DNA from: a virus
Length of the DNA stretch: 41,817 nucleotides
Reading direction: 5' to 3' (one strand)
IMG/VR virus record: IMGVR_UViG_3300048584_000277
Coordinates: 1-41,817 of that record
In this document: piece by piece, positions 1-41,817 of the stretch
Numbering within the stretch: the first letter of the stretch is position 1
Layout of the letters: every line of letters begins with the position of its first letter
The notes under the pieces: model-generated
What the model saw: the letters and a program-made list of their open reading frames with translations, nothing else
Told to the model about the DNA's origin: nothing
Databases searched by the model: none
Made by a program: the position numbers and the translations under genes

Positions 1-16
1 GAGACGAGACACGCGA

Positions 17-48
17 TGTGAACGCGCTGTTCGGCAGTTGAGACAAGC
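17..48 (-). promoter_or_regulatory. Left-end copy of the 32-nt cassette element
   Basis: Read on the minus strand this is GCTTGTCTCA, six bases (ACTGCC), GAACAGCGCGTTC, ACA. It has the same architecture and spacing as the six plus-strand copies at 25473-27830. It lies downstream of the Rz stop (104-102) and points left, so it should precede a gene outside the window. The first block differs from the consensus GCTTGGCTTC at three of ten positions, while the dyad block is identical. Confidence 0.7.
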
Positions 49-101
49 TCCTCCAAACGGTTCCGTATCAGGCGTTGCGATGCATCCGAGCCAAGCGTCG
101 A

Positions 102-599
102 TTACTGGGTGGTGGACGCCATTTCGCTGACCCACGCCTGCAGCGCCCTCAATTGCTCGGCGTTTTCGTGGCAGGTCTGGTAGTTGGCCGTAACGGTTCC
201 GGCGACGGCAGAGAGCGCAATGTCTGTGGCGGCCGCATCAGCATCTCGGGCGGGCTCGGGCAGTTCACCTGCTGCGGCAGCGTCGTGCAGGCGCACAAAG
301 CCGCGGTTGATAGTGCAAGCAACATCGGCTTGAGCGGGCACATAGATGGGTACCTCCTTGATGATGGTGTCGCCCTTCTCGCGGACGATGCGGACGCGGT
401 CGACGTACTCGGTGACGACCTTGACGGTGGCTTGCGCCTGACGCTCGCGGATGGCGGCGGCCTGCAGGGTTTGTTGCTGGACGGCGGCATCCCACTGCGC
501 TTGAACGTGGCCCGCGCCCTTGACCCAGCCTAAGCCGAACAGGGTGAGACCAAGCGCCGCCAAGGCCAGCAGTCGATACGGCCACGGAATCACGCTCAC
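102..599 (-). CDS. Rz-like inner-membrane spanin
   Basis: Predicted 165-aa i-spanin, the last gene of the lysis cassette, which would join inner and outer membranes with Rz1 and disrupt the outer membrane. One N-terminal membrane segment at about residues 9-27 is followed by a long periplasmic stretch rich in Gln, Ala and charged residues that should form a coiled coil. The start is GTG at 599, overlapping the endolysin stop as GTGA; the reading frame also allows ATG at 617, but GTGA overlaps are common in this operon. Recognition rests on topology, position and the nested Rz1 rather than on a sharp motif. Confidence 0.8.
   Translation of the reverse strand: MSVIPWPYRLLALAALGLTLFGLGWVKGAGHVQAQWDAAVQQQTLQAAAIRERQAQATVKVVTEYVDRVRIVREKGDTIIKEVPIYVPAQADVACTINRGFVRLHDAAAAGELPEPARDADAAATDIALSAVAGTVTANYQTCHENAEQLRALQAWVSEMASTTQ
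149..343 (-). CDS. Rz1-like outer-membrane lipoprotein spanin, nested in Rz
   Basis: A 64-aa ORF wholly inside Rz in another frame. Its ATG at 343 has a full Shine-Dalgarno sequence, AAGGAGGT, with nine bases between GGAGG and the ATG. The product has a short signal peptide (about residues 4-18), a lipobox-like LCAC with Cys19 as the candidate lipidated residue, and a proline-rich mature part (about 9 prolines in 46 residues), as in known o-spanins. The nested arrangement is the classic lambda Rz/Rz1 layout. The lipobox is slightly atypical (Cys at -2). Confidence 0.82.
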   Translation of the reverse strand: MCPLKPMLLALSTAALCACTTLPQQVNCPSPPEMLMRPPQTLRSLPSPEPLRPTTRPATKTPSN

Positions 600-1099
600 G
601 ACGCCTCCCCGATGCACTGCGAGTACTCGGCTTCACGCCGTTTGGCCAGCCCGCCGCACAGCCGAGCATTGACGGGCAGCGCGCAGTCCTTTCCCTGGAA
701 GAAGCGCCACCGCAGCAGCTCGGCACAGGCTCCCGCGTAGTCCTCGGCGTTGAGCTTTCTGACCAGCGTGGACTGGCAGAACGCATGGCTGCCGACGTTG
801 TAAGAAAAGCTCACCAGCGCGTCGTACTCGTGCTGGGCAAGGGGGACGGTCACGCATTGCTTGAGCGCACCTTCGAACTGCTGCACATCGGTGAGCGCCC
901 GAGCCAGTGCCTGCGGCGGCGTGGTGGTGTCGCCCAGCTTCACCCCGGCGGTGGCGCCGAAGCCGATGGTCGGCACATCACCCTTGACCGGAATGACCGC
1001 GCGGTCGGTGTAGCCCTCGTGCAGCAGGATGCCGACCAGGGCGGCGGCGGACAGCGTCATGCCGGCCACGGTCCTGCGCACCATTGGTGGCCGGGTCAT
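596..1099 (-). CDS. Endolysin, GH24 lysozyme family, probable SAR type
   Basis: A 167-aa phage muramidase that would cleave peptidoglycan at host lysis. Residues 10-26 form a weakly hydrophobic segment rich in Ala, Gly, Ser and Thr, as in signal-arrest-release endolysins, so secretion without a true signal peptide is likely. Glu28 directly after this segment is the probable catalytic acid, followed by the GDVPTIGFG motif (residues 40-48) where Thr44 matches the family Thr. The usual catalytic Asp is not at the standard spacing, so its identity is uncertain. The middle part (FSYNVG, then LLRWRFFQGK) is typical of phage lysozymes. The gene overlaps both neighbours in the lysis operon by four bases. 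Confidence 0.9.
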   Translation of the reverse strand: MTRPPMVRRTVAGMTLSAAALVGILLHEGYTDRAVIPVKGDVPTIGFGATAGVKLGDTTTPPQALARALTDVQQFEGALKQCVTVPLAQHEYDALVSFSYNVGSHAFCQSTLVRKLNAEDYAGACAELLRWRFFQGKDCALPVNARLCGGLAKRREAEYSQCIGEAS

Positions 1100-1323
1100 C
1101 GGTCCATCCCCGGCTGAGCCACGATGCGCGCGATGGTCGCTCCGATGCTGGCGGCAAAGGCCAGCAACACGAACGCGCCGCGTGGCAGTGCGTCGCCGAA
1201 CAGCGGCACCACCACTTCCGCCGCCGTGAAGGCAGCGGCCAGCAGCGAGAAGCGGATGCTCCAGGCACGTCGCAACACGCGCCGCCAGTCACCCAGCAGG
1301 CAGATCTTCGGCTTGGCAGTCAT
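1096..1323 (-). CDS. Holin-like small membrane protein (DUF7940-like)
   Basis: A 75-aa protein with two predicted membrane spans (about residues 24-41 and 48-68) and a basic N-terminus. It overlaps the upstream gene as ATGA and the endolysin by four bases, the usual position of a holin. Size, topology and context support a role in timed membrane permeabilisation. The DUF7940 link is from memory of similar phage proteins. Confidence 0.75.
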   Translation of the reverse strand: MTAKPKICLLGDWRRVLRRAWSIRFSLLAAAFTAAEVVVPLFGDALPRGAFVLLAFAASIGATIARIVAQPGMDR

Positions 1324-1620
1324 TGCACGCCACCCATCAGCTTCAGCTTGATGGTTGCTCCCACCAACAGCGCGGCCAGAATGCCGGTGGTAACCACCTT
1401 GATGAGGGTCTGCCACGCCGTGCGACGGGCATCGCGCCATGCTTCCAGCAGGTCGCGCAGTTCGCGGATGTCCTTCGCGGCATGACCGTTCTCCAGTCCC
1501 AGGTGCGCGAGGCAGCGCTCGGCGCCACGTTCGGCGGCGCGATTCAGCAGTTCATCGAAATCCTCATGGCGCAGGAGTAGCGTCGATTCGTTGGTCAGTA
1601 CATCGGTGTCGTCGGCCATC
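1320..1620 (-). CDS. Small C-terminally anchored protein of the lysis cassette (DUF6127-like)
   Basis: A 99-aa protein with a soluble, charged N-terminal two-thirds (Arg/Glu-rich helices around residues 40-70) and one C-terminal membrane span (about residues 76-94). It is the first gene of the lysis cassette and may be a second holin or antiholin. The start at 1620 has GGAG seven bases upstream. The frame stays open to 1700, but that extension would run through the three-hairpin repeat at 1633-1694, so the shorter start is preferred. Confidence 0.7.
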
Positions 1621-1632
1621 TTGGGTCTCCAG

Positions 1633-1694
1633 AAAAAATTGTCCGGAACAATTTTTCGCGTCAGCCCCGAAGGGGTGAGGCGCAGGGATGCGCC
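1633..1694. repeat. Three-hairpin dispersed element, copy A
   Basis: Read on the minus strand there are three stem-loops in a row: GGCGCA-TCCC-TGCGCC (1694-1679), CCCC-TTCG-GGGG, and AAAAATTGT-TCCGG-ACAATTTTT (1656-1634). A second copy with the same order and loops but different stem sequences is at 15834-15906 in the opposite orientation. Copy A ends just upstream of the ribosome-binding site of the gene at 1620. The AT-rich third stem stands out in this GC-rich genome. Confidence 0.75.
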
Positions 1695-1705
1695 GAACAA
1701 ATGAC

Positions 1706-1738
1706 GAAACCCGCCCAGCGTCAGCCGGAGCGGGTTTC
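1706..1738 (-). terminator. Hairpin terminator after the tail operon
   Basis: GAAACCCGC and GCGGGTTTC form a perfect 9-bp stem with a 15-nt loop, about 30 nt past the stop of the last tail gene on the minus strand. The sequence after the stem is TTTCGTCATTTG-like with only a poor U-tract, so termination may be partial or need Rho. It separates the tail operon from the lysis cassette. Confidence 0.6.
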
Positions 1739-1766
1739 AGGGGTGAAGCAGCGGAAGGGGTGTGGG

Positions 1767-1988
1767 TTAGATGTCGATGATTTCCATCGGCAAGGACGGC
1801 GCCTCGCCTTCGATGACGCCATCGCGCACGAACACGGTCTGGCCAAGCGCGGCCTCGCCGCGGGCGTGAATCAGGCCGCCGCCCGGCAAGGCGATCACGA
1901 CGCGACTGGCGCCGACTTCGATCACGATGCCGGATTGCAGCGGCGGCTCGGGTAGCAACTGCCGAAACTGTCGGTAGAGGTTATGCAT
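1767..1988 (-). CDS. Small hypothetical protein at the end of the tail operon
   Basis: A 73-aa protein with no recognised family. Its start overlaps the stop of the putative tail hub gene (ATGCATAA), so it is translationally linked to it. The sequence looks like a small beta-barrel (GIVIEVGASRVVIALPGGG, then short turns), reminiscent of OB-like small baseplate or tail-tip proteins, but that is inference only. A hairpin terminator follows. Confidence 0.75.
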   Translation of the reverse strand: MHNLYRQFRQLLPEPPLQSGIVIEVGASRVVIALPGGGLIHARGEAALGQTVFVRDGVIEGEAPSLPMEIIDI

Positions 1989-3867
1989 GGCACTCGACGC
2001 CCAGCGTTTGCCAAACCTCCGGGAAGTTGGCTTCGACGCGCGTGGAGCGCACGATGCCGAGCCGCGCGACGCTGCCGTCCTGGTATTCGATGAAGGTCCC
2101 GGGCTCGACGATGCCGGTCTCGGGCAGCACCGGCAGGCGCAGGCCCACTTCGAATTGCTGTCCCGTGTCTGCCAAGATCGCGGTGCCGCGCTGGCGTGCC
2201 GCGACGGCCTCGGTGATTAGGGCATCGACGACCATTGGCGCGACCCGATTGCCGGCTGTGCCGGTGCGTGTGACCTGGCCCAGTACGCCGGCAGACTGGC
2301 CCGACACGAATACCCGGTTGTACGCCGGCTTCTCCATCCAGCGCACCGATTCGCGCGAGACCGCAGCAACCGGTAGCACCAAGTCCGGCGTCACCGCATG
2401 CCAGTCCCACGGCGCCACGGGGTAGCGGTGGCGCACGCGCATGATCGCGTCGGTCGGATGCGGCAACAGGTAGCCACCCGGTGCGGCGGCGATGGCGGCG
2501 AGCGCATCGATCCAGGTGCCCTGGTGCGCGAATACGCCTGCAGGCACGTTCCAGTCGCTGAGCGCCCAATCGATGGTCCAGCCAATCGGCACACCGTTGA
2601 CGGTCAGGACGTCGTCCATCAATTGCCGCGCCGTGCGCGGGTTCGGATTGGCGAAGTGCATCACCGGCGCGTAGGGCGCCGAAAGCGCTGCGGTGCGGCC
2701 GCGCCCGGACAGACGTACGTTCGCATCGCCAAAGCTGCGCTCGCGGCTCAGGTTCTCGGCGAGCACGCGGAAATCAGTGCCGTTGACGTGCGCCACGAGT
2801 TCCACCGGTGGCGCGCCATCGGTGGGTGCGATCAGCGCCTCGGCAATGGCGGGCAGTGTCGCCTCGAAGCCCCAGGCCCAGGAGTCGACGTCGAGACTCA
2901 GCGACAGCGAGATCACCGGCACTGGCGCGCCATCCGGCCAGCGATGCAGCGTGACGTGGTTCAGCACGACATAGACCCTTCGGATTGGAACCACGACCGG
3001 GCCGTCCTGGCCCGGATCGGGGCGCCGTTCGCAGACGAACACCAGGTTGCCGTTCGTGGCTGCCAGTGCGGAGAAACGCAGGTGCGGATTCGGCGTGTAG
3101 CAGGGAACAAAGGGCGGCTCGGGGTCGTCTGGACGCACGGGATGGCGACCGGGCGGTGGCCGCATCGCGTTCTGCCAGCGCGCTCCCGTCCAGCGACGAA
3201 GCGCCGTGGCGACCTGGATGGCTTCGAAGAAGCGCCGGCTCGGGAGCATCTGCGCCATATCAAAGCGCGAGGTGGTTGGCCGATGCCGATCCCGCAGTCC
3301 GTCCTCGTGATGCAGCCGCCGCGCCAGCGCGTTGAGGCGCTTTGCATTCTCGTAGCGCACTGGGCCTGACGTGCGCAGACGCAGCGATTCATCGTGAGGA
3401 ATCCGGAATGCTCCGGGCGAACGTGCCGCAGCGCCTTGAAACCGCGTGGTCGTTGAGACTTGCGCGCGCTGCAAGGTCGCAGCGCGCCTCGACGTCACGT
3501 TGGCGTCCAGCACCCACCCATCCTGCCAGGACGTGCCCGCGGCCGTCGGCAGTTGGTCGGTGGCGGCGGTACGGTGCTCGGCGCCCTCCTCGAACCCACA
3601 CCCGCGTTGCCAGGACGATGCCGTCCGCCCTACCAGCGGACGCGCTGCCCGCGAGGCGTAGCGTGCTTCGACGATCATCTCCATCGCCGGGAGCGTCGCA
3701 ACCAGCGTCGCCGACGCATTGGGTATGGCCAGCGCTTCGAAGCGCAGCGCCGGCAATGCGCCGACCAACTGCGCATCCTGCGGAGGCTGCGATCCGCCCG
3801 GATCGCCACCCAGCACGAGGTGCGTGCTGCCAGGCGGGTGCGCCAGCCGCAGATCGATGGACGCCAT
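1981..3867 (-). CDS. Putative tail hub or tail-tip protein
   Basis: A 628-aa tail protein. The C-terminal half has features of tail hub proteins of the gp27/gp44 kind: alternating beta strands, an LSGRGRTAAL stretch (roughly residue 385), TARQLMDDVL shortly after, and a final region of short beta repeats (about residues 520-620). The N-terminal third is rich in Arg, Ala and Thr and has no recognised motif. It lies six bases after the upstream gene and overlaps the downstream small gene. The assignment is from gene order and local pattern; an adhesin-type tip protein is possible. Confidence 0.65.
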   Translation of the reverse strand: MASIDLRLAHPPGSTHLVLGGDPGGSQPPQDAQLVGALPALRFEALAIPNASATLVATLPAMEMIVEARYASRAARPLVGRTASSWQRGCGFEEGAEHRTAATDQLPTAAGTSWQDGWVLDANVTSRRAATLQRAQVSTTTRFQGAAARSPGAFRIPHDESLRLRTSGPVRYENAKRLNALARRLHHEDGLRDRHRPTTSRFDMAQMLPSRRFFEAIQVATALRRWTGARWQNAMRPPPGRHPVRPDDPEPPFVPCYTPNPHLRFSALAATNGNLVFVCERRPDPGQDGPVVVPIRRVYVVLNHVTLHRWPDGAPVPVISLSLSLDVDSWAWGFEATLPAIAEALIAPTDGAPPVELVAHVNGTDFRVLAENLSRERSFGDANVRLSGRGRTAALSAPYAPVMHFANPNPRTARQLMDDVLTVNGVPIGWTIDWALSDWNVPAGVFAHQGTWIDALAAIAAAPGGYLLPHPTDAIMRVRHRYPVAPWDWHAVTPDLVLPVAAVSRESVRWMEKPAYNRVFVSGQSAGVLGQVTRTGTAGNRVAPMVVDALITEAVAARQRGTAILADTGQQFEVGLRLPVLPETGIVEPGTFIEYQDGSVARLGIVRSTRVEANFPEVWQTLGVECHA

Positions 3868-3873
3868 CGGTGA

Positions 3874-4263
3874 TCACCCCAGCAGTCCCGTCAGGATGCG
3901 GGTGTAGCCGCCCGCGTACAGCGTGGTCGTTGGCAGACGCAGTTCGCCCACGCCGTCGAGATCGGACGCATCGCAATCCCACGCCAGCGCGCCGTTGCCG
4001 TTGGCGATGCGCACCCAGGTCGCCTCGCCGGTCGTGAAGATCAGGGCTTCGTTGGTCGGGGCCACTTCGAGCACGCCGTCGACGACCGTGCCGAGCGGTT
4101 CGGCCAGCACGATGGACGCGAGCAGCGGGCCCTGTGGCGCTTCGCCAAATCCCGGTCGCGGACCGGCGTAGACGTGAGCGCGCGCCTGCTCCGTGCCGAG
4201 CGCCAGGAAGGTGATGACGCCCTGCAGCCGGTATGCGTTGAGCTCGTCGGAGATCTGGATCAC
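3874..4263 (-). CDS. Tail-tip associated hypothetical protein
   Basis: A 129-aa protein of unknown function. The GTG start at 4263 overlaps the upstream stop as GTGA; the frame is open much further upstream, but that part is the shadow of the neighbouring gene. The sequence is rich in beta-forming residues and Gly, ending in LYAGGYTRILTGLLG, and suits a compact beta-sandwich virion protein. Its place between two larger tail proteins argues for a tail-tip role. Confidence 0.7.
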   Translation of the reverse strand: MIQISDELNAYRLQGVITFLALGTEQARAHVYAGPRPGFGEAPQGPLLASIVLAEPLGTVVDGVLEVAPTNEALIFTTGEATWVRIANGNGALAWDCDASDLDGVGELRLPTTTLYAGGYTRILTGLLG

Positions 4264-5231
4264 ACCGGCGCTCCCGCCATCGGTTCGGCGCGCAGGTTGT
4301 CGGCGACCACGGCTCGGAAGTTGTGCTTGTGGTCGTAGGCGATCACCAGATAGCGCGGCACCGGGCTGATCCGCTCGAAGCGGTAGACGCCGGTCACCGC
4401 ATCGCTCCAGGTCTCGCGCACCACCGCATGTGTGCGCTCGTCGAACAGCAGCACGCGCCGAGACACCGGACGATCCTCGGGCAGGTTCTTCTCTCTCACG
4501 GTCCCGGTGATGTGGTGATCGCCGGCGTAGTAATGGTTGCGCGTGCCGGCCAGACGATGAAAGGCGCGGTGCGAGTAGCGCAGCAAGGCGGCCAGATCCG
4601 GCACTGGCTGAGTGCGTCCTACGAGGGCTGGCAGCGACCGATAGTGCGCGGGCGGCGCATCTGGCAAGGCGCTCGGCACGCCACCGGTGACGCGGTGCAC
4701 GCGCAATGTGAGGCCATAGCCATAGATGCACGGCCGGAAGCTCGCGTAGTGGCGCTTGTAGCCCTCCCACACGACACCGTCGTTGTCGCTCACGCGGTAC
4801 TGCCAGATGTTGTCGACGCCGCGCTTCACGTCGACGCGCAGCGTCCGGCGAGCGCCAGTCACCGCCCACGGTGCAGCGGCGTGCGCGGTCAGCTCGTACT
4901 GGTTTCCAACGGCATCCCAGAAGCTGTGATGCCACTGCTGCTGCCAAGCGATCAGCCGGTGACCCTCGTAGGCGCCCGAGCCTGTCCAGAGCCAGAACCC
5001 GAAGCAGGTCGATGAGTAGGTGATGGCCATCACCTCCGCGTCGATCTCGAACCAGAAGTTCTCCGTCATCTCGGCCGCATCGATGCGCCAGAAGTTCTGT
5101 GCCTGCGAGAACACCAGATCGACGGCCTGCGCTGCCTCGTTCCACGTCGGCGTGACGCTGCCGGCGCCGCCCGCGCTGGCGAACCCCGCAGGAATGCCGG
5201 CAATGAAATCCTCATCCAACGGATAGGCCAC
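4260..5231 (-). CDS. Tail protein with lectin-like and transthyretin-like regions
   Basis: A 323-aa protein with a GTG start at 5231. Residues 1 to about 185 are rich in Trp, Phe and Tyr (FWFEIDAEV, FGFWLWTG) and look like a concanavalin-type beta-sandwich. Residues from about 230 to 315 resemble the carboxypeptidase regulatory (transthyretin-like) fold: a GTV strand, R-VLLFDE, T-SDAVTGVYRFERI, then YLVIAYD. Both folds are common in phage adhesion or tail-decoration proteins, so a role in binding host surface sugars is plausible but not shown. Confidence 0.7.
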   Translation of the reverse strand: MAYPLDEDFIAGIPAGFASAGGAGSVTPTWNEAAQAVDLVFSQAQNFWRIDAAEMTENFWFEIDAEVMAITYSSTCFGFWLWTGSGAYEGHRLIAWQQQWHHSFWDAVGNQYELTAHAAAPWAVTGARRTLRVDVKRGVDNIWQYRVSDNDGVVWEGYKRHYASFRPCIYGYGLTLRVHRVTGGVPSALPDAPPAHYRSLPALVGRTQPVPDLAALLRYSHRAFHRLAGTRNHYYAGDHHITGTVREKNLPEDRPVSRRVLLFDERTHAVVRETWSDAVTGVYRFERISPVPRYLVIAYDHKHNFRAVVADNLRAEPMAGAPV

Positions 5232-5234
5232 GAC

Positions 5235-6500
5235 TCAGGGCCTCCACGGGCCGGTGATGTCGAAGGCGAAGCCGCTGGTGTTGCCCTCGTGGGCGTAGTC
5301 CAGCGTGACGATCAGGAACTTGCGCTCGGGGTAGCCGAGCACCTGGTCGATCAGCGTCAGGTGCGCATAGGGCTGGTTCTGGTGAATCCAGTACATGCCG
5401 GGCAGAAACCCGCGCAGGTGCCCGCTGCTCTCACGCAGGTAGATCGGATGCAGGATCAGGCCGTAGTCGGGTCCGTTCGGGAACGGGATGCTGCCCGAGC
5501 GCCCCGAGACGTTCTGATTGTTGCCGTCGTTCAGCGACAACAGCCCAAGACGTACATTGCCGCCGACCTGGGTGTAGTCGCGCATGCAGATCTTGCCGGT
5601 GGTATCCAGCGAGTGCGTCGAGTAGGAATCCTGGTTCGGGTAGCTGTTCGGCCACTCGCTGACGGTGCGGTAGCGGTCCGAAGCGGTCAGGAGCGACGCG
5701 TAGTTGTCGCCCGGCTTGTAGCTGTCGAAGTCGGTGAAGGTGTAGAGCACGCGGCGGTCGCCACCCCAGCCGGAGGCGCAGGCAAGGAAGAAGCCGCGGT
5801 CATCACCGATGAGCACCCAACTGCGCGCACCGGCGCCATTGTCGCCGTAGGTCTCGGGCGTGTTGTTGCGGGCGAAGTACCACTTGAACCAGCCCGAGTA
5901 CATCGAATTGCCGCTGCCCGAGGGCAGTTCGTTGCGCGTCGGCGCCGCCGGATCGAACGGTGCGCGCGCGCCGACGAAGGTGTCGATGTCGACCATGTCC
6001 TCGGCCAGCGTGACGCGTCCGAACTTCGCCCAGGTCGTCGTGTAGCCCTCCGGCAAGCTGTCGTCGACGCGCAGGAACGGACGATTCGAGAGCGGATTGG
6101 GCGTGTGGTAGGCGCGCTTGTTCTCGCCGGTGAAGGCAATCTCGAAGCCGAGCGGCGCGATCTTGGCGCTGATGCCGAGCACTGTTGTCGCCGGCGATGC
6201 TGGTTCGCCCGCCACGCCGAACCGGATGCTGTCCTGAGTGATGGCGGTGATGGTGAAGTCGCCGTTGTACTCGGGCTCCTCGCAGCCTTCGATGCGAACG
6301 ACCTGGTCGACCATATAGCCGTGCGCCGAGCCCACGATGGCAGTCGCGGTGGCCCCGTCGCGGGTCAGCGTCGACACCGGTTTCAGGTGGAAGCCGTTGA
6401 CCAGCAGTGCGTCGAGCAGCGCGGTGAGGCTGCCCCAGTTGTTGGTCAGCACCGGCGCGCCGGTCATGCCGCTGTGCATCCACTTGACCTTGTTGCTCAC
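5235..6500 (-). CDS. Tail structural protein of unknown function
   Basis: A 421-aa protein rich in Tyr, Trp, Asn, Ser and Gly, as in secreted or virion-surface proteins. The GTG start at 6500 has AGGAG eight bases upstream. An early segment (about residues 45-110: GSAHGYMVDQVVRIEG, then YNGDFTIT) looks like the beta-strand pattern found near baseplate or tail-tip domains. No catalytic motif was seen. It follows the 1201-aa repeat protein and precedes the lectin-like gene, so it is assigned to the tail tip. Confidence 0.75.
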   Translation of the reverse strand: MSNKVKWMHSGMTGAPVLTNNWGSLTALLDALLVNGFHLKPVSTLTRDGATATAIVGSAHGYMVDQVVRIEGCEEPEYNGDFTITAITQDSIRFGVAGEPASPATTVLGISAKIAPLGFEIAFTGENKRAYHTPNPLSNRPFLRVDDSLPEGYTTTWAKFGRVTLAEDMVDIDTFVGARAPFDPAAPTRNELPSGSGNSMYSGWFKWYFARNNTPETYGDNGAGARSWVLIGDDRGFFLACASGWGGDRRVLYTFTDFDSYKPGDNYASLLTASDRYRTVSEWPNSYPNQDSYSTHSLDTTGKICMRDYTQVGGNVRLGLLSLNDGNNQNVSGRSGSIPFPNGPDYGLILHPIYLRESSGHLRGFLPGMYWIHQNQPYAHLTLIDQVLGYPERKFLIVTLDYAHEGNTSGFAFDITGPWRP

Positions 6501-6529
6501 GAATCAGACTCCTAGAAATCAGGTTTGCG

Positions 6530-9500
6530 TCAGGGGCGATCCACGTCGCCACGCACCAGCAAGGTGAAGGCATCGCGGGTGACGGTCTCCGGGCCTTGCT
6601 GGATGGTGCGCACGACCCACACCGGGAACAGCGCGCCAATGGTGTTGAAGCGCAGCACGTTGCCGGCGGCCCAGCCCGAACCCCAGCCGAGCGCACGCAG
6701 CGTGAAGTAGGGTTTGCCGGTGGCCGGGTTGGTCGGCGCGAGATCGTTGGCGGTGGTGCCGGTGGCGATCACGCCGACGTGCTCGCCGATGACCTGGAAC
6801 GCCGTGGTGTTGGTGAATTGGATTGCCCAACGCTCGGTGATGGCACCGGCGTTGGTCACCGTGATCGGCGCCAGCACGTCGTTGAACGTGGCCGTGGCCG
6901 CATTGCCGACCAATGCATCAGTGAACGCGCCATTCCATGTGGCCTGATCGAACAGCCGCGACACGTAGGCGCGCAGATCGCCGGAGACCAGCGCAGAGGA
7001 AATGTTGGAACCGGTGGGATAGTCGTGGGTGATCTGCCGGGTGAAGGCCAATCGCCCCGAGATCTGCACATCCGACACCTGCGCCATATCCTCGATGCGA
7101 TGCTCGACGGTGACCGGCTGTGCGATGCCGGTGACGTCGGTGAAGGTCACGCGGCCCGCTTCCAGATCGACCGTGAAACCTGCCGTGACGACCACGCCGT
7201 TGCCATCGAGCACGCGCACTCGCGACAGGCGCACGCGATTGCAGTCGATGACCTGGCCGGCGCTCGCGGTCAGCGGGCCGACCGTTTCGGTATGGCCGAT
7301 CACCGCGAAGTCGCCCATCCGGAAGATCGGCACGCGCCCGTCCTGCGGCAGTCGTACCGGATCGAGCCCGATCAGGTCGGCATCAAGCGGCAGGTAGGAG
7401 TACGCGACCGCGTTGTACTTGATGGTGTCGGCGAACACCGGCGCCGGCTTGAACACTTTGGGCACGCCATCGAGCACGACGACGCCATCGGGATCGAACC
7501 AGATCTCGTCCTCGTTGCCGGCGGCGACCACCCACGACCCGAAGCGTGCGCGGACGACGCCGGTCTCGTAGTCGATGGCACCGGTGATGCCGGCGCCAGC
7601 GATGACGCCGTGGTTGTCGGCGCTGACATTGATGGTGCCTCCGGTCAGCCGAGTGGCCAGCAGTTGCAGGCTCGACGGCCGCACCGGCGAGGCCGGAATG
7701 CGGAAGGTGACCTCGTCGACCGGCGTGCCATCGAGACTGGTCAGCAGTGAGCGCAGTTGGACCGCCGTGCCCTGACCCGGTACCCACGCGCTCAAGGTCA
7801 CCGCGCCGGTGGCGTAGTTGATCGCGCCAGCCAAGGTCGCTGCGCCATTCACCGGATTCAGGTCGTAGTACAGGCTGCCGAGGCGGTCGAAATAGGTCTT
7901 GCCGCCGAGCGTGAAACCGACGCTGCCAGGCACGATGGGCTCAGCGAAGCTCGGCGTCAGATCCAACGCCAGGCCACTGGCGGTGAAGGTCTCGGTAACC
8001 GAGTTCGAGGTGCCGGTGGCGCGATAGCGCACCTTGGCCCACGCCGTCTCGTCGATGGGCATGGAAGCACCCGCGGTCACGTACTCCCAGTGCGAGAACA
8101 CGTTGCGATAGACCGGCACCAGGGTTCCATCGGCGTTGCGCGTGAGCCCGATCTGGGTCACCAAGTAGCGCCCAACGGGAATGCGCACGATGGTGTCGGG
8201 CAGGAAGCGCACGACGCCGGTGGCGTAGTTCACCGTGCCGTAGATGAAGCCTTGCGTGTCCTTGAGATTGCCGTTGCGGTCGTCGCTGACAATCTTGATC
8301 GGATCGACCGGGCGCACCAGTTGCAGTTCGGCCGGCGTCGTCGAGATGTAGTCGAAGGTCTCGATCAGCAGGTTCCACTCCAACTCGACCGTGCCCGGGA
8401 TCAGTCCGTCGAACTCCACTTCGACGTCGATGCGACCTGTGCCATCGCGCATCGGCGCGTGGAATTCCTCCTCGGTTGGCGGGCCCCAGGTGTAGGCGAC
8501 GTTGTAGGTCTGGCCGCCGGCCGGCAGCGCGGCGGGCGTGAACTGGACCAGGCCCGACTGGTAGTGGATGGTGCCGGTCGCCGCGCCGGTGATGCGTCCT
8601 GCGCCATCATCGGTGGCGGTTCGCGGCGCGCCGTCATTCCAGGTGATGGTGACCGACTGCGGCGTGATGCCGGATTGCGCCAGTTGCAGGGAGACTGCGG
8701 GCGGCGCGATGGTCTGGTCGGAGCGGTTGAAGTAGTTGGCCTTGCCGCCCCAGGCGTAAACGATCTCGCTGCCGACATCGGGCAGTGCGCCCACGGTCAC
8801 AGCCACCGTGCCGGAGCCATAGTTCACCGTGCCGACGCCGTACTCGGGACTGCTGCCCTTGAGCACGCCGGCGCCGTTGTCGCGCAGGTCGTACCACTTG
8901 CCCTGGGCGCGGTAACTGACCTGCAGGGTGCCGGGCGCGGGGCTCGGCAGGATGGTCAGCACGTAGTTGTAGGCGCGGTTCTCGATGTCGACGCGCACAC
9001 CCGCGGTGTCGGCGACGCGGATCGGTGCGGCGGCCGGCCGGAATGTGATGGTCTTGGTGCCGCCATAGTTCGGCGCACTGGTCGCCATCGCGATTTGGCC
9101 GCGAGCGTAGTTCACCGTGCCGATGACCGTGGCGCCGGCCATCAGCTGGCCGCCGTTGTCGGTCAGCGTGGCGCCACTGACGCTGATCGACAGCGTGCCG
9201 GGCTGGATCGCATTGCCGACCGACAGCACGGTGGAGGCGTTGAAGCCGACCGAGGTCGTGTAGCTCACGGTGCCGTTGGCCGACTCGACCAGGGCTTCGG
9301 AGGTGCCGCCTGCGGTCAGGTCGAGCAGTGGCGTCTCGGTCTGCGCCGAGGGCACCAACTGGGTGAAGATGCTGCTGACGCTCGCGGCGACATCGCCGAT
9401 GGCGATCGGCTGGGTCGTCTTGACCACGCCGCAGTATTTGGCGGCGTCGGCAACGACGGTGTCGCGCGTCTTGGTCTTGCCCGGCGCCATCGTGAACAGG

Positions 9501-10135
9501 CGATCCGGCGGCGAGCCGGGAAAGTCGAAGCGCAGCGCGTCCGACAGATCGCAGGTGACGACCACCGCTTCGTAGTCGACGATCCCGCTTCCCGAGCCAT
9601 AGCTGAAGGTGCGCGTTTCCGAGGCGACGCGGGTGACGCGGATGTACTGCGAGAACTCGTTCGCAAGGCCCTCATTGGCAACGAGGTACAGGGTCTTGCC
9701 GATGGCGGGCAGTTCGGCGCCAACACGCTGGAACAACTGGACGCTGCGCTGGCCGGTGATGTGGTTCTCCAGCAGGTAGCCGTTCCAGAGCGAGCCCTTG
9801 TTGAGGTAGGCCTCGATGCGGTCGCGCGCGTTGGTGCGGCGGTCGAAGACCTCCTCAGTCGAGAAGATCGTGACCGCGACGCGCGGATCGCTCGGGGCCT
9901 CGGCGACGATGACGTTGCCGCCCAGGTACGTGTCGGTAGTGTCGGTTTGCACGCTGGCGAAGACCTTGCGCAGATTGACCCGGCCACCGGCGCGATCCAT
10001 CTCCGAGATGTCGTTGAACAGCGAATTGCTAGCGCCATCGACGATGACGGTGGAGGTCGGGGCGCCGCCGCCTTCGGCGACGTCGTCCATGACCTGGCTG
10101 GCAACGAGCTTCACGTCGCCTACGAGAATCGGCAT
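6530..10135 (-). CDS. Large tail protein with six beta-domain repeats
   Basis: A 1201-aa virion protein. A motif of the type G-[TA]-[VI]-[NHD]-Y-x-x-G occurs six times: GTVNYARG (about residue 339), GTVNYGSG (435), GTIHYQSG (521), GTVNYATG (633), GAINYATG (770) and GAIDYETG (852). Each follows a PGTL/PGSV-type strand by about 25-45 residues, so the middle is probably a chain of small beta-sandwich domains. The N-terminal about 250 residues are non-repetitive and may anchor it to the tail. The 3.6-kb length and position just after the tape measure gene point to a tail-tip or central fibre protein. AGGA precedes the ATG. Confidence 0.8.
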   Translation of the reverse strand: MPILVGDVKLVASQVMDDVAEGGGAPTSTVIVDGASNSLFNDISEMDRAGGRVNLRKVFASVQTDTTDTYLGGNVIVAEAPSDPRVAVTIFSTEEVFDRRTNARDRIEAYLNKGSLWNGYLLENHITGQRSVQLFQRVGAELPAIGKTLYLVANEGLANEFSQYIRVTRVASETRTFSYGSGSGIVDYEAVVVTCDLSDALRFDFPGSPPDRLFTMAPGKTKTRDTVVADAAKYCGVVKTTQPIAIGDVAASVSSIFTQLVPSAQTETPLLDLTAGGTSEALVESANGTVSYTTSVGFNASTVLSVGNAIQPGTLSISVSGATLTDNGGQLMAGATVIGTVNYARGQIAMATSAPNYGGTKTITFRPAAAPIRVADTAGVRVDIENRAYNYVLTILPSPAPGTLQVSYRAQGKWYDLRDNGAGVLKGSSPEYGVGTVNYGSGTVAVTVGALPDVGSEIVYAWGGKANYFNRSDQTIAPPAVSLQLAQSGITPQSVTITWNDGAPRTATDDGAGRITGAATGTIHYQSGLVQFTPAALPAGGQTYNVAYTWGPPTEEEFHAPMRDGTGRIDVEVEFDGLIPGTVELEWNLLIETFDYISTTPAELQLVRPVDPIKIVSDDRNGNLKDTQGFIYGTVNYATGVVRFLPDTIVRIPVGRYLVTQIGLTRNADGTLVPVYRNVFSHWEYVTAGASMPIDETAWAKVRYRATGTSNSVTETFTASGLALDLTPSFAEPIVPGSVGFTLGGKTYFDRLGSLYYDLNPVNGAATLAGAINYATGAVTLSAWVPGQGTAVQLRSLLTSLDGTPVDEVTFRIPASPVRPSSLQLLATRLTGGTINVSADNHGVIAGAGITGAIDYETGVVRARFGSWVVAAGNEDEIWFDPDGVVVLDGVPKVFKPAPVFADTIKYNAVAYSYLPLDADLIGLDPVRLPQDGRVPIFRMGDFAVIGHTETVGPLTASAGQVIDCNRVRLSRVRVLDGNGVVVTAGFTVDLEAGRVTFTDVTGIAQPVTVEHRIEDMAQVSDVQISGRLAFTRQITHDYPTGSNISSALVSGDLRAYVSRLFDQATWNGAFTDALVGNAATATFNDVLAPITVTNAGAITERWAIQFTNTTAFQVIGEHVGVIATGTTANDLAPTNPATGKPYFTLRALGWGSGWAAGNVLRFNTIGALFPVWVVRTIQQGPETVTRDAFTLLVRGDVDRP

Positions 10136-10151
10136 GGGAGTCCTGTGGGTG

Positions 10152-10559
10152 TCAGAGCTGCAGCAAGCGCAGCGTCAATCGGTAGCGGTCGGCATCAGAT
10201 CGCGCGGGGAAGCCGAGCACGGGCTCGGCCTCGACGCAGAGCTCGTCGTGGCGAAAGGCCACCTCGAAGCTGCGGCCGTCGTGCAGGCGCAACTCGAAGC
10301 GCCCGTCGTCGGCGGTCAACGGCACACTCGCCCACGCGTGCAGGGTGCCGACCGTGGCGCGTGTGACCCAAGCCATGTCGAACGCGCCTTCCAGCGTGAT
10401 CGGCCGCCCGGCCTGCCGCGTGGCCGACTGCACCAGGAGCGCGCCGGTGATCAGGTAGCTCGTCGACGCCACGGCGGGCGTCCACGCGTGCTCATCGACC
10501 CACAGCAAATCGTCGGGCAAGGTCAAGACGTCCCCGTTCGCGAGGTGTTGGAGTTGCAT
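10152..10559 (-). CDS. Small tail protein after the tape measure gene
   Basis: A 135-aa protein of unknown family with mixed alpha/beta composition and a C-terminal LTLRLLQL strand. It lies between the tape measure gene and the large repeat protein, where lambda-like phages encode minor tail or tail-tip assembly proteins such as gpM. Context, not a motif, supports the call. The upstream Shine-Dalgarno is weak, so translation may be coupled to the upstream gene. Confidence 0.7.
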   Translation of the reverse strand: MQLQHLANGDVLTLPDDLLWVDEHAWTPAVASTSYLITGALLVQSATRQAGRPITLEGAFDMAWVTRATVGTLHAWASVPLTADDGRFELRLHDGRSFEVAFRHDELCVEAEPVLGFPARSDADRYRLTLRLLQL

Positions 10560-10569
10560 GGGGTACCGG

Positions 10570-13500
10570 TCAGAGCGTGCGGGTGCGCGCTGCGCTCAGC
10601 ACGCGCAGCAGGCGGGCTTCGTCGCGTTCGTCGATGGTCGCGGCCACCTTGTGGGTGCCCGCCGCGAGTTCGACGCGCACCGTGCGTGTGGGCGGGTGCT
10701 CACCGAACAGGGAGGGTCGCGGTAGGCCCGCGCCGGTGGGCTTCACCAAACCGCCTTTGGCGAAACCTTGGACACTGCGTAGCGTTCGTGCCGCCAGCGC
10801 TTGGGTAGGCGCCTTCATGCCGTTGATCGCCTCGAAGAAGCCGACGCCGAACTTGGACACCGTCGCGCGGTTCACAACGAACTCGCCCGGCGTCAGCAGC
10901 GCGGGCACCGTGTCGGACGAGGCGATGCCGCCGCGCGCGAAAAACTGGCCTTCGAGGCTTTCCATGTAGGTGATCAGGTCGCGCTCGAGGTCCTTGCCGA
11001 CGAGCAGCGCTTGCGCCATCGCCGAGCGCCAGCGGCGCTTGATGCCCTCGACCATGCCGCCTTCGAGTCCGGTCAGAGTCTTGATCCCGACCAGCGGCTC
11101 CAGGTAGCGCTTGTCCACACCCGCTTGCTGGCCGTAGTGGCGCTCGGTGTTGAAGCGGAACAAGGGGCTGATAGCCGCGCCGCCCGACCGGGCCAAGGCC
11201 GAGGCGTAGCTCATCATGCCCTGATAGCCCAATTCGACGAGCTTCAAGGCCTCGACCACCGAGCGGTTCCGCTTGGGACGCTGAGGCGGCTCGCGGTTTG
11301 GCTTCGACGGTGGTGGCGGCGGCTCCGGCGAGATCCCCGCCGGGCCGCCACTGGCGAACCGCGCGACCTTGGTCAGCCGCGCCAGCGCCGCGATGCCGTA
11401 CTTGCGCACTGCCGCCTTGCGAATCACAAACGCGCCGGCATCCAGCGTGCGCGGCACGGTGTCCGCATCGCCGCTACCCGGCACCTTGCCGCCCGCCATC
11501 CGCGGAAATAGCGGTGCCACCGAGCCACCGCGTGCAAAGCGCGGCAGGCCGCGGCCGACCATGCCGCCGGTGGCGTTGGTCTCGACCTTGGTGACATAGA
11601 TCGTGTGCGTGCTCGTGGTGTGCATGCCCGCCAGGCTCATCACCTCGGCGCGGGCCGCATCGGCGTTGTGCTGGACTAGGTGCCGCGACTCGGTCTGCAG
11701 CTGCGCGAGCGCGCCGATCTGGCGCTCGACGTTGGTGACCGCGGCTTGCGCCTTCTCAGTGGAGACCTTGAGCTCGAACTGCGCCGACTCATTGGCGTAC
11801 GCCTTGAGCCGGTCCAGCGCCTCCTGCGCCTTCGTGAAGTCGGCGTTGACCGGCAGCGTCTGGCCATCTTTCAGGCGTTGCTCGTACTCGCGCAGGGTCT
11901 GCTCGGCTTGCTGCAGATCGGCCTGGATCTTCAGCAGGTACTCCTTCTCCTCCAGCGCTGCATCCAATCGGTCGAGCGCTTGGTCCAAGCGCTCGGTGTC
12001 GGCGTTGATGGTGAGGGTCAGGCCATCGCGTAGCTTCGCGGTGATCGAATCGATCTGCGACTCGGTCTCGCTCAGCGTGCGCTGGATCTCGTTGCGCGCC
12101 GAGCGCGCGGCATCGGCCGCGCTGCGGTGAGCCTGCGCCTCGGCATCGAGCGCGCGGTTCAAGATCTCCTCGGCCTCGCGGATGCGGTCAATGGACTGGC
12201 GCACGCCGTCCTTGCCTTGGGCGATCTGCTGATCGGCTTCGCGCGCTTTGGCCGCCAGCTGTGCGCGCAACTCGCCGGCCTGCTGCATCAGGCTGTTGGC
12301 GGTCTCGAACTCCTTGCGCGCGCTGGCTTCGCGCGCCTGCGCCTGCAGCTGCGCAATCTGCGTCGCCGACTGCTCGGCCTGCTGACGCGCCTGCTCGCCG
12401 CGCTTGGCCTCCGCAGACTGGGTGTTGGCGACCTGCACAGCGAGGTCCATGGCCTTCTGCGCCAGTTGCCTCGCCTGTTCGAACTCGCCTTGGGCCAGGG
12501 CTTCGCGCGCCTTCTGCTGCAGCTCGGTAATCTGGCGCTTGCGGTCCTCGGTGGCCTCGTACTCGCTCATGCCCTGGCGGCGGATCTCGCGGATGCGTTC
12601 TTCCGTCGACATCGTGAGCTGACGCTTGGCTTCCTCGATGCGCTGTACTTCGGCGAGATGGCGATTGACTTCGGCGTTCAGCGCATCGATGTGCTGCCGG
12701 TACTCGCTCAACGCCTGCATGAGTGTCTGGCGCTTGGTCGCCAGAATGTCGTTCTCGACGCGTTGGACATTGGCCAGACGTTCGTTATCGGTTTGCCCCT
12801 GGCGCGCCGCGGCCTCACGGCGCGCGGTGGATTCGGCGTCGATCAGTTGCAGGACCTGGGTCGAGGCCTGCTGGCGCAACGTCGCCTGCTGCGTCAGCGC
12901 TTCCGACAGGTTCTTGGTCGACTCGACGATGCGCTCGCGCTCGGTCGTGCGCGTGGTCTGCAGCTCCGCCTGCTCCTGGGCGAAGCGGGCCTTCACCGCA
13001 GTGACCTGCTGCTGCAGGCTGGCCTCGACCAGCGCGGTGAAGCCCTTGTATGCCTCGGCCATCTTGGCGGTGGCGTCGTTGACTGTGCCTGATGCGGCGC
13101 CGGCCACTTGTTCCACTTCGCCGAGACGCGCCTTCAGCTTCTCGACGGCGCCATGCACGGCTTCGATGCCGCGTCCAACCGCTTCCTGCGTGCCCTGGCG
13201 CACGGCCTCCAGACGCTTGGCGATCTCTTCGGCAGCACTGGCCGCCGTGTTCATCGCGCCTTGGGCGGCCTCGCTGCCTTGCTGGGCGTCGGCGTACATG
13301 TCGCGGAAGATCTGGTTCATCTGCGCGAGGCGCGCCTCGTGGCGCGCCGTCGCCTCGGCCATCGTGTCGCCGGTGAAGATCGCGGCGAACGATTCCCACT
13401 GGTACTGCAGGAACTCGATGCTCTTCATGAGCACCTCGACCATGGCTACGCCGGCCACGCGGACGACCGCGAACTTCTCGCGCAACCAGGTGCCGATCTC

Positions 13501-14613
13501 CCAGCCGATGATCGCGGCGGCCAGCACCGCGAACGCTGCGCGCAGCTTGCCAACGGTGGCGATGGCATTCGTGAGCGACAGGTTGGCCGCGGCCCAGGCG
13601 GCGCTGGTGGTGGTCGCCGCAGTGACGGCGGCGGCGCCGGCAGTCTGCCAGGCGATGATCAGGGCCGGGATCATCCGGTAGATCAGCACGCCGAGGCCGA
13701 TCTCAGCGACCCGCGTGAGCCACGCCATCACCGTGTCGAGGTTGTCTGCCAGCCACGTGAGGGCTTCGGCCAGCTTCTTGGTGAACCCGGTCGACTCATC
13801 GACGCGGCTGATCCACTGACCGAAGGCGTTGGTGAGACGGGTGAACGCCGCGCTGACGGTCTGCGGAAGTTGGGTGTACTCGGCGGCCAGCACATCTTTC
13901 TGGCTCATCAAGGCGTCGATGACCACATCGGCGGTCAGCCGGCCTTCCTCGGCCAGCTTGCGCAGGCGGCCGATCGGCACGTCCAGGCCATCGGCGAGCG
14001 CCTTGGCAAGCCGCGGGCTGTTCTCGACGACGGAGTTGAACTCCTCGCCGCGCAGCACGCCGGCCGACAGCGCCTGGCCGAACTGGAGCAGCGCGGACTG
14101 CGACTCGGACGCCGATGCACCCGAGATGCGCAGCGCCTGCGAAATGCTCTCGGTGAGTTCGATAGCCTGCCGCTGTTCGCCACCCAACTGCCGCACGGCC
14201 TGCTGCAGCTTGCCGTACAGCGTCGCCGTCTCCTGGATCGGCACGCCGATCCGCTGGGCGACCGCGAACAACTCGCGCTGGGCGGTGAGGTACTCGCGCT
14301 GTCCGGCGGTCGCGAGCGACAGGCGCGCGGACATCATGTTCCAGGCATCGGCGATCTGGACCAGTTCCTGCACCTGACCCGCGGCCCAGTTGATCGTCAG
14401 GAACGCGAGCAGTTGGGTCTTGGCGCGCGCGATCTGATCGCCGAAGGCCGACATGCCGGCCTTGACCTCGGCCATGCCGGCTGCGGCTTTGTCGCCGGCA
14501 GTCTTGGCGCTGGACGCGAGGTCGCCGAGGCTGCGCTCGGCCGAGTTGATCGCGCGCTTGAGCCCTTCGTCGGCGCCATCCAGCGCAACGAGGACCGAGA
14601 TGCGTTTGGCCAC
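10570..14613 (-). CDS. Tape measure protein
   Basis: A 1347-aa protein, the longest gene in the window, that would set tail length. An N-terminal tape-measure domain (about residues 60-270, with GVLRGEEFNSVVENSPRLA) is followed by hydrophobic segments (about 305-345 and 360-375). A long coiled-coil region rich in Ala, Gln, Glu and Arg follows (about 400-1010). The C-terminus has two copies of a common tape-measure end motif: DADTVPRTLDAGAFVIRKAA and SDTVPALLTPGEFVVNRAT. The start is GTG, one base past the stop of the upstream gene. If tail length scales at about 1.5 Å per residue, the tail is roughly 200 nm. Confidence 0.93.
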   Translation of the reverse strand: MAKRISVLVALDGADEGLKRAINSAERSLGDLASSAKTAGDKAAAGMAEVKAGMSAFGDQIARAKTQLLAFLTINWAAGQVQELVQIADAWNMMSARLSLATAGQREYLTAQRELFAVAQRIGVPIQETATLYGKLQQAVRQLGGEQRQAIELTESISQALRISGASASESQSALLQFGQALSAGVLRGEEFNSVVENSPRLAKALADGLDVPIGRLRKLAEEGRLTADVVIDALMSQKDVLAAEYTQLPQTVSAAFTRLTNAFGQWISRVDESTGFTKKLAEALTWLADNLDTVMAWLTRVAEIGLGVLIYRMIPALIIAWQTAGAAAVTAATTTSAAWAAANLSLTNAIATVGKLRAAFAVLAAAIIGWEIGTWLREKFAVVRVAGVAMVEVLMKSIEFLQYQWESFAAIFTGDTMAEATARHEARLAQMNQIFRDMYADAQQGSEAAQGAMNTAASAAEEIAKRLEAVRQGTQEAVGRGIEAVHGAVEKLKARLGEVEQVAGAASGTVNDATAKMAEAYKGFTALVEASLQQQVTAVKARFAQEQAELQTTRTTERERIVESTKNLSEALTQQATLRQQASTQVLQLIDAESTARREAAARQGQTDNERLANVQRVENDILATKRQTLMQALSEYRQHIDALNAEVNRHLAEVQRIEEAKRQLTMSTEERIREIRRQGMSEYEATEDRKRQITELQQKAREALAQGEFEQARQLAQKAMDLAVQVANTQSAEAKRGEQARQQAEQSATQIAQLQAQAREASARKEFETANSLMQQAGELRAQLAAKAREADQQIAQGKDGVRQSIDRIREAEEILNRALDAEAQAHRSAADAARSARNEIQRTLSETESQIDSITAKLRDGLTLTINADTERLDQALDRLDAALEEKEYLLKIQADLQQAEQTLREYEQRLKDGQTLPVNADFTKAQEALDRLKAYANESAQFELKVSTEKAQAAVTNVERQIGALAQLQTESRHLVQHNADAARAEVMSLAGMHTTSTHTIYVTKVETNATGGMVGRGLPRFARGGSVAPLFPRMAGGKVPGSGDADTVPRTLDAGAFVIRKAAVRKYGIAALARLTKVARFASGGPAGISPEPPPPPSKPNREPPQRPKRNRSVVEALKLVELGYQGMMSYASALARSGGAAISPLFRFNTERHYGQQAGVDKRYLEPLVGIKTLTGLEGGMVEGIKRRWRSAMAQALLVGKDLERDLITYMESLEGQFFARGGIASSDTVPALLTPGEFVVNRATVSKFGVGFFEAINGMKAPTQALAARTLRSVQGFAKGGLVKPTGAGLPRPSLFGEHPPTRTVRVELAAGTHKVAATIDERDEARLLRVLSAARTRTL

Positions 14614-14616
14614 GGA

Positions 14617-15261
14617 TCAGTCCAGGGTTTCGAGGTGGTGCTGGATCGCCGCGGCGAGGCGCGGGATGTGCCCGGCCACCAGTCGCTCGATGTCCAGTCG
14701 CTTGCGCAGTGCCACACGCGGCACCAGAACGGCGATGGGAATGTCATCGCCGCGCTTGAGCCTGCCGATGCCTTCGGCCTTGCGGTAACGGCGCTTGAAG
14801 CCCGAGAGCGTGCGGTCGTGGTCCTTGATGTTCTCGGCCATCAAGACGATGTTTCCGCGCTTGTTCTTGATGAAGTAGGCGTTGCCGCCACGCATCAAGG
14901 CGGCGACCTGCGCCTTGAATTTCTTGCGACCGACGCGCCCATGCAGCGGGATCAGCATGCGTCCGGCAATCTGGCCGCCACGCTCGTGCAGGCCTGCCCA
15001 CTGGATGCCCGAGCCAACGTACAGGGCCGGCAGCCGGTTCTTGTCGCGGTCGAGCACCTTGGCAGTGAAGCCCTTCACGAAGGACTTTCGCACCACGGTC
15101 ATGCGCTCGGCGACATGGGCGCGTACCGCCTGCTTGACCTCCACCGCCTGACTCGCGATGCCGCGCGCCACCGCCTTGTGCGCCTTGTCGCGGAACTCGC
15201 CGCCCCAGCGGCGCAGTTGCGCTTTGGCGGCGGCACTATCGATGCGGATCGAGATGCGCAT
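14617..15261 (-). CDS. Minor tail protein (DUF6441/HK97 gp10-like)
   Basis: A 214-aa basic protein with HAER-type N-terminal helices and an RGGNAYFIKNKRGNIVLM segment typical of DUF6441-like minor tail proteins, as I recall that family. The ATG at 15261 overlaps the end of the tail-chaperone frameshift product (stop 15236) by 26 bases. An upstream start in the same frame (15315) is possible but would extend the overlap. Position between the chaperone and the tape measure gene supports a tail-assembly role. Confidence 0.72.
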   Translation of the reverse strand: MRISIRIDSAAAKAQLRRWGGEFRDKAHKAVARGIASQAVEVKQAVRAHVAERMTVVRKSFVKGFTAKVLDRDKNRLPALYVGSGIQWAGLHERGGQIAGRMLIPLHGRVGRKKFKAQVAALMRGGNAYFIKNKRGNIVLMAENIKDHDRTLSGFKRRYRKAEGIGRLKRGDDIPIAVLVPRVALRKRLDIERLVAGHIPRLAAAIQHHLETLD

Positions 15262-15921
15262 GGGTGGTGAGTCGGTCGAGGGTCTGGTCGAGGTGGCGGG
15301 CATCGCCACGGGCACCGAGTGCGATCAACGACAACAGCCGCGCATCGCGCGCGGCGTCCTCGCGGCTCACGGCCGCCAGAAAGCCGCGCACTTGCGCCAG
15401 CGTGTAGTCGTGGATGTCGGTGAGGCGGTGGCCGTGGCCGATCAGGGACTGGGCGGCGTCGAACCATCCGGGCTCGTCGCGTCGTCCACCTGGGCGAACA
15501 GCGCGCTGAGGCGCGGCATCACCTGGCGGGTAAAAAAATCCGCGTTGACCTCGATGACCGTGGAAGCGAGCAGGACCGCGTCATCGGCGTCGAGGTCGTC
15601 GACCCACTCGCGCGGTTTGCCGACCGCAAGCGCGATGGCCGACAACAGATCGCCGCCGCGTTCGCCGATCACCGCCCACCAGTCGATGCCGGTTCCGGTG
15701 ATCTGTTGCATCACCGGGGTGATCGCGCGCAGAAAGCCGGGCAACTGACCGACCTTCAGCGGCTTCACCGTCAGAGTCTCTCCGGCGATGGTCAGGGACA
15801 CGCCTTGCGGCAGGAGTTTTTCCAGATCGCTGCGGACTCCATCCCTGGAGTCCGCCCCTTCGGGGCCAGCCTGGCGGCTGTCAAAATTCGTTCCCGACGA
15901 ATTTTTCATGGTCGTGCTCAC
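15236..15921 (-). CDS. Tail assembly chaperone fusion (gpGT-like) by -1 frameshift
   Basis: From the GTG at 15921 the frame reads to a T TTT TTT slippery heptamer (15538-15532). A -1 slip there re-reads base 15532 and continues through TAC CCG CCA without a stop to TAG at 15236, giving a 228-aa product. The downstream segment (DEPGWFDAAQ, then LSLIALGARGDARHLDQ) has no good start codon of its own and is coding-like. This matches lambda G/GT, in which a minor -1 product of the gene before the tape measure protein is needed for tail assembly. The frequency of the slip cannot be judged from sequence. Confidence 0.78.
15442..15921 (-). CDS. Tail assembly chaperone (gpG-like)
   Basis: The unshifted 159-aa product. 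The core (about residues 34-145: VSLTIAGETLTVKPLKVGQL, then a helical part) looks like phage tail chaperones that sit between the major tail protein and the tape measure protein. The GTG at 15921 overlaps the upstream stop as GTGA; an ATG four codons later (15909) is an alternative. Residues 5 to about 30 are encoded by the three-hairpin repeat at 15834-15906, so this N-terminal tail is probably an insertion and not part of the fold. Confidence 0.8.
   Translation of the reverse strand: MSTTMKNSSGTNFDSRQAGPEGADSRDGVRSDLEKLLPQGVSLTIAGETLTVKPLKVGQLPGFLRAITPVMQQITGTGIDWWAVIGERGGDLLSAIALAVGKPREWVDDLDADDAVLLASTVIEVNADFFTRQVMPRLSALFAQVDDATSPDGSTPPSP
15532..15538 (-). other. Slippery heptamer for -1 ribosomal frameshifting
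   Basis: Seven T residues on the minus strand fall in the X XXY YYZ phase of the gpG frame (codons GAT TTT TTT ACC). Both tRNAs can re-pair perfectly after a -1 shift. It is a rare homopolymer in a GC-rich gene, 90 bases before the zero-frame stop. No obvious downstream hairpin was worked out. Confidence 0.75.
15834..15906. repeat. Three-hairpin dispersed element, copy B
   Basis: On the plus strand: GGACTCCA-TCCC-TGGAGTCC (15834-15853), CCCC-TTCG-GGGG, a short spacer, then AAAATTCGT-TCCCG-ACGAATTTT. Order and loops match copy A (1633-1694), while both outer stems differ in sequence but stay perfectly paired. The element is translated on the minus strand as the N-terminal tail of the tail chaperone. 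Confidence 0.75.
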
Positions 15922-16670
15922 AGCTGAACGATCCGGCCGAACTGACCCAGCACTGCGTCGAAGGGCTTGGTCGTGTCGGCGAGCAGCGAGCCTTCCAGCT
16001 CGAACTTGTTGTACTCGTCGGAGATGAAGGAGATCTCCTTCAGCGGATCGAAGGCGACGCGGTAGAGCTCGACGAGGACCTTTGCGTTGCCCTGCGCGGT
16101 GTTGATGCCCTCCAAGCGCAGGAAGCGCTCGGGCAGCGCCTGGGTGAAGATGCCGATCTCGGTCGCCGTGCCGAAGGTGTAGCTGGCCTTGAGCGGTGGC
16201 GTGAACCCGGTGATGTCCAGAAACTGGAGGGCACCGAAATCGGTGTCTACGGTGTAGTGCGTGCCTGCGGTCAGCGTCGCCGGGCTCGCCGCGGAATCGG
16301 TCAACACGACCGCAGCGACCTTGGGGTGCGCGAGGAAATAGCGGTCGCCGACCACCGGCATGAGAGCGCCGACCGGTTCGTCAGTGACCGAGCCGCCCGC
16401 ACCGGTGACGTGGTTGCCGTACAACGCGAGCGCCAGGTTTTCCTTGGTGAACTCCTCGATGGTGAGGTTCACGGTCGCCGACTTCTGCTTGACCATACGG
16501 TGGTCGAGCGAGCGCTGGCCGGTCTGGCTCTCGAAGTGTTCGAGCACATCGGTCTTGAGCGAGAGCTTCAGCTCGGCGACGTTGCCGGGCGAGCGCACTT
16601 CGATGGGATGGCCCGCGGGATCGCGCTTGCCGAGGTAGACGCGGCCCTGAAAACTGGCATAGGTGCTCAT
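15918..16670 (-). CDS. Major tail (tube) protein
   Basis: A 250-aa protein that should form the tail tube. It has the composition of siphovirus tube proteins, with beta strands separated by Gly/Thr-rich loops (LKLSLKTDVLEHFESQ, LTIEEFTKENLALALYG, FISDEYNKFELEGSLLAD). The segments KQKSATVNLTIEEFTKENLA and FELEGSLLAD recall known major tail subunits. The ATG at 16670 overlaps the upstream stop as ATGA. Position after the connector genes and before the tail chaperone fits the canonical order. Confidence 0.82.
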   Translation of the reverse strand: MSTYASFQGRVYLGKRDPAGHPIEVRSPGNVAELKLSLKTDVLEHFESQTGQRSLDHRMVKQKSATVNLTIEEFTKENLALALYGNHVTGAGGSVTDEPVGALMPVVGDRYFLAHPKVAAVVLTDSAASPATLTAGTHYTVDTDFGALQFLDITGFTPPLKASYTFGTATEIGIFTQALPERFLRLEGINTAQGNAKVLVELYRVAFDPLKEISFISDEYNKFELEGSLLADTTKPFDAVLGQFGRIVQL

Positions 16671-16910
16671 GCTTTGGGTTCCTTGAGGCGGTGAGGAGTC
16701 TTGGTGGCAGACGGCGAGGCGGCGGCGGTGCCGACCTCTTCGTAGTCCGTTTCCAGCGGCGTTCTGGTCGCGTCGGTCGTGGCCGCGCGTTGCGCGATGC
16801 CTTGGGCGATCAGCCAGTCCGCGATGGCGGGCGACACCGCGATGGCATCGCCAGGGGCATAGGCCTTGCCCGCATGGGTATGGGGGGCGCAGCACAACGA
16901 GTCGGGTCAT
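16667..16910 (-). pseudogene. DUF7210-like small protein with a frame break in a C6 run
   Basis: The good start, ATG at 16910 with a GGATGAGCCC leader four bases after the upstream stop, reads MTRLVVLRP. The coding frame that ends at 16667 (HTHAGKAYAPGDAIAVSPAIADWLIAQG, of which the AYAPGDAIAV and ADWLIAQG parts look like DUF7210-type phage proteins) is one base out of phase. The two join at a run of six C residues (16887-16882 on the minus strand). Removing one C would give a single 80-residue ORF. A TTG start at 16897 could rescue a shorter 76-aa product. Sequencing error, mutation or slippage are all possible. Confidence 0.6.
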
Positions 16911-16914
16911 GGGC

Positions 16915-17361
16915 TCATCCTTGGATCGAGAGGTCGTGGGCCAGGGTTCGGTAGGTGATGGCGTAGCGCGCAGGCAGCGCGACCACGAGGTCGTCGGCGT
17001 CGTCGATTTCGAACTCGCCGTCCTGCTCGCGGATGCCGAGCGCAAGTTCGCCAAGCGTTCCGTCGCGCATCAGCGCGGCGTGTGCCGCAGTGAGCAGACG
17101 ATCGGCTTCCGACTCGGGGATCGCTGGCGGCACAGCGCGTGCCAGCGCCACCAGCCGAATCGTCAGCAGCCGGGTGACGCGGTCATTGGCGCGCTCGCTG
17201 ATCGCGTCCGATTCGGGGAACACCACCAGCGCGGGCGACTGCTCGCGGGTGATGGCCACGGTTGGCGAGCGATGCACCGTGGCCCCGAGCGCCAGCAGTG
17301 GCGCGCGCACGGCATCGAGCACCGCGAGCAGAATCCGCTCACGCAGCGAGTTGGCCGCCAT
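16915..17361 (-). CDS. Tail terminator or tail completion protein
   Basis: A 148-aa protein between the head-tail joining gene and the major tail protein, the usual place of the lambda gpU/HK97 gp10-type terminator. The sequence starts with a helix (LRERILLAVLDAVRAPLLALG) and continues with beta strands and a DADDLVVALPARYAITYRT end, consistent with that fold. No motif is decisive. Spacing to the upstream gene is three bases. Confidence 0.65.
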   Translation of the reverse strand: MAANSLRERILLAVLDAVRAPLLALGATVHRSPTVAITREQSPALVVFPESDAISERANDRVTRLLTIRLVALARAVPPAIPESEADRLLTAAHAALMRDGTLGELALGIREQDGEFEIDDADDLVVALPARYAITYRTLAHDLSIQG

Positions 17362-17364
17362 AGG

Positions 17365-17667
17365 TCAGAGCCGAGACAGACGCGCGCGGCGTTCGGAGCC
17401 ATCGCCCACCGCACGCAGGTCGCGCACCTGGAAGGCGATGCCGTCGATGACCACGCCATCGCGCACGGCGATGCCGACGAACGCCGATGCCGGAAACGAC
17501 ATCTCGAGAGCGGTGCCGAGCGCCAAGCCGTCGAGTAGCGTCGTGTCCGGTGCGGAGAAACCGACCGCCTGGGTCTGCGGTGCGCTGCCATCGGCGGGTT
17601 GCCAGATGGCAGTCTTGAGCAGGCCCGCTCGCGCAGCTGCGGCGAAGATCTGTTCGACGAAGCCCAT
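17365..17667 (-). CDS. Putative head-tail joining protein
   Basis: A 100-aa protein located immediately after the major capsid gene, where lambda has FI/FII. It starts with a helix (MGFVEQIFAAAARAG) and has a beta-rich C-terminal half (GVVIDGIAFQVRDLRAVGDG), the pattern of gpFII-like joining proteins. The start at 17667 overlaps the capsid gene stop as ATGA, so the upstream in-frame start at 17706 is rejected. Confidence 0.65.
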   Translation of the reverse strand: MGFVEQIFAAAARAGLLKTAIWQPADGSAPQTQAVGFSAPDTTLLDGLALGTALEMSFPASAFVGIAVRDGVVIDGIAFQVRDLRAVGDGSERRARLSRL

Positions 17668-18677
17668 CAGAGCGTCAACTTCACCAGCACGCCCGGGCGG
17701 TGGCACATCGGCAGCGGGTTCGATTGCGTGTGCAGATCGGTCCCGCGGTCGAACTTACGCGGCTCCTGCTTGGCGTACAGCGGCTGGCCGAGCGTATTGA
17801 CGGTCTCGTTGAAGTCGGCCGGCGCGAAGTAGGTGCCGAAGGTGTCGATGGTGCCCGTGGGGAACGCGTGCGCTTCGCCGGCTGCGATGAAGTCGCGGAC
17901 AACCTTCTGGTCGTTGACTGAGGTGACGGCTTTGCCCCGGTACTCCTCGAAGGTGATGCCGCCGAAGGTGAAGCCGCGGCGCACGTCGTTGATCAGGATC
18001 GCGCCGTTCTGCCAGTTCTTGAAGGCCTCCTCGACATTGCCGTGGCTGGTGAGGGCGGCAAAGAACTCCGGGGAGCACAGGCAGTGAACGCCAGTCATGT
18101 ACTCGCCCTTGAGGCCGTCCTCGATGGCGGCCACTGCGGCGATGCACTTGGGTTTGATCTTGGCGTTGGCGTTGCCGAGGTCGAAGGCGATGGTCTTGGG
18201 CGGGATCTTGAACTCGGCGAACAGGTCATAGAGCACCGAGCCATCGGCATCGAGGATGACGCCCTTGAGCGCGCCCATGCGCAGGTGTTCGAGCGTGATC
18301 GCGTGCTTGTTGCGCATCGTCTGCAGGTGCTGCGCGATCACGTTGGAGATCGATTCCGGCTCGAACTCCGAGCCGAAGGCGCGAAGGCCTTGGACCTCCT
18401 CGGGCAGCACCACGTCGTCGTGGGGAATGTGCGGCACCACGAACGAGCGCACGGTGCGCTTGCCGCGCTCGCCCACGGTGCCGGGCGATCCCGGTGGCTG
18501 CGTCGGGAGCAGGTTGAGGACGCCGTGGTTCTCTTCGACGATCACCGTGCGCTGGCGAACCGGCTTGGCCGGAAACAGGTTCAAGGCCTCCAGACGACCG
18601 TACCGGTTCGGCAGGATGTTGATCGCCGCGGTCAGCGACGCAAGGTTGTAGGCGGGATTGTTGAATGGGTTCTGCAT
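17667..18677 (-). CDS. Major capsid protein, lambda gpE family
   Basis: A 336-aa shell protein of the Phage_cap_E family. Recognisable features are the N-terminal PF-NPAYNLASLTAAIN segment, a RTVRSFVVPHIPHDD motif, a long spine-helix region with LRMGALKGVILDADGSVLYD (about residues 131-150) and the GGITFEEYRGK motif (about residue 238). Length is close to lambda gpE (341 aa). It follows the decoration protein and precedes the joining gene, exactly as in lambda. Confidence 0.93.
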   Translation of the reverse strand: MQNPFNNPAYNLASLTAAINILPNRYGRLEALNLFPAKPVRQRTVIVEENHGVLNLLPTQPPGSPGTVGERGKRTVRSFVVPHIPHDDVVLPEEVQGLRAFGSEFEPESISNVIAQHLQTMRNKHAITLEHLRMGALKGVILDADGSVLYDLFAEFKIPPKTIAFDLGNANAKIKPKCIAAVAAIEDGLKGEYMTGVHCLCSPEFFAALTSHGNVEEAFKNWQNGAILINDVRRGFTFGGITFEEYRGKAVTSVNDQKVVRDFIAAGEAHAFPTGTIDTFGTYFAPADFNETVNTLGQPLYAKQEPRKFDRGTDLHTQSNPLPMCHRPGVLVKLTL

Positions 18678-18680
18678 GGC

Positions 18681-19058
18681 TCAGGCTCCTTGGCGAACGA
18701 GCACGCCGAGCGCCTTCAACTGCGCGAGCGCGGTCAGGGTTTCGGCGGCGGTGATGCCTTCGGGCCACTGCAGGGCGTGCTGGGCAACGATGGCGTGGCG
18801 CGCGACGATCAAGGCGTCGTCGCGGTCGATGAGGGTGGCGTCGCAGGCCTGCAGTAGGACGCCCGCGGCGACCTGACGACCATCGGTCGCGGACGGGTCG
18901 ATGCGTGCGTACTGGCCGGTCGCGGTCACCAGGCCCACGACCGCGCCGAGCGGCAGGCTCTGGCCGGCGCCAACCGTGACCCGGTCGCGCGAGTAAAAGT
19001 GCGGCGCCTCGTACTTGAGCAGATCGCCGAGGTTCAGGGACTCAATCATCTCGGCCAT
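18681..19058 (-). CDS. Head decoration protein, lambda gpD family
   Basis: A 125-aa protein that would trimerise on the expanded capsid. It begins with an Asp/Glu-rich arm (MAEMIESLNLGDLL) and has the RVTVGAGQSLPLGAVVGLVT and ATLIDRDDALIVARHAIV segments of HDPD proteins. It lies between the protease/scaffold gene and the major capsid gene, three bases from the latter. Confidence 0.88.
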   Translation of the reverse strand: MAEMIESLNLGDLLKYEAPHFYSRDRVTVGAGQSLPLGAVVGLVTATGQYARIDPSATDGRQVAAGVLLQACDATLIDRDDALIVARHAIVAQHALQWPEGITAAETLTALAQLKALGVLVRQGA

Positions 19059-19059
19059 C

Positions 19060-19404
19060 TCAGTGACCTCCGGTGGTGGCGGTCGCGGTCGCCGCGAGCT
19101 TGCGGGCGGCGTCGATCAGCGGATTGCTGGCGGCTGGGCTCGGCGCCTGCGCATCGGGGGCGATGCGACTGGCGATCTCCGGGCTGTCGTCGGCGAGCGC
19201 CGCGAGCAGATGGCGGCGCACGGCATCGGGCGCGGTCTGGGCTTCGAGGAAGCCAGCGATGAGGTGCGGGCGACCGGCCAGGGTGCAGATCTGGGCGATC
19301 TCCAGCGACTCGGCGACGCCGAAGGCACTGGCCGACACGGCAGGCGCAGGCGGGGTGGCGCTGTCCGCCACGACGGCGGCAACGGGTTCGGTTTCAGCAG
19401 ACAT
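19060..19404 (-). CDS. Nu3-like scaffold from an in-frame internal start
   Basis: An internal ATG at 19404 (residue 296 of the protease gene) has GGAG six bases upstream. It would give a 114-aa protein identical to the protease C-terminus, which is rich in Ala, Glu and Pro and helical, like lambda Nu3. Lambda makes its scaffold from just such an in-frame internal start. The ribosome-binding site is the direct evidence; expression is inferred. Confidence 0.6.
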   Translation of the reverse strand: MSAETEPVAAVVADSATPPAPAVSASAFGVAESLEIAQICTLAGRPHLIAGFLEAQTAPDAVRRHLLAALADDSPEIASRIAPDAQAPSPAASNPLIDAARKLAATATATTGGH

Positions 19405-20289
19405 GGAAGACTCCGACAGGAGGGAACGAGCAAGGCCCGGCGCGCCCGAGGTGGACGTCGGGAGAGACAGTGAAGCGGTGAGTTGTGCCAAGGCCTCATC
19501 GAAACTGCCGACGGCATCGGCGAGGCCCGCCGACACGGCGTCGGCACCGAAGAACAGGCCGGCGTCCCAGGCGCGCACCTGTTCGGCGCTGAGGCCGCGG
19601 TGCTTGGCGACGGTGTCCACGAACAGGCCGAACACGCGCTCGACCTCGCGGCTCAGGATCGCGTGGGCCGCATCGGTGATCGGCTCGTGGGGCGACAGGT
19701 CGTTCTTGCGTGCGCCGGCAAACACCGGCGTGTAGCGAATGCCGTCCTTGGCATCCTTGACCGAGTGATCGGCGTGTAGCGCGATGACGCCGACCGAGCC
19801 AGCGCCGCCGGTGCGCGCGACGAACACCCGCGTGGCCGCCGAGGCGAGCGCGTAGGCCGCCGAGAAGGCCTGGTCGTTGGCGACTGCCCACACCGGCTTG
19901 GATCGTGTGGCGGCGCGCACGCGGTCGGCGAGGTCGAACACGCCCCCGGACTCACCACCCGGGGAGTCGACATCAAGCAGGATTGCCCGAACCTGCGGGT
20001 TGGCGAGTGCGGCATCGAGTTGATCGGCCAACGCCAGGTAGCTGGTCAGGCCCGAACTCGCTTCCAGGCCCACGGTGCGGCGCACCAGCGTGCCGTGGAT
20101 CGGAATCACGGCGATATGCGGTGGGTGGGCGCCGTGGGCGCGCAGGGGCGGCGCCGAAGGCAATGGCGCATCGTGGTCGGTGACGCCGATGCGGGCGCCC
20201 AGGACGGAGACGATCACGTCGAGCTTCGGGCGATGGATGGCCAACGGCACGCCGAAGAGGCGCGCCGCCAGGTGGGGCAGCACGGTCAT
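19060..20289 (-). CDS. Prohead protease, S49 (ClpP-fold) lambda gpC family, with C-terminal scaffold region
   Basis: A 409-aa protein. Residues about 56-270 are an S49/SppA-like serine protease domain with ILLDVDSPGGE at 103-113, a candidate nucleophile Ser143 in QAFSAAYA, GAGSVGV at 163-168, and a candidate catalytic Lys195 in GARKND, a spacing close to lambda gpC (Ser166/Lys221). The C-terminal 115 residues form the scaffold-like part that can also be made alone. The ATG at 20289 is preferred over an in-frame start at 20367. Confidence 0.88.
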   Translation of the reverse strand: MTVLPHLAARLFGVPLAIHRPKLDVIVSVLGARIGVTDHDAPLPSAPPLRAHGAHPPHIAVIPIHGTLVRRTVGLEASSGLTSYLALADQLDAALANPQVRAILLDVDSPGGESGGVFDLADRVRAATRSKPVWAVANDQAFSAAYALASAATRVFVARTGGAGSVGVIALHADHSVKDAKDGIRYTPVFAGARKNDLSPHEPITDAAHAILSREVERVFGLFVDTVAKHRGLSAEQVRAWDAGLFFGADAVSAGLADAVGSFDEALAQLTASLSLPTSTSGAPGLARSLLSESSMSAETEPVAAVVADSATPPAPAVSASAFGVAESLEIAQICTLAGRPHLIAGFLEAQTAPDAVRRHLLAALADDSPEIASRIAPDAQAPSPAASNPLIDAARKLAATATATTGGH

Positions 20290-20308
20290 GGGATTCCTTG
20301 AGGAGGTT

Positions 20309-21805
20309 TCAGGCGTCGGCGTCGTCAGGCGACGGCGCGGGGCGCGGCGGTCGGGTGCTGCCGCCATCCTTGGCGGTGTGGCGCGGATCGGAGTCGAACA
20401 CCAGGCCGAGGTCGTCGGCGCGCTGGTTGTCGGCCGCGATCTCGCGGTCGATGTCCTCGGCGTCGTAACCGTTCGCCGAGATCGCTTCCGAGCGGCTCAT
20501 GAGGCCCGAGCGGATCGCCAGCAGCATCGCCTTATATTCCTTCTCGGGATCGACCCACTGCCAGCCTTGGGGAATCCACTTCACCTGCAGGTAGTGGCGG
20601 CGCCGCGCTGGGCCGCCGTGCGCGAAGCCGGGCGCGACGAGTGCGCCCGACAGCACGGCTTGCTTCATCCACGCCGCCCAGATCGGCCGGCACAGCTGAT
20701 GGACCAGCACGGCGTGCTGCACCATCTCGCAGCGGCGGCGGAACTCCAGCAGGCCGGCGCGAATGGAGGAGTAGTTGACGCCGGTGAGGTCACCGGTCAG
20801 TTGCTCGTAGGTGATGCCAATCGCGGCGGCGACCGCGCGAAACTGCGTGCGCAGGAACTCCGAGTAAGCGCTGCCGACATCGGCCGGATCGGAGAACTTA
20901 ATGTCCTCACCGGGCTCCAGGATCTGCAGCGTGCCGGGCTCTAGGCTCGCCACCGAGATGCCTTCAGCGTCCGGCGTGCCTTCACCCATCAGCGAGTCTT
21001 CGGGGTTCTGGCGCGTCACGAAGCCGGCGAACATCGCCGCGGTCTTCTTGCGCACCAACTCGGCGTCGTCGTACTGGTCGAGCTCGTTGAGTTTGACCAG
21101 TGCGCGCGACAGCCACGGCTCGCCACGAATCTGGCCCGGGCGCAGCACGCGATACAGGTGGGCGATCTCGCGCGCATCCACGCGCACGGTGTCGAGGCCG
21201 CCTTGACCGGACATCGGCGCGAGGCGACCGTCTTCGGGATGAGCGCGGTAGAGGTGGTAGGCGACGCGACGCCCGAGCCCATCGAACTCGATGCCGGCGC
21301 GGACGACGTTGCCGTTCGCGAGATCGGTGTTCATGTGCATCGGCAGGTGCTCGGGTTCGAGCAACTGGATCTGCAGCGGCACGGCGAGCCCGTCCTCGGG
21401 CCGGCGCGGGCGCAGCCGGATCAGGCATTCGCCGCCTTCGAGCATGGCCCGGCAGGCGAGCGCCTGCAGGCCGTAGAAATCGGTCTGGCCGGCGGCGTCG
21501 GCATCGTCCGTCCAATCGCGCCACAAGGACTGAACGTCGGCACGAAAGCGCTCATCGGGCGAGAGAGACTGCGGCTTGATGCCGGTGCCGACTGCATTGG
21601 CGACAAAGGCCTCCAGCGCGGCCTGCGCCCAAGCATTGCGGCGCACCAGGTCGCGGCTCTTGATGCGCAGGTCGACGCCGCTCGCCAGCATTGCGGCGAC
21701 GGCGCCCGGATTGCCGGGCATCCACGCGAGCGACCGGCGCCCGCGCCCCGAGGCTTCGTGGACCGGGCCACCGAAGAAGCTGCGCAGTTTGCCGAACCAG
21801 GTCAT
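20309..21805 (-). CDS. Portal protein, lambda gpB family
   Basis: A 498-aa protein forming the dodecameric DNA entry channel. Typical lambda-family segments are visible: SRDLVRRNAWAQAALEAFVANAVGTGI (about residues 50-76), VDAREIAHLYRVLRPGQIRG, and the clip/stem region with RAVAAAIGITYEQLTGDLTGVNYSS (about residues 328-352). A charged C-terminal tail follows (PPRPAPSPDDADA). The ATG at 21805 follows the GpW stop by one base. Confidence 0.93.
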   Translation of the reverse strand: MTWFGKLRSFFGGPVHEASGRGRRSLAWMPGNPGAVAAMLASGVDLRIKSRDLVRRNAWAQAALEAFVANAVGTGIKPQSLSPDERFRADVQSLWRDWTDDADAAGQTDFYGLQALACRAMLEGGECLIRLRPRRPEDGLAVPLQIQLLEPEHLPMHMNTDLANGNVVRAGIEFDGLGRRVAYHLYRAHPEDGRLAPMSGQGGLDTVRVDAREIAHLYRVLRPGQIRGEPWLSRALVKLNELDQYDDAELVRKKTAAMFAGFVTRQNPEDSLMGEGTPDAEGISVASLEPGTLQILEPGEDIKFSDPADVGSAYSEFLRTQFRAVAAAIGITYEQLTGDLTGVNYSSIRAGLLEFRRRCEMVQHAVLVHQLCRPIWAAWMKQAVLSGALVAPGFAHGGPARRRHYLQVKWIPQGWQWVDPEKEYKAMLLAIRSGLMSRSEAISANGYDAEDIDREIAADNQRADDLGLVFDSDPRHTAKDGGSTRPPRPAPSPDDADA

Positions 21806-21806
21806 C

Positions 21807-22028
21807 TCAGAAGCCCTTGCGGGTCGTGACCCGGATCTGGCGCGGCGCACCCGGCCACAGGCCAGTGCTGGCCGCCTGTTCGGCAATCCCGCGCTTGACT
21901 TCGCGGATCGCGGCCAGGAGTTCCTCGACCGAGCGGTACTCGACGGTGTTGCCGCCGAAGGTGACGCGGCGCTCGCCCTTGGCCAGGGCAGACTCCAGCG
22001 CCTCGAGGTGGTCGGAGGTGAAGGCCAT
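21807..22028 (-). CDS. Head-tail joining protein, lambda gpW family
   Basis: A 73-aa protein with the gpW pattern: two helices flanking a beta hairpin, with LEALESALAKGERRVTFGGNTVEYRSVEELLAAI. The adjoining portal gene is also as in lambda. It would complete the head before tail docking. The start overlaps the stop of the upstream gene by one base. Confidence 0.9.
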   Translation of the reverse strand: MAFTSDHLEALESALAKGERRVTFGGNTVEYRSVEELLAAIREVKRGIAEQAASTGLWPGAPRQIRVTTRKGF

Positions 22029-22420
22029 CAGCGGTACACCACGAGATTGATCTCGGTCGAGTCGGTGAAGGTCGAAGCGGCCGTCGCGCAGCTGACATCC
22101 ACGAAGCGCGTGCTCTTGAGGTCATCTTCGGCGCGCACGATGGCAAATCGCTGCTGGCCGCGGTCCACCGAGCTGCGCGCGAGTGCCGTCCAGCAGTAGT
22201 GGGTGTCCGGCAGGCGCACGGCGAAGTGGATGCGGTAGCGTCCCGGCGCGGTGCGGTCGACCGCCAGCACCTGGTGCGCTGCGCGGATGACGACCTCGCC
22301 ATCGATCACGCCGAAGCACACCCACGCCCGGGCCACACCCGGATGCGTGGCGTCGATCTTCGACGCCAGCACCCGACCGATGCGGATGGCGAGATCAGCG
22401 ATGCGGTCGACCAGCGCCAT
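22028..22420 (-). CDS. Hypothetical beta-rich virion-type protein
   Basis: A 130-aa protein with an N-terminal helix (VDRIADLAIRIGRVLASKI) resembling that of the upstream 163-aa product, followed by beta strands rich in aromatic residues and ending in DSTEINLVVYR. C-terminal domains of this kind occur in phage tail-fibre or collar proteins. It lies between the terminase and gpW, an unusual place for such a protein. The start at 22420 gives a one-base gap from the previous stop; a longer in-frame ORF is only a shadow. Confidence 0.7.
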   Translation of the reverse strand: MALVDRIADLAIRIGRVLASKIDATHPGVARAWVCFGVIDGEVVIRAAHQVLAVDRTAPGRYRIHFAVRLPDTHYCWTALARSSVDRGQQRFAIVRAEDDLKSTRFVDVSCATAASTFTDSTEINLVVYR

Positions 22421-22421
22421 G

Positions 22422-22913
22422 TCAGGCCAGCGCCGCCTCGAAGACCGCGCTGAAGTCGGTCTCGGGATCGCCGACTTCCATGCTCGCGATGGCGCCGATG
22501 TTGGCGCGCACCTGCGCCTGTTCCTCGGAGGCCAGCGCCTGCGCCGCGTCGAAGCGGACGCGGTTGTTGACCGCCGCCAGCAGCGCATCGAGGCCGGTGC
22601 TGCCCGAGGTCAGGAGCTCCTGGATCTCCAGCAGCGTGTCGTAGGCGGCATCGGCGCCACCGAGGATCTCGGCCTTCAGGGTGTCGAGCAGATCGACGAT
22701 CTTGCTGGACGAGTACGTGGTGCTGGTCGAGATCTGGCCATCGTCGATGCCGCTGGTGGCGGTGACGGCGTCCTTGAGTTCATTGATCGCGGCGACGAGG
22801 TTGGACTTGTCGGTGGTGGCGAGCAGCGCCAGGTTGCCGGTCTTGGCGCGCACGTCGATGAACTCTTGGGCGACGCGGATGACCAGACTTTCGATACGGG
22901 AAGCAAGACTCAT
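22422..22913 (-). CDS. Fibre-like hypothetical protein between the terminase and GpW
   Basis: A 163-aa protein with strong AAGGAG upstream of the ATG at 22913. The sequence has short repeated segments found in phage fibre shafts: TDKSNLVAAINELKDAV, then SSSKIVDLLDTLKAEILGG and LASEEQAQVRANIGA. These are characteristic of proteins that trimerise as helical or triple-beta shafts. The N-terminal helix is like that of the next gene, so the two may form a complex. Function is unknown. Confidence 0.75.
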   Translation of the reverse strand: MSLASRIESLVIRVAQEFIDVRAKTGNLALLATTDKSNLVAAINELKDAVTATSGIDDGQISTSTTYSSSKIVDLLDTLKAEILGGADAAYDTLLEIQELLTSGSTGLDALLAAVNNRVRFDAAQALASEEQAQVRANIGAIASMEVGDPETDFSAVFEAALA

Positions 22914-22942
22914 GGAGCACTCCTTGAGGTGGGATGGATCGG

Positions 22943-24901
22943 CTACGACAGCCAACGGCTTTTGACGACGCGCCGCCGGATGGGCGCGCCCGAGGGGGCC
23001 TGGCCGCCGCGTGGGGTGGCCGGGTCGTGGATCGGTAGTGCGAGGGCGGGCTCGGGCGCGCGTTCGACGCCAAGCGAGCGCTCCAGATCCCGCCAGTGGC
23101 GCTCCTCGAAGCGGTCGAGTCCGGCCGCGGCGGCGGCAGCGCGCGCGTAGATGTAGCAATCGAGCGCTTCGTTGCGCTCGCGCACTTTCTGCCACTCGCG
23201 CACCGGAAATCCGTTGCGGTCGCGGCGGGTGATCAGCTGTTCGGCGCAAAGCTGCTGCACGAACTCGGCATCGATTTGCGGCAGATGCACGAAGCCGGTC
23301 GGGAACGCGAGGCTCACGCAGTCGTCGCCGACCGCCGCACTCTTGCGCAGGTTGTTGTAGAGCTCGAGCTTGGCGATACCGACCGCGACCGAGAACACCT
23401 TGATGCCGCGACGCAGACGCTTGCCATCGCGCGAGACATCGACCGCTGTCGGCGTGCCGATCAGGGCAGCGCCGCGCGCTGCGCCCTTGACCGCCATGAC
23501 GCGTGCGTCGCGGCAGGCGCGCACGAAGGCATAGGCCTCCTGCGTGGCAAAGCCCGTGTCGAGCGCGAAGCGCACCAACGGCATCAGCGCGCCGGACGTG
23601 TGCGTCCAGTGCTCATCGAGCAAGGCCGAGAGCGCCCGCCACACGCCCTCGCGCGCGGTGTCGCCCATCAGCACCCGATGCTCGATCAGCCAGGACTCCT
23701 TGCCGCGTCCAAAGGCCCAGATCGAGACTTCGATGCGGTCCTTCTGCACGTCGGCGCCGCCCACCAGCAGCAGGCCGCCGAGCGGCACAGTGCCGATGCG
23801 GTAGTCCTCGCGGCGTTCAACGAGGCGCTGCCAATCCGGCGCTTCGCCTTCCTCGACCCAGGTCTCGCCGAGTTCGGTGTTCTTGAAGGTCTTGATCGCC
23901 GAGGCCGATCCCGACTCCTTGTTGACGGCCGCCTCCCAGGCCGCGGCAATGTCGCGCCACGCGCGCCAGCCGACCGGGCTATACAGCGAGGACAGGTGGA
24001 AGCCTGCGGTCTTGCCCGCAACGTCTACGGTCGCGCGCCACTCGCCGTGTTCGAGCATCCAGGTCTTGTGGTGCTCGGCGATGGCGGTGTCGCAGGCTTC
24101 GCAGATGTAGGCGGCGGTCTCGGGCGCGCCCTTGTCCCAGCGCAGTTGCTCGAAGCGCAGCCATTGTCGGTGCGCGCAGTGCGGGCATGGGACGAAGTAG
24201 CGACGCTGGTCGCTGGCCTCGTACTCGCGTTCGATGGCCGAGGCGCCGGCAATCGTCGGCGTCGAGACGATGAAGATCTTGCGCCGCGCGAAGGTGCGCG
24301 TGCGCGCTTCGGCGAGTGAGATCGCATCGCCTTCGCCCTCGACATCGAGCGGGTAACCGTCGACTTCGTCCAGAAATAGGTAGCGCACCGGCATCGAGCG
24401 CAGCCCGACTGCGCTGTTGGCGCCGGTCATCACCAGCACGCCACCCCGAAACTCCTTGGCCAGGATCGTGTTGCCCGAGTCACGCGAACGGGCCGGGGCG
24501 ATCAGTTCAGCCAGGACACCGGACTCCTCGATCAGCGGATCGATACGCTGCTTCGAGTTGCGCTTGGCCATCTCGACGGTCGGCCAGACCGCCATCATTG
24601 GACCCGGCGCGTGGTGAATCACGTAGCCGATCCAGTTCGAACCCATCTCGGTCGCGCCGAGCTGGGCGGCCTTCATGAACACCACGCGCTCGACCGCAGA
24701 GGTGGGCGACAGGCAGTCCATGATGGCTTTGAGGTACGGCGTGCGGCTGGTGCGCCAACGCCCGGGCTCGGCCGAAGCCTTGCTCGACAGCATGCGGTGC
24801 CGATCCGACCACTCGGACACGGTCAGCAGTGGATCGGGCAGCAGGCCTTCGCGCCAGGCGCGCTCCAGCTCGGCAGCGCCCTCGTAGATCGTGTCGATCA
24901 T
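22943..24901 (-). CDS. Terminase large subunit, GpA family
   Basis: A 652-aa packaging ATPase-nuclease. The Walker A-like motif is MKAAQLGATE (residues 76-85), Walker B is YLFLDEVD (174-181), and a zinc-ribbon has Cys239, Cys242, Cys267 and Cys270. The nuclease domain begins with an Asp-containing strand, GGADVQKDRIEVSIWAFGRG (381-400, Asp384 and Asp388). Length is close to lambda GpA (641 aa). The start overlaps the small subunit stop by four bases. Confidence 0.95.
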   Translation of the reverse strand: MIDTIYEGAAELERAWREGLLPDPLLTVSEWSDRHRMLSSKASAEPGRWRTSRTPYLKAIMDCLSPTSAVERVVFMKAAQLGATEMGSNWIGYVIHHAPGPMMAVWPTVEMAKRNSKQRIDPLIEESGVLAELIAPARSRDSGNTILAKEFRGGVLVMTGANSAVGLRSMPVRYLFLDEVDGYPLDVEGEGDAISLAEARTRTFARRKIFIVSTPTIAGASAIEREYEASDQRRYFVPCPHCAHRQWLRFEQLRWDKGAPETAAYICEACDTAIAEHHKTWMLEHGEWRATVDVAGKTAGFHLSSLYSPVGWRAWRDIAAAWEAAVNKESGSASAIKTFKNTELGETWVEEGEAPDWQRLVERREDYRIGTVPLGGLLLVGGADVQKDRIEVSIWAFGRGKESWLIEHRVLMGDTAREGVWRALSALLDEHWTHTSGALMPLVRFALDTGFATQEAYAFVRACRDARVMAVKGAARGAALIGTPTAVDVSRDGKRLRRGIKVFSVAVGIAKLELYNNLRKSAAVGDDCVSLAFPTGFVHLPQIDAEFVQQLCAEQLITRRDRNGFPVREWQKVRERNEALDCYIYARAAAAAAGLDRFEERHWRDLERSLGVERAPEPALALPIHDPATPRGGQAPSGAPIRRRVVKSRWLS

Positions 24902-25434
24902 TCGATGCGCGGGCGCAGCTCGCCCAGCTCCTGCAGGTGCTCGCGCACGGCCGCCTCCAAGGCGACGTGCAAGGTGTGCGGATCAACGCCCAGTCGCGCG
25001 GCCATCTGTGCCGAGATGCGCGCCGGCCAGTTCAACCAGGCATCGCGCTCGGTGCGCGCCAACTTGAAGACGTGGGCGATGGCCTGGTTGCGGTCGACCA
25101 ATTCACCCTTGAGGCGCGCAAGGCGAACCTTGTTGGTCTGCGCCTTGACCACCTCGTTGACCGTGCGCGCTTGCAGCAGGGACGCGCCGCCCGCGGGCAG
25201 CGCGGCGCCGGGATCGGCACTCGGCGCAGCGTCGGTGGGTACCGGCGCCCGAGGGGCCGGTGTGCGCGAACCGACGCGCGGGGCCTCGGTGTTGCGCGAC
25301 CACTGGGCGTCGGCCTGCGCCGGATCCAGCGTGCCGTCGGCGTTGGGCGTGATGCGGCCTGCAGCAATGGCTTTGCGAACGGCGGCATCCGATACGCCTC
25401 GGTGCCGCGCGTAGGCGCGAATCGACAGTCCCAT
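24898..25434 (-). CDS. Terminase small subunit, Nu1-like
   Basis: A 178-aa protein with an N-terminal helix-turn-helix (MGLSIRAYARHRGVSDAAVRKAI, residues 1-23) of the type that binds phage DNA at cos, a Pro/Ala-rich linker (about residues 50-85), and a helical C-terminal part. It is the first gene of the leftward morphogenesis operon and overlaps the large subunit by four bases. AAAAGGG lies just before the ATG. Confidence 0.85.
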   Translation of the reverse strand: MGLSIRAYARHRGVSDAAVRKAIAAGRITPNADGTLDPAQADAQWSRNTEAPRVGSRTPAPRAPVPTDAAPSADPGAALPAGGASLLQARTVNEVVKAQTNKVRLARLKGELVDRNQAIAHVFKLARTERDAWLNWPARISAQMAARLGVDPHTLHVALEAAVREHLQELGELRPRIE

Positions 25435-25472
25435 CGGCCCTTTTCAATCCCATCGAAGAAGCGACGAAAAGC

Positions 25473-25504
25473 GCTTGGCTTCACCTCCGCGCAGCGCGTT
25501 CATC
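25473..25504 (+). promoter_or_regulatory. Cassette element copy 1
   Basis: GCTTGGCTTC, six bases (ACCTCC), GCGCAGCGCGTTC, ATC, 27 nt before the ATG at 25532. The left arm of the dyad is GCGC instead of GAAC, the only copy where it is broken. TTGGCT and GTTCAT are 17 nt apart. Confidence 0.75.
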
Positions 25505-25531
25505 GCCGTCCCCCATCACGAGGACGAACCG

Positions 25532-25804
25532 ATGAGCCAACTCGATCTGGACACGCTGGCGAAGGCGCTGGCCAACGCCGCGATGACGGTGCTGGTGCGC
25601 TCCTGCCGCAAGGAAGTTGCAGGCGCCAGCCACGCGCGCCTGGAGTCGGCCTGCGCCGCGATGCGCGCCAAGGCGCGCCCCGTGCTCGACCAACTGCTCG
25701 ATGACGCCCATGCGGCGCCCTGGGTGGCCGAGGCGGCCTTCGCCGCCGCAGCCCTGGAATTGGCGCAATCAGGCATCGCCGCGCTGAAGGCCTCTGAAGC
25801 CTGA
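25532..25804 (+). CDS. Small hypothetical protein, cassette gene 1
   Basis: A 90-aa Ala-rich helical protein with no recognised family (33 of the first 90 codons encode Ala or Leu-type small hydrophobics). It begins at ATG 25532, with GAGG about ten bases upstream. Helices are predicted through residues 5-30 and 35-80. It is the first of eight plus-strand genes, diverging from the terminase operon. Confidence 0.7.
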   Translation: MSQLDLDTLAKALANAAMTVLVRSCRKEVAGASHARLESACAAMRAKARPVLDQLLDDAHAAPWVAEAAFAAAALELAQSGIAALKASEA

Positions 25805-25820
25805 ATTTGCTGCGAACAAC

Positions 25821-25852
25821 GCTTGGCTTCACTGGCAAACAGCGTGTTCATG
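25821..25852 (+). promoter_or_regulatory. Cassette element copy 2
   Basis: GCTTGGCTTC, ACTGGC, AAACAGCGTGTTC, ATG, 41 nt before the ATG at 25894 and 16 nt after the previous stop. The dyad reads AAAC-AGCGT-GTTC, one arm base changed. GAAGCC at the end of the previous gene can pair with the GGCTTC of the element. Confidence 0.8.
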
Positions 25853-25893
25853 TGTCCCGCAACGAGCCCATCCACACCATCACGGAGCACCCC

Positions 25894-26160
25894 ATGAGCA
25901 CCACCACGCAGAGCCGACAAGACGTGATCGACGAACTCGGCGAGATCCAGTCCCAGATCCTGGAATTGGTCGAACAAGCGCGCGGCCTGCTGCGCCGCAA
26001 CGGCCTGCACGGGGCGCTGATGCGCGCCGAGTCCTATTGGATTGCGCACATCACGACCGCGGCCACCAACGACCACGGCTACCTCGGCAAATCGATGGTG
26101 AGCCTGCAGGACACCATCGACGAGATCGAGGACGGCGACGACGACACCGCGGAGGACTGA
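25894..26160 (+). CDS. Acidic small hypothetical protein, cassette gene 2
   Basis: An 88-aa protein with helical segments and a strongly acidic C-terminus (IDEIEDGDDDTAED). No family was recognised. Acidic small proteins from phages include DNA-mimic inhibitors, but nothing beyond charge supports that here. CGGAG precedes the ATG by eight bases. Previous and next intergenic gaps each hold one copy of the cassette element. Confidence 0.75.
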   Translation: MSTTTQSRQDVIDELGEIQSQILELVEQARGLLRRNGLHGALMRAESYWIAHITTAATNDHGYLGKSMVSLQDTIDEIEDGDDDTAED

Positions 26161-26208
26161 GGCACGGCGCTGGGCGGGGCGATCCGCTCGGCGCGCTTCG
26201 ACAACCCC

Positions 26209-26240
26209 GCTTGGCTTCACTGACGAACAGCGCGTTCATC
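26209..26240 (+). promoter_or_regulatory. Cassette element copy 3
   Basis: GCTTGGCTTC, ACTGAC, GAACAGCGCGTTC, ATC, 32 nt before the ATG at 26273. The first 20 bases match copy 2 almost exactly. Confidence 0.8.
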
Positions 26241-26272
26241 ACGCGCACCCCAACCAAACCAGGAGCAACACC

Positions 26273-26869
26273 ATGAGCACGACCGAACTGACCCCCACCC
26301 AGCGTTTCATCCTCGACGCCGCCATCCAGCACACCGGTGGGCGCATCGAGCGCTTTCCGGACAACGTCAAGGGCGGCGCCCGCAGCAAGGTGCTCGACGG
26401 CCTCTTCAACCGCGCATTGATCACGCGCGATGGCGAGGGCTGGTGCGTCGCCGCCGAAGGCTACGACGCGATGAACCACCCGCGACCGGGCATCAACCCG
26501 AAGCGGAACTCGGACTTCGAGGCCAAACTGGACCGCATCATCGCCAATGCCGAGGCGGCGACGGCGGAGATCGCGCCCGATGAGGCAGACGACGCGGCGA
26601 TGGAGGCCGCGGTCGCCAGCGCCGAGGCAAGCTTCACGGCGAACGACGCGCCACGCGTGCCGCGCACCCGTGAGCACAGCAAGCAGGCCGAAGTCCTGCG
26701 GATGCTGCGCCGCCCCGAGGGCGCGACGATCAGCCAGATCTGCGAGAGCACCGGCTGGCAGGCGCACACCGTGCGCGGCACCTTCGCCGGCGCCTTCAAG
26801 AAGAAGCTTGGGCTGGTCCTGACCTCCGAGAAGTCCGAGGGCGCGGAGCGGGTGTACCGCGTCGCCTGA
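26273..26869 (+). CDS. DUF3489-like protein with C-terminal winged helix
   Basis: A 198-aa protein. Residues about 1-65 form one region with TPTQRFILDAAIQHTGG, a linker of about 65 residues rich in Ala, Glu and Asp follows, and residues about 133-198 match the DUF3489 pattern (SKQAEVLRMLRRPEGATISQ, then TGWQAHTVRGTFAGAFKKKLGL). That part is a winged-helix DNA-binding fold in its predicted shape. DUF3489 genes are common on mobile elements and their role is unknown. A regulator of the cassette array is one possibility. Confidence 0.85.
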   Translation: MSTTELTPTQRFILDAAIQHTGGRIERFPDNVKGGARSKVLDGLFNRALITRDGEGWCVAAEGYDAMNHPRPGINPKRNSDFEAKLDRIIANAEAATAEIAPDEADDAAMEAAVASAEASFTANDAPRVPRTREHSKQAEVLRMLRRPEGATISQICESTGWQAHTVRGTFAGAFKKKLGLVLTSEKSEGAERVYRVA

Positions 26870-26875
26870 ACATGA

Positions 26876-26909
26876 GCGAGAAGCCAGGCGGAAACGCTTG
26901 GCTTCTCGC
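26876..26909. other. Hairpin joining cassette gene 3 to element copy 4
   Basis: GCGAGAAGCCA (26876-26886) and TGGCTTCTCGC (26899-26909) are a perfect 11-bp inverted repeat with a 12-nt loop. It begins seven bases after the DUF3489-like stop, and its right arm lies in element copy 4. No U-tract follows. Confidence 0.65.
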
Positions 26910-26927
26910 TTGAACAGCGCGTTCATG
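26896..26927 (+). promoter_or_regulatory. Cassette element copy 4
   Basis: GCTTGGCTTC, TCGCTT, GAACAGCGCGTTC, ATG, 31 nt before the ATG at 26959. Confidence 0.8.
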
Positions 26928-26958
26928 GGGTCGTTGCCACACGACCCGGAGCCCCGCC

Positions 26959-27165
26959 ATGACACCCAACGAACTCTTCGCCCGCATCGCCCAGACGCAT
27001 CTGCACATCGAGACCCTGGAGACGCGCCACCGCGACAGCCTGGACTTCCACGACGTGGGCGTGTGGTGCGTGCGCGACGCCCTGCAGGCCGCCTTTGATG
27101 CGGGCGTCGCGGAAGGCCTCCGCCAGGCGGGTCGGACGAAGAAGGAGGGCCAAGCCAAGCAGTAA
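26959..27165 (+). CDS. DUF6900-like small protein, cassette gene 4
   Basis: A 68-aa protein. Its conserved core, FARIAQTHLHIETLETRHRD and SLDFHDVGVWCVRDALQAAF, matches what I recall of the DUF6900 domain, a small protein found on plasmids and mobile elements. It has a basic, Lys/Gln-rich C-terminus. CCGGAG lies about 9-14 bases upstream of the ATG. Its stop (TAA) sits in the loop of the hairpin at 27152-27176. Confidence 0.75.
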   Translation: MTPNELFARIAQTHLHIETLETRHRDSLDFHDVGVWCVRDALQAAFDAGVAEGLRQAGRTKKEGQAKQ

Positions 27166-27176
27166 TTGCTTGGCTT
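27152..27176. other. Hairpin joining cassette gene 4 to element copy 5
   Basis: AAGCCAAGCA (27152-27161) and TGCTTGGCTT (27167-27176) are a perfect 10-bp stem with loop GTAAT. The loop contains the TAA stop of gene 4, and the right arm is the first block of element copy 5. Confidence 0.7.
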
Positions 27177-27199
27177 CCGACGCGAACAGCGCGTTCATG
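27168..27199 (+). promoter_or_regulatory. Cassette element copy 5
   Basis: GCTTGGCTTC, CGACGC, GAACAGCGCGTTC, ATG, 29 nt before the ATG at 27229 and only two bases after the previous stop. Confidence 0.8.
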
Positions 27200-27228
27200 C
27201 ATCCACACCCAACAACCCCGAGATCCCC

Positions 27229-27537
27229 ATGATCGAGAGCATCAAAGTCCGCTTCGCCCGCAAGCCAAACGATCTGGCCGACGTCCTGTCCAGCCTGCGT
27301 CATGGCGACCTGGCGAACTACGTCGACATCGAGTCGCGCCAGGCAATGACCGAGGCCGAGTACGACGCATTCACCAACACATTGCTGGCCGACCGCGACT
27401 GGCTTGCGGGGCGCGGCGGATTTCTGGAGGGCGGCGGGCGCAGCGTCGTCGAAGTCACCGCGCCCAATCGCACCACGCTCTACATCGATCCCTCAGGTTC
27501 GAAGTACGGGCGTTACGTCGGCATCCGCGCCGACTGA
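27229..27537 (+). CDS. Small hypothetical protein, cassette gene 5
   Basis: A 102-aa protein with mixed alpha/beta composition. The C-terminal part (VVEVTAPNRTTLYIDPSGSKYGRYVGI) looks like two or three beta strands. No family was recognised. It is followed after eleven bases by another small gene without an intervening element, so the pair probably forms one transcription unit. Confidence 0.75.
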   Translation: MIESIKVRFARKPNDLADVLSSLRHGDLANYVDIESRQAMTEAEYDAFTNTLLADRDWLAGRGGFLEGGGRSVVEVTAPNRTTLYIDPSGSKYGRYVGIRAD

Positions 27538-27548
27538 AGGCCCGAGCC

Positions 27549-27761
27549 ATGTCCAACTACGTCGATTACCAACTGCAGCAACTGCGCCCCTTGGTGGGCG
27601 CGACCATCACCGCCTTGGCGCGAACTGCGCCGGGCGAAGACGAGTTCGAACCCGAGTACTTCGGACTGGTGCTGACCTTGCCGAACGGTCAGCAGCGGAC
27701 CGTGCTCATCCTTTCCGATCCCGAAGGCAATGGTCCTGGCGCCGTCGAGATCGCCGATTGA
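27549..27761 (+). CDS. Small acidic hypothetical protein, cassette gene 6
   Basis: A 70-aa protein with a helical N-terminus (YVDYQLQQLRPLVGATITALAR) and an acidic C-terminal strand region (GLVLTLPNGQQRTVLILSD). No family was recognised. The gap to the previous gene is eleven bases and carries no cassette element. CGAG/GAAGG-like bases lie before the ATG. Confidence 0.7.
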   Translation: MSNYVDYQLQQLRPLVGATITALARTAPGEDEFEPEYFGLVLTLPNGQQRTVLILSDPEGNGPGAVEIAD

Positions 27762-27798
27762 CTCGGCGCGAAGTTGATCAACGTTTCCTCGCGAGAAC

Positions 27799-27830
27799 GC
27801 TTGGCTTTGGGTCGGAACAGCGCGTTCATG
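27799..27830 (+). promoter_or_regulatory. Cassette element copy 6
   Basis: GCTTGGCTTT, GGGTCG, GAACAGCGCGTTC, ATG, 32 nt before the ATG at 27863. The first block has a T at its last position. Confidence 0.8.
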
Positions 27831-27862
27831 GACGCGTCGCCACCCACACCACGGAGTCCACG

Positions 27863-28234
27863 ATGAGCCAGATCACGCACACCATCCCCGCCACCCGCAA
27901 CGAGGGTTGGGGCTTCTACGGCACGATGAACGAACGCGCCGAGGCCGCCTGGCCCCTGGCGATGACCGCAGTCGCCAACGCCACCGGCGAGTCCCTCGAC
28001 ATCGTGCGCGTTTTCCTCGACAGCCGATTTGGCCGCCACTTCGCGGACGACGTCCTCAACGCGGTCGACAATGGCCACGCCTTGCCGGATGCGGTCAACG
28101 TCGCCACGCGCAAGTGGATGGGATGGACGATTGGGCGCCAGGCCAGCAAGGACTACGGCATCCCACGCGGGTTGCCCTACCTGACGGGCTACGTGATCCA
28201 CTGCGGCATCATCGACGAGTCGTGCGCCGCCTGA
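27863..28234 (+). CDS. Hypothetical mobile-element protein, cassette gene 7
   Basis: A 123-aa protein. Segments WGFYGTMNERAEAAWPLAMTAV, GRHFADDVLNAV and ATRKWMGWTIGRQ look familiar from plasmid and integrative-element hypothetical proteins, but I cannot name a domain. Composition is mixed helix with a central beta region. The TGA stop overlaps the next start as TGATG. Confidence 0.8.
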   Translation: MSQITHTIPATRNEGWGFYGTMNERAEAAWPLAMTAVANATGESLDIVRVFLDSRFGRHFADDVLNAVDNGHALPDAVNVATRKWMGWTIGRQASKDYGIPRGLPYLTGYVIHCGIIDESCAA

Positions 28235-28458
28235 TGAATACGTCTGCTGCCGAACGGGAGCAGGCGCTGCGGTGGCTGATCACCAACCGGCGTCCGGACG
28301 TCTCCATCGAACAGACCGTGCGCTTAATGAGCGCACTGCTGCCTCGCGATCTCTCCACGATGCAACTGCTGCGGCGCATCGCGGAGGAGGAAGACCCCAA
28401 GGAGACTCCGCACCGATCTAGCTGGCGCATTCCTCCTGGTCTGCCGCCTCACGGATAG
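28234..28458 (+). CDS. Small hypothetical protein, cassette gene 8
   Basis: A 74-aa protein coupled to gene 7 by a one-base TGATG overlap. It is basic with helical segments (AAEREQALRWLI, TMQLLRRIAEEE). No family was recognised. Its last 41 bases overlap the end of the convergent methyltransferase gene (stop at 28418), so transcripts from both sides would collide here. Confidence 0.65.
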   Translation: MNTSAAEREQALRWLITNRRPDVSIEQTVRLMSALLPRDLSTMQLLRRIAEEEDPKETPHRSSWRIPPGLPPHG

Positions 28459-29659
28459 CCTGCTTGCCGGTGAAGTCCTCCCACCGGCGCACGATCACGT
28501 CGGCGTACTTCGGGTCCAGCTCCATCAAGCGCGCGACGCGCCCGGACTTCTCGGCGGCAATCAGCGTGGTGCCCGAGCCGCCAAATGGGTCGAGCACCAC
28601 ATCGCCGGGGCGTGAGCTGTTGCGCAGCGCGCGCTCGACCAGTTCGACCGGCTTCATGGTCGGATGCAGGTCGTTCTTCTGCGGTTTCTTGATCTGCCAG
28701 ACGTCGCTCTGGTCGCGGTCGCCGCACCAGTGGCGCTCGGCGCCCTCGGGCCACCCGTACAGGATCGGCTCGTACTGGCGCTGGTAGTCGGCACGGCCCA
28801 GCGTGAACGTGTGCTTGGCCCAGATGATGAACGTCGACCAGTGGCCGCCGGCCGCGCGGAAGGCGGTCTGCAGTACGTCCAACTCACTCGACGACATGGC
28901 CACATACATCGCGCCATCGCAGCGCTCGACCATCGGCGTCAGCGCCGCCAACAGGAAGTCGGAGAAGCCATCGCCCAGGTTGTCGTTGAGGATCGCGCGG
29001 TCCTTGCCGCGCAGCTTGTCTTTGGCGCTGTTGGCGTAGTTCACGTTGTAGGGCGGATCGGTGAAGACCATAGCCACTCGCTCCTCGCCGAGCAGTGCGT
29101 CGTAGCTCGCCGCCAGGGTCGCGTCGCCGCACAGAAGGCGATGCTGTCCCAGCTGCCAAATGTCGCCGGCGCGCGACACCGGTGTATCCGACACTTCCGG
29201 GACGGCATCTTCATCGGTCTGCCCTGACACATCGGGCTCGTCACCGGCCATCAGTTCTGCAAGCGCGTCGGCGTCGAAGCCGGTGATGTCCAGGTCGAAG
29301 CCAGCGTCCTGCAAGTCCGCGAGCTCGACCCGCAGGAGATCCTCATCCCAGGTCGCGTTCTCGGCGATGCGGTTGTCGGCCAGTACCAGCGCGCGACGCT
29401 GCGTCGGCGTCAGATGGTCCAGCACCACGACCGGCACCGTGTTGAGCCCGAGTTTCTGCGCCGCGGCGAGGCGCCCATGGCCGGCGACGATGACGCCGTC
29501 GCTACCGGCGAGGATCGGGTTCGTGAATCCGAACTCCGCGATGCTGGCGGCGATCTGCGCCACCTGCGCGTCCGAGTGCTGGCGCGCATTGCGGGCGTAG
29601 GGGATGAGCTTTTCGGTGGGCCACGGCTCGATCTTCTCGGCCAGCCAGGAGCGCGTCAT
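28418..29659 (-). CDS. ParB-DNA methyltransferase fusion with DPPY motif
   Basis: A 413-aa protein. Residues about 1-110 form a ParB/Spo0J N-terminal-like domain (GHGRLAAAQKLG at 60-71). A linker of about 50 acidic residues leads to an N6/N4 beta-class methyltransferase domain with DPPY at 201-204, GW-GAER motifs in the middle, and a SAM-binding DPFGGSGTT at 357-365. DPPY usually indicates N6-adenine modification. It overlaps the upstream fusion by four bases. The most likely role is DNA modification to avoid host restriction, with the ParB domain as a nucleic-acid reader. Confidence 0.9.
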   Translation of the reverse strand: MTRSWLAEKIEPWPTEKLIPYARNARQHSDAQVAQIAASIAEFGFTNPILAGSDGVIVAGHGRLAAAQKLGLNTVPVVVLDHLTPTQRRALVLADNRIAENATWDEDLLRVELADLQDAGFDLDITGFDADALAELMAGDEPDVSGQTDEDAVPEVSDTPVSRAGDIWQLGQHRLLCGDATLAASYDALLGEERVAMVFTDPPYNVNYANSAKDKLRGKDRAILNDNLGDGFSDFLLAALTPMVERCDGAMYVAMSSSELDVLQTAFRAAGGHWSTFIIWAKHTFTLGRADYQRQYEPILYGWPEGAERHWCGDRDQSDVWQIKKPQKNDLHPTMKPVELVERALRNSSRPGDVVLDPFGGSGTTLIAAEKSGRVARLMELDPKYADVIVRRWEDFTGKQAIREAADQEECAS

Positions 29660-31056
29660 GCCGTAGATCCTGCGCGCGCCGCGGCGACTGCATCGAAGCT
29701 CTCGCCGCTGGCCTGGAGGCGCACCTGCACATCCGGGAAGGTCTGGCGGAAGCGGCGGATCGCCACGTCCACGTACTCCGGCGCGATCTCGACGGCGCGC
29801 GCGATGCGACGCGTGCGCTGCGCGGCCAGGATCGTCGTCCCCGATCCGCAAAACGGCTCGAACACGATCTCGCCCTCAGCCGTGTAGGCCTCGATCACGA
29901 ATTGCGGCAGCGCCACCGGAAACACCGCAGGGTGGTCGATGCCTTCACCGATCTTGCCCTTGTGGCGCATGACCCGGATCACCGAGTCGGGAATGCGGTG
30001 GTCTTGCGTTGGTTGGCCGGCATGGGTCCAACCACCGACGTCTCCGTCCTTGCCGCGCAGTGCCGTGGACGAGCCATCGGCGCGCAGGTGGGTGTCTTGC
30101 CCGGCGAATTTGCAGGGCACGATTTTGTTCGGCTTGCGGGTGTCGCGGTTGAAGTGGAAGACGAACTCGAAGCTCGGTGCCAAGCGACCGGCCCAATCGC
30201 CTGGCATGCCCGGGCCCTGGTCCCAGACGTACCACGCGAAGCGCCGCCAACCTTGCGTGCGCATCCACCCGAGCCAGGCATCCCAATACGGGATGAACTC
30301 GTTGTCGCGATGGATCAGGCCGAGGTTGACCATCACCTGGCCGTCGTCGGCCATCGGCAGCGGCGCGAACACGCCGCGCATCAGCGCATCCCAATCGGCA
30401 ATGCCGCCGGTGGTGTAGTCGCGCTGGTTGCCATAGGGTGGCGAGGTGAAGCACAACTGCGCCCGGTCGTCCTGCATCAGCGCAGCGATCACGTCGCGGT
30501 CGCTGGCGTCGCCGCAGATCAGGCGATGCGGGCCGAGGAGCCAGACGTCGCCCGGGCGCGATACCGCAATCACCGGTGCGTCGGGCACCTCGTCGGCCGC
30601 ATCGTCTTCCTCGGGCGTCTCGTCGGTTGCCTCCGGGTCGCCGGCCTCGGCATCGGTGAGCAGCGACTGCAGCTCAGCATCGTCGAAACCCGTCAGCGCA
30701 AGATCGAAGCCGGACTCGGTAAGGTCCGCGAGTTCCAGTGCCAGCAGTTCCTCGTCCCAACCGGCGTCGAGCGCCAGGCGGTTGTCGGCGATGACATAGG
30801 CGCGCTTCTGCGCCGGTGTCAGGTGGGTCAGTTCGATCACCGGCACGTCGGCCAGGCCCAGCTTGCGCGCCGCCGCCAAACGCCCGTGGCCAGCGATGAT
30901 GCCGTGATCGGCGTCGATCAGGATCGGCGTGGTCCAGCCGAACTCGGCGATGCTCGCGGCGATCTTGGCGATCTGCGCATCGTTGTGCGTGCGCGGATTG
31001 CGGGCGTAGGGAATCAGCGTCTCGACCTGGCGGTACTCGACGTGCAGCGGGTTCAC
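29656..31056 (-). CDS. ParB-DNA methyltransferase fusion with SPPY motif
   Basis: A 466-aa paralogue of the neighbouring fusion. The ParB-like domain has GHGRLAAARKLG (56-67); after an acidic linker (about 130-160) the methyltransferase domain has SPPY at 205-208 and EPFCGSGTT near residue 413. SPPY is the usual signature of N4-cytosine methylases, so this and its neighbour probably modify different bases. The GTG at 31056 is chosen because the open frame upstream crosses the terminator at 31079-31108; its Shine-Dalgarno is weak. Confidence 0.88.
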   Translation of the reverse strand: MNPLHVEYRQVETLIPYARNPRTHNDAQIAKIAASIAEFGWTTPILIDADHGIIAGHGRLAAARKLGLADVPVIELTHLTPAQKRAYVIADNRLALDAGWDEELLALELADLTESGFDLALTGFDDAELQSLLTDAEAGDPEATDETPEEDDAADEVPDAPVIAVSRPGDVWLLGPHRLICGDASDRDVIAALMQDDRAQLCFTSPPYGNQRDYTTGGIADWDALMRGVFAPLPMADDGQVMVNLGLIHRDNEFIPYWDAWLGWMRTQGWRRFAWYVWDQGPGMPGDWAGRLAPSFEFVFHFNRDTRKPNKIVPCKFAGQDTHLRADGSSTALRGKDGDVGGWTHAGQPTQDHRIPDSVIRVMRHKGKIGEGIDHPAVFPVALPQFVIEAYTAEGEIVFEPFCGSGTTILAAQRTRRIARAVEIAPEYVDVAIRRFRQTFPDVQVRLQASGESFDAVAAARAGSTA

Positions 31057-31078
31057 GCGGATGCGGGTCCTGAAAATG

Positions 31079-31108
31079 AAAAACCCGCCGACGAAAGCCG
31101 TGGCGGGT
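31079..31108 (-). terminator. Rho-independent terminator
   Basis: On the minus strand ACCCGCC, a 12-nt loop, GGCGGGT, then TTTTTC. This is a 7-bp GC-rich stem with a U-tract, between the replication module and the methyltransferase pair. Transcripts arriving from 31411 onward should end here. Confidence 0.85.
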
Positions 31109-31130
31109 GGAGTGGAATCGATGGTGGGTG

Positions 31131-31176
31131 TGCGAACCAGGTGCGAACCGCGAACCGTGCGAACCTTGGTTCGCAC
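31131..31176. repeat. GTGCGAACC direct and inverted repeat cluster
   Basis: TGCGAACC at 31131, GTGCGAACC at 31141, GCGAACC at 31150 and GTGCGAACC at 31157 are followed by inverted GGTTCGCAC at 31168-31176, which makes a 9-bp palindrome with a 2-bp centre (31157-31176). Spacings are 11, 7 and 9 bases. It lies upstream of the methyltransferase genes and looks like an operator or iteron array. Confidence 0.65.
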
Positions 31177-31263
31177 CCTCACGCTAGCGAAGCATCGCGC
31201 TCGCGCCCCCCGCATGGCACTTCCGGCAGGAAGGACCCCTTTTTGCCCCGAGAGCGTTGCGGC

Positions 31264-31384
31264 GAAGCCACTGTGGCTTCATCGCCACTGCTCCCGAGCA
31301 TGGAGGAAATCCTACGACGGATCGCCGAAATTGTTGCGCGGCCTCATCGCCGCGCATTTCCCATCGTCACCGCAATCGCGGTGA
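31264..31384. other. Three short stem-loops in a gene-free spacer
   Basis: GAAGCCA-CTG-TGGCTTC (31264-31280), GCGCGGC-CTCATC-GCCGCGC (31336-31355) and TCACCGC-AATC-GCGGTGA (31367-31384) are all perfect 7-bp stems. They occupy the 354-nt gap between the DUF6362-like gene and the methyltransferases. Their function is unknown; a small RNA or 3'-end structure is possible. Confidence 0.5.
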
Positions 31385-31410
31385 GCGTTCCGCCAAAACA
31401 CGCCAAAACC

Positions 31411-31803
31411 CTACGCGATGCACGCACCGTTGAGTTTGGCGGCCACCTGCGCGAGTGCTGCCTGCCAACGCCGCCAAGCCGTGCTGCGGTCGCAGGCGAA
31501 GCGGATCGTGATGTCGCGCCAGCCGTAGCGCTTGGCGCGCATCCACACCAGGTGGCGCTGCTCCTCGTCGAGCCATTGCACCCAGTGCATCGTCTCCAGC
31601 ATGCGGTCAATGGCCGCAGGTGACGGTGGGAACGGGCGATAGACCTTCTCGTCGGCCGAGAAGGCTTCCCACGCGCTGCGGGCGATCACCGGCCAGGTGT
31701 TGAAGTAGCCCTGCACACGCACGGGTGGCAGGCGGCGGCTGGCACTGGCTGCTTCTTCGAAGCGTGCGGCCACCGCATCAATCGTCCAGGTCGGGTCAGC
31801 CAC
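31411..31803 (-). CDS. DUF6362-like protein
   Basis: A 130-aa protein. The core ARFEEAASASRRLPPVRVQGYFNTWP and LVWMRAKRYGWRDITIRFACDRSTAWRRW matches the DUF6362 pattern I recall, a small phage/prophage protein with a terminal helix-turn-helix-like segment (about residues 95-120). The GTG at 31803 overlaps the upstream stop. It ends the replication-side transcript. Confidence 0.82.
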   Translation of the reverse strand: MADPTWTIDAVAARFEEAASASRRLPPVRVQGYFNTWPVIARSAWEAFSADEKVYRPFPPSPAAIDRMLETMHWVQWLDEEQRHLVWMRAKRYGWRDITIRFACDRSTAWRRWQAALAQVAAKLNGACIA

Positions 31804-31999
31804 GGCTCGCGCCTCCGTAGAGCCGCTCGCCAATTGCCTTCACGAACTCCCGCTCGAAGTAGTCGAGCCGGTCGTCGGTCAGGTGGACGACGAGGATGTG
31901 CTGATCGCGCCAGCCGCGTTGCTTCATCGCCTCGAGGTCCGTGGTCTCGGGCTGGATGCGGGCCAAGGCGCAGCGATAGGTGGGCGTTGGGATCTTCAT
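31796..31999 (-). CDS. Small hypothetical protein
   Basis: A 67-aa protein with a compact alpha/beta pattern (TYRCALARIQP, then RDQHILVVHLTDDRLDYFEREFVKAIGERL). No family was recognised. It starts one base past the RuvC-fold gene stop and overlaps the DUF6362-like gene by eight bases, so it belongs to the same transcript. Confidence 0.75.
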   Translation of the reverse strand: MKIPTPTYRCALARIQPETTDLEAMKQRGWRDQHILVVHLTDDRLDYFEREFVKAIGERLYGGASRG

Positions 32000-32000
32000 C

Positions 32001-32465
32001 TCACGCCTCCTGGCTGGCGATGGCCCAGCGCAATAGCGCCAGCGCGTCGGCTTCGTTGTCGTCGGTGGGCGCATGGCCAAGTGCGCGCATCGCGCTCAAC
32101 ACCTCGTCCTTGGATGCGTTGCCCTTCCCGGTGGCGTGCTTCTTGATCGTTCCGACCGGCACGCCCTGGTAGGGAATCTGGTGGTGCTCGCACCACGCGG
32201 TGAGCGTGGCGAGGAAGCCGCCGTAGGCGTGCGCTGCGTCGGTCGAGACGTGCCGTCGCACTTCCTCGAAGTGCAGCGCATCGAAGCCGCCGGTCATGTC
32301 CTTCAGTTCTGCGAGCCAGCGCTTGAAGCGCAGGAAGCGCATGCCGCCGCCTTCGAAGCGCTGCGGTCGGAAGCTCTCGCTGCCGCTGGTGATGGCGCCG
32401 TCGCTGCTGCGCAGCGCCCAGCCGGTAGTGGTGCCCAGATCGAGGGCGAGGATCGTCGTCGTCAT
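32001..32465 (-). CDS. RuvC-fold Holliday junction resolvase-like nuclease
   Basis: A 154-aa RNase H-fold protein. Candidate metal-binding residues are Asp9 (LALDLGTTTGW), Glu67/Glu68 (HFEEVR), and Glu138/Asp140 (NEADALALL). The ordering and spacing match RuvC-type resolvases, and the KATGKGNASKDE segment also fits. It would resolve branched DNA in phage replication or packaging. A 143-nt spacer with inverted repeats precedes it. Confidence 0.82.
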   Translation of the reverse strand: MTTTILALDLGTTTGWALRSSDGAITSGSESFRPQRFEGGGMRFLRFKRWLAELKDMTGGFDALHFEEVRRHVSTDAAHAYGGFLATLTAWCEHHQIPYQGVPVGTIKKHATGKGNASKDEVLSAMRALGHAPTDDNEADALALLRWAIASQEA

Positions 32466-32608
32466 GAGTTCAGTCCTTGATTCGGTGTGGACTGACGCAT
32501 CCGACGCGCTACGTCGAAACTCCCATGAGGCGTGTGCACGCGCGCCCGCGCGGGAGAGGTAACGACGTCGTGCGTCAAATGCGTCAGTCGGATGCGTCGG
32601 CATGGCCG
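32466..32608. promoter_or_regulatory. Intergenic region with inverted and direct repeats
   Basis: GACGCATCCGAC (32494-32505) is repeated in inverted form as GTCGGATGCGTC (32587-32598). TGCGTC occurs three times in 32571-32598, and CCCGCGCGGG is a perfect palindrome inside. This is the longest gap in the replication module and is a candidate operator or replication origin. No promoter hexamers were identified with confidence. Confidence 0.55.
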
Positions 32609-34891
32609 TCAGTCGTCGGCGTAAGGGGTGTAAGCGGGCTTGGGCGGGCTCTTGAGGCCGATGCCCCGGAAGCCGCGCAGGCCAGACGGGTTGCGCCACT
32701 TCTCGATGCCACGCGTGATCAGCAGATCGGAGAACCGTTTCTGCGAGCCGATGAACTCGCCTGCGGCATCCGCCCACTGCTTCCAGTCGGTGAACAACTC
32801 GGCGCTCAGCGACTTGGCGTTGCTCTCGCGCACGCAGCGCTCGTCGAGCCAACGGCCCAACGCGTCTTCGGCTTCGAAGTACTCCTCCGTGGCCTCGAGG
32901 ACCTGTTGCGGCGGATCGAGCCGACCGAGGCGCTGCCAGTCGAGACAACCCTGCACGGCCCAAGCGAGGATGCCGTCGCGCTCGGCCAGCAGCTTCTGCT
33001 GCAGGTGCTTGTCGCGGCGCTCGGGTGGCACCGTAATCGTGAACGGGATCAGGTGCAGGCGCCGCTTCATCGCTTCGTCGATGTTGCGAATGGCTGGCTT
33101 GTGGTTGCCAGCCACCACGAGCTTGAACTGCGGGAAGAACTCGAAGAAGTCCTGCCGCATGAAGCGCGCGGAGATCTTGTCGCCGCCGGTGAGGTTCTTG
33201 ACCTTGGACTCGGCCCAGCGTCGACCTTGCTCGGTCTCGATGGCGGCCACGAAGCGCGCGCCGCGCAGTCCCGCCATGTCGGTCGGGTGCCGGTCAGTGC
33301 GCGTCTCCATGAACGTGTCCATCGGCGCATTGGCCGCGTAGTCGCCGAGGATCGTGGCCAGCGTGTTCACGAACACCGACTTGCCGTTGGCGCCCGTGCC
33401 GTAGAGGAAGAACAGCGCGTGTTCCTGCGTCGAGCCGGTCAGCGTGTAGCCCGCCATCCGCTGCAGGTAGGCCTGCAGGTCGGCATCGCCACCGGTGACC
33501 TCGACCAGGAACTGTCGCCAGATCGGGCAGTCCCCGCTCGGCGTCGCGGTGGTGATCTTGGTCATCCGGTCGGCGCGGTCGTGCATTCGCTGGCGACCGG
33601 TCCGGAGATCGACCACGCCACCAGGCGTGTTGAGGAGCCAGGGGTCGGCGTCCCACTCGGCGGTGGTGGCCGCGTGCCGGCGATCCGCTCGCGCCAGTCG
33701 CTCGACGCCACCGACGGTGCCCGAGGTGGCGAGCTTGGCGGCGACCTTCGGGTTGTCGGCATGGACGGCGGCGTGTCGGCAGACGCAGCGGATCAGGTCG
33801 GTCGCTGCCAGCGTGTCCTCGGTGCGCCAGCGGTGACCGTCCCACACGAGCCAGCGGCCCCACGCAGCGACGTAGCGCCAGTCGCGGTGGTAGCGACGCG
33901 TGAACGCCAGCGCCAACGCATCCTCGGTGCCCCACACCGACTCGTCGCTGCTGATGACCGGCTCGGCTTCGTCGGCCACGTCATGCATCTGCAGGCGCGG
34001 GCCATGCGTGAGGAAGGCGGCGACATCGTAGCCTTCGGCGACGGCATCGGCTGCGTCCCATCCATCCGCTGCCTCCTCGGGCGGGTAGAGGATGTGGCAG
34101 GTCTTGGCACCGGCCGACAAGATCGCCTGCGCCGCGAGCGTGGCGTACTCCCAGCCCGGCTTGTCACGGTCGGGCCAGATCAGTACGGCCTTGCCGGCCA
34201 GCGGCGACCAATCGGTCTTGTCGACCGGCGCGTTGGCGCCGTGCATCGCCGTGGTGGCGGTGATGCCCGCATCGATCAGTGCCTGAGCGCACTTTTCGCC
34301 TTCGACCAGGACCACCTGCGCGGCGCCGGCGATGCCCGGCTGGTGGTAGAGCGGCCGCGGATCGGGCGGCGCCGTCTTGCGGCGGCGCGCATCCCAGGGA
34401 CGGAACTCCTTTTTCCGCCCGGGTGGGTCGTAGCGGTAGACAACCGCGATCAGCTTGCCGGCGGCGTCGAGGTAGTCCCACTTCGCCGTCGCGGGTCCAA
34501 GATCGTCGACCGGTGCCTCCTTGCGCGACGGCTTGGCATTCGTCGCCGGCACACGCCCAGCGAGATCCGCGGCCGCGTCGAGCAGACGCGGGAAGTCAGT
34601 CACCGGATCGATGCCGCGCGCCGCAGCGATCAGATCGAAGAGATCGCCGCCGTCGCCGGTCGCGCGGTCAGTCCACAGCCCGATCTTGTCGCCGGTGAGC
34701 ACGACCTCGAGGCTGTCGCCGGGGCTGCCGAGCACATCGCCGATCAGGAACAGGCCTTTGCGCTTCTTGCCGGCAGGGAACAGCACCGACAGCACGCTGT
34801 CGATCCGCGCGATCAGCGCCGCGCGCACGGCGTCACGCTGTGCGCTGCGGTCCGGGAGCGGAGCGGCGTCGGCTTCGTTGAAATCAAGCAT
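32609..34891 (-). CDS. TOPRIM primase / D5-type P4-family DNA helicase
   Basis: A 760-aa replication protein. Residues about 190-245 form a TOPRIM domain (VEGEK at 196-200, WPDRDK at 239-244). The C-terminal helicase has Walker A GTGANGKS at 498-505, a Walker B-like region near 545-552, GNHKP at 595-599 and an MKRR arginine-finger motif at 608-611. No CHC2 zinc finger is visible. Phage and plasmid primases of this type unwind and prime at the origin. The ATG at 34891 overlaps the excisionase-like gene by eight bases. Confidence 0.92.
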   Translation of the reverse strand: MLDFNEADAAPLPDRSAQRDAVRAALIARIDSVLSVLFPAGKKRKGLFLIGDVLGSPGDSLEVVLTGDKIGLWTDRATGDGGDLFDLIAAARGIDPVTDFPRLLDAAADLAGRVPATNAKPSRKEAPVDDLGPATAKWDYLDAAGKLIAVVYRYDPPGRKKEFRPWDARRRKTAPPDPRPLYHQPGIAGAAQVVLVEGEKCAQALIDAGITATTAMHGANAPVDKTDWSPLAGKAVLIWPDRDKPGWEYATLAAQAILSAGAKTCHILYPPEEAADGWDAADAVAEGYDVAAFLTHGPRLQMHDVADEAEPVISSDESVWGTEDALALAFTRRYHRDWRYVAAWGRWLVWDGHRWRTEDTLAATDLIRCVCRHAAVHADNPKVAAKLATSGTVGGVERLARADRRHAATTAEWDADPWLLNTPGGVVDLRTGRQRMHDRADRMTKITTATPSGDCPIWRQFLVEVTGGDADLQAYLQRMAGYTLTGSTQEHALFFLYGTGANGKSVFVNTLATILGDYAANAPMDTFMETRTDRHPTDMAGLRGARFVAAIETEQGRRWAESKVKNLTGGDKISARFMRQDFFEFFPQFKLVVAGNHKPAIRNIDEAMKRRLHLIPFTITVPPERRDKHLQQKLLAERDGILAWAVQGCLDWQRLGRLDPPQQVLEATEEYFEAEDALGRWLDERCVRESNAKSLSAELFTDWKQWADAAGEFIGSQKRFSDLLITRGIEKWRNPSGLRGFRGIGLKSPPKPAYTPYADD

Positions 34892-35114
34892 GGGCAGCCT
34901 CCTCGGAGGCATCCGATTGCTGGGCCTGCATCCAGGCCAGCAACTCGCCGAGCTTGAAGCGCACCAGCTTGCCGACGCGGTAGTGCGGAATGCCGCGGTG
35001 CTTGCGCTGCTGCTTTTGCGCCAGCCAGTGCAACGGCAGGTTGAGACTCATCGCAGCGCTGCGCGCGTCGACGAGTTTCTCGCCGAGCACGTGATCGACT
35101 GAAGGCGTCGTCAT
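34884..35114 (-). CDS. Excisionase-like helix-turn-helix protein
   Basis: A 76-aa protein with a central HTH-17-type fold: LVDARSAAMSLNLPLHWLAQ, then IPHYRVGKLVRFKLGELLAWMQ, which is the winged-helix MerR/excisionase core. It is coupled to both neighbours by overlapping starts. In this context it could regulate replication or assist excision. A sequence-specific target is not visible. Confidence 0.8.
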   Translation of the reverse strand: MTTPSVDHVLGEKLVDARSAAMSLNLPLHWLAQKQQRKHRGIPHYRVGKLVRFKLGELLAWMQAQQSDASEEAAHA

Positions 35115-35851
35115 GCGGCGGCCCTCCAGCAGCGGTCCTGCCAGGCGCACATCCGGCACTCGAAATGGGTCGCATCAAAGAAGCGACGGGGAAGGAGTTC
35201 ACCGGCTTCGGTGGCGGTGATCACGCGCACGGCGCGATCCGTCATCTGCTGCGCCAGCGCCGCGTTGAACGCCACGCGCTCGACGTAGATCTCCATCGTG
35301 TCGGCGTTGATCGCGGTGAAGATCGCCGGGTGTTCGTGGAGTTCGAGATGCGCCTGGTACAGCGCCACTTGCGCCGCATAGACCGGCTTGGCGATGGCGA
35401 GCCCCTTGGCCTCGACCTCGCGCCAGGCCTTGGCGCCGAGGCACTTGTTCTCCCACAGCGCCGGATAGGCGAAGCCGTCCGGCCCACCGACGATCACGCC
35501 ATCGACGTGCCCACGCAGACGGCCATCGGCGTCGGCGAAGCCAAACTGCTCGCCGTTGGCGCGGCGGGTGCGCAGGTCGAAGCCAGCATCGCGCAGCCAA
35601 GCCACCATGCAGTCTTCCATCACGTGGCCGCGCTGGAAGATGCGCAGCATCCGCCCGTCGATGTCGCGGCCGTAGTCCACCGGCGCCTTGGCGTACTCGA
35701 ACTGCAGCGCGCGCTCGCACTCGACGCCCAGGCGCGAGGCGCCAAGGTAGTCGCGCGATTTCTCCTTCGCGCGCGCCGCCTGCAGTCCGCGGTCGATGCG
35801 CGCCGAGACCTGGCCGCTGACGCTGGCCGTTGCATTGAAGTCGAGCGTCAT
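35111..35851 (-). CDS. PD-(D/E)XK nuclease with probable Fe-S cluster (RecB/Cas4-like)
   Basis: A 246-aa protein. The nuclease core has His76 (RGHVMED), Asp117 (GHVDG), Glu134/Lys136 (ENK) and a Gln161-x-x-x-Tyr165 motif. Cys45 and C-terminal Cys232, Cys235 and Cys241 have the spacing of the 4Fe-4S cluster of Cas4/AddB-type nucleases. Together these indicate an exonuclease that processes DNA ends. It overlaps the downstream HTH gene by four bases. A role in phage recombination or replication is most likely. Confidence 0.87.
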   Translation of the reverse strand: MTLDFNATASVSGQVSARIDRGLQAARAKEKSRDYLGASRLGVECERALQFEYAKAPVDYGRDIDGRMLRIFQRGHVMEDCMVAWLRDAGFDLRTRRANGEQFGFADADGRLRGHVDGVIVGGPDGFAYPALWENKCLGAKAWREVEAKGLAIAKPVYAAQVALYQAHLELHEHPAIFTAINADTMEIYVERVAFNAALAQQMTDRAVRVITATEAGELLPRRFFDATHFECRMCAWQDRCWRAAA

Positions 35852-36321
35852 GGCGACTTCTCCCAGAACGCCTTGTCTTCCAGGTCGGAGAAGTCGGTCA
35901 GCGCGTCGCGCACCTCGGGCATGCCGCGCACGGGCGGGTACTTCGCCATCTCGTGGTGAGCCGCCATCGCGTTGGTGAAGCAGGTGACGATGGCGCCGAT
36001 CACCTGCAGGGCCTCGGTCTCGGCGTACTCGCCGAGCGGCTTGTCGAATCCGATCGCTTCTGCGGCGGCGCCGAAGGCCTTCAAGCACCTCTGCAGGCAC
36101 GCGCGCTCGATCTCAGTGGCATCGATCATGTCGGTCTCCGGAATGGGGATTCCCTGGGTGCGCGCGTTCTTCCAGCGGCCGTACAGGGCGTGAAAGGCGT
36201 CCTGGCAGCGGCGCGAGCAGAAGACCCAGTCCCAGGGGTGGTGGCGCGGATCGGTCGGCTTGAAGCGGGTGTCGGCATGGCCGAACCCGCGTGCCTGTCG
36301 TTTGCAGACCCAGCATTTCAA
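35848..36321 (-). CDS. DUF6511-like zinc-binding protein
   Basis: A 157-aa protein. The N-terminal CWVCKRQARGFGHAD and later WVFCSRRCQDAFHALYGRWK supply two Cys pairs (residues 3/6 and 35/39), a typical zinc ribbon. The rest is helical. The pattern matches DUF6511 as I recall it, a phage replication-module protein without known function. It overlaps the nuclease gene by four bases. Confidence 0.82.
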   Translation of the reverse strand: MKCWVCKRQARGFGHADTRFKPTDPRHHPWDWVFCSRRCQDAFHALYGRWKNARTQGIPIPETDMIDATEIERACLQRCLKAFGAAAEAIGFDKPLGEYAETEALQVIGAIVTCFTNAMAAHHEMAKYPPVRGMPEVRDALTDFSDLEDKAFWEKSP

Positions 36322-36330
36322 GGGTCCTCC

Positions 36331-36978
36331 TTAGCTCGCCCACGCGGGCTTGCCGGTGGGCGCGCGGGTGGCCGCGGAGGTTGCCGGTGCGGGGGAATGC
36401 GTCGGTGCCGCGGCGGCGCGTGCGGTGGGCGCGGACGGTGCGCCGTGGCTGCGAGTCGGCACGCCCATCAGGCGGGCGTAGTCGGGGTGGTCGGGTTCCA
36501 CCGCGAGCTTCACCACGTTGCGGTCGCCGCCCTTGGCGTCCTTCTCGACGTCGACGCGGGCGAGGAACTCCAGGCCGTCGAGCTCGTGGAAGCCGGCGAT
36601 GCGGCGCGCGGCGACCGCTGGCGGCGAGTTGTCTTGCGGGTGCACGTTGCGTGCGCTGTTGAGCGCAGCGCGGAGGAAGCTGCGGCCCATCTGGCCCCAG
36701 GTCGGGCCCTTGGCCGAGTACAGGCCGATGTTGCTCCAGAGCTTGCGCTTGGCGAAGTCGCCGCCGGTGACCACAAACTCGGCGGCGAGGTACACCGCGC
36801 CAGTCTCGAAGGACTGCGTCGCGTAGCCGCCCGTCCAGCCCTGCGCCGGCTCATCGAAGCCGCCCGGCTTGATGGTCATGCGCACCGGCACCAGCGTGCC
36901 TTTCGGGATCAGGTCGAAGCCGCTCTGGGTGTCGGCATCGTTGAAGTCGTTCCAGCTCGAAGCATTGGACGTGGTCAT
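36331..36978 (-). CDS. Single-stranded DNA-binding-like protein
   Basis: A 215-aa protein with an OB-fold-like N-terminal half: VPVRMTIKPGGFDEP, YLAAEFVVTGGDFAKRKLWSNIGLYSAKG (about residues 60-90) and a variable Ala/Pro/Thr-rich C-terminal tail from about 175 on, as in many SSBs. It is followed, one base after the neighbouring stop region, by the DUF6511 gene. Its gene order next to a RecA-fold ATPase and a Cas4-like nuclease supports the call. No exact family was recognised. Confidence 0.7.
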   Translation of the reverse strand: MTTSNASSWNDFNDADTQSGFDLIPKGTLVPVRMTIKPGGFDEPAQGWTGGYATQSFETGAVYLAAEFVVTGGDFAKRKLWSNIGLYSAKGPTWGQMGRSFLRAALNSARNVHPQDNSPPAVAARRIAGFHELDGLEFLARVDVEKDAKGGDRNVVKLAVEPDHPDYARLMGVPTRSHGAPSAPTARAAAAPTHSPAPATSAATRAPTGKPAWAS

Positions 36979-36981
36979 GGA

Positions 36982-37812
36982 TTACTCCTTGGAAGTGGCA
37001 GAGGCAGGCGTCGGCGCGGCAGTGGCCGCGCACTTGGCGATCAGCGCGCCTAGGTCAGGCGGTTCGAGCAGGTCGAGGCGACCGGAGCGGTCTTTGGCCG
37101 GGAAGCCGTAGGGGTTGAGCGTGTGGGTGACGAAGGCGCGGTAGGCGCTGCCGTCCTCGGCCTTGATCTCGGCGAGGGTCACGACTTCGTCGACAATCCC
37201 GGGCATCTGCAGGCCGGTCTTGCTGCCCTCGATTTGCGGCTCGAAGACCCTGCGGTTGTAGTCGTCAAGGCGCTCGTCGAGGATCGCGACGAAGACCACG
37301 TTCTTGCCGCGGGCGTGCTGCAGGTGGGTGAGTGCGCCGACCATTTCCTGGCCGAGCAGTCCGTAGGCCGCGCGCAGGTCGGGTTTTCCGGAGCGATCGC
37401 TAATCGCGCCCGGCTGCGACTTGCACCAGGTGAAGCACAGTCGCGACATCTGCGTGATCGAGTCGACGAAGAAGGTCGCGTAGCGGTCGATCTGCGCGAC
37501 GTCGCCGAACTGTCCGACGACGTGCTCGTAGTGCGCGACCGAGAAGGCGGCCTCCGGCGGCAGCGAGCGATCAGGGCCCGCGAGGTAGACGAACAGGTCG
37601 CGACACTCTGGCCAGGACGCCGGGCGGATGGTGTCGCCAGGCCAGTCGGCCACCGAGAGATCGCCGGCCTCGATGTCGATGAACAGCGTCATCGACGGAT
37701 CGAGATCGCGCAGGCGGGTGGTCTTGCCGATGCCCGACTTGCCGAGCATCAACAGCTTCACGCCCTTGCGCTCGGCCATGCGCTGCTGAGCGGAGATGAT
37801 GGGGAGGCTCAT
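36982..37812 (-). CDS. RecA-fold ATPase (AAA_24/Sak4-like)
   Basis: A 276-aa NTPase. Walker A is GKSGIGKT at residues 24-31 and Walker B is ATFFVDS at 112-118. Later segments (DLRAAYGLLGQEMVGALTHL and GKNVVFVAILDE) match phage-encoded RecA-like ATP-binding proteins of the Sak4 type, which promote single-strand annealing. The ATG at 37812 overlaps the upstream BRO gene by four bases. Confidence 0.85.
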   Translation of the reverse strand: MSLPIISAQQRMAERKGVKLLMLGKSGIGKTTRLRDLDPSMTLFIDIEAGDLSVADWPGDTIRPASWPECRDLFVYLAGPDRSLPPEAAFSVAHYEHVVGQFGDVAQIDRYATFFVDSITQMSRLCFTWCKSQPGAISDRSGKPDLRAAYGLLGQEMVGALTHLQHARGKNVVFVAILDERLDDYNRRVFEPQIEGSKTGLQMPGIVDEVVTLAEIKAEDGSAYRAFVTHTLNPYGFPAKDRSGRLDLLEPPDLGALIAKCAATAAPTPASATSKE

Positions 37813-38561
37813 GCGGCCTCCTTCAGCATCTCGGCGACCGCGGGATTCCAGAGGATCTGATAGCCGCTGTGGCCGTTGCGGGAGTACGGCATGGCTTCCG
37901 CCCAGGCCTCGCCGGCCTCGGTCAGCTCCCACTCGTCGCGCTCGTTGCGGATCTGCAGACCGTTGTCGGACAGCAGCCGGTTCGTCGCCTTGGGCGAGCG
38001 ATTCAGCAGCTTGCCGAGCTGGGTAGCGTTCAAGGCGCACACCGGCTCGTTGGCCGCCGGCAGCGCGCGCCGCAGCACCTCAGTGGTGATGCCGGTGTTT
38101 TCCTGGATGCAGGTCAGCATCGCTGCCGCGGCGATGCCCGCCTTGACGCCCGGCACCTTGGCGACCGCTTCACCGATCAGCAGGATGGCGCTGACGCGGT
38201 CGTGGGTCGGCGCCGGCAGCGTGGCAAGCGTGCCCGGCGTCAGGTACGACCCGGTCTTCCGAATGGCCGGAATCACATCATGCGTGACCCAGCGTTTGAA
38301 GCGCTTGGCTTCGGCCTTGCGACTGCCGAGGATCAGCGCGTACAGGCCGGGTTCGTTGACGGTGGTCATGTCCTGATCACCACCAAGGGTGTGAATTGAA
38401 CTCACACCCTTCTCGTCGGCGTCGAGGCGTTCGAGCGCCTTGCGATCCAGCTGCAGGGATGCCAGGACATCAGCAGCGACGAACCAAGGCTGACCCTGTT
38501 CATCGGTGATGACGCGAAGCGATTGCCCTTCAAAACTGAAGGGCGCGAGTTGCGTACTCAT
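37809..38561 (-). CDS. BRO-N domain antirepressor-like protein
   Basis: A 250-aa protein. The Bro-N region spans about residues 8-110 (FSFEGQSLRVITDEQGQPWFVAADVLASL, LYALILGSRKAEAKRFKRWV and IPAIRKTGSYL). The C-terminal part has a possible winged helix (LGKLLNRSPKATNRLLSDNGL). These proteins counteract phage repressors. Two perfect inverted repeats fall inside the coding sequence at 38385-38411 and 38525-38544. Confidence 0.88.
   Translation of the reverse strand: MSTQLAPFSFEGQSLRVITDEQGQPWFVAADVLASLQLDRKALERLDADEKGVSSIHTLGGDQDMTTVNEPGLYALILGSRKAEAKRFKRWVTHDVIPAIRKTGSYLTPGTLATLPAPTHDRVSAILLIGEAVAKVPGVKAGIAAAAMLTCIQENTGITTEVLRRALPAANEPVCALNATQLGKLLNRSPKATNRLLSDNGLQIRNERDEWELTEAGEAWAEAMPYSRNGHSGYQILWNPAVAEMLKEAA
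38385..38411. other. 10-bp perfect inverted repeat within the BRO gene
   Basis: AAGGGTGTGA and TCACACCCTT are perfect 10-bp arms with a 7-nt loop. The segment codes for KGVSSIHTLGG. Such long exact symmetry in coding sequence is unusual and may be an operator or RNA hairpin. Confidence 0.6.
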
Positions 38562-38565
38562 GGAC

Positions 38566-39045
38566 TCAGTCCTCGGAGATGGTGGTCAGGCGGAAGGTCG
38601 GCTTGCCCGGCTTCACGGTGCGGGCGCTGGCGAACTGCTCGCGGAGCGAGGGCGGCCAGTTGTTGAACCGCGATTCGCTGACGGCGTAGTCGACGTCGAT
38701 GAAGTCCTCGACCTTTTCGCCGGCAGCGGCGATGCGCTGGGCGATGGCGGCGAGCTTGGTCTGGTCCCAGGACACCCGCTTCGGGACGTCGACGGTGACG
38801 CGGACAGCGCCGTCGTCGATGTGCACGGTGCCGAAGTCCTTGCCAGCGTCGGCGCGGACTTTCTGGATGCGTTCGGCGTAGCTCTGATCGAGTGCCGCAT
38901 CCACCTTGGCGCGCTGCTGCTTGTGCCAGGTGAGAAGGTCATCGAGGTTGCGGACGATCTCGGCGAGCTGCGTCGTCGGCAATGCGGCGAGATCAGCGAT
39001 ACTGAGTGCGGTGAGGCGGTCGGGCAGAACGGTCATTGCAGTCAT
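38566..39045 (-). CDS. Hypothetical early protein
   Basis: A 159-aa protein. The N-terminal part is helical (IADLAALPTTQLAEIVRNLDDLLTWHKQQRAKVDAAL) and the C-terminal half is alpha/beta with DFGTVHIDDGAVRVTVDVPKRVSWDQ. No family was recognised. The ATG at 39045 is chosen because GAGG lies eight bases upstream; the next ATG is nine bases downstream. It is the second gene of the early leftward operon. Confidence 0.72.
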   Translation of the reverse strand: MTAMTVLPDRLTALSIADLAALPTTQLAEIVRNLDDLLTWHKQQRAKVDAALDQSYAERIQKVRADAGKDFGTVHIDDGAVRVTVDVPKRVSWDQTKLAAIAQRIAAAGEKVEDFIDVDYAVSESRFNNWPPSLREQFASARTVKPGKPTFRLTTISED

Positions 39046-39055
39046 GGCCGCCACC

Positions 39056-39304
39056 TCACGCCGACGCGTGCTGGTAGGTGGACTCGTGCAGCACCCGGCG
39101 TTCGAAGTCGATCACCGACTCCAGCGGGTAGCCGACGCGCTTGGACAGCTTCAGGTACTTCGGGCCGCGGCCCTCCGAGCGCCACCGCTGAAGGGTCTTG
39201 GGGCTCACGCCCCAGCGGTTGGCGACCTCGTTTTCGTTCAAAACCCGGCGGTCACCGGGAGCCAGTTCGCTGATGGGCGGGGTGGTGCGGGCTTGCGCTT
39301 GCAT
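39056..39304 (-). CDS. AlpA/MerR-like helix-turn-helix regulator
   Basis: An 82-aa protein with an N-terminal arm and an HTH: LNENEVANRWGVSPKTLQRWRSEGRGPKYLKLSKRVGYPLESVIDFERRV. This is the AlpA/MerR-type DNA-binding core with the following wing strands. AGGAGGAACAG immediately precedes the ATG, a strong ribosome-binding site. It heads the early operon downstream of the operator region at 39350-39420. Confidence 0.85.
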   Translation of the reverse strand: MQAQARTTPPISELAPGDRRVLNENEVANRWGVSPKTLQRWRSEGRGPKYLKLSKRVGYPLESVIDFERRVLHESTYQHASA

Positions 39305-39349
39305 CTGTTCCTCCTGTGATTCCGCTGCGGAATCGGTGGAGGCATTTCA

Positions 39350-39420
39350 GGTTTTCAGTGGCGAATTGCCGATGGACGCACTGGCGAATTTTTTCGATGG
39401 CAAATATTCGCCAGTGGTTC
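39350..39420. promoter_or_regulatory. Operator-like region with three CACTGGCGAAT-type sites
   Basis: CACTGGCGAATT at 39379-39390, the inverted ATTCGCCAGTGG at 39406-39417, and CAGTGGCGAATT near 39355-39366 lie in an AT-richer segment. The first two are separated by an A/T-rich stretch and form an inverted pair. This spacer lies between the early regulator and the recombinase module and is the best candidate for the lysogeny-control operator. Position of the third site may be off by a base. Confidence 0.6.
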
Positions 39421-39438
39421 GCCGACACCAGAAACGAC

Positions 39439-39463
39439 AACGGCGAGCTCGAGGCTCGCCGTT
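39439..39463 (-). terminator. Hairpin after the recombinase module
   Basis: AACGGCGAG and CTCGCCGTT form a perfect 9-bp stem with a 7-nt loop, 26 bases past the stop at 39489. On the minus strand it is followed by GTCGTTTCTGG, with no long U-tract, so the terminator is moderate. Confidence 0.65.
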
Positions 39464-39488
39464 GGGGTGGATGCGTGTTCGGATCAGG

Positions 39489-39950
39489 TCAACGTTCGGG
39501 AAAACCGAGCAGGCGCCGCTGTTCGTTCCAGTCGCGCGGGATGATGTCGATGCGGCCGCGCAACGCATGCAGGTTGACGTGGCGAGGCTGCCGACCTTCG
39601 ACAATGGCGGTGATGATGTCGGGCGCGAGCAGCGTCATGCGCAAGATCTCCGAGACCCAGCCACGTTCGAGCTTCTGCTTGCGGGCCAGATCGCTGACAT
39701 GTGGGTAACGGCCCTCGTCGAGTTGCCTCTGCCAATGGAAGCCTTTCCCGAGCGTTCGGATCATCGATTCGTCGAAGCCGCCCACCGTGGCATCTGACGT
39801 CGAGGATGGCGGCGGGGTCAGCACCTTGCGGTTCTGGCGGCGCTTGATCGTCAGCGGGACCACCGTGACCCGTTGTCCGTTGCTGACGTAGCTGCGTGAA
39901 TCCTCCTTGGCCTCGATGGTGACGGCGAATCGCCGGGCCTGCGTGTTCAA
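39489..39950 (-). CDS. Small protein with ParB/KorB-like HTH in the recombinase module
   Basis: A 153-aa protein. The region HVSDLARKQKLERGWVSEILRMTLLAPDIITAIVEGRQP (about residues 84-122) is a helix-turn-helix of ParB/KorB type. The start is TTG at 39950, overlapping the recombinase stop as TTGA. It may regulate or direct the recombinase. The last segment (RGRIDIIPRDWNEQRRLLGFPE) is conserved-looking but not recognised. Confidence 0.72.
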   Translation of the reverse strand: MNTQARRFAVTIEAKEDSRSYVSNGQRVTVVPLTIKRRQNRKVLTPPPSSTSDATVGGFDESMIRTLGKGFHWQRQLDEGRYPHVSDLARKQKLERGWVSEILRMTLLAPDIITAIVEGRQPRHVNLHALRGRIDIIPRDWNEQRRLLGFPER

Positions 39951-41359
39951 GCGGCAGCCTCCAAGTCGTGGTGCTCCTCGACCAGCGGGTGGGCACAGAC
40001 GTCAGGCCCCAGGCCGATCCATCCGTCCTCGCGCCAGTGGATATCGAGGCCATCGCCGTGCAGTTGGATGCGCTCGATCAGCAGCCGCAGGATGCGTTGC
40101 TGCTCGGCCGGGAACAGCTGCGCCCAGACGTCGCCGATGCGGCGCATGCCGATCACGACCTGCGCCTCATCCAGGCCCGCGCCTTCGGGATGGCGCAAGC
40201 AGGCGCGCCACACCCCGATAAGAACTTCCGGCGCGGCGAGCGCGGCATGGACCTGCGCCAGCACTGCGCTTTCGAGGTCGGCGGCCGGCAGATGGCCGAG
40301 GTTCGGGGCGCTGGCGTTCCGCTGGGTTCCCGCGGCATGGCGCTTGTGCATTTGCGGCACGTAGTACCGGTAGCAGCGCCCGTTCTTCTTTCGGGTGTAC
40401 GAGTGAATCATGCGTTGACCATCAGGCGCGAACAGCAGGCCAGCGAGCAACGCGGGGTTCTTCTGCAAGGCATCGCGCGGGCCTTGTTTCCGGCGCTCCA
40501 TGAAGGCCTGCACCGCATCCCACGCCTCGCGCGCGACGATGGCTTGATGCTGGCCGGGATAGGCGCGGCCGCGGTGGGTCAGTTCGCCCAGGTAGATCCG
40601 ATTGCGCAGCATCTTGAACAGGAACTTTTGGTCGATGGGGCTGCCCGACCGGTGGCGGCCGGTCTGGGTTACCCATGCTTTGGTGGTCACACCTTCCTGG
40701 GCGAGTTCCCGCACGATGCGCGCCGCCGATCCGTGTTCGCCGTATCGGCGGAACAGATCGCGCACCAGCGCAGCCTCGGGCGGGTTAACCACGAGCTTGC
40801 GCTCGACCACGTCGTAGCCGAGCGGCGGCACGCCGCCCATCCACATGCCCTTGGCCTTGCTGGCGGCGATCTTGTCGCGGATGCGCTCGCCGGTGACCTC
40901 GCGCTCGAACTGCGCGAACGAGAGCAGGATGTTGAGAGTCAATCGGCCCATCGACGTCGTGGTGTTGAACTGCTGCGTCACCGACACGAAGGACACGTTG
41001 TTGCGGTCGAACACATCGACGAGCCTGGCGAAATCCGCGAGCGAGCGCGTCAGTCGGTCGATCTTGTAGACGACCACGATGTCGACGCGCTTGGCCTCAA
41101 TGTCGGCGAGCAGGCGCCGCAGGCCCGGGCGCTCCATGTTGCCGCCCGAGAAGCCGCCATCGTCGTAGCCGTCGTCCAGCGCAACCCAGCCTTCGTGGCG
41201 CTGGCTGGCGACGAACGCCAGACCCGCATCGCGCTGGGCTTCGAGGCTGTTGTACTCCTGGTCGAGCCCTTCGTCGCTGGATTTGCGGGTGTAGATCGCA
41301 CAGCGCTTCTTGGTGACGACCGGCGCCGGCGGCGCGTAGGCAGTGCGCTGCGGCTTCAT
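39947..41359 (-). CDS. Large serine recombinase
   Basis: A 470-aa site-specific recombinase and probable integrase. The resolvase domain has the catalytic Ser27 in YTRKSSDEG (residues 23-31) and DIVVVYKIDRLTRS (about 93-106); the recombinase domain (about residues 180-300) follows. The zinc-ribbon region, where other members have two Cys pairs, has LLFAPDGQRMIHSYTRKKNGRCYRYY instead, so it probably lacks zinc. It overlaps DUF2924 by four bases and the HTH gene by four. No att core was seen. Confidence 0.9.
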   Translation of the reverse strand: MKPQRTAYAPPAPVVTKKRCAIYTRKSSDEGLDQEYNSLEAQRDAGLAFVASQRHEGWVALDDGYDDGGFSGGNMERPGLRRLLADIEAKRVDIVVVYKIDRLTRSLADFARLVDVFDRNNVSFVSVTQQFNTTTSMGRLTLNILLSFAQFEREVTGERIRDKIAASKAKGMWMGGVPPLGYDVVERKLVVNPPEAALVRDLFRRYGEHGSAARIVRELAQEGVTTKAWVTQTGRHRSGSPIDQKFLFKMLRNRIYLGELTHRGRAYPGQHQAIVAREAWDAVQAFMERRKQGPRDALQKNPALLAGLLFAPDGQRMIHSYTRKKNGRCYRYYVPQMHKRHAAGTQRNASAPNLGHLPAADLESAVLAQVHAALAAPEVLIGVWRACLRHPEGAGLDEAQVVIGMRRIGDVWAQLFPAEQQRILRLLIERIQLHGDGLDIHWREDGWIGLGPDVCAHPLVEEHHDLEAAA

Positions 41360-41817
41360 GCGCGCTCCTTGGTGGTGAGTCCAAAGAAGGCAGGGCCAGA
41401 CCAGCGCGTGCCGGCGATGTGGCAGGCGATGGCGGTCAGGCTGGTGTAGCGCCGACCGTCGTACTCAAAGTCGTTCGGCCCGCGGACCAGCACGCGGTGC
41501 TCGACGTCGTCGAACACCCGCGTCAGCATCGTGCCCGGCAGCAATCGGTTGGCGTCGCGCCGCATCGCGCGCGGCAGCAAGCCGGTCTGGCCAATCTCCT
41601 CCAGCTGCTTGCGAACCGAAGGCTTCAGGCCGCCGAAGGCACGCTCCTGCATTCGGTAGGCGAGGCGCGATTCGAGCCAGACGCGCTGGTGGTGGCCGGG
41701 ACGCTCGTCGAAGTGGTCATCCCACAGCGCCCACAGCTGTTCCATCGACAGGTGCGGCAATTGAGCGACGCGGGCGGTGACGGTCGCGGCATCGGGGTGC
41801 TTGTCGAGCTTGGGCAT
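41356..41817 (-). CDS. DUF2924-like protein
   Basis: A 153-aa protein that ends at the right edge of the window exactly on its ATG. The core LPHLSMEQLWALWDDHFDERP and RMQERAFGGLKPSVRKQLEE fits DUF2924, a family often found next to serine recombinases of this kind. Its role is unknown. The gene overlaps the recombinase gene by four bases, so they form one operon. Confidence 0.87.
   Translation of the reverse strand: MPKLDKHPDAATVTARVAQLPHLSMEQLWALWDDHFDERPGHHQRVWLESRLAYRMQERAFGGLKPSVRKQLEEIGQTGLLPRAMRRDANRLLPGTMLTRVFDDVEHRVLVRGPNDFEYDGRRYTSLTAIACHIAGTRWSGPAFFGLTTKERA

Follow-up and report, generated by a model that had tools for sequence, protein, structure and literature searches.

Results

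Two similar rows of hairpins in one viral genome raise the question of whether they are mobile and, if so, what kind of element they represent and where it came from. The window analysed here is the whole 41,817 nt stretch of IMG/VR record IMGVR_UViG_3300048584_000277 (positions 1 to 41,817). An earlier note, made from the sequence alone, had described two three-hairpin copies at 1633-1694 (minus) and 15834-15906 (plus); both are present there and fold as described. The hairpin order given in that note holds as well, but copy 2 contains a further hairpin, and comparison with empty sites places the inserts at 1633-1698 (at most three T's ambiguous) and 15832-15906 (one T ambiguous). The features around them are listed below, with scores from the R1 model, which was built on 40 copies including both window copies.

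1320..1619, minus strand: DUF6127 phage protein (Pfam PF19622, E 6.3e-29)
1633..1698, minus strand: copy 1, 66 nt, short subfamily (R1 78.6 bits, E 3.6e-15); orthologous site in L296-L305 without a copy
1707..1737, minus strand: terminator-like hairpin (AACCCGC..GCGGGTTT), judged from sequence, just upstream of copy 1
15442..15909, minus strand: tail assembly chaperone gene (PHROG 1442, E 4.6e-31)
15832..15906, plus strand: copy 2, 75 nt, long subfamily (R1 76.2 bits, E 1.2e-14); no copy at the orthologous site in L216-L221 and numerous others
15918..17054, minus strand: major tail protein (PHROG 807, E 4.4e-81)

Copy 1 consists of a leader GTTC, hairpin 1 (GGCGC-ATCCCT-GCGCC), TCA, hairpin 2 (CCC-TTCG-GGG), hairpin 4 (AAAAATTGT-TCCGG-ACAATTTTT) and a final T. 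In copy 2, hairpin 1 reads GCGGACTCC-ATCCCT-GGAGTCCGC and is followed by CCCTTCGGGG, while hairpin 4 reads AAAATTCGT-TCCCG-ACGAATTTT, again before a final T; hairpin 3 (AGCCTGGCGGCT) is the extra one, missing from the shorter copy 1. Folding predictions for either strand recover every hairpin of both copies (z-scores -4.0/-4.7 and -7.1/-7.1), and none of 200 shuffled controls matched their fold. Copies in bacterial genomes come closer to them (up to 88% and 91% identity) than they do to each other (68%), and the two therefore represent separate acquisitions from different subfamilies; divergence of the two inside the phage is thereby ruled out.

Copy 1 lies in the 5' leader of the DUF6127 gene, upstream of GGAG. 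Copy 2 directly follows the chaperone ATG (15909-15907), lengthening the reading frame by 25 codons: what had been estimated as about 25 residues is exactly 25 (KNSSGTNFDSRQAGPEGADSRDGVR), placed between M and SDLEKL, where relatives start with M-SDLEKL or M-NDLEKL. Related phages were found with the major tail protein as query (relatives of this protein occur in G379, 83%, and G459, 79%), and one part of the window is similar to phage AcaML1 at the DNA level (76%). Orthologous sites in related phages lack either copy, in one case with 94-96% amino acid identity at the neighbouring proteins, and the copies appear as clean insertions at a T^C step, 66 and 75 nt in length. Target duplications, which the earlier note proposed to look for, were not seen at the empty sites beyond 1-3 ambiguous T's. 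Among 104 flanks the preference is for TT^C, with T at -2 in 76%, T at -1 in 65% and C at +1 in 69%, and the ends of the element are defined, the first base being A or G and the last T. In the related phages L004 and L005 another copy sits at GGGTTT^CG of the terminator-like hairpin, 7 nt from the site used in the window. The two window copies are recent insertions.

As copy 1 adjoins a terminator-like hairpin, ordinary intrinsic terminators or chance hairpins might be suspected. The same ordered motif (E about 1e-15), its precise presence or absence at given sites and the very many copies elsewhere speak against this, and I regard the idea as refuted by the family search together with the sites found empty in relatives, its probability being negligible.

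Mobility had been called doubtful should these two copies be the only ones anywhere; in fact, 112 of the 274 gammaproteobacterial genomes sampled carry copies, with the highest number in G155 (67) and between 1 and 37 per genome in a set of 20. Of 5426 E. coli genomes, 1063 contain them, frequently within ERIC repeats; they are also present in 168 records of Salmonella plasmids and in other phages. An enterobacterial consensus was required to find the plasmid and E. coli copies, and a BLAST search of phages and plasmids with copy 2 gave no match because the subfamilies differ. The element measures about 66-78 bp and contains no ORF, the common subfamilies of 75, 72 and 66 nt having stop-free frames. 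Copies line up head to tail in arrays with the element as repeat unit, at times also form inverted doublets, and have inserted at two positions of ERIC as well as in a tRNA T-loop-like sequence. The empty sites, the many other locations, the tandem arrays and the insertions in ERICs thus bear out a transposable palindromic element of the host-repeat type. Neither the nucleotide core nor the peptide DSRQAGPEG gave anything relevant in a text search.

Directly after an ATG, in-frame copies are observed in three cases: the tail chaperone of the window, PhiKM TerL and G155 PglZ. In-frame copies are found in BREX genes of G155, about 11 lie in one BREX operon, and in L341 the net length is divisible by 3 in 11 of the 12 copies examined. 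Given lengths of 75, 72 and 66 nt and stop-free frames, insertions in coding sequences can survive as in-frame peptides. Such recurrent in-frame insertion of short palindromic repeats into unrelated protein genes is shared with the Rickettsia palindromic elements (RPEs; PMC10969869, PMC2229807). However, these are about 105-150 bp long, have terminal inverted repeats of about 12 bp and are known from Rickettsia, whereas the present element, compared here by its features, is a 66-78 bp row of short hairpins without such repeats in Gammaproteobacteria.

Double substitutions abound in the terminal hairpins: stem positions swap among all four Watson-Crick pairs, and one-sided intermediates are nearly absent (covariation of 0.545 and 0.578; slid controls reach no more than 0.11). 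In these hairpins about 0.4% of the pairs are G-U, compared with about 9% in the middle one, and G-U is not favoured over mismatches (6 vs. 33 cells). Since double substitutions are massive and G-U pairs nearly absent, pairing seems to be kept at the DNA level, and the scarcity of G-U points to DNA hairpins rather than RNA. Of the earlier claim of selection for structure, the maintenance of the stems stands, but it would concern DNA, and mutational quasipalindrome correction could account for part of the pattern. Taken alone, the latter reading holds that template switching, not selection, produced the compensatory changes in an inert repeat copied by recombination; the free interchange of pairs and the near lack of intermediates agree with it. 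The loops and the hairpin order are nevertheless conserved across the class, and T^C joining at unrelated sites needs a joining activity beyond correction, which makes it rather unlikely as a full account.

The element could also act as RNA, its loops on the GGA strand (CAGGGAUG; CNGGA) mimicking CsrA/RsmA sites and its copies being regulatory RNAs or sponges. The hairpin 1 loop on this strand matches the CsrA SELEX motif CARGGAUG, and Rfam gives weak matches to RsmY (22 bits), far under its gathering score of 57. No Rfam family matched at gathering threshold; at a lowered threshold RF02902 (AaHKsRNA22, Aggregatibacter sRNA 22) did; read on the opposite strand, its hairpins and linkers follow one another as in the element (AC-hairpin-GAAC-hairpin-GGCCCC..GGGGCGAG-hairpin-GA). 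Its matches in G268, G039, G145 and G024 coincide with R1 matches, and G270 has 13 dispersed copies above the threshold of 39.8 bits, AT-rich and adjoining a AAGTGCGGT-type uptake signal. Most copies outside G270 score below that threshold, with full-length matches of 32-34 bits at L152 and L130 and only 16 bits for window copy 2. RF02902 is catalogued as an sRNA, not as a mobile element, and its coincidence with copies counts in favour of the RNA reading; it appears to be a branch of the element family. With terminal hairpins so poor in G-U, and window copies oppositely oriented relative to the adjoining genes, an RNA function seems an unlikely explanation of the copies.

Classical REP/BIME units moved by RAYT, the REP-associated Y1 tyrosine transposase, are likewise short, dispersed palindromes, intergenic and intragenic and at times in inverted doublets; the lack of target duplication agrees with such units, and the T at both cleavage points would fit HUH-type chemistry. 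Nevertheless, 29 of 30 Y1/RAYT loci have no R1 match within about 1.5 kb (the remaining one, L208, has a weak 22-bit match), and a Y1_Tnp match is missing from 6 of 20 copy-bearing genomes, some with up to 24 copies. None of the aligned copies has the GTAG tag, the leader being mostly (A/G)(T/C)TC or GATG. Nor is the CGTC-type signature present (CGTC 5' of an 8-9 bp stem, CCA-type tail; PMC3733652), as hairpin 4 has GTT(C) on its 5' side and TC on its 3' side. GTAG and CGTC REPs and REPINs, of which the CGTC type is without a known dedicated transposase (PMC3733652, PMC3116915), resemble the element as small dispersed palindromes with doublets and some intragenic copies, but here there is no tag at the hairpin foot, several distinct hairpins stand in fixed order and RAYT linkage is lacking. 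In five complete genomes there is no replication-strand bias (60:60), though individual genomes vary. The element thus behaves like a REP or RPE yet is not a RAYT-linked REP; "REP-like" holds in a loose sense, and a RAYT-moved unit is improbable. The mobilising enzyme is probably not a resident RAYT.

Like MITEs, the element is small, has no transposase gene and is present or absent at orthologous sites, but its ends ((A/G)TTC.. and ..TTTGT) form no terminal inverted repeats, and the empty sites, with their 1-3 ambiguous T's, show no target site duplication of the MITE kind. ERIC, another dispersed repeat of enterobacteria, is a 127 bp sequence with TA at its ends that duplicates TA at its target (PMC2759123); here, ERIC is itself the target, and many copies lie inside it. 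Neither an enzyme that mobilises the element nor, in a non-exhaustive search, an autonomous version came to light. Matches of the form CATCCCTG..CCCCTTCGGGG without hairpin 4 (e.g. L013, L024, L016), considered as half-elements around a transposase, look like other palindromes or chance. The palindromic elements derived from IS200/IS605 (PATEs) have hairpin ends and neither terminal inverted repeats nor target duplications; they differ in that the present element has no matching autonomous element found and shows no strand bias towards the lagging-strand template.

Discussion

The best reading is a non-autonomous, host-derived mobile hairpin element: both copies probably go back to recent insertion of a mobile palindromic element of about 66-78 bp, without a gene, from gammaproteobacterial host genomes. 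T^C insertion, defined ends, absence of target duplication, multi-copy spread, tandem arrays, nesting in repeats and the independent insertion 7 nt away in L004/L005 speak for it, as do the empty sites in relatives up to 96% identical (aa), the covariation and scarcity of G-U in the terminal hairpins, and the in-frame copies. The phage would acquire the element from the host genome; the element may move in the form of a folded strand of DNA, while an enzyme provided in trans would recognise the two terminal hairpins, each with TCC in its loop, and join the ends at T^C. Against the mobile-element reading stand the failure to find such an enzyme or an autonomous version, and the even strand split, as a lagging-strand ssDNA transposon is expected to show bias. 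Moreover, many enterobacterial copies are carried inside ERICs, where spread may be passive, and perfect stems could arise by quasipalindrome correction.

A wider reading, which I consider possible though somewhat short of even, is a class-wide family of hairpin rows, moved as DNA hairpins by a non-RAYT enzyme and writing peptides into proteins, with "sRNAs" such as AaHKsRNA22 being copies. The details that belong to it are the stop-free form of 66, 72 or 75 nt and the peptides repeatedly found behind start codons, including those of phage structural genes, and throughout a whole BREX operon.

A pair of hairpin rows in one phage is thus read as precise insertions, made recently, of an element present across the Gammaproteobacteria, including E. 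coli. Its exact ends and T^C target offer a handle on the enzyme behind such palindromes, and bear on the wider question of what moves REP-like repeats without RAYT. The finding further suggests that one or more of the families catalogued as sRNAs consist of mobile DNA, and the in-frame copies reveal a mutation-tolerant route by which essential phage and defence proteins receive tails of 22-26 residues.

Insertion sites and structure

The window holds two copies of a short, gene-free series of ordered hairpins, and inspection of the sequence places both where the earlier note had put them:

1633..1698, minus strand: copy 1, 66 nt, in the 5' leader of the gene for a DUF6127 protein
15832..15906, plus strand: copy 2, 75 nt, at the start of the tail assembly chaperone gene

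Read on these strands, they share one layout: a short leader, hairpin 1 with a CATCCCTG loop, CCCCTTCGGGG, an additional hairpin in the long form only, and an AT-rich hairpin 4 of 9 bp with a TCCNG loop. The described hairpins are predicted on both strands of both copies (z -4.0 to -7.1; 0 of 200 dinucleotide shuffles as good).

In relatives the orthologous sites are uninterrupted and hold neither copy. Compared with the empty site of copy 1 in phage locus L296, GTCATTT^CTGGAG, the window has 66 more bases between T and C, and at CGCT^CATGG, the empty site of copy 2 in element orientation, it has 75 more. The flanking target duplication that I sought does not extend, at either window site, beyond the ambiguous T's of the junction (three for copy 1, one for copy 2). 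A covariance model, R1, built from an alignment of 40 copies (A1), was run on the window and related phage loci, 56 sources in all, and matched only the two window copies, besides one chance-level match (E 0.86). Both insertions are young, because the closest relative lacks them while being 96% identical in the major tail protein near copy 2 and 94% identical in the tail protein adjoining copy 1. Phages L004 and L005 carry another copy, with a different stem, at GGGTTT^CG, in the same spacer upstream of the same gene and 7 nt from the copy 1 site; this short stretch was used there independently. Parts of the window at 28444-34784 (primase, methylases) share 76% identity with Acidithiobacillus phage AcaML1.

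The joint changes in both stem arms had been taken as selection for structure. Paired positions make up 98-99% of the terminal helices in A1, where double changes are frequent, and covariation is 0.545 versus at most 0.11 in slid controls. Since A1 was chosen for Watson-Crick pairs in hairpin 4, I repeated the pair count on 109 distinct model hits, whose terminal helices have 6 G-U cells versus 33 mismatches, with about 1,480 paired cells; the middle hairpin has about 9% G-U, in a less certain alignment. G-U pairs would be acceptable under selection for RNA pairing, yet here they are no better tolerated than mismatches, so the structure is kept at the DNA level. The stems are indeed maintained, but causes other than selection are possible, as quasipalindrome correction could also yield the absence of one-sided intermediates. 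Judged by sequence, the GGA-strand loops resemble CsrA/RsmA sites, a lead only.

Distribution of the family

A core-pattern scan of bacterial genomes gave at least 116 loci, most with the full layout. The covariance-model search for further copies found a multi-copy, dispersed family: R1 detects 1-37 copies per genome in 20 genomes, 67 in the complete genome G155, and copies in at least 112 of 274 gammaproteobacterial genomes, a lower bound as few candidates were scored per genome; copy counts throughout are lower bounds. Searches with an enterobacterial consensus extend the range to E. coli, where 1063 of 5426 genomes carry the element, mostly once, to plasmids (168 Salmonella records) and to a Mu-like phage, PhiKM.

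Over 104 flanks, T precedes the junction in 76% at -2 and 65% at -1, and C follows in 69%. The tRNA T-loop-like sequence GGATT^CGAACC holds copies in several genomes besides those of Kosakonia and E. coli. In genome G144 the element itself recurs head to tail in an array of 4 units, each about 68 long, and in G155 in one of at least 5 units of 72; these arrays confirm the ends seen at the empty sites. Copies also lie within tandem repeats of 160-217 bp (L051:5765-6165, L348:1544-1956, L344:2372-2883), which at L051 and L344 include tRNA-like 3' sequence.

The proposed fusion to the tail chaperone is borne out, the 75 nt of copy 2 standing directly behind the ATG and adding KNSSGTNFDSRQAGPEGADSRDGVR. 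Copies likewise directly follow the start codon of PhiKM TerL (in frame, L364:3001-3079, adding MTKSSGVILNAAGGGPEGMSPMDGR..) and of the G155 PglZ gene (adding MTNSSGTNLDSRQAGPEGAASMDGR..). This PglZ belongs to a BREX operon (L341:3527-19385; BrxA, PglZ, BrxHI, PglX, BrxC by PADLOC), and of the 12 copies examined there, 11 have a net length that is a multiple of three; four of these lie within the PglZ frame. The closest analogy for such in-frame insertion is the Rickettsia palindromic elements (PMC10969869, PMC2229807). A 'hypothetical protein' in many E. coli genomes has a partial match similar to the PhiKM TerL-start copy and is probably the same prophage gene.

ERIC repeats harbour copies of the element in Kosakonia and E. 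coli, a single ERIC having at most two fixed positions for it; one composite ERIC with two elements sits in the spacer between argP and rpiA of E. coli E2348/69. This composite, as query, was covered to at least 80% in only 7 of 5375 genomes having a match, and sampled others lacked the insert. Composites with two elements occur at different E. coli loci (L359:3958-4195, L361:3958-4195), an indication that the whole composite moves together. Insertions of this type inside ERICs have been noted previously, and parts of the family may already be described in the literature.

Rfam RF02902 (AaHKsRNA22), at a permissive threshold, aligns full-length to copies on the opposite strand (34 bits at L152, 32 bits at L130). 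Searched over the class, its matches in G268, G039, G145 and G024 coincide with R1 matches, and genome G270 has 13 dispersed copies. I have good, though not complete, confidence that RF02902 is a branch of this family, going by these alignments. In G270 (L371, L379) an uptake signal sequence resembling AAGTGCGGT immediately adjoins RF02902-type copies. A further dispersed palindrome may be represented by Rfam TwoAYGGAY (CATGGATG hairpins), which gives near-threshold matches at L150:1946-2009 and L152:1707-1770, some hundreds of bases away from copies.

Relation to REPs and mode of movement

The earlier note likened the pair to a REP-like or transposable palindrome. REPs carry a GTAG or CGTC tag, as defined in PMC3733652, whereas neither tag occurs in the copies aligned and the flanks examined. 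A search for copies near genes of the REP-associated transposase (RAYT) type found none at 29 of 30 Y1_Tnp loci fetched and one weak 22-bit match at L208; moreover, 6 of 20 copy-bearing genomes (G001, G003, G004, G006, G008, G010) have no Y1_Tnp match. On these grounds the element is judged not to be a RAYT-linked REP. Nor is there a replication-strand bias: in five complete genomes, copies mapped against dnaA and dif split 60:60, though single genomes differ. This even split speaks both against a RAYT-linked REP and against a simple lagging-strand ssDNA mechanism. The likeness to a transposable palindrome stands: the element inserts precisely at T^C, with exact ends and no duplication, is dispersed and forms arrays of itself. 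It would move as folded DNA, its two end hairpins presumably being read by an enzyme acting in trans.
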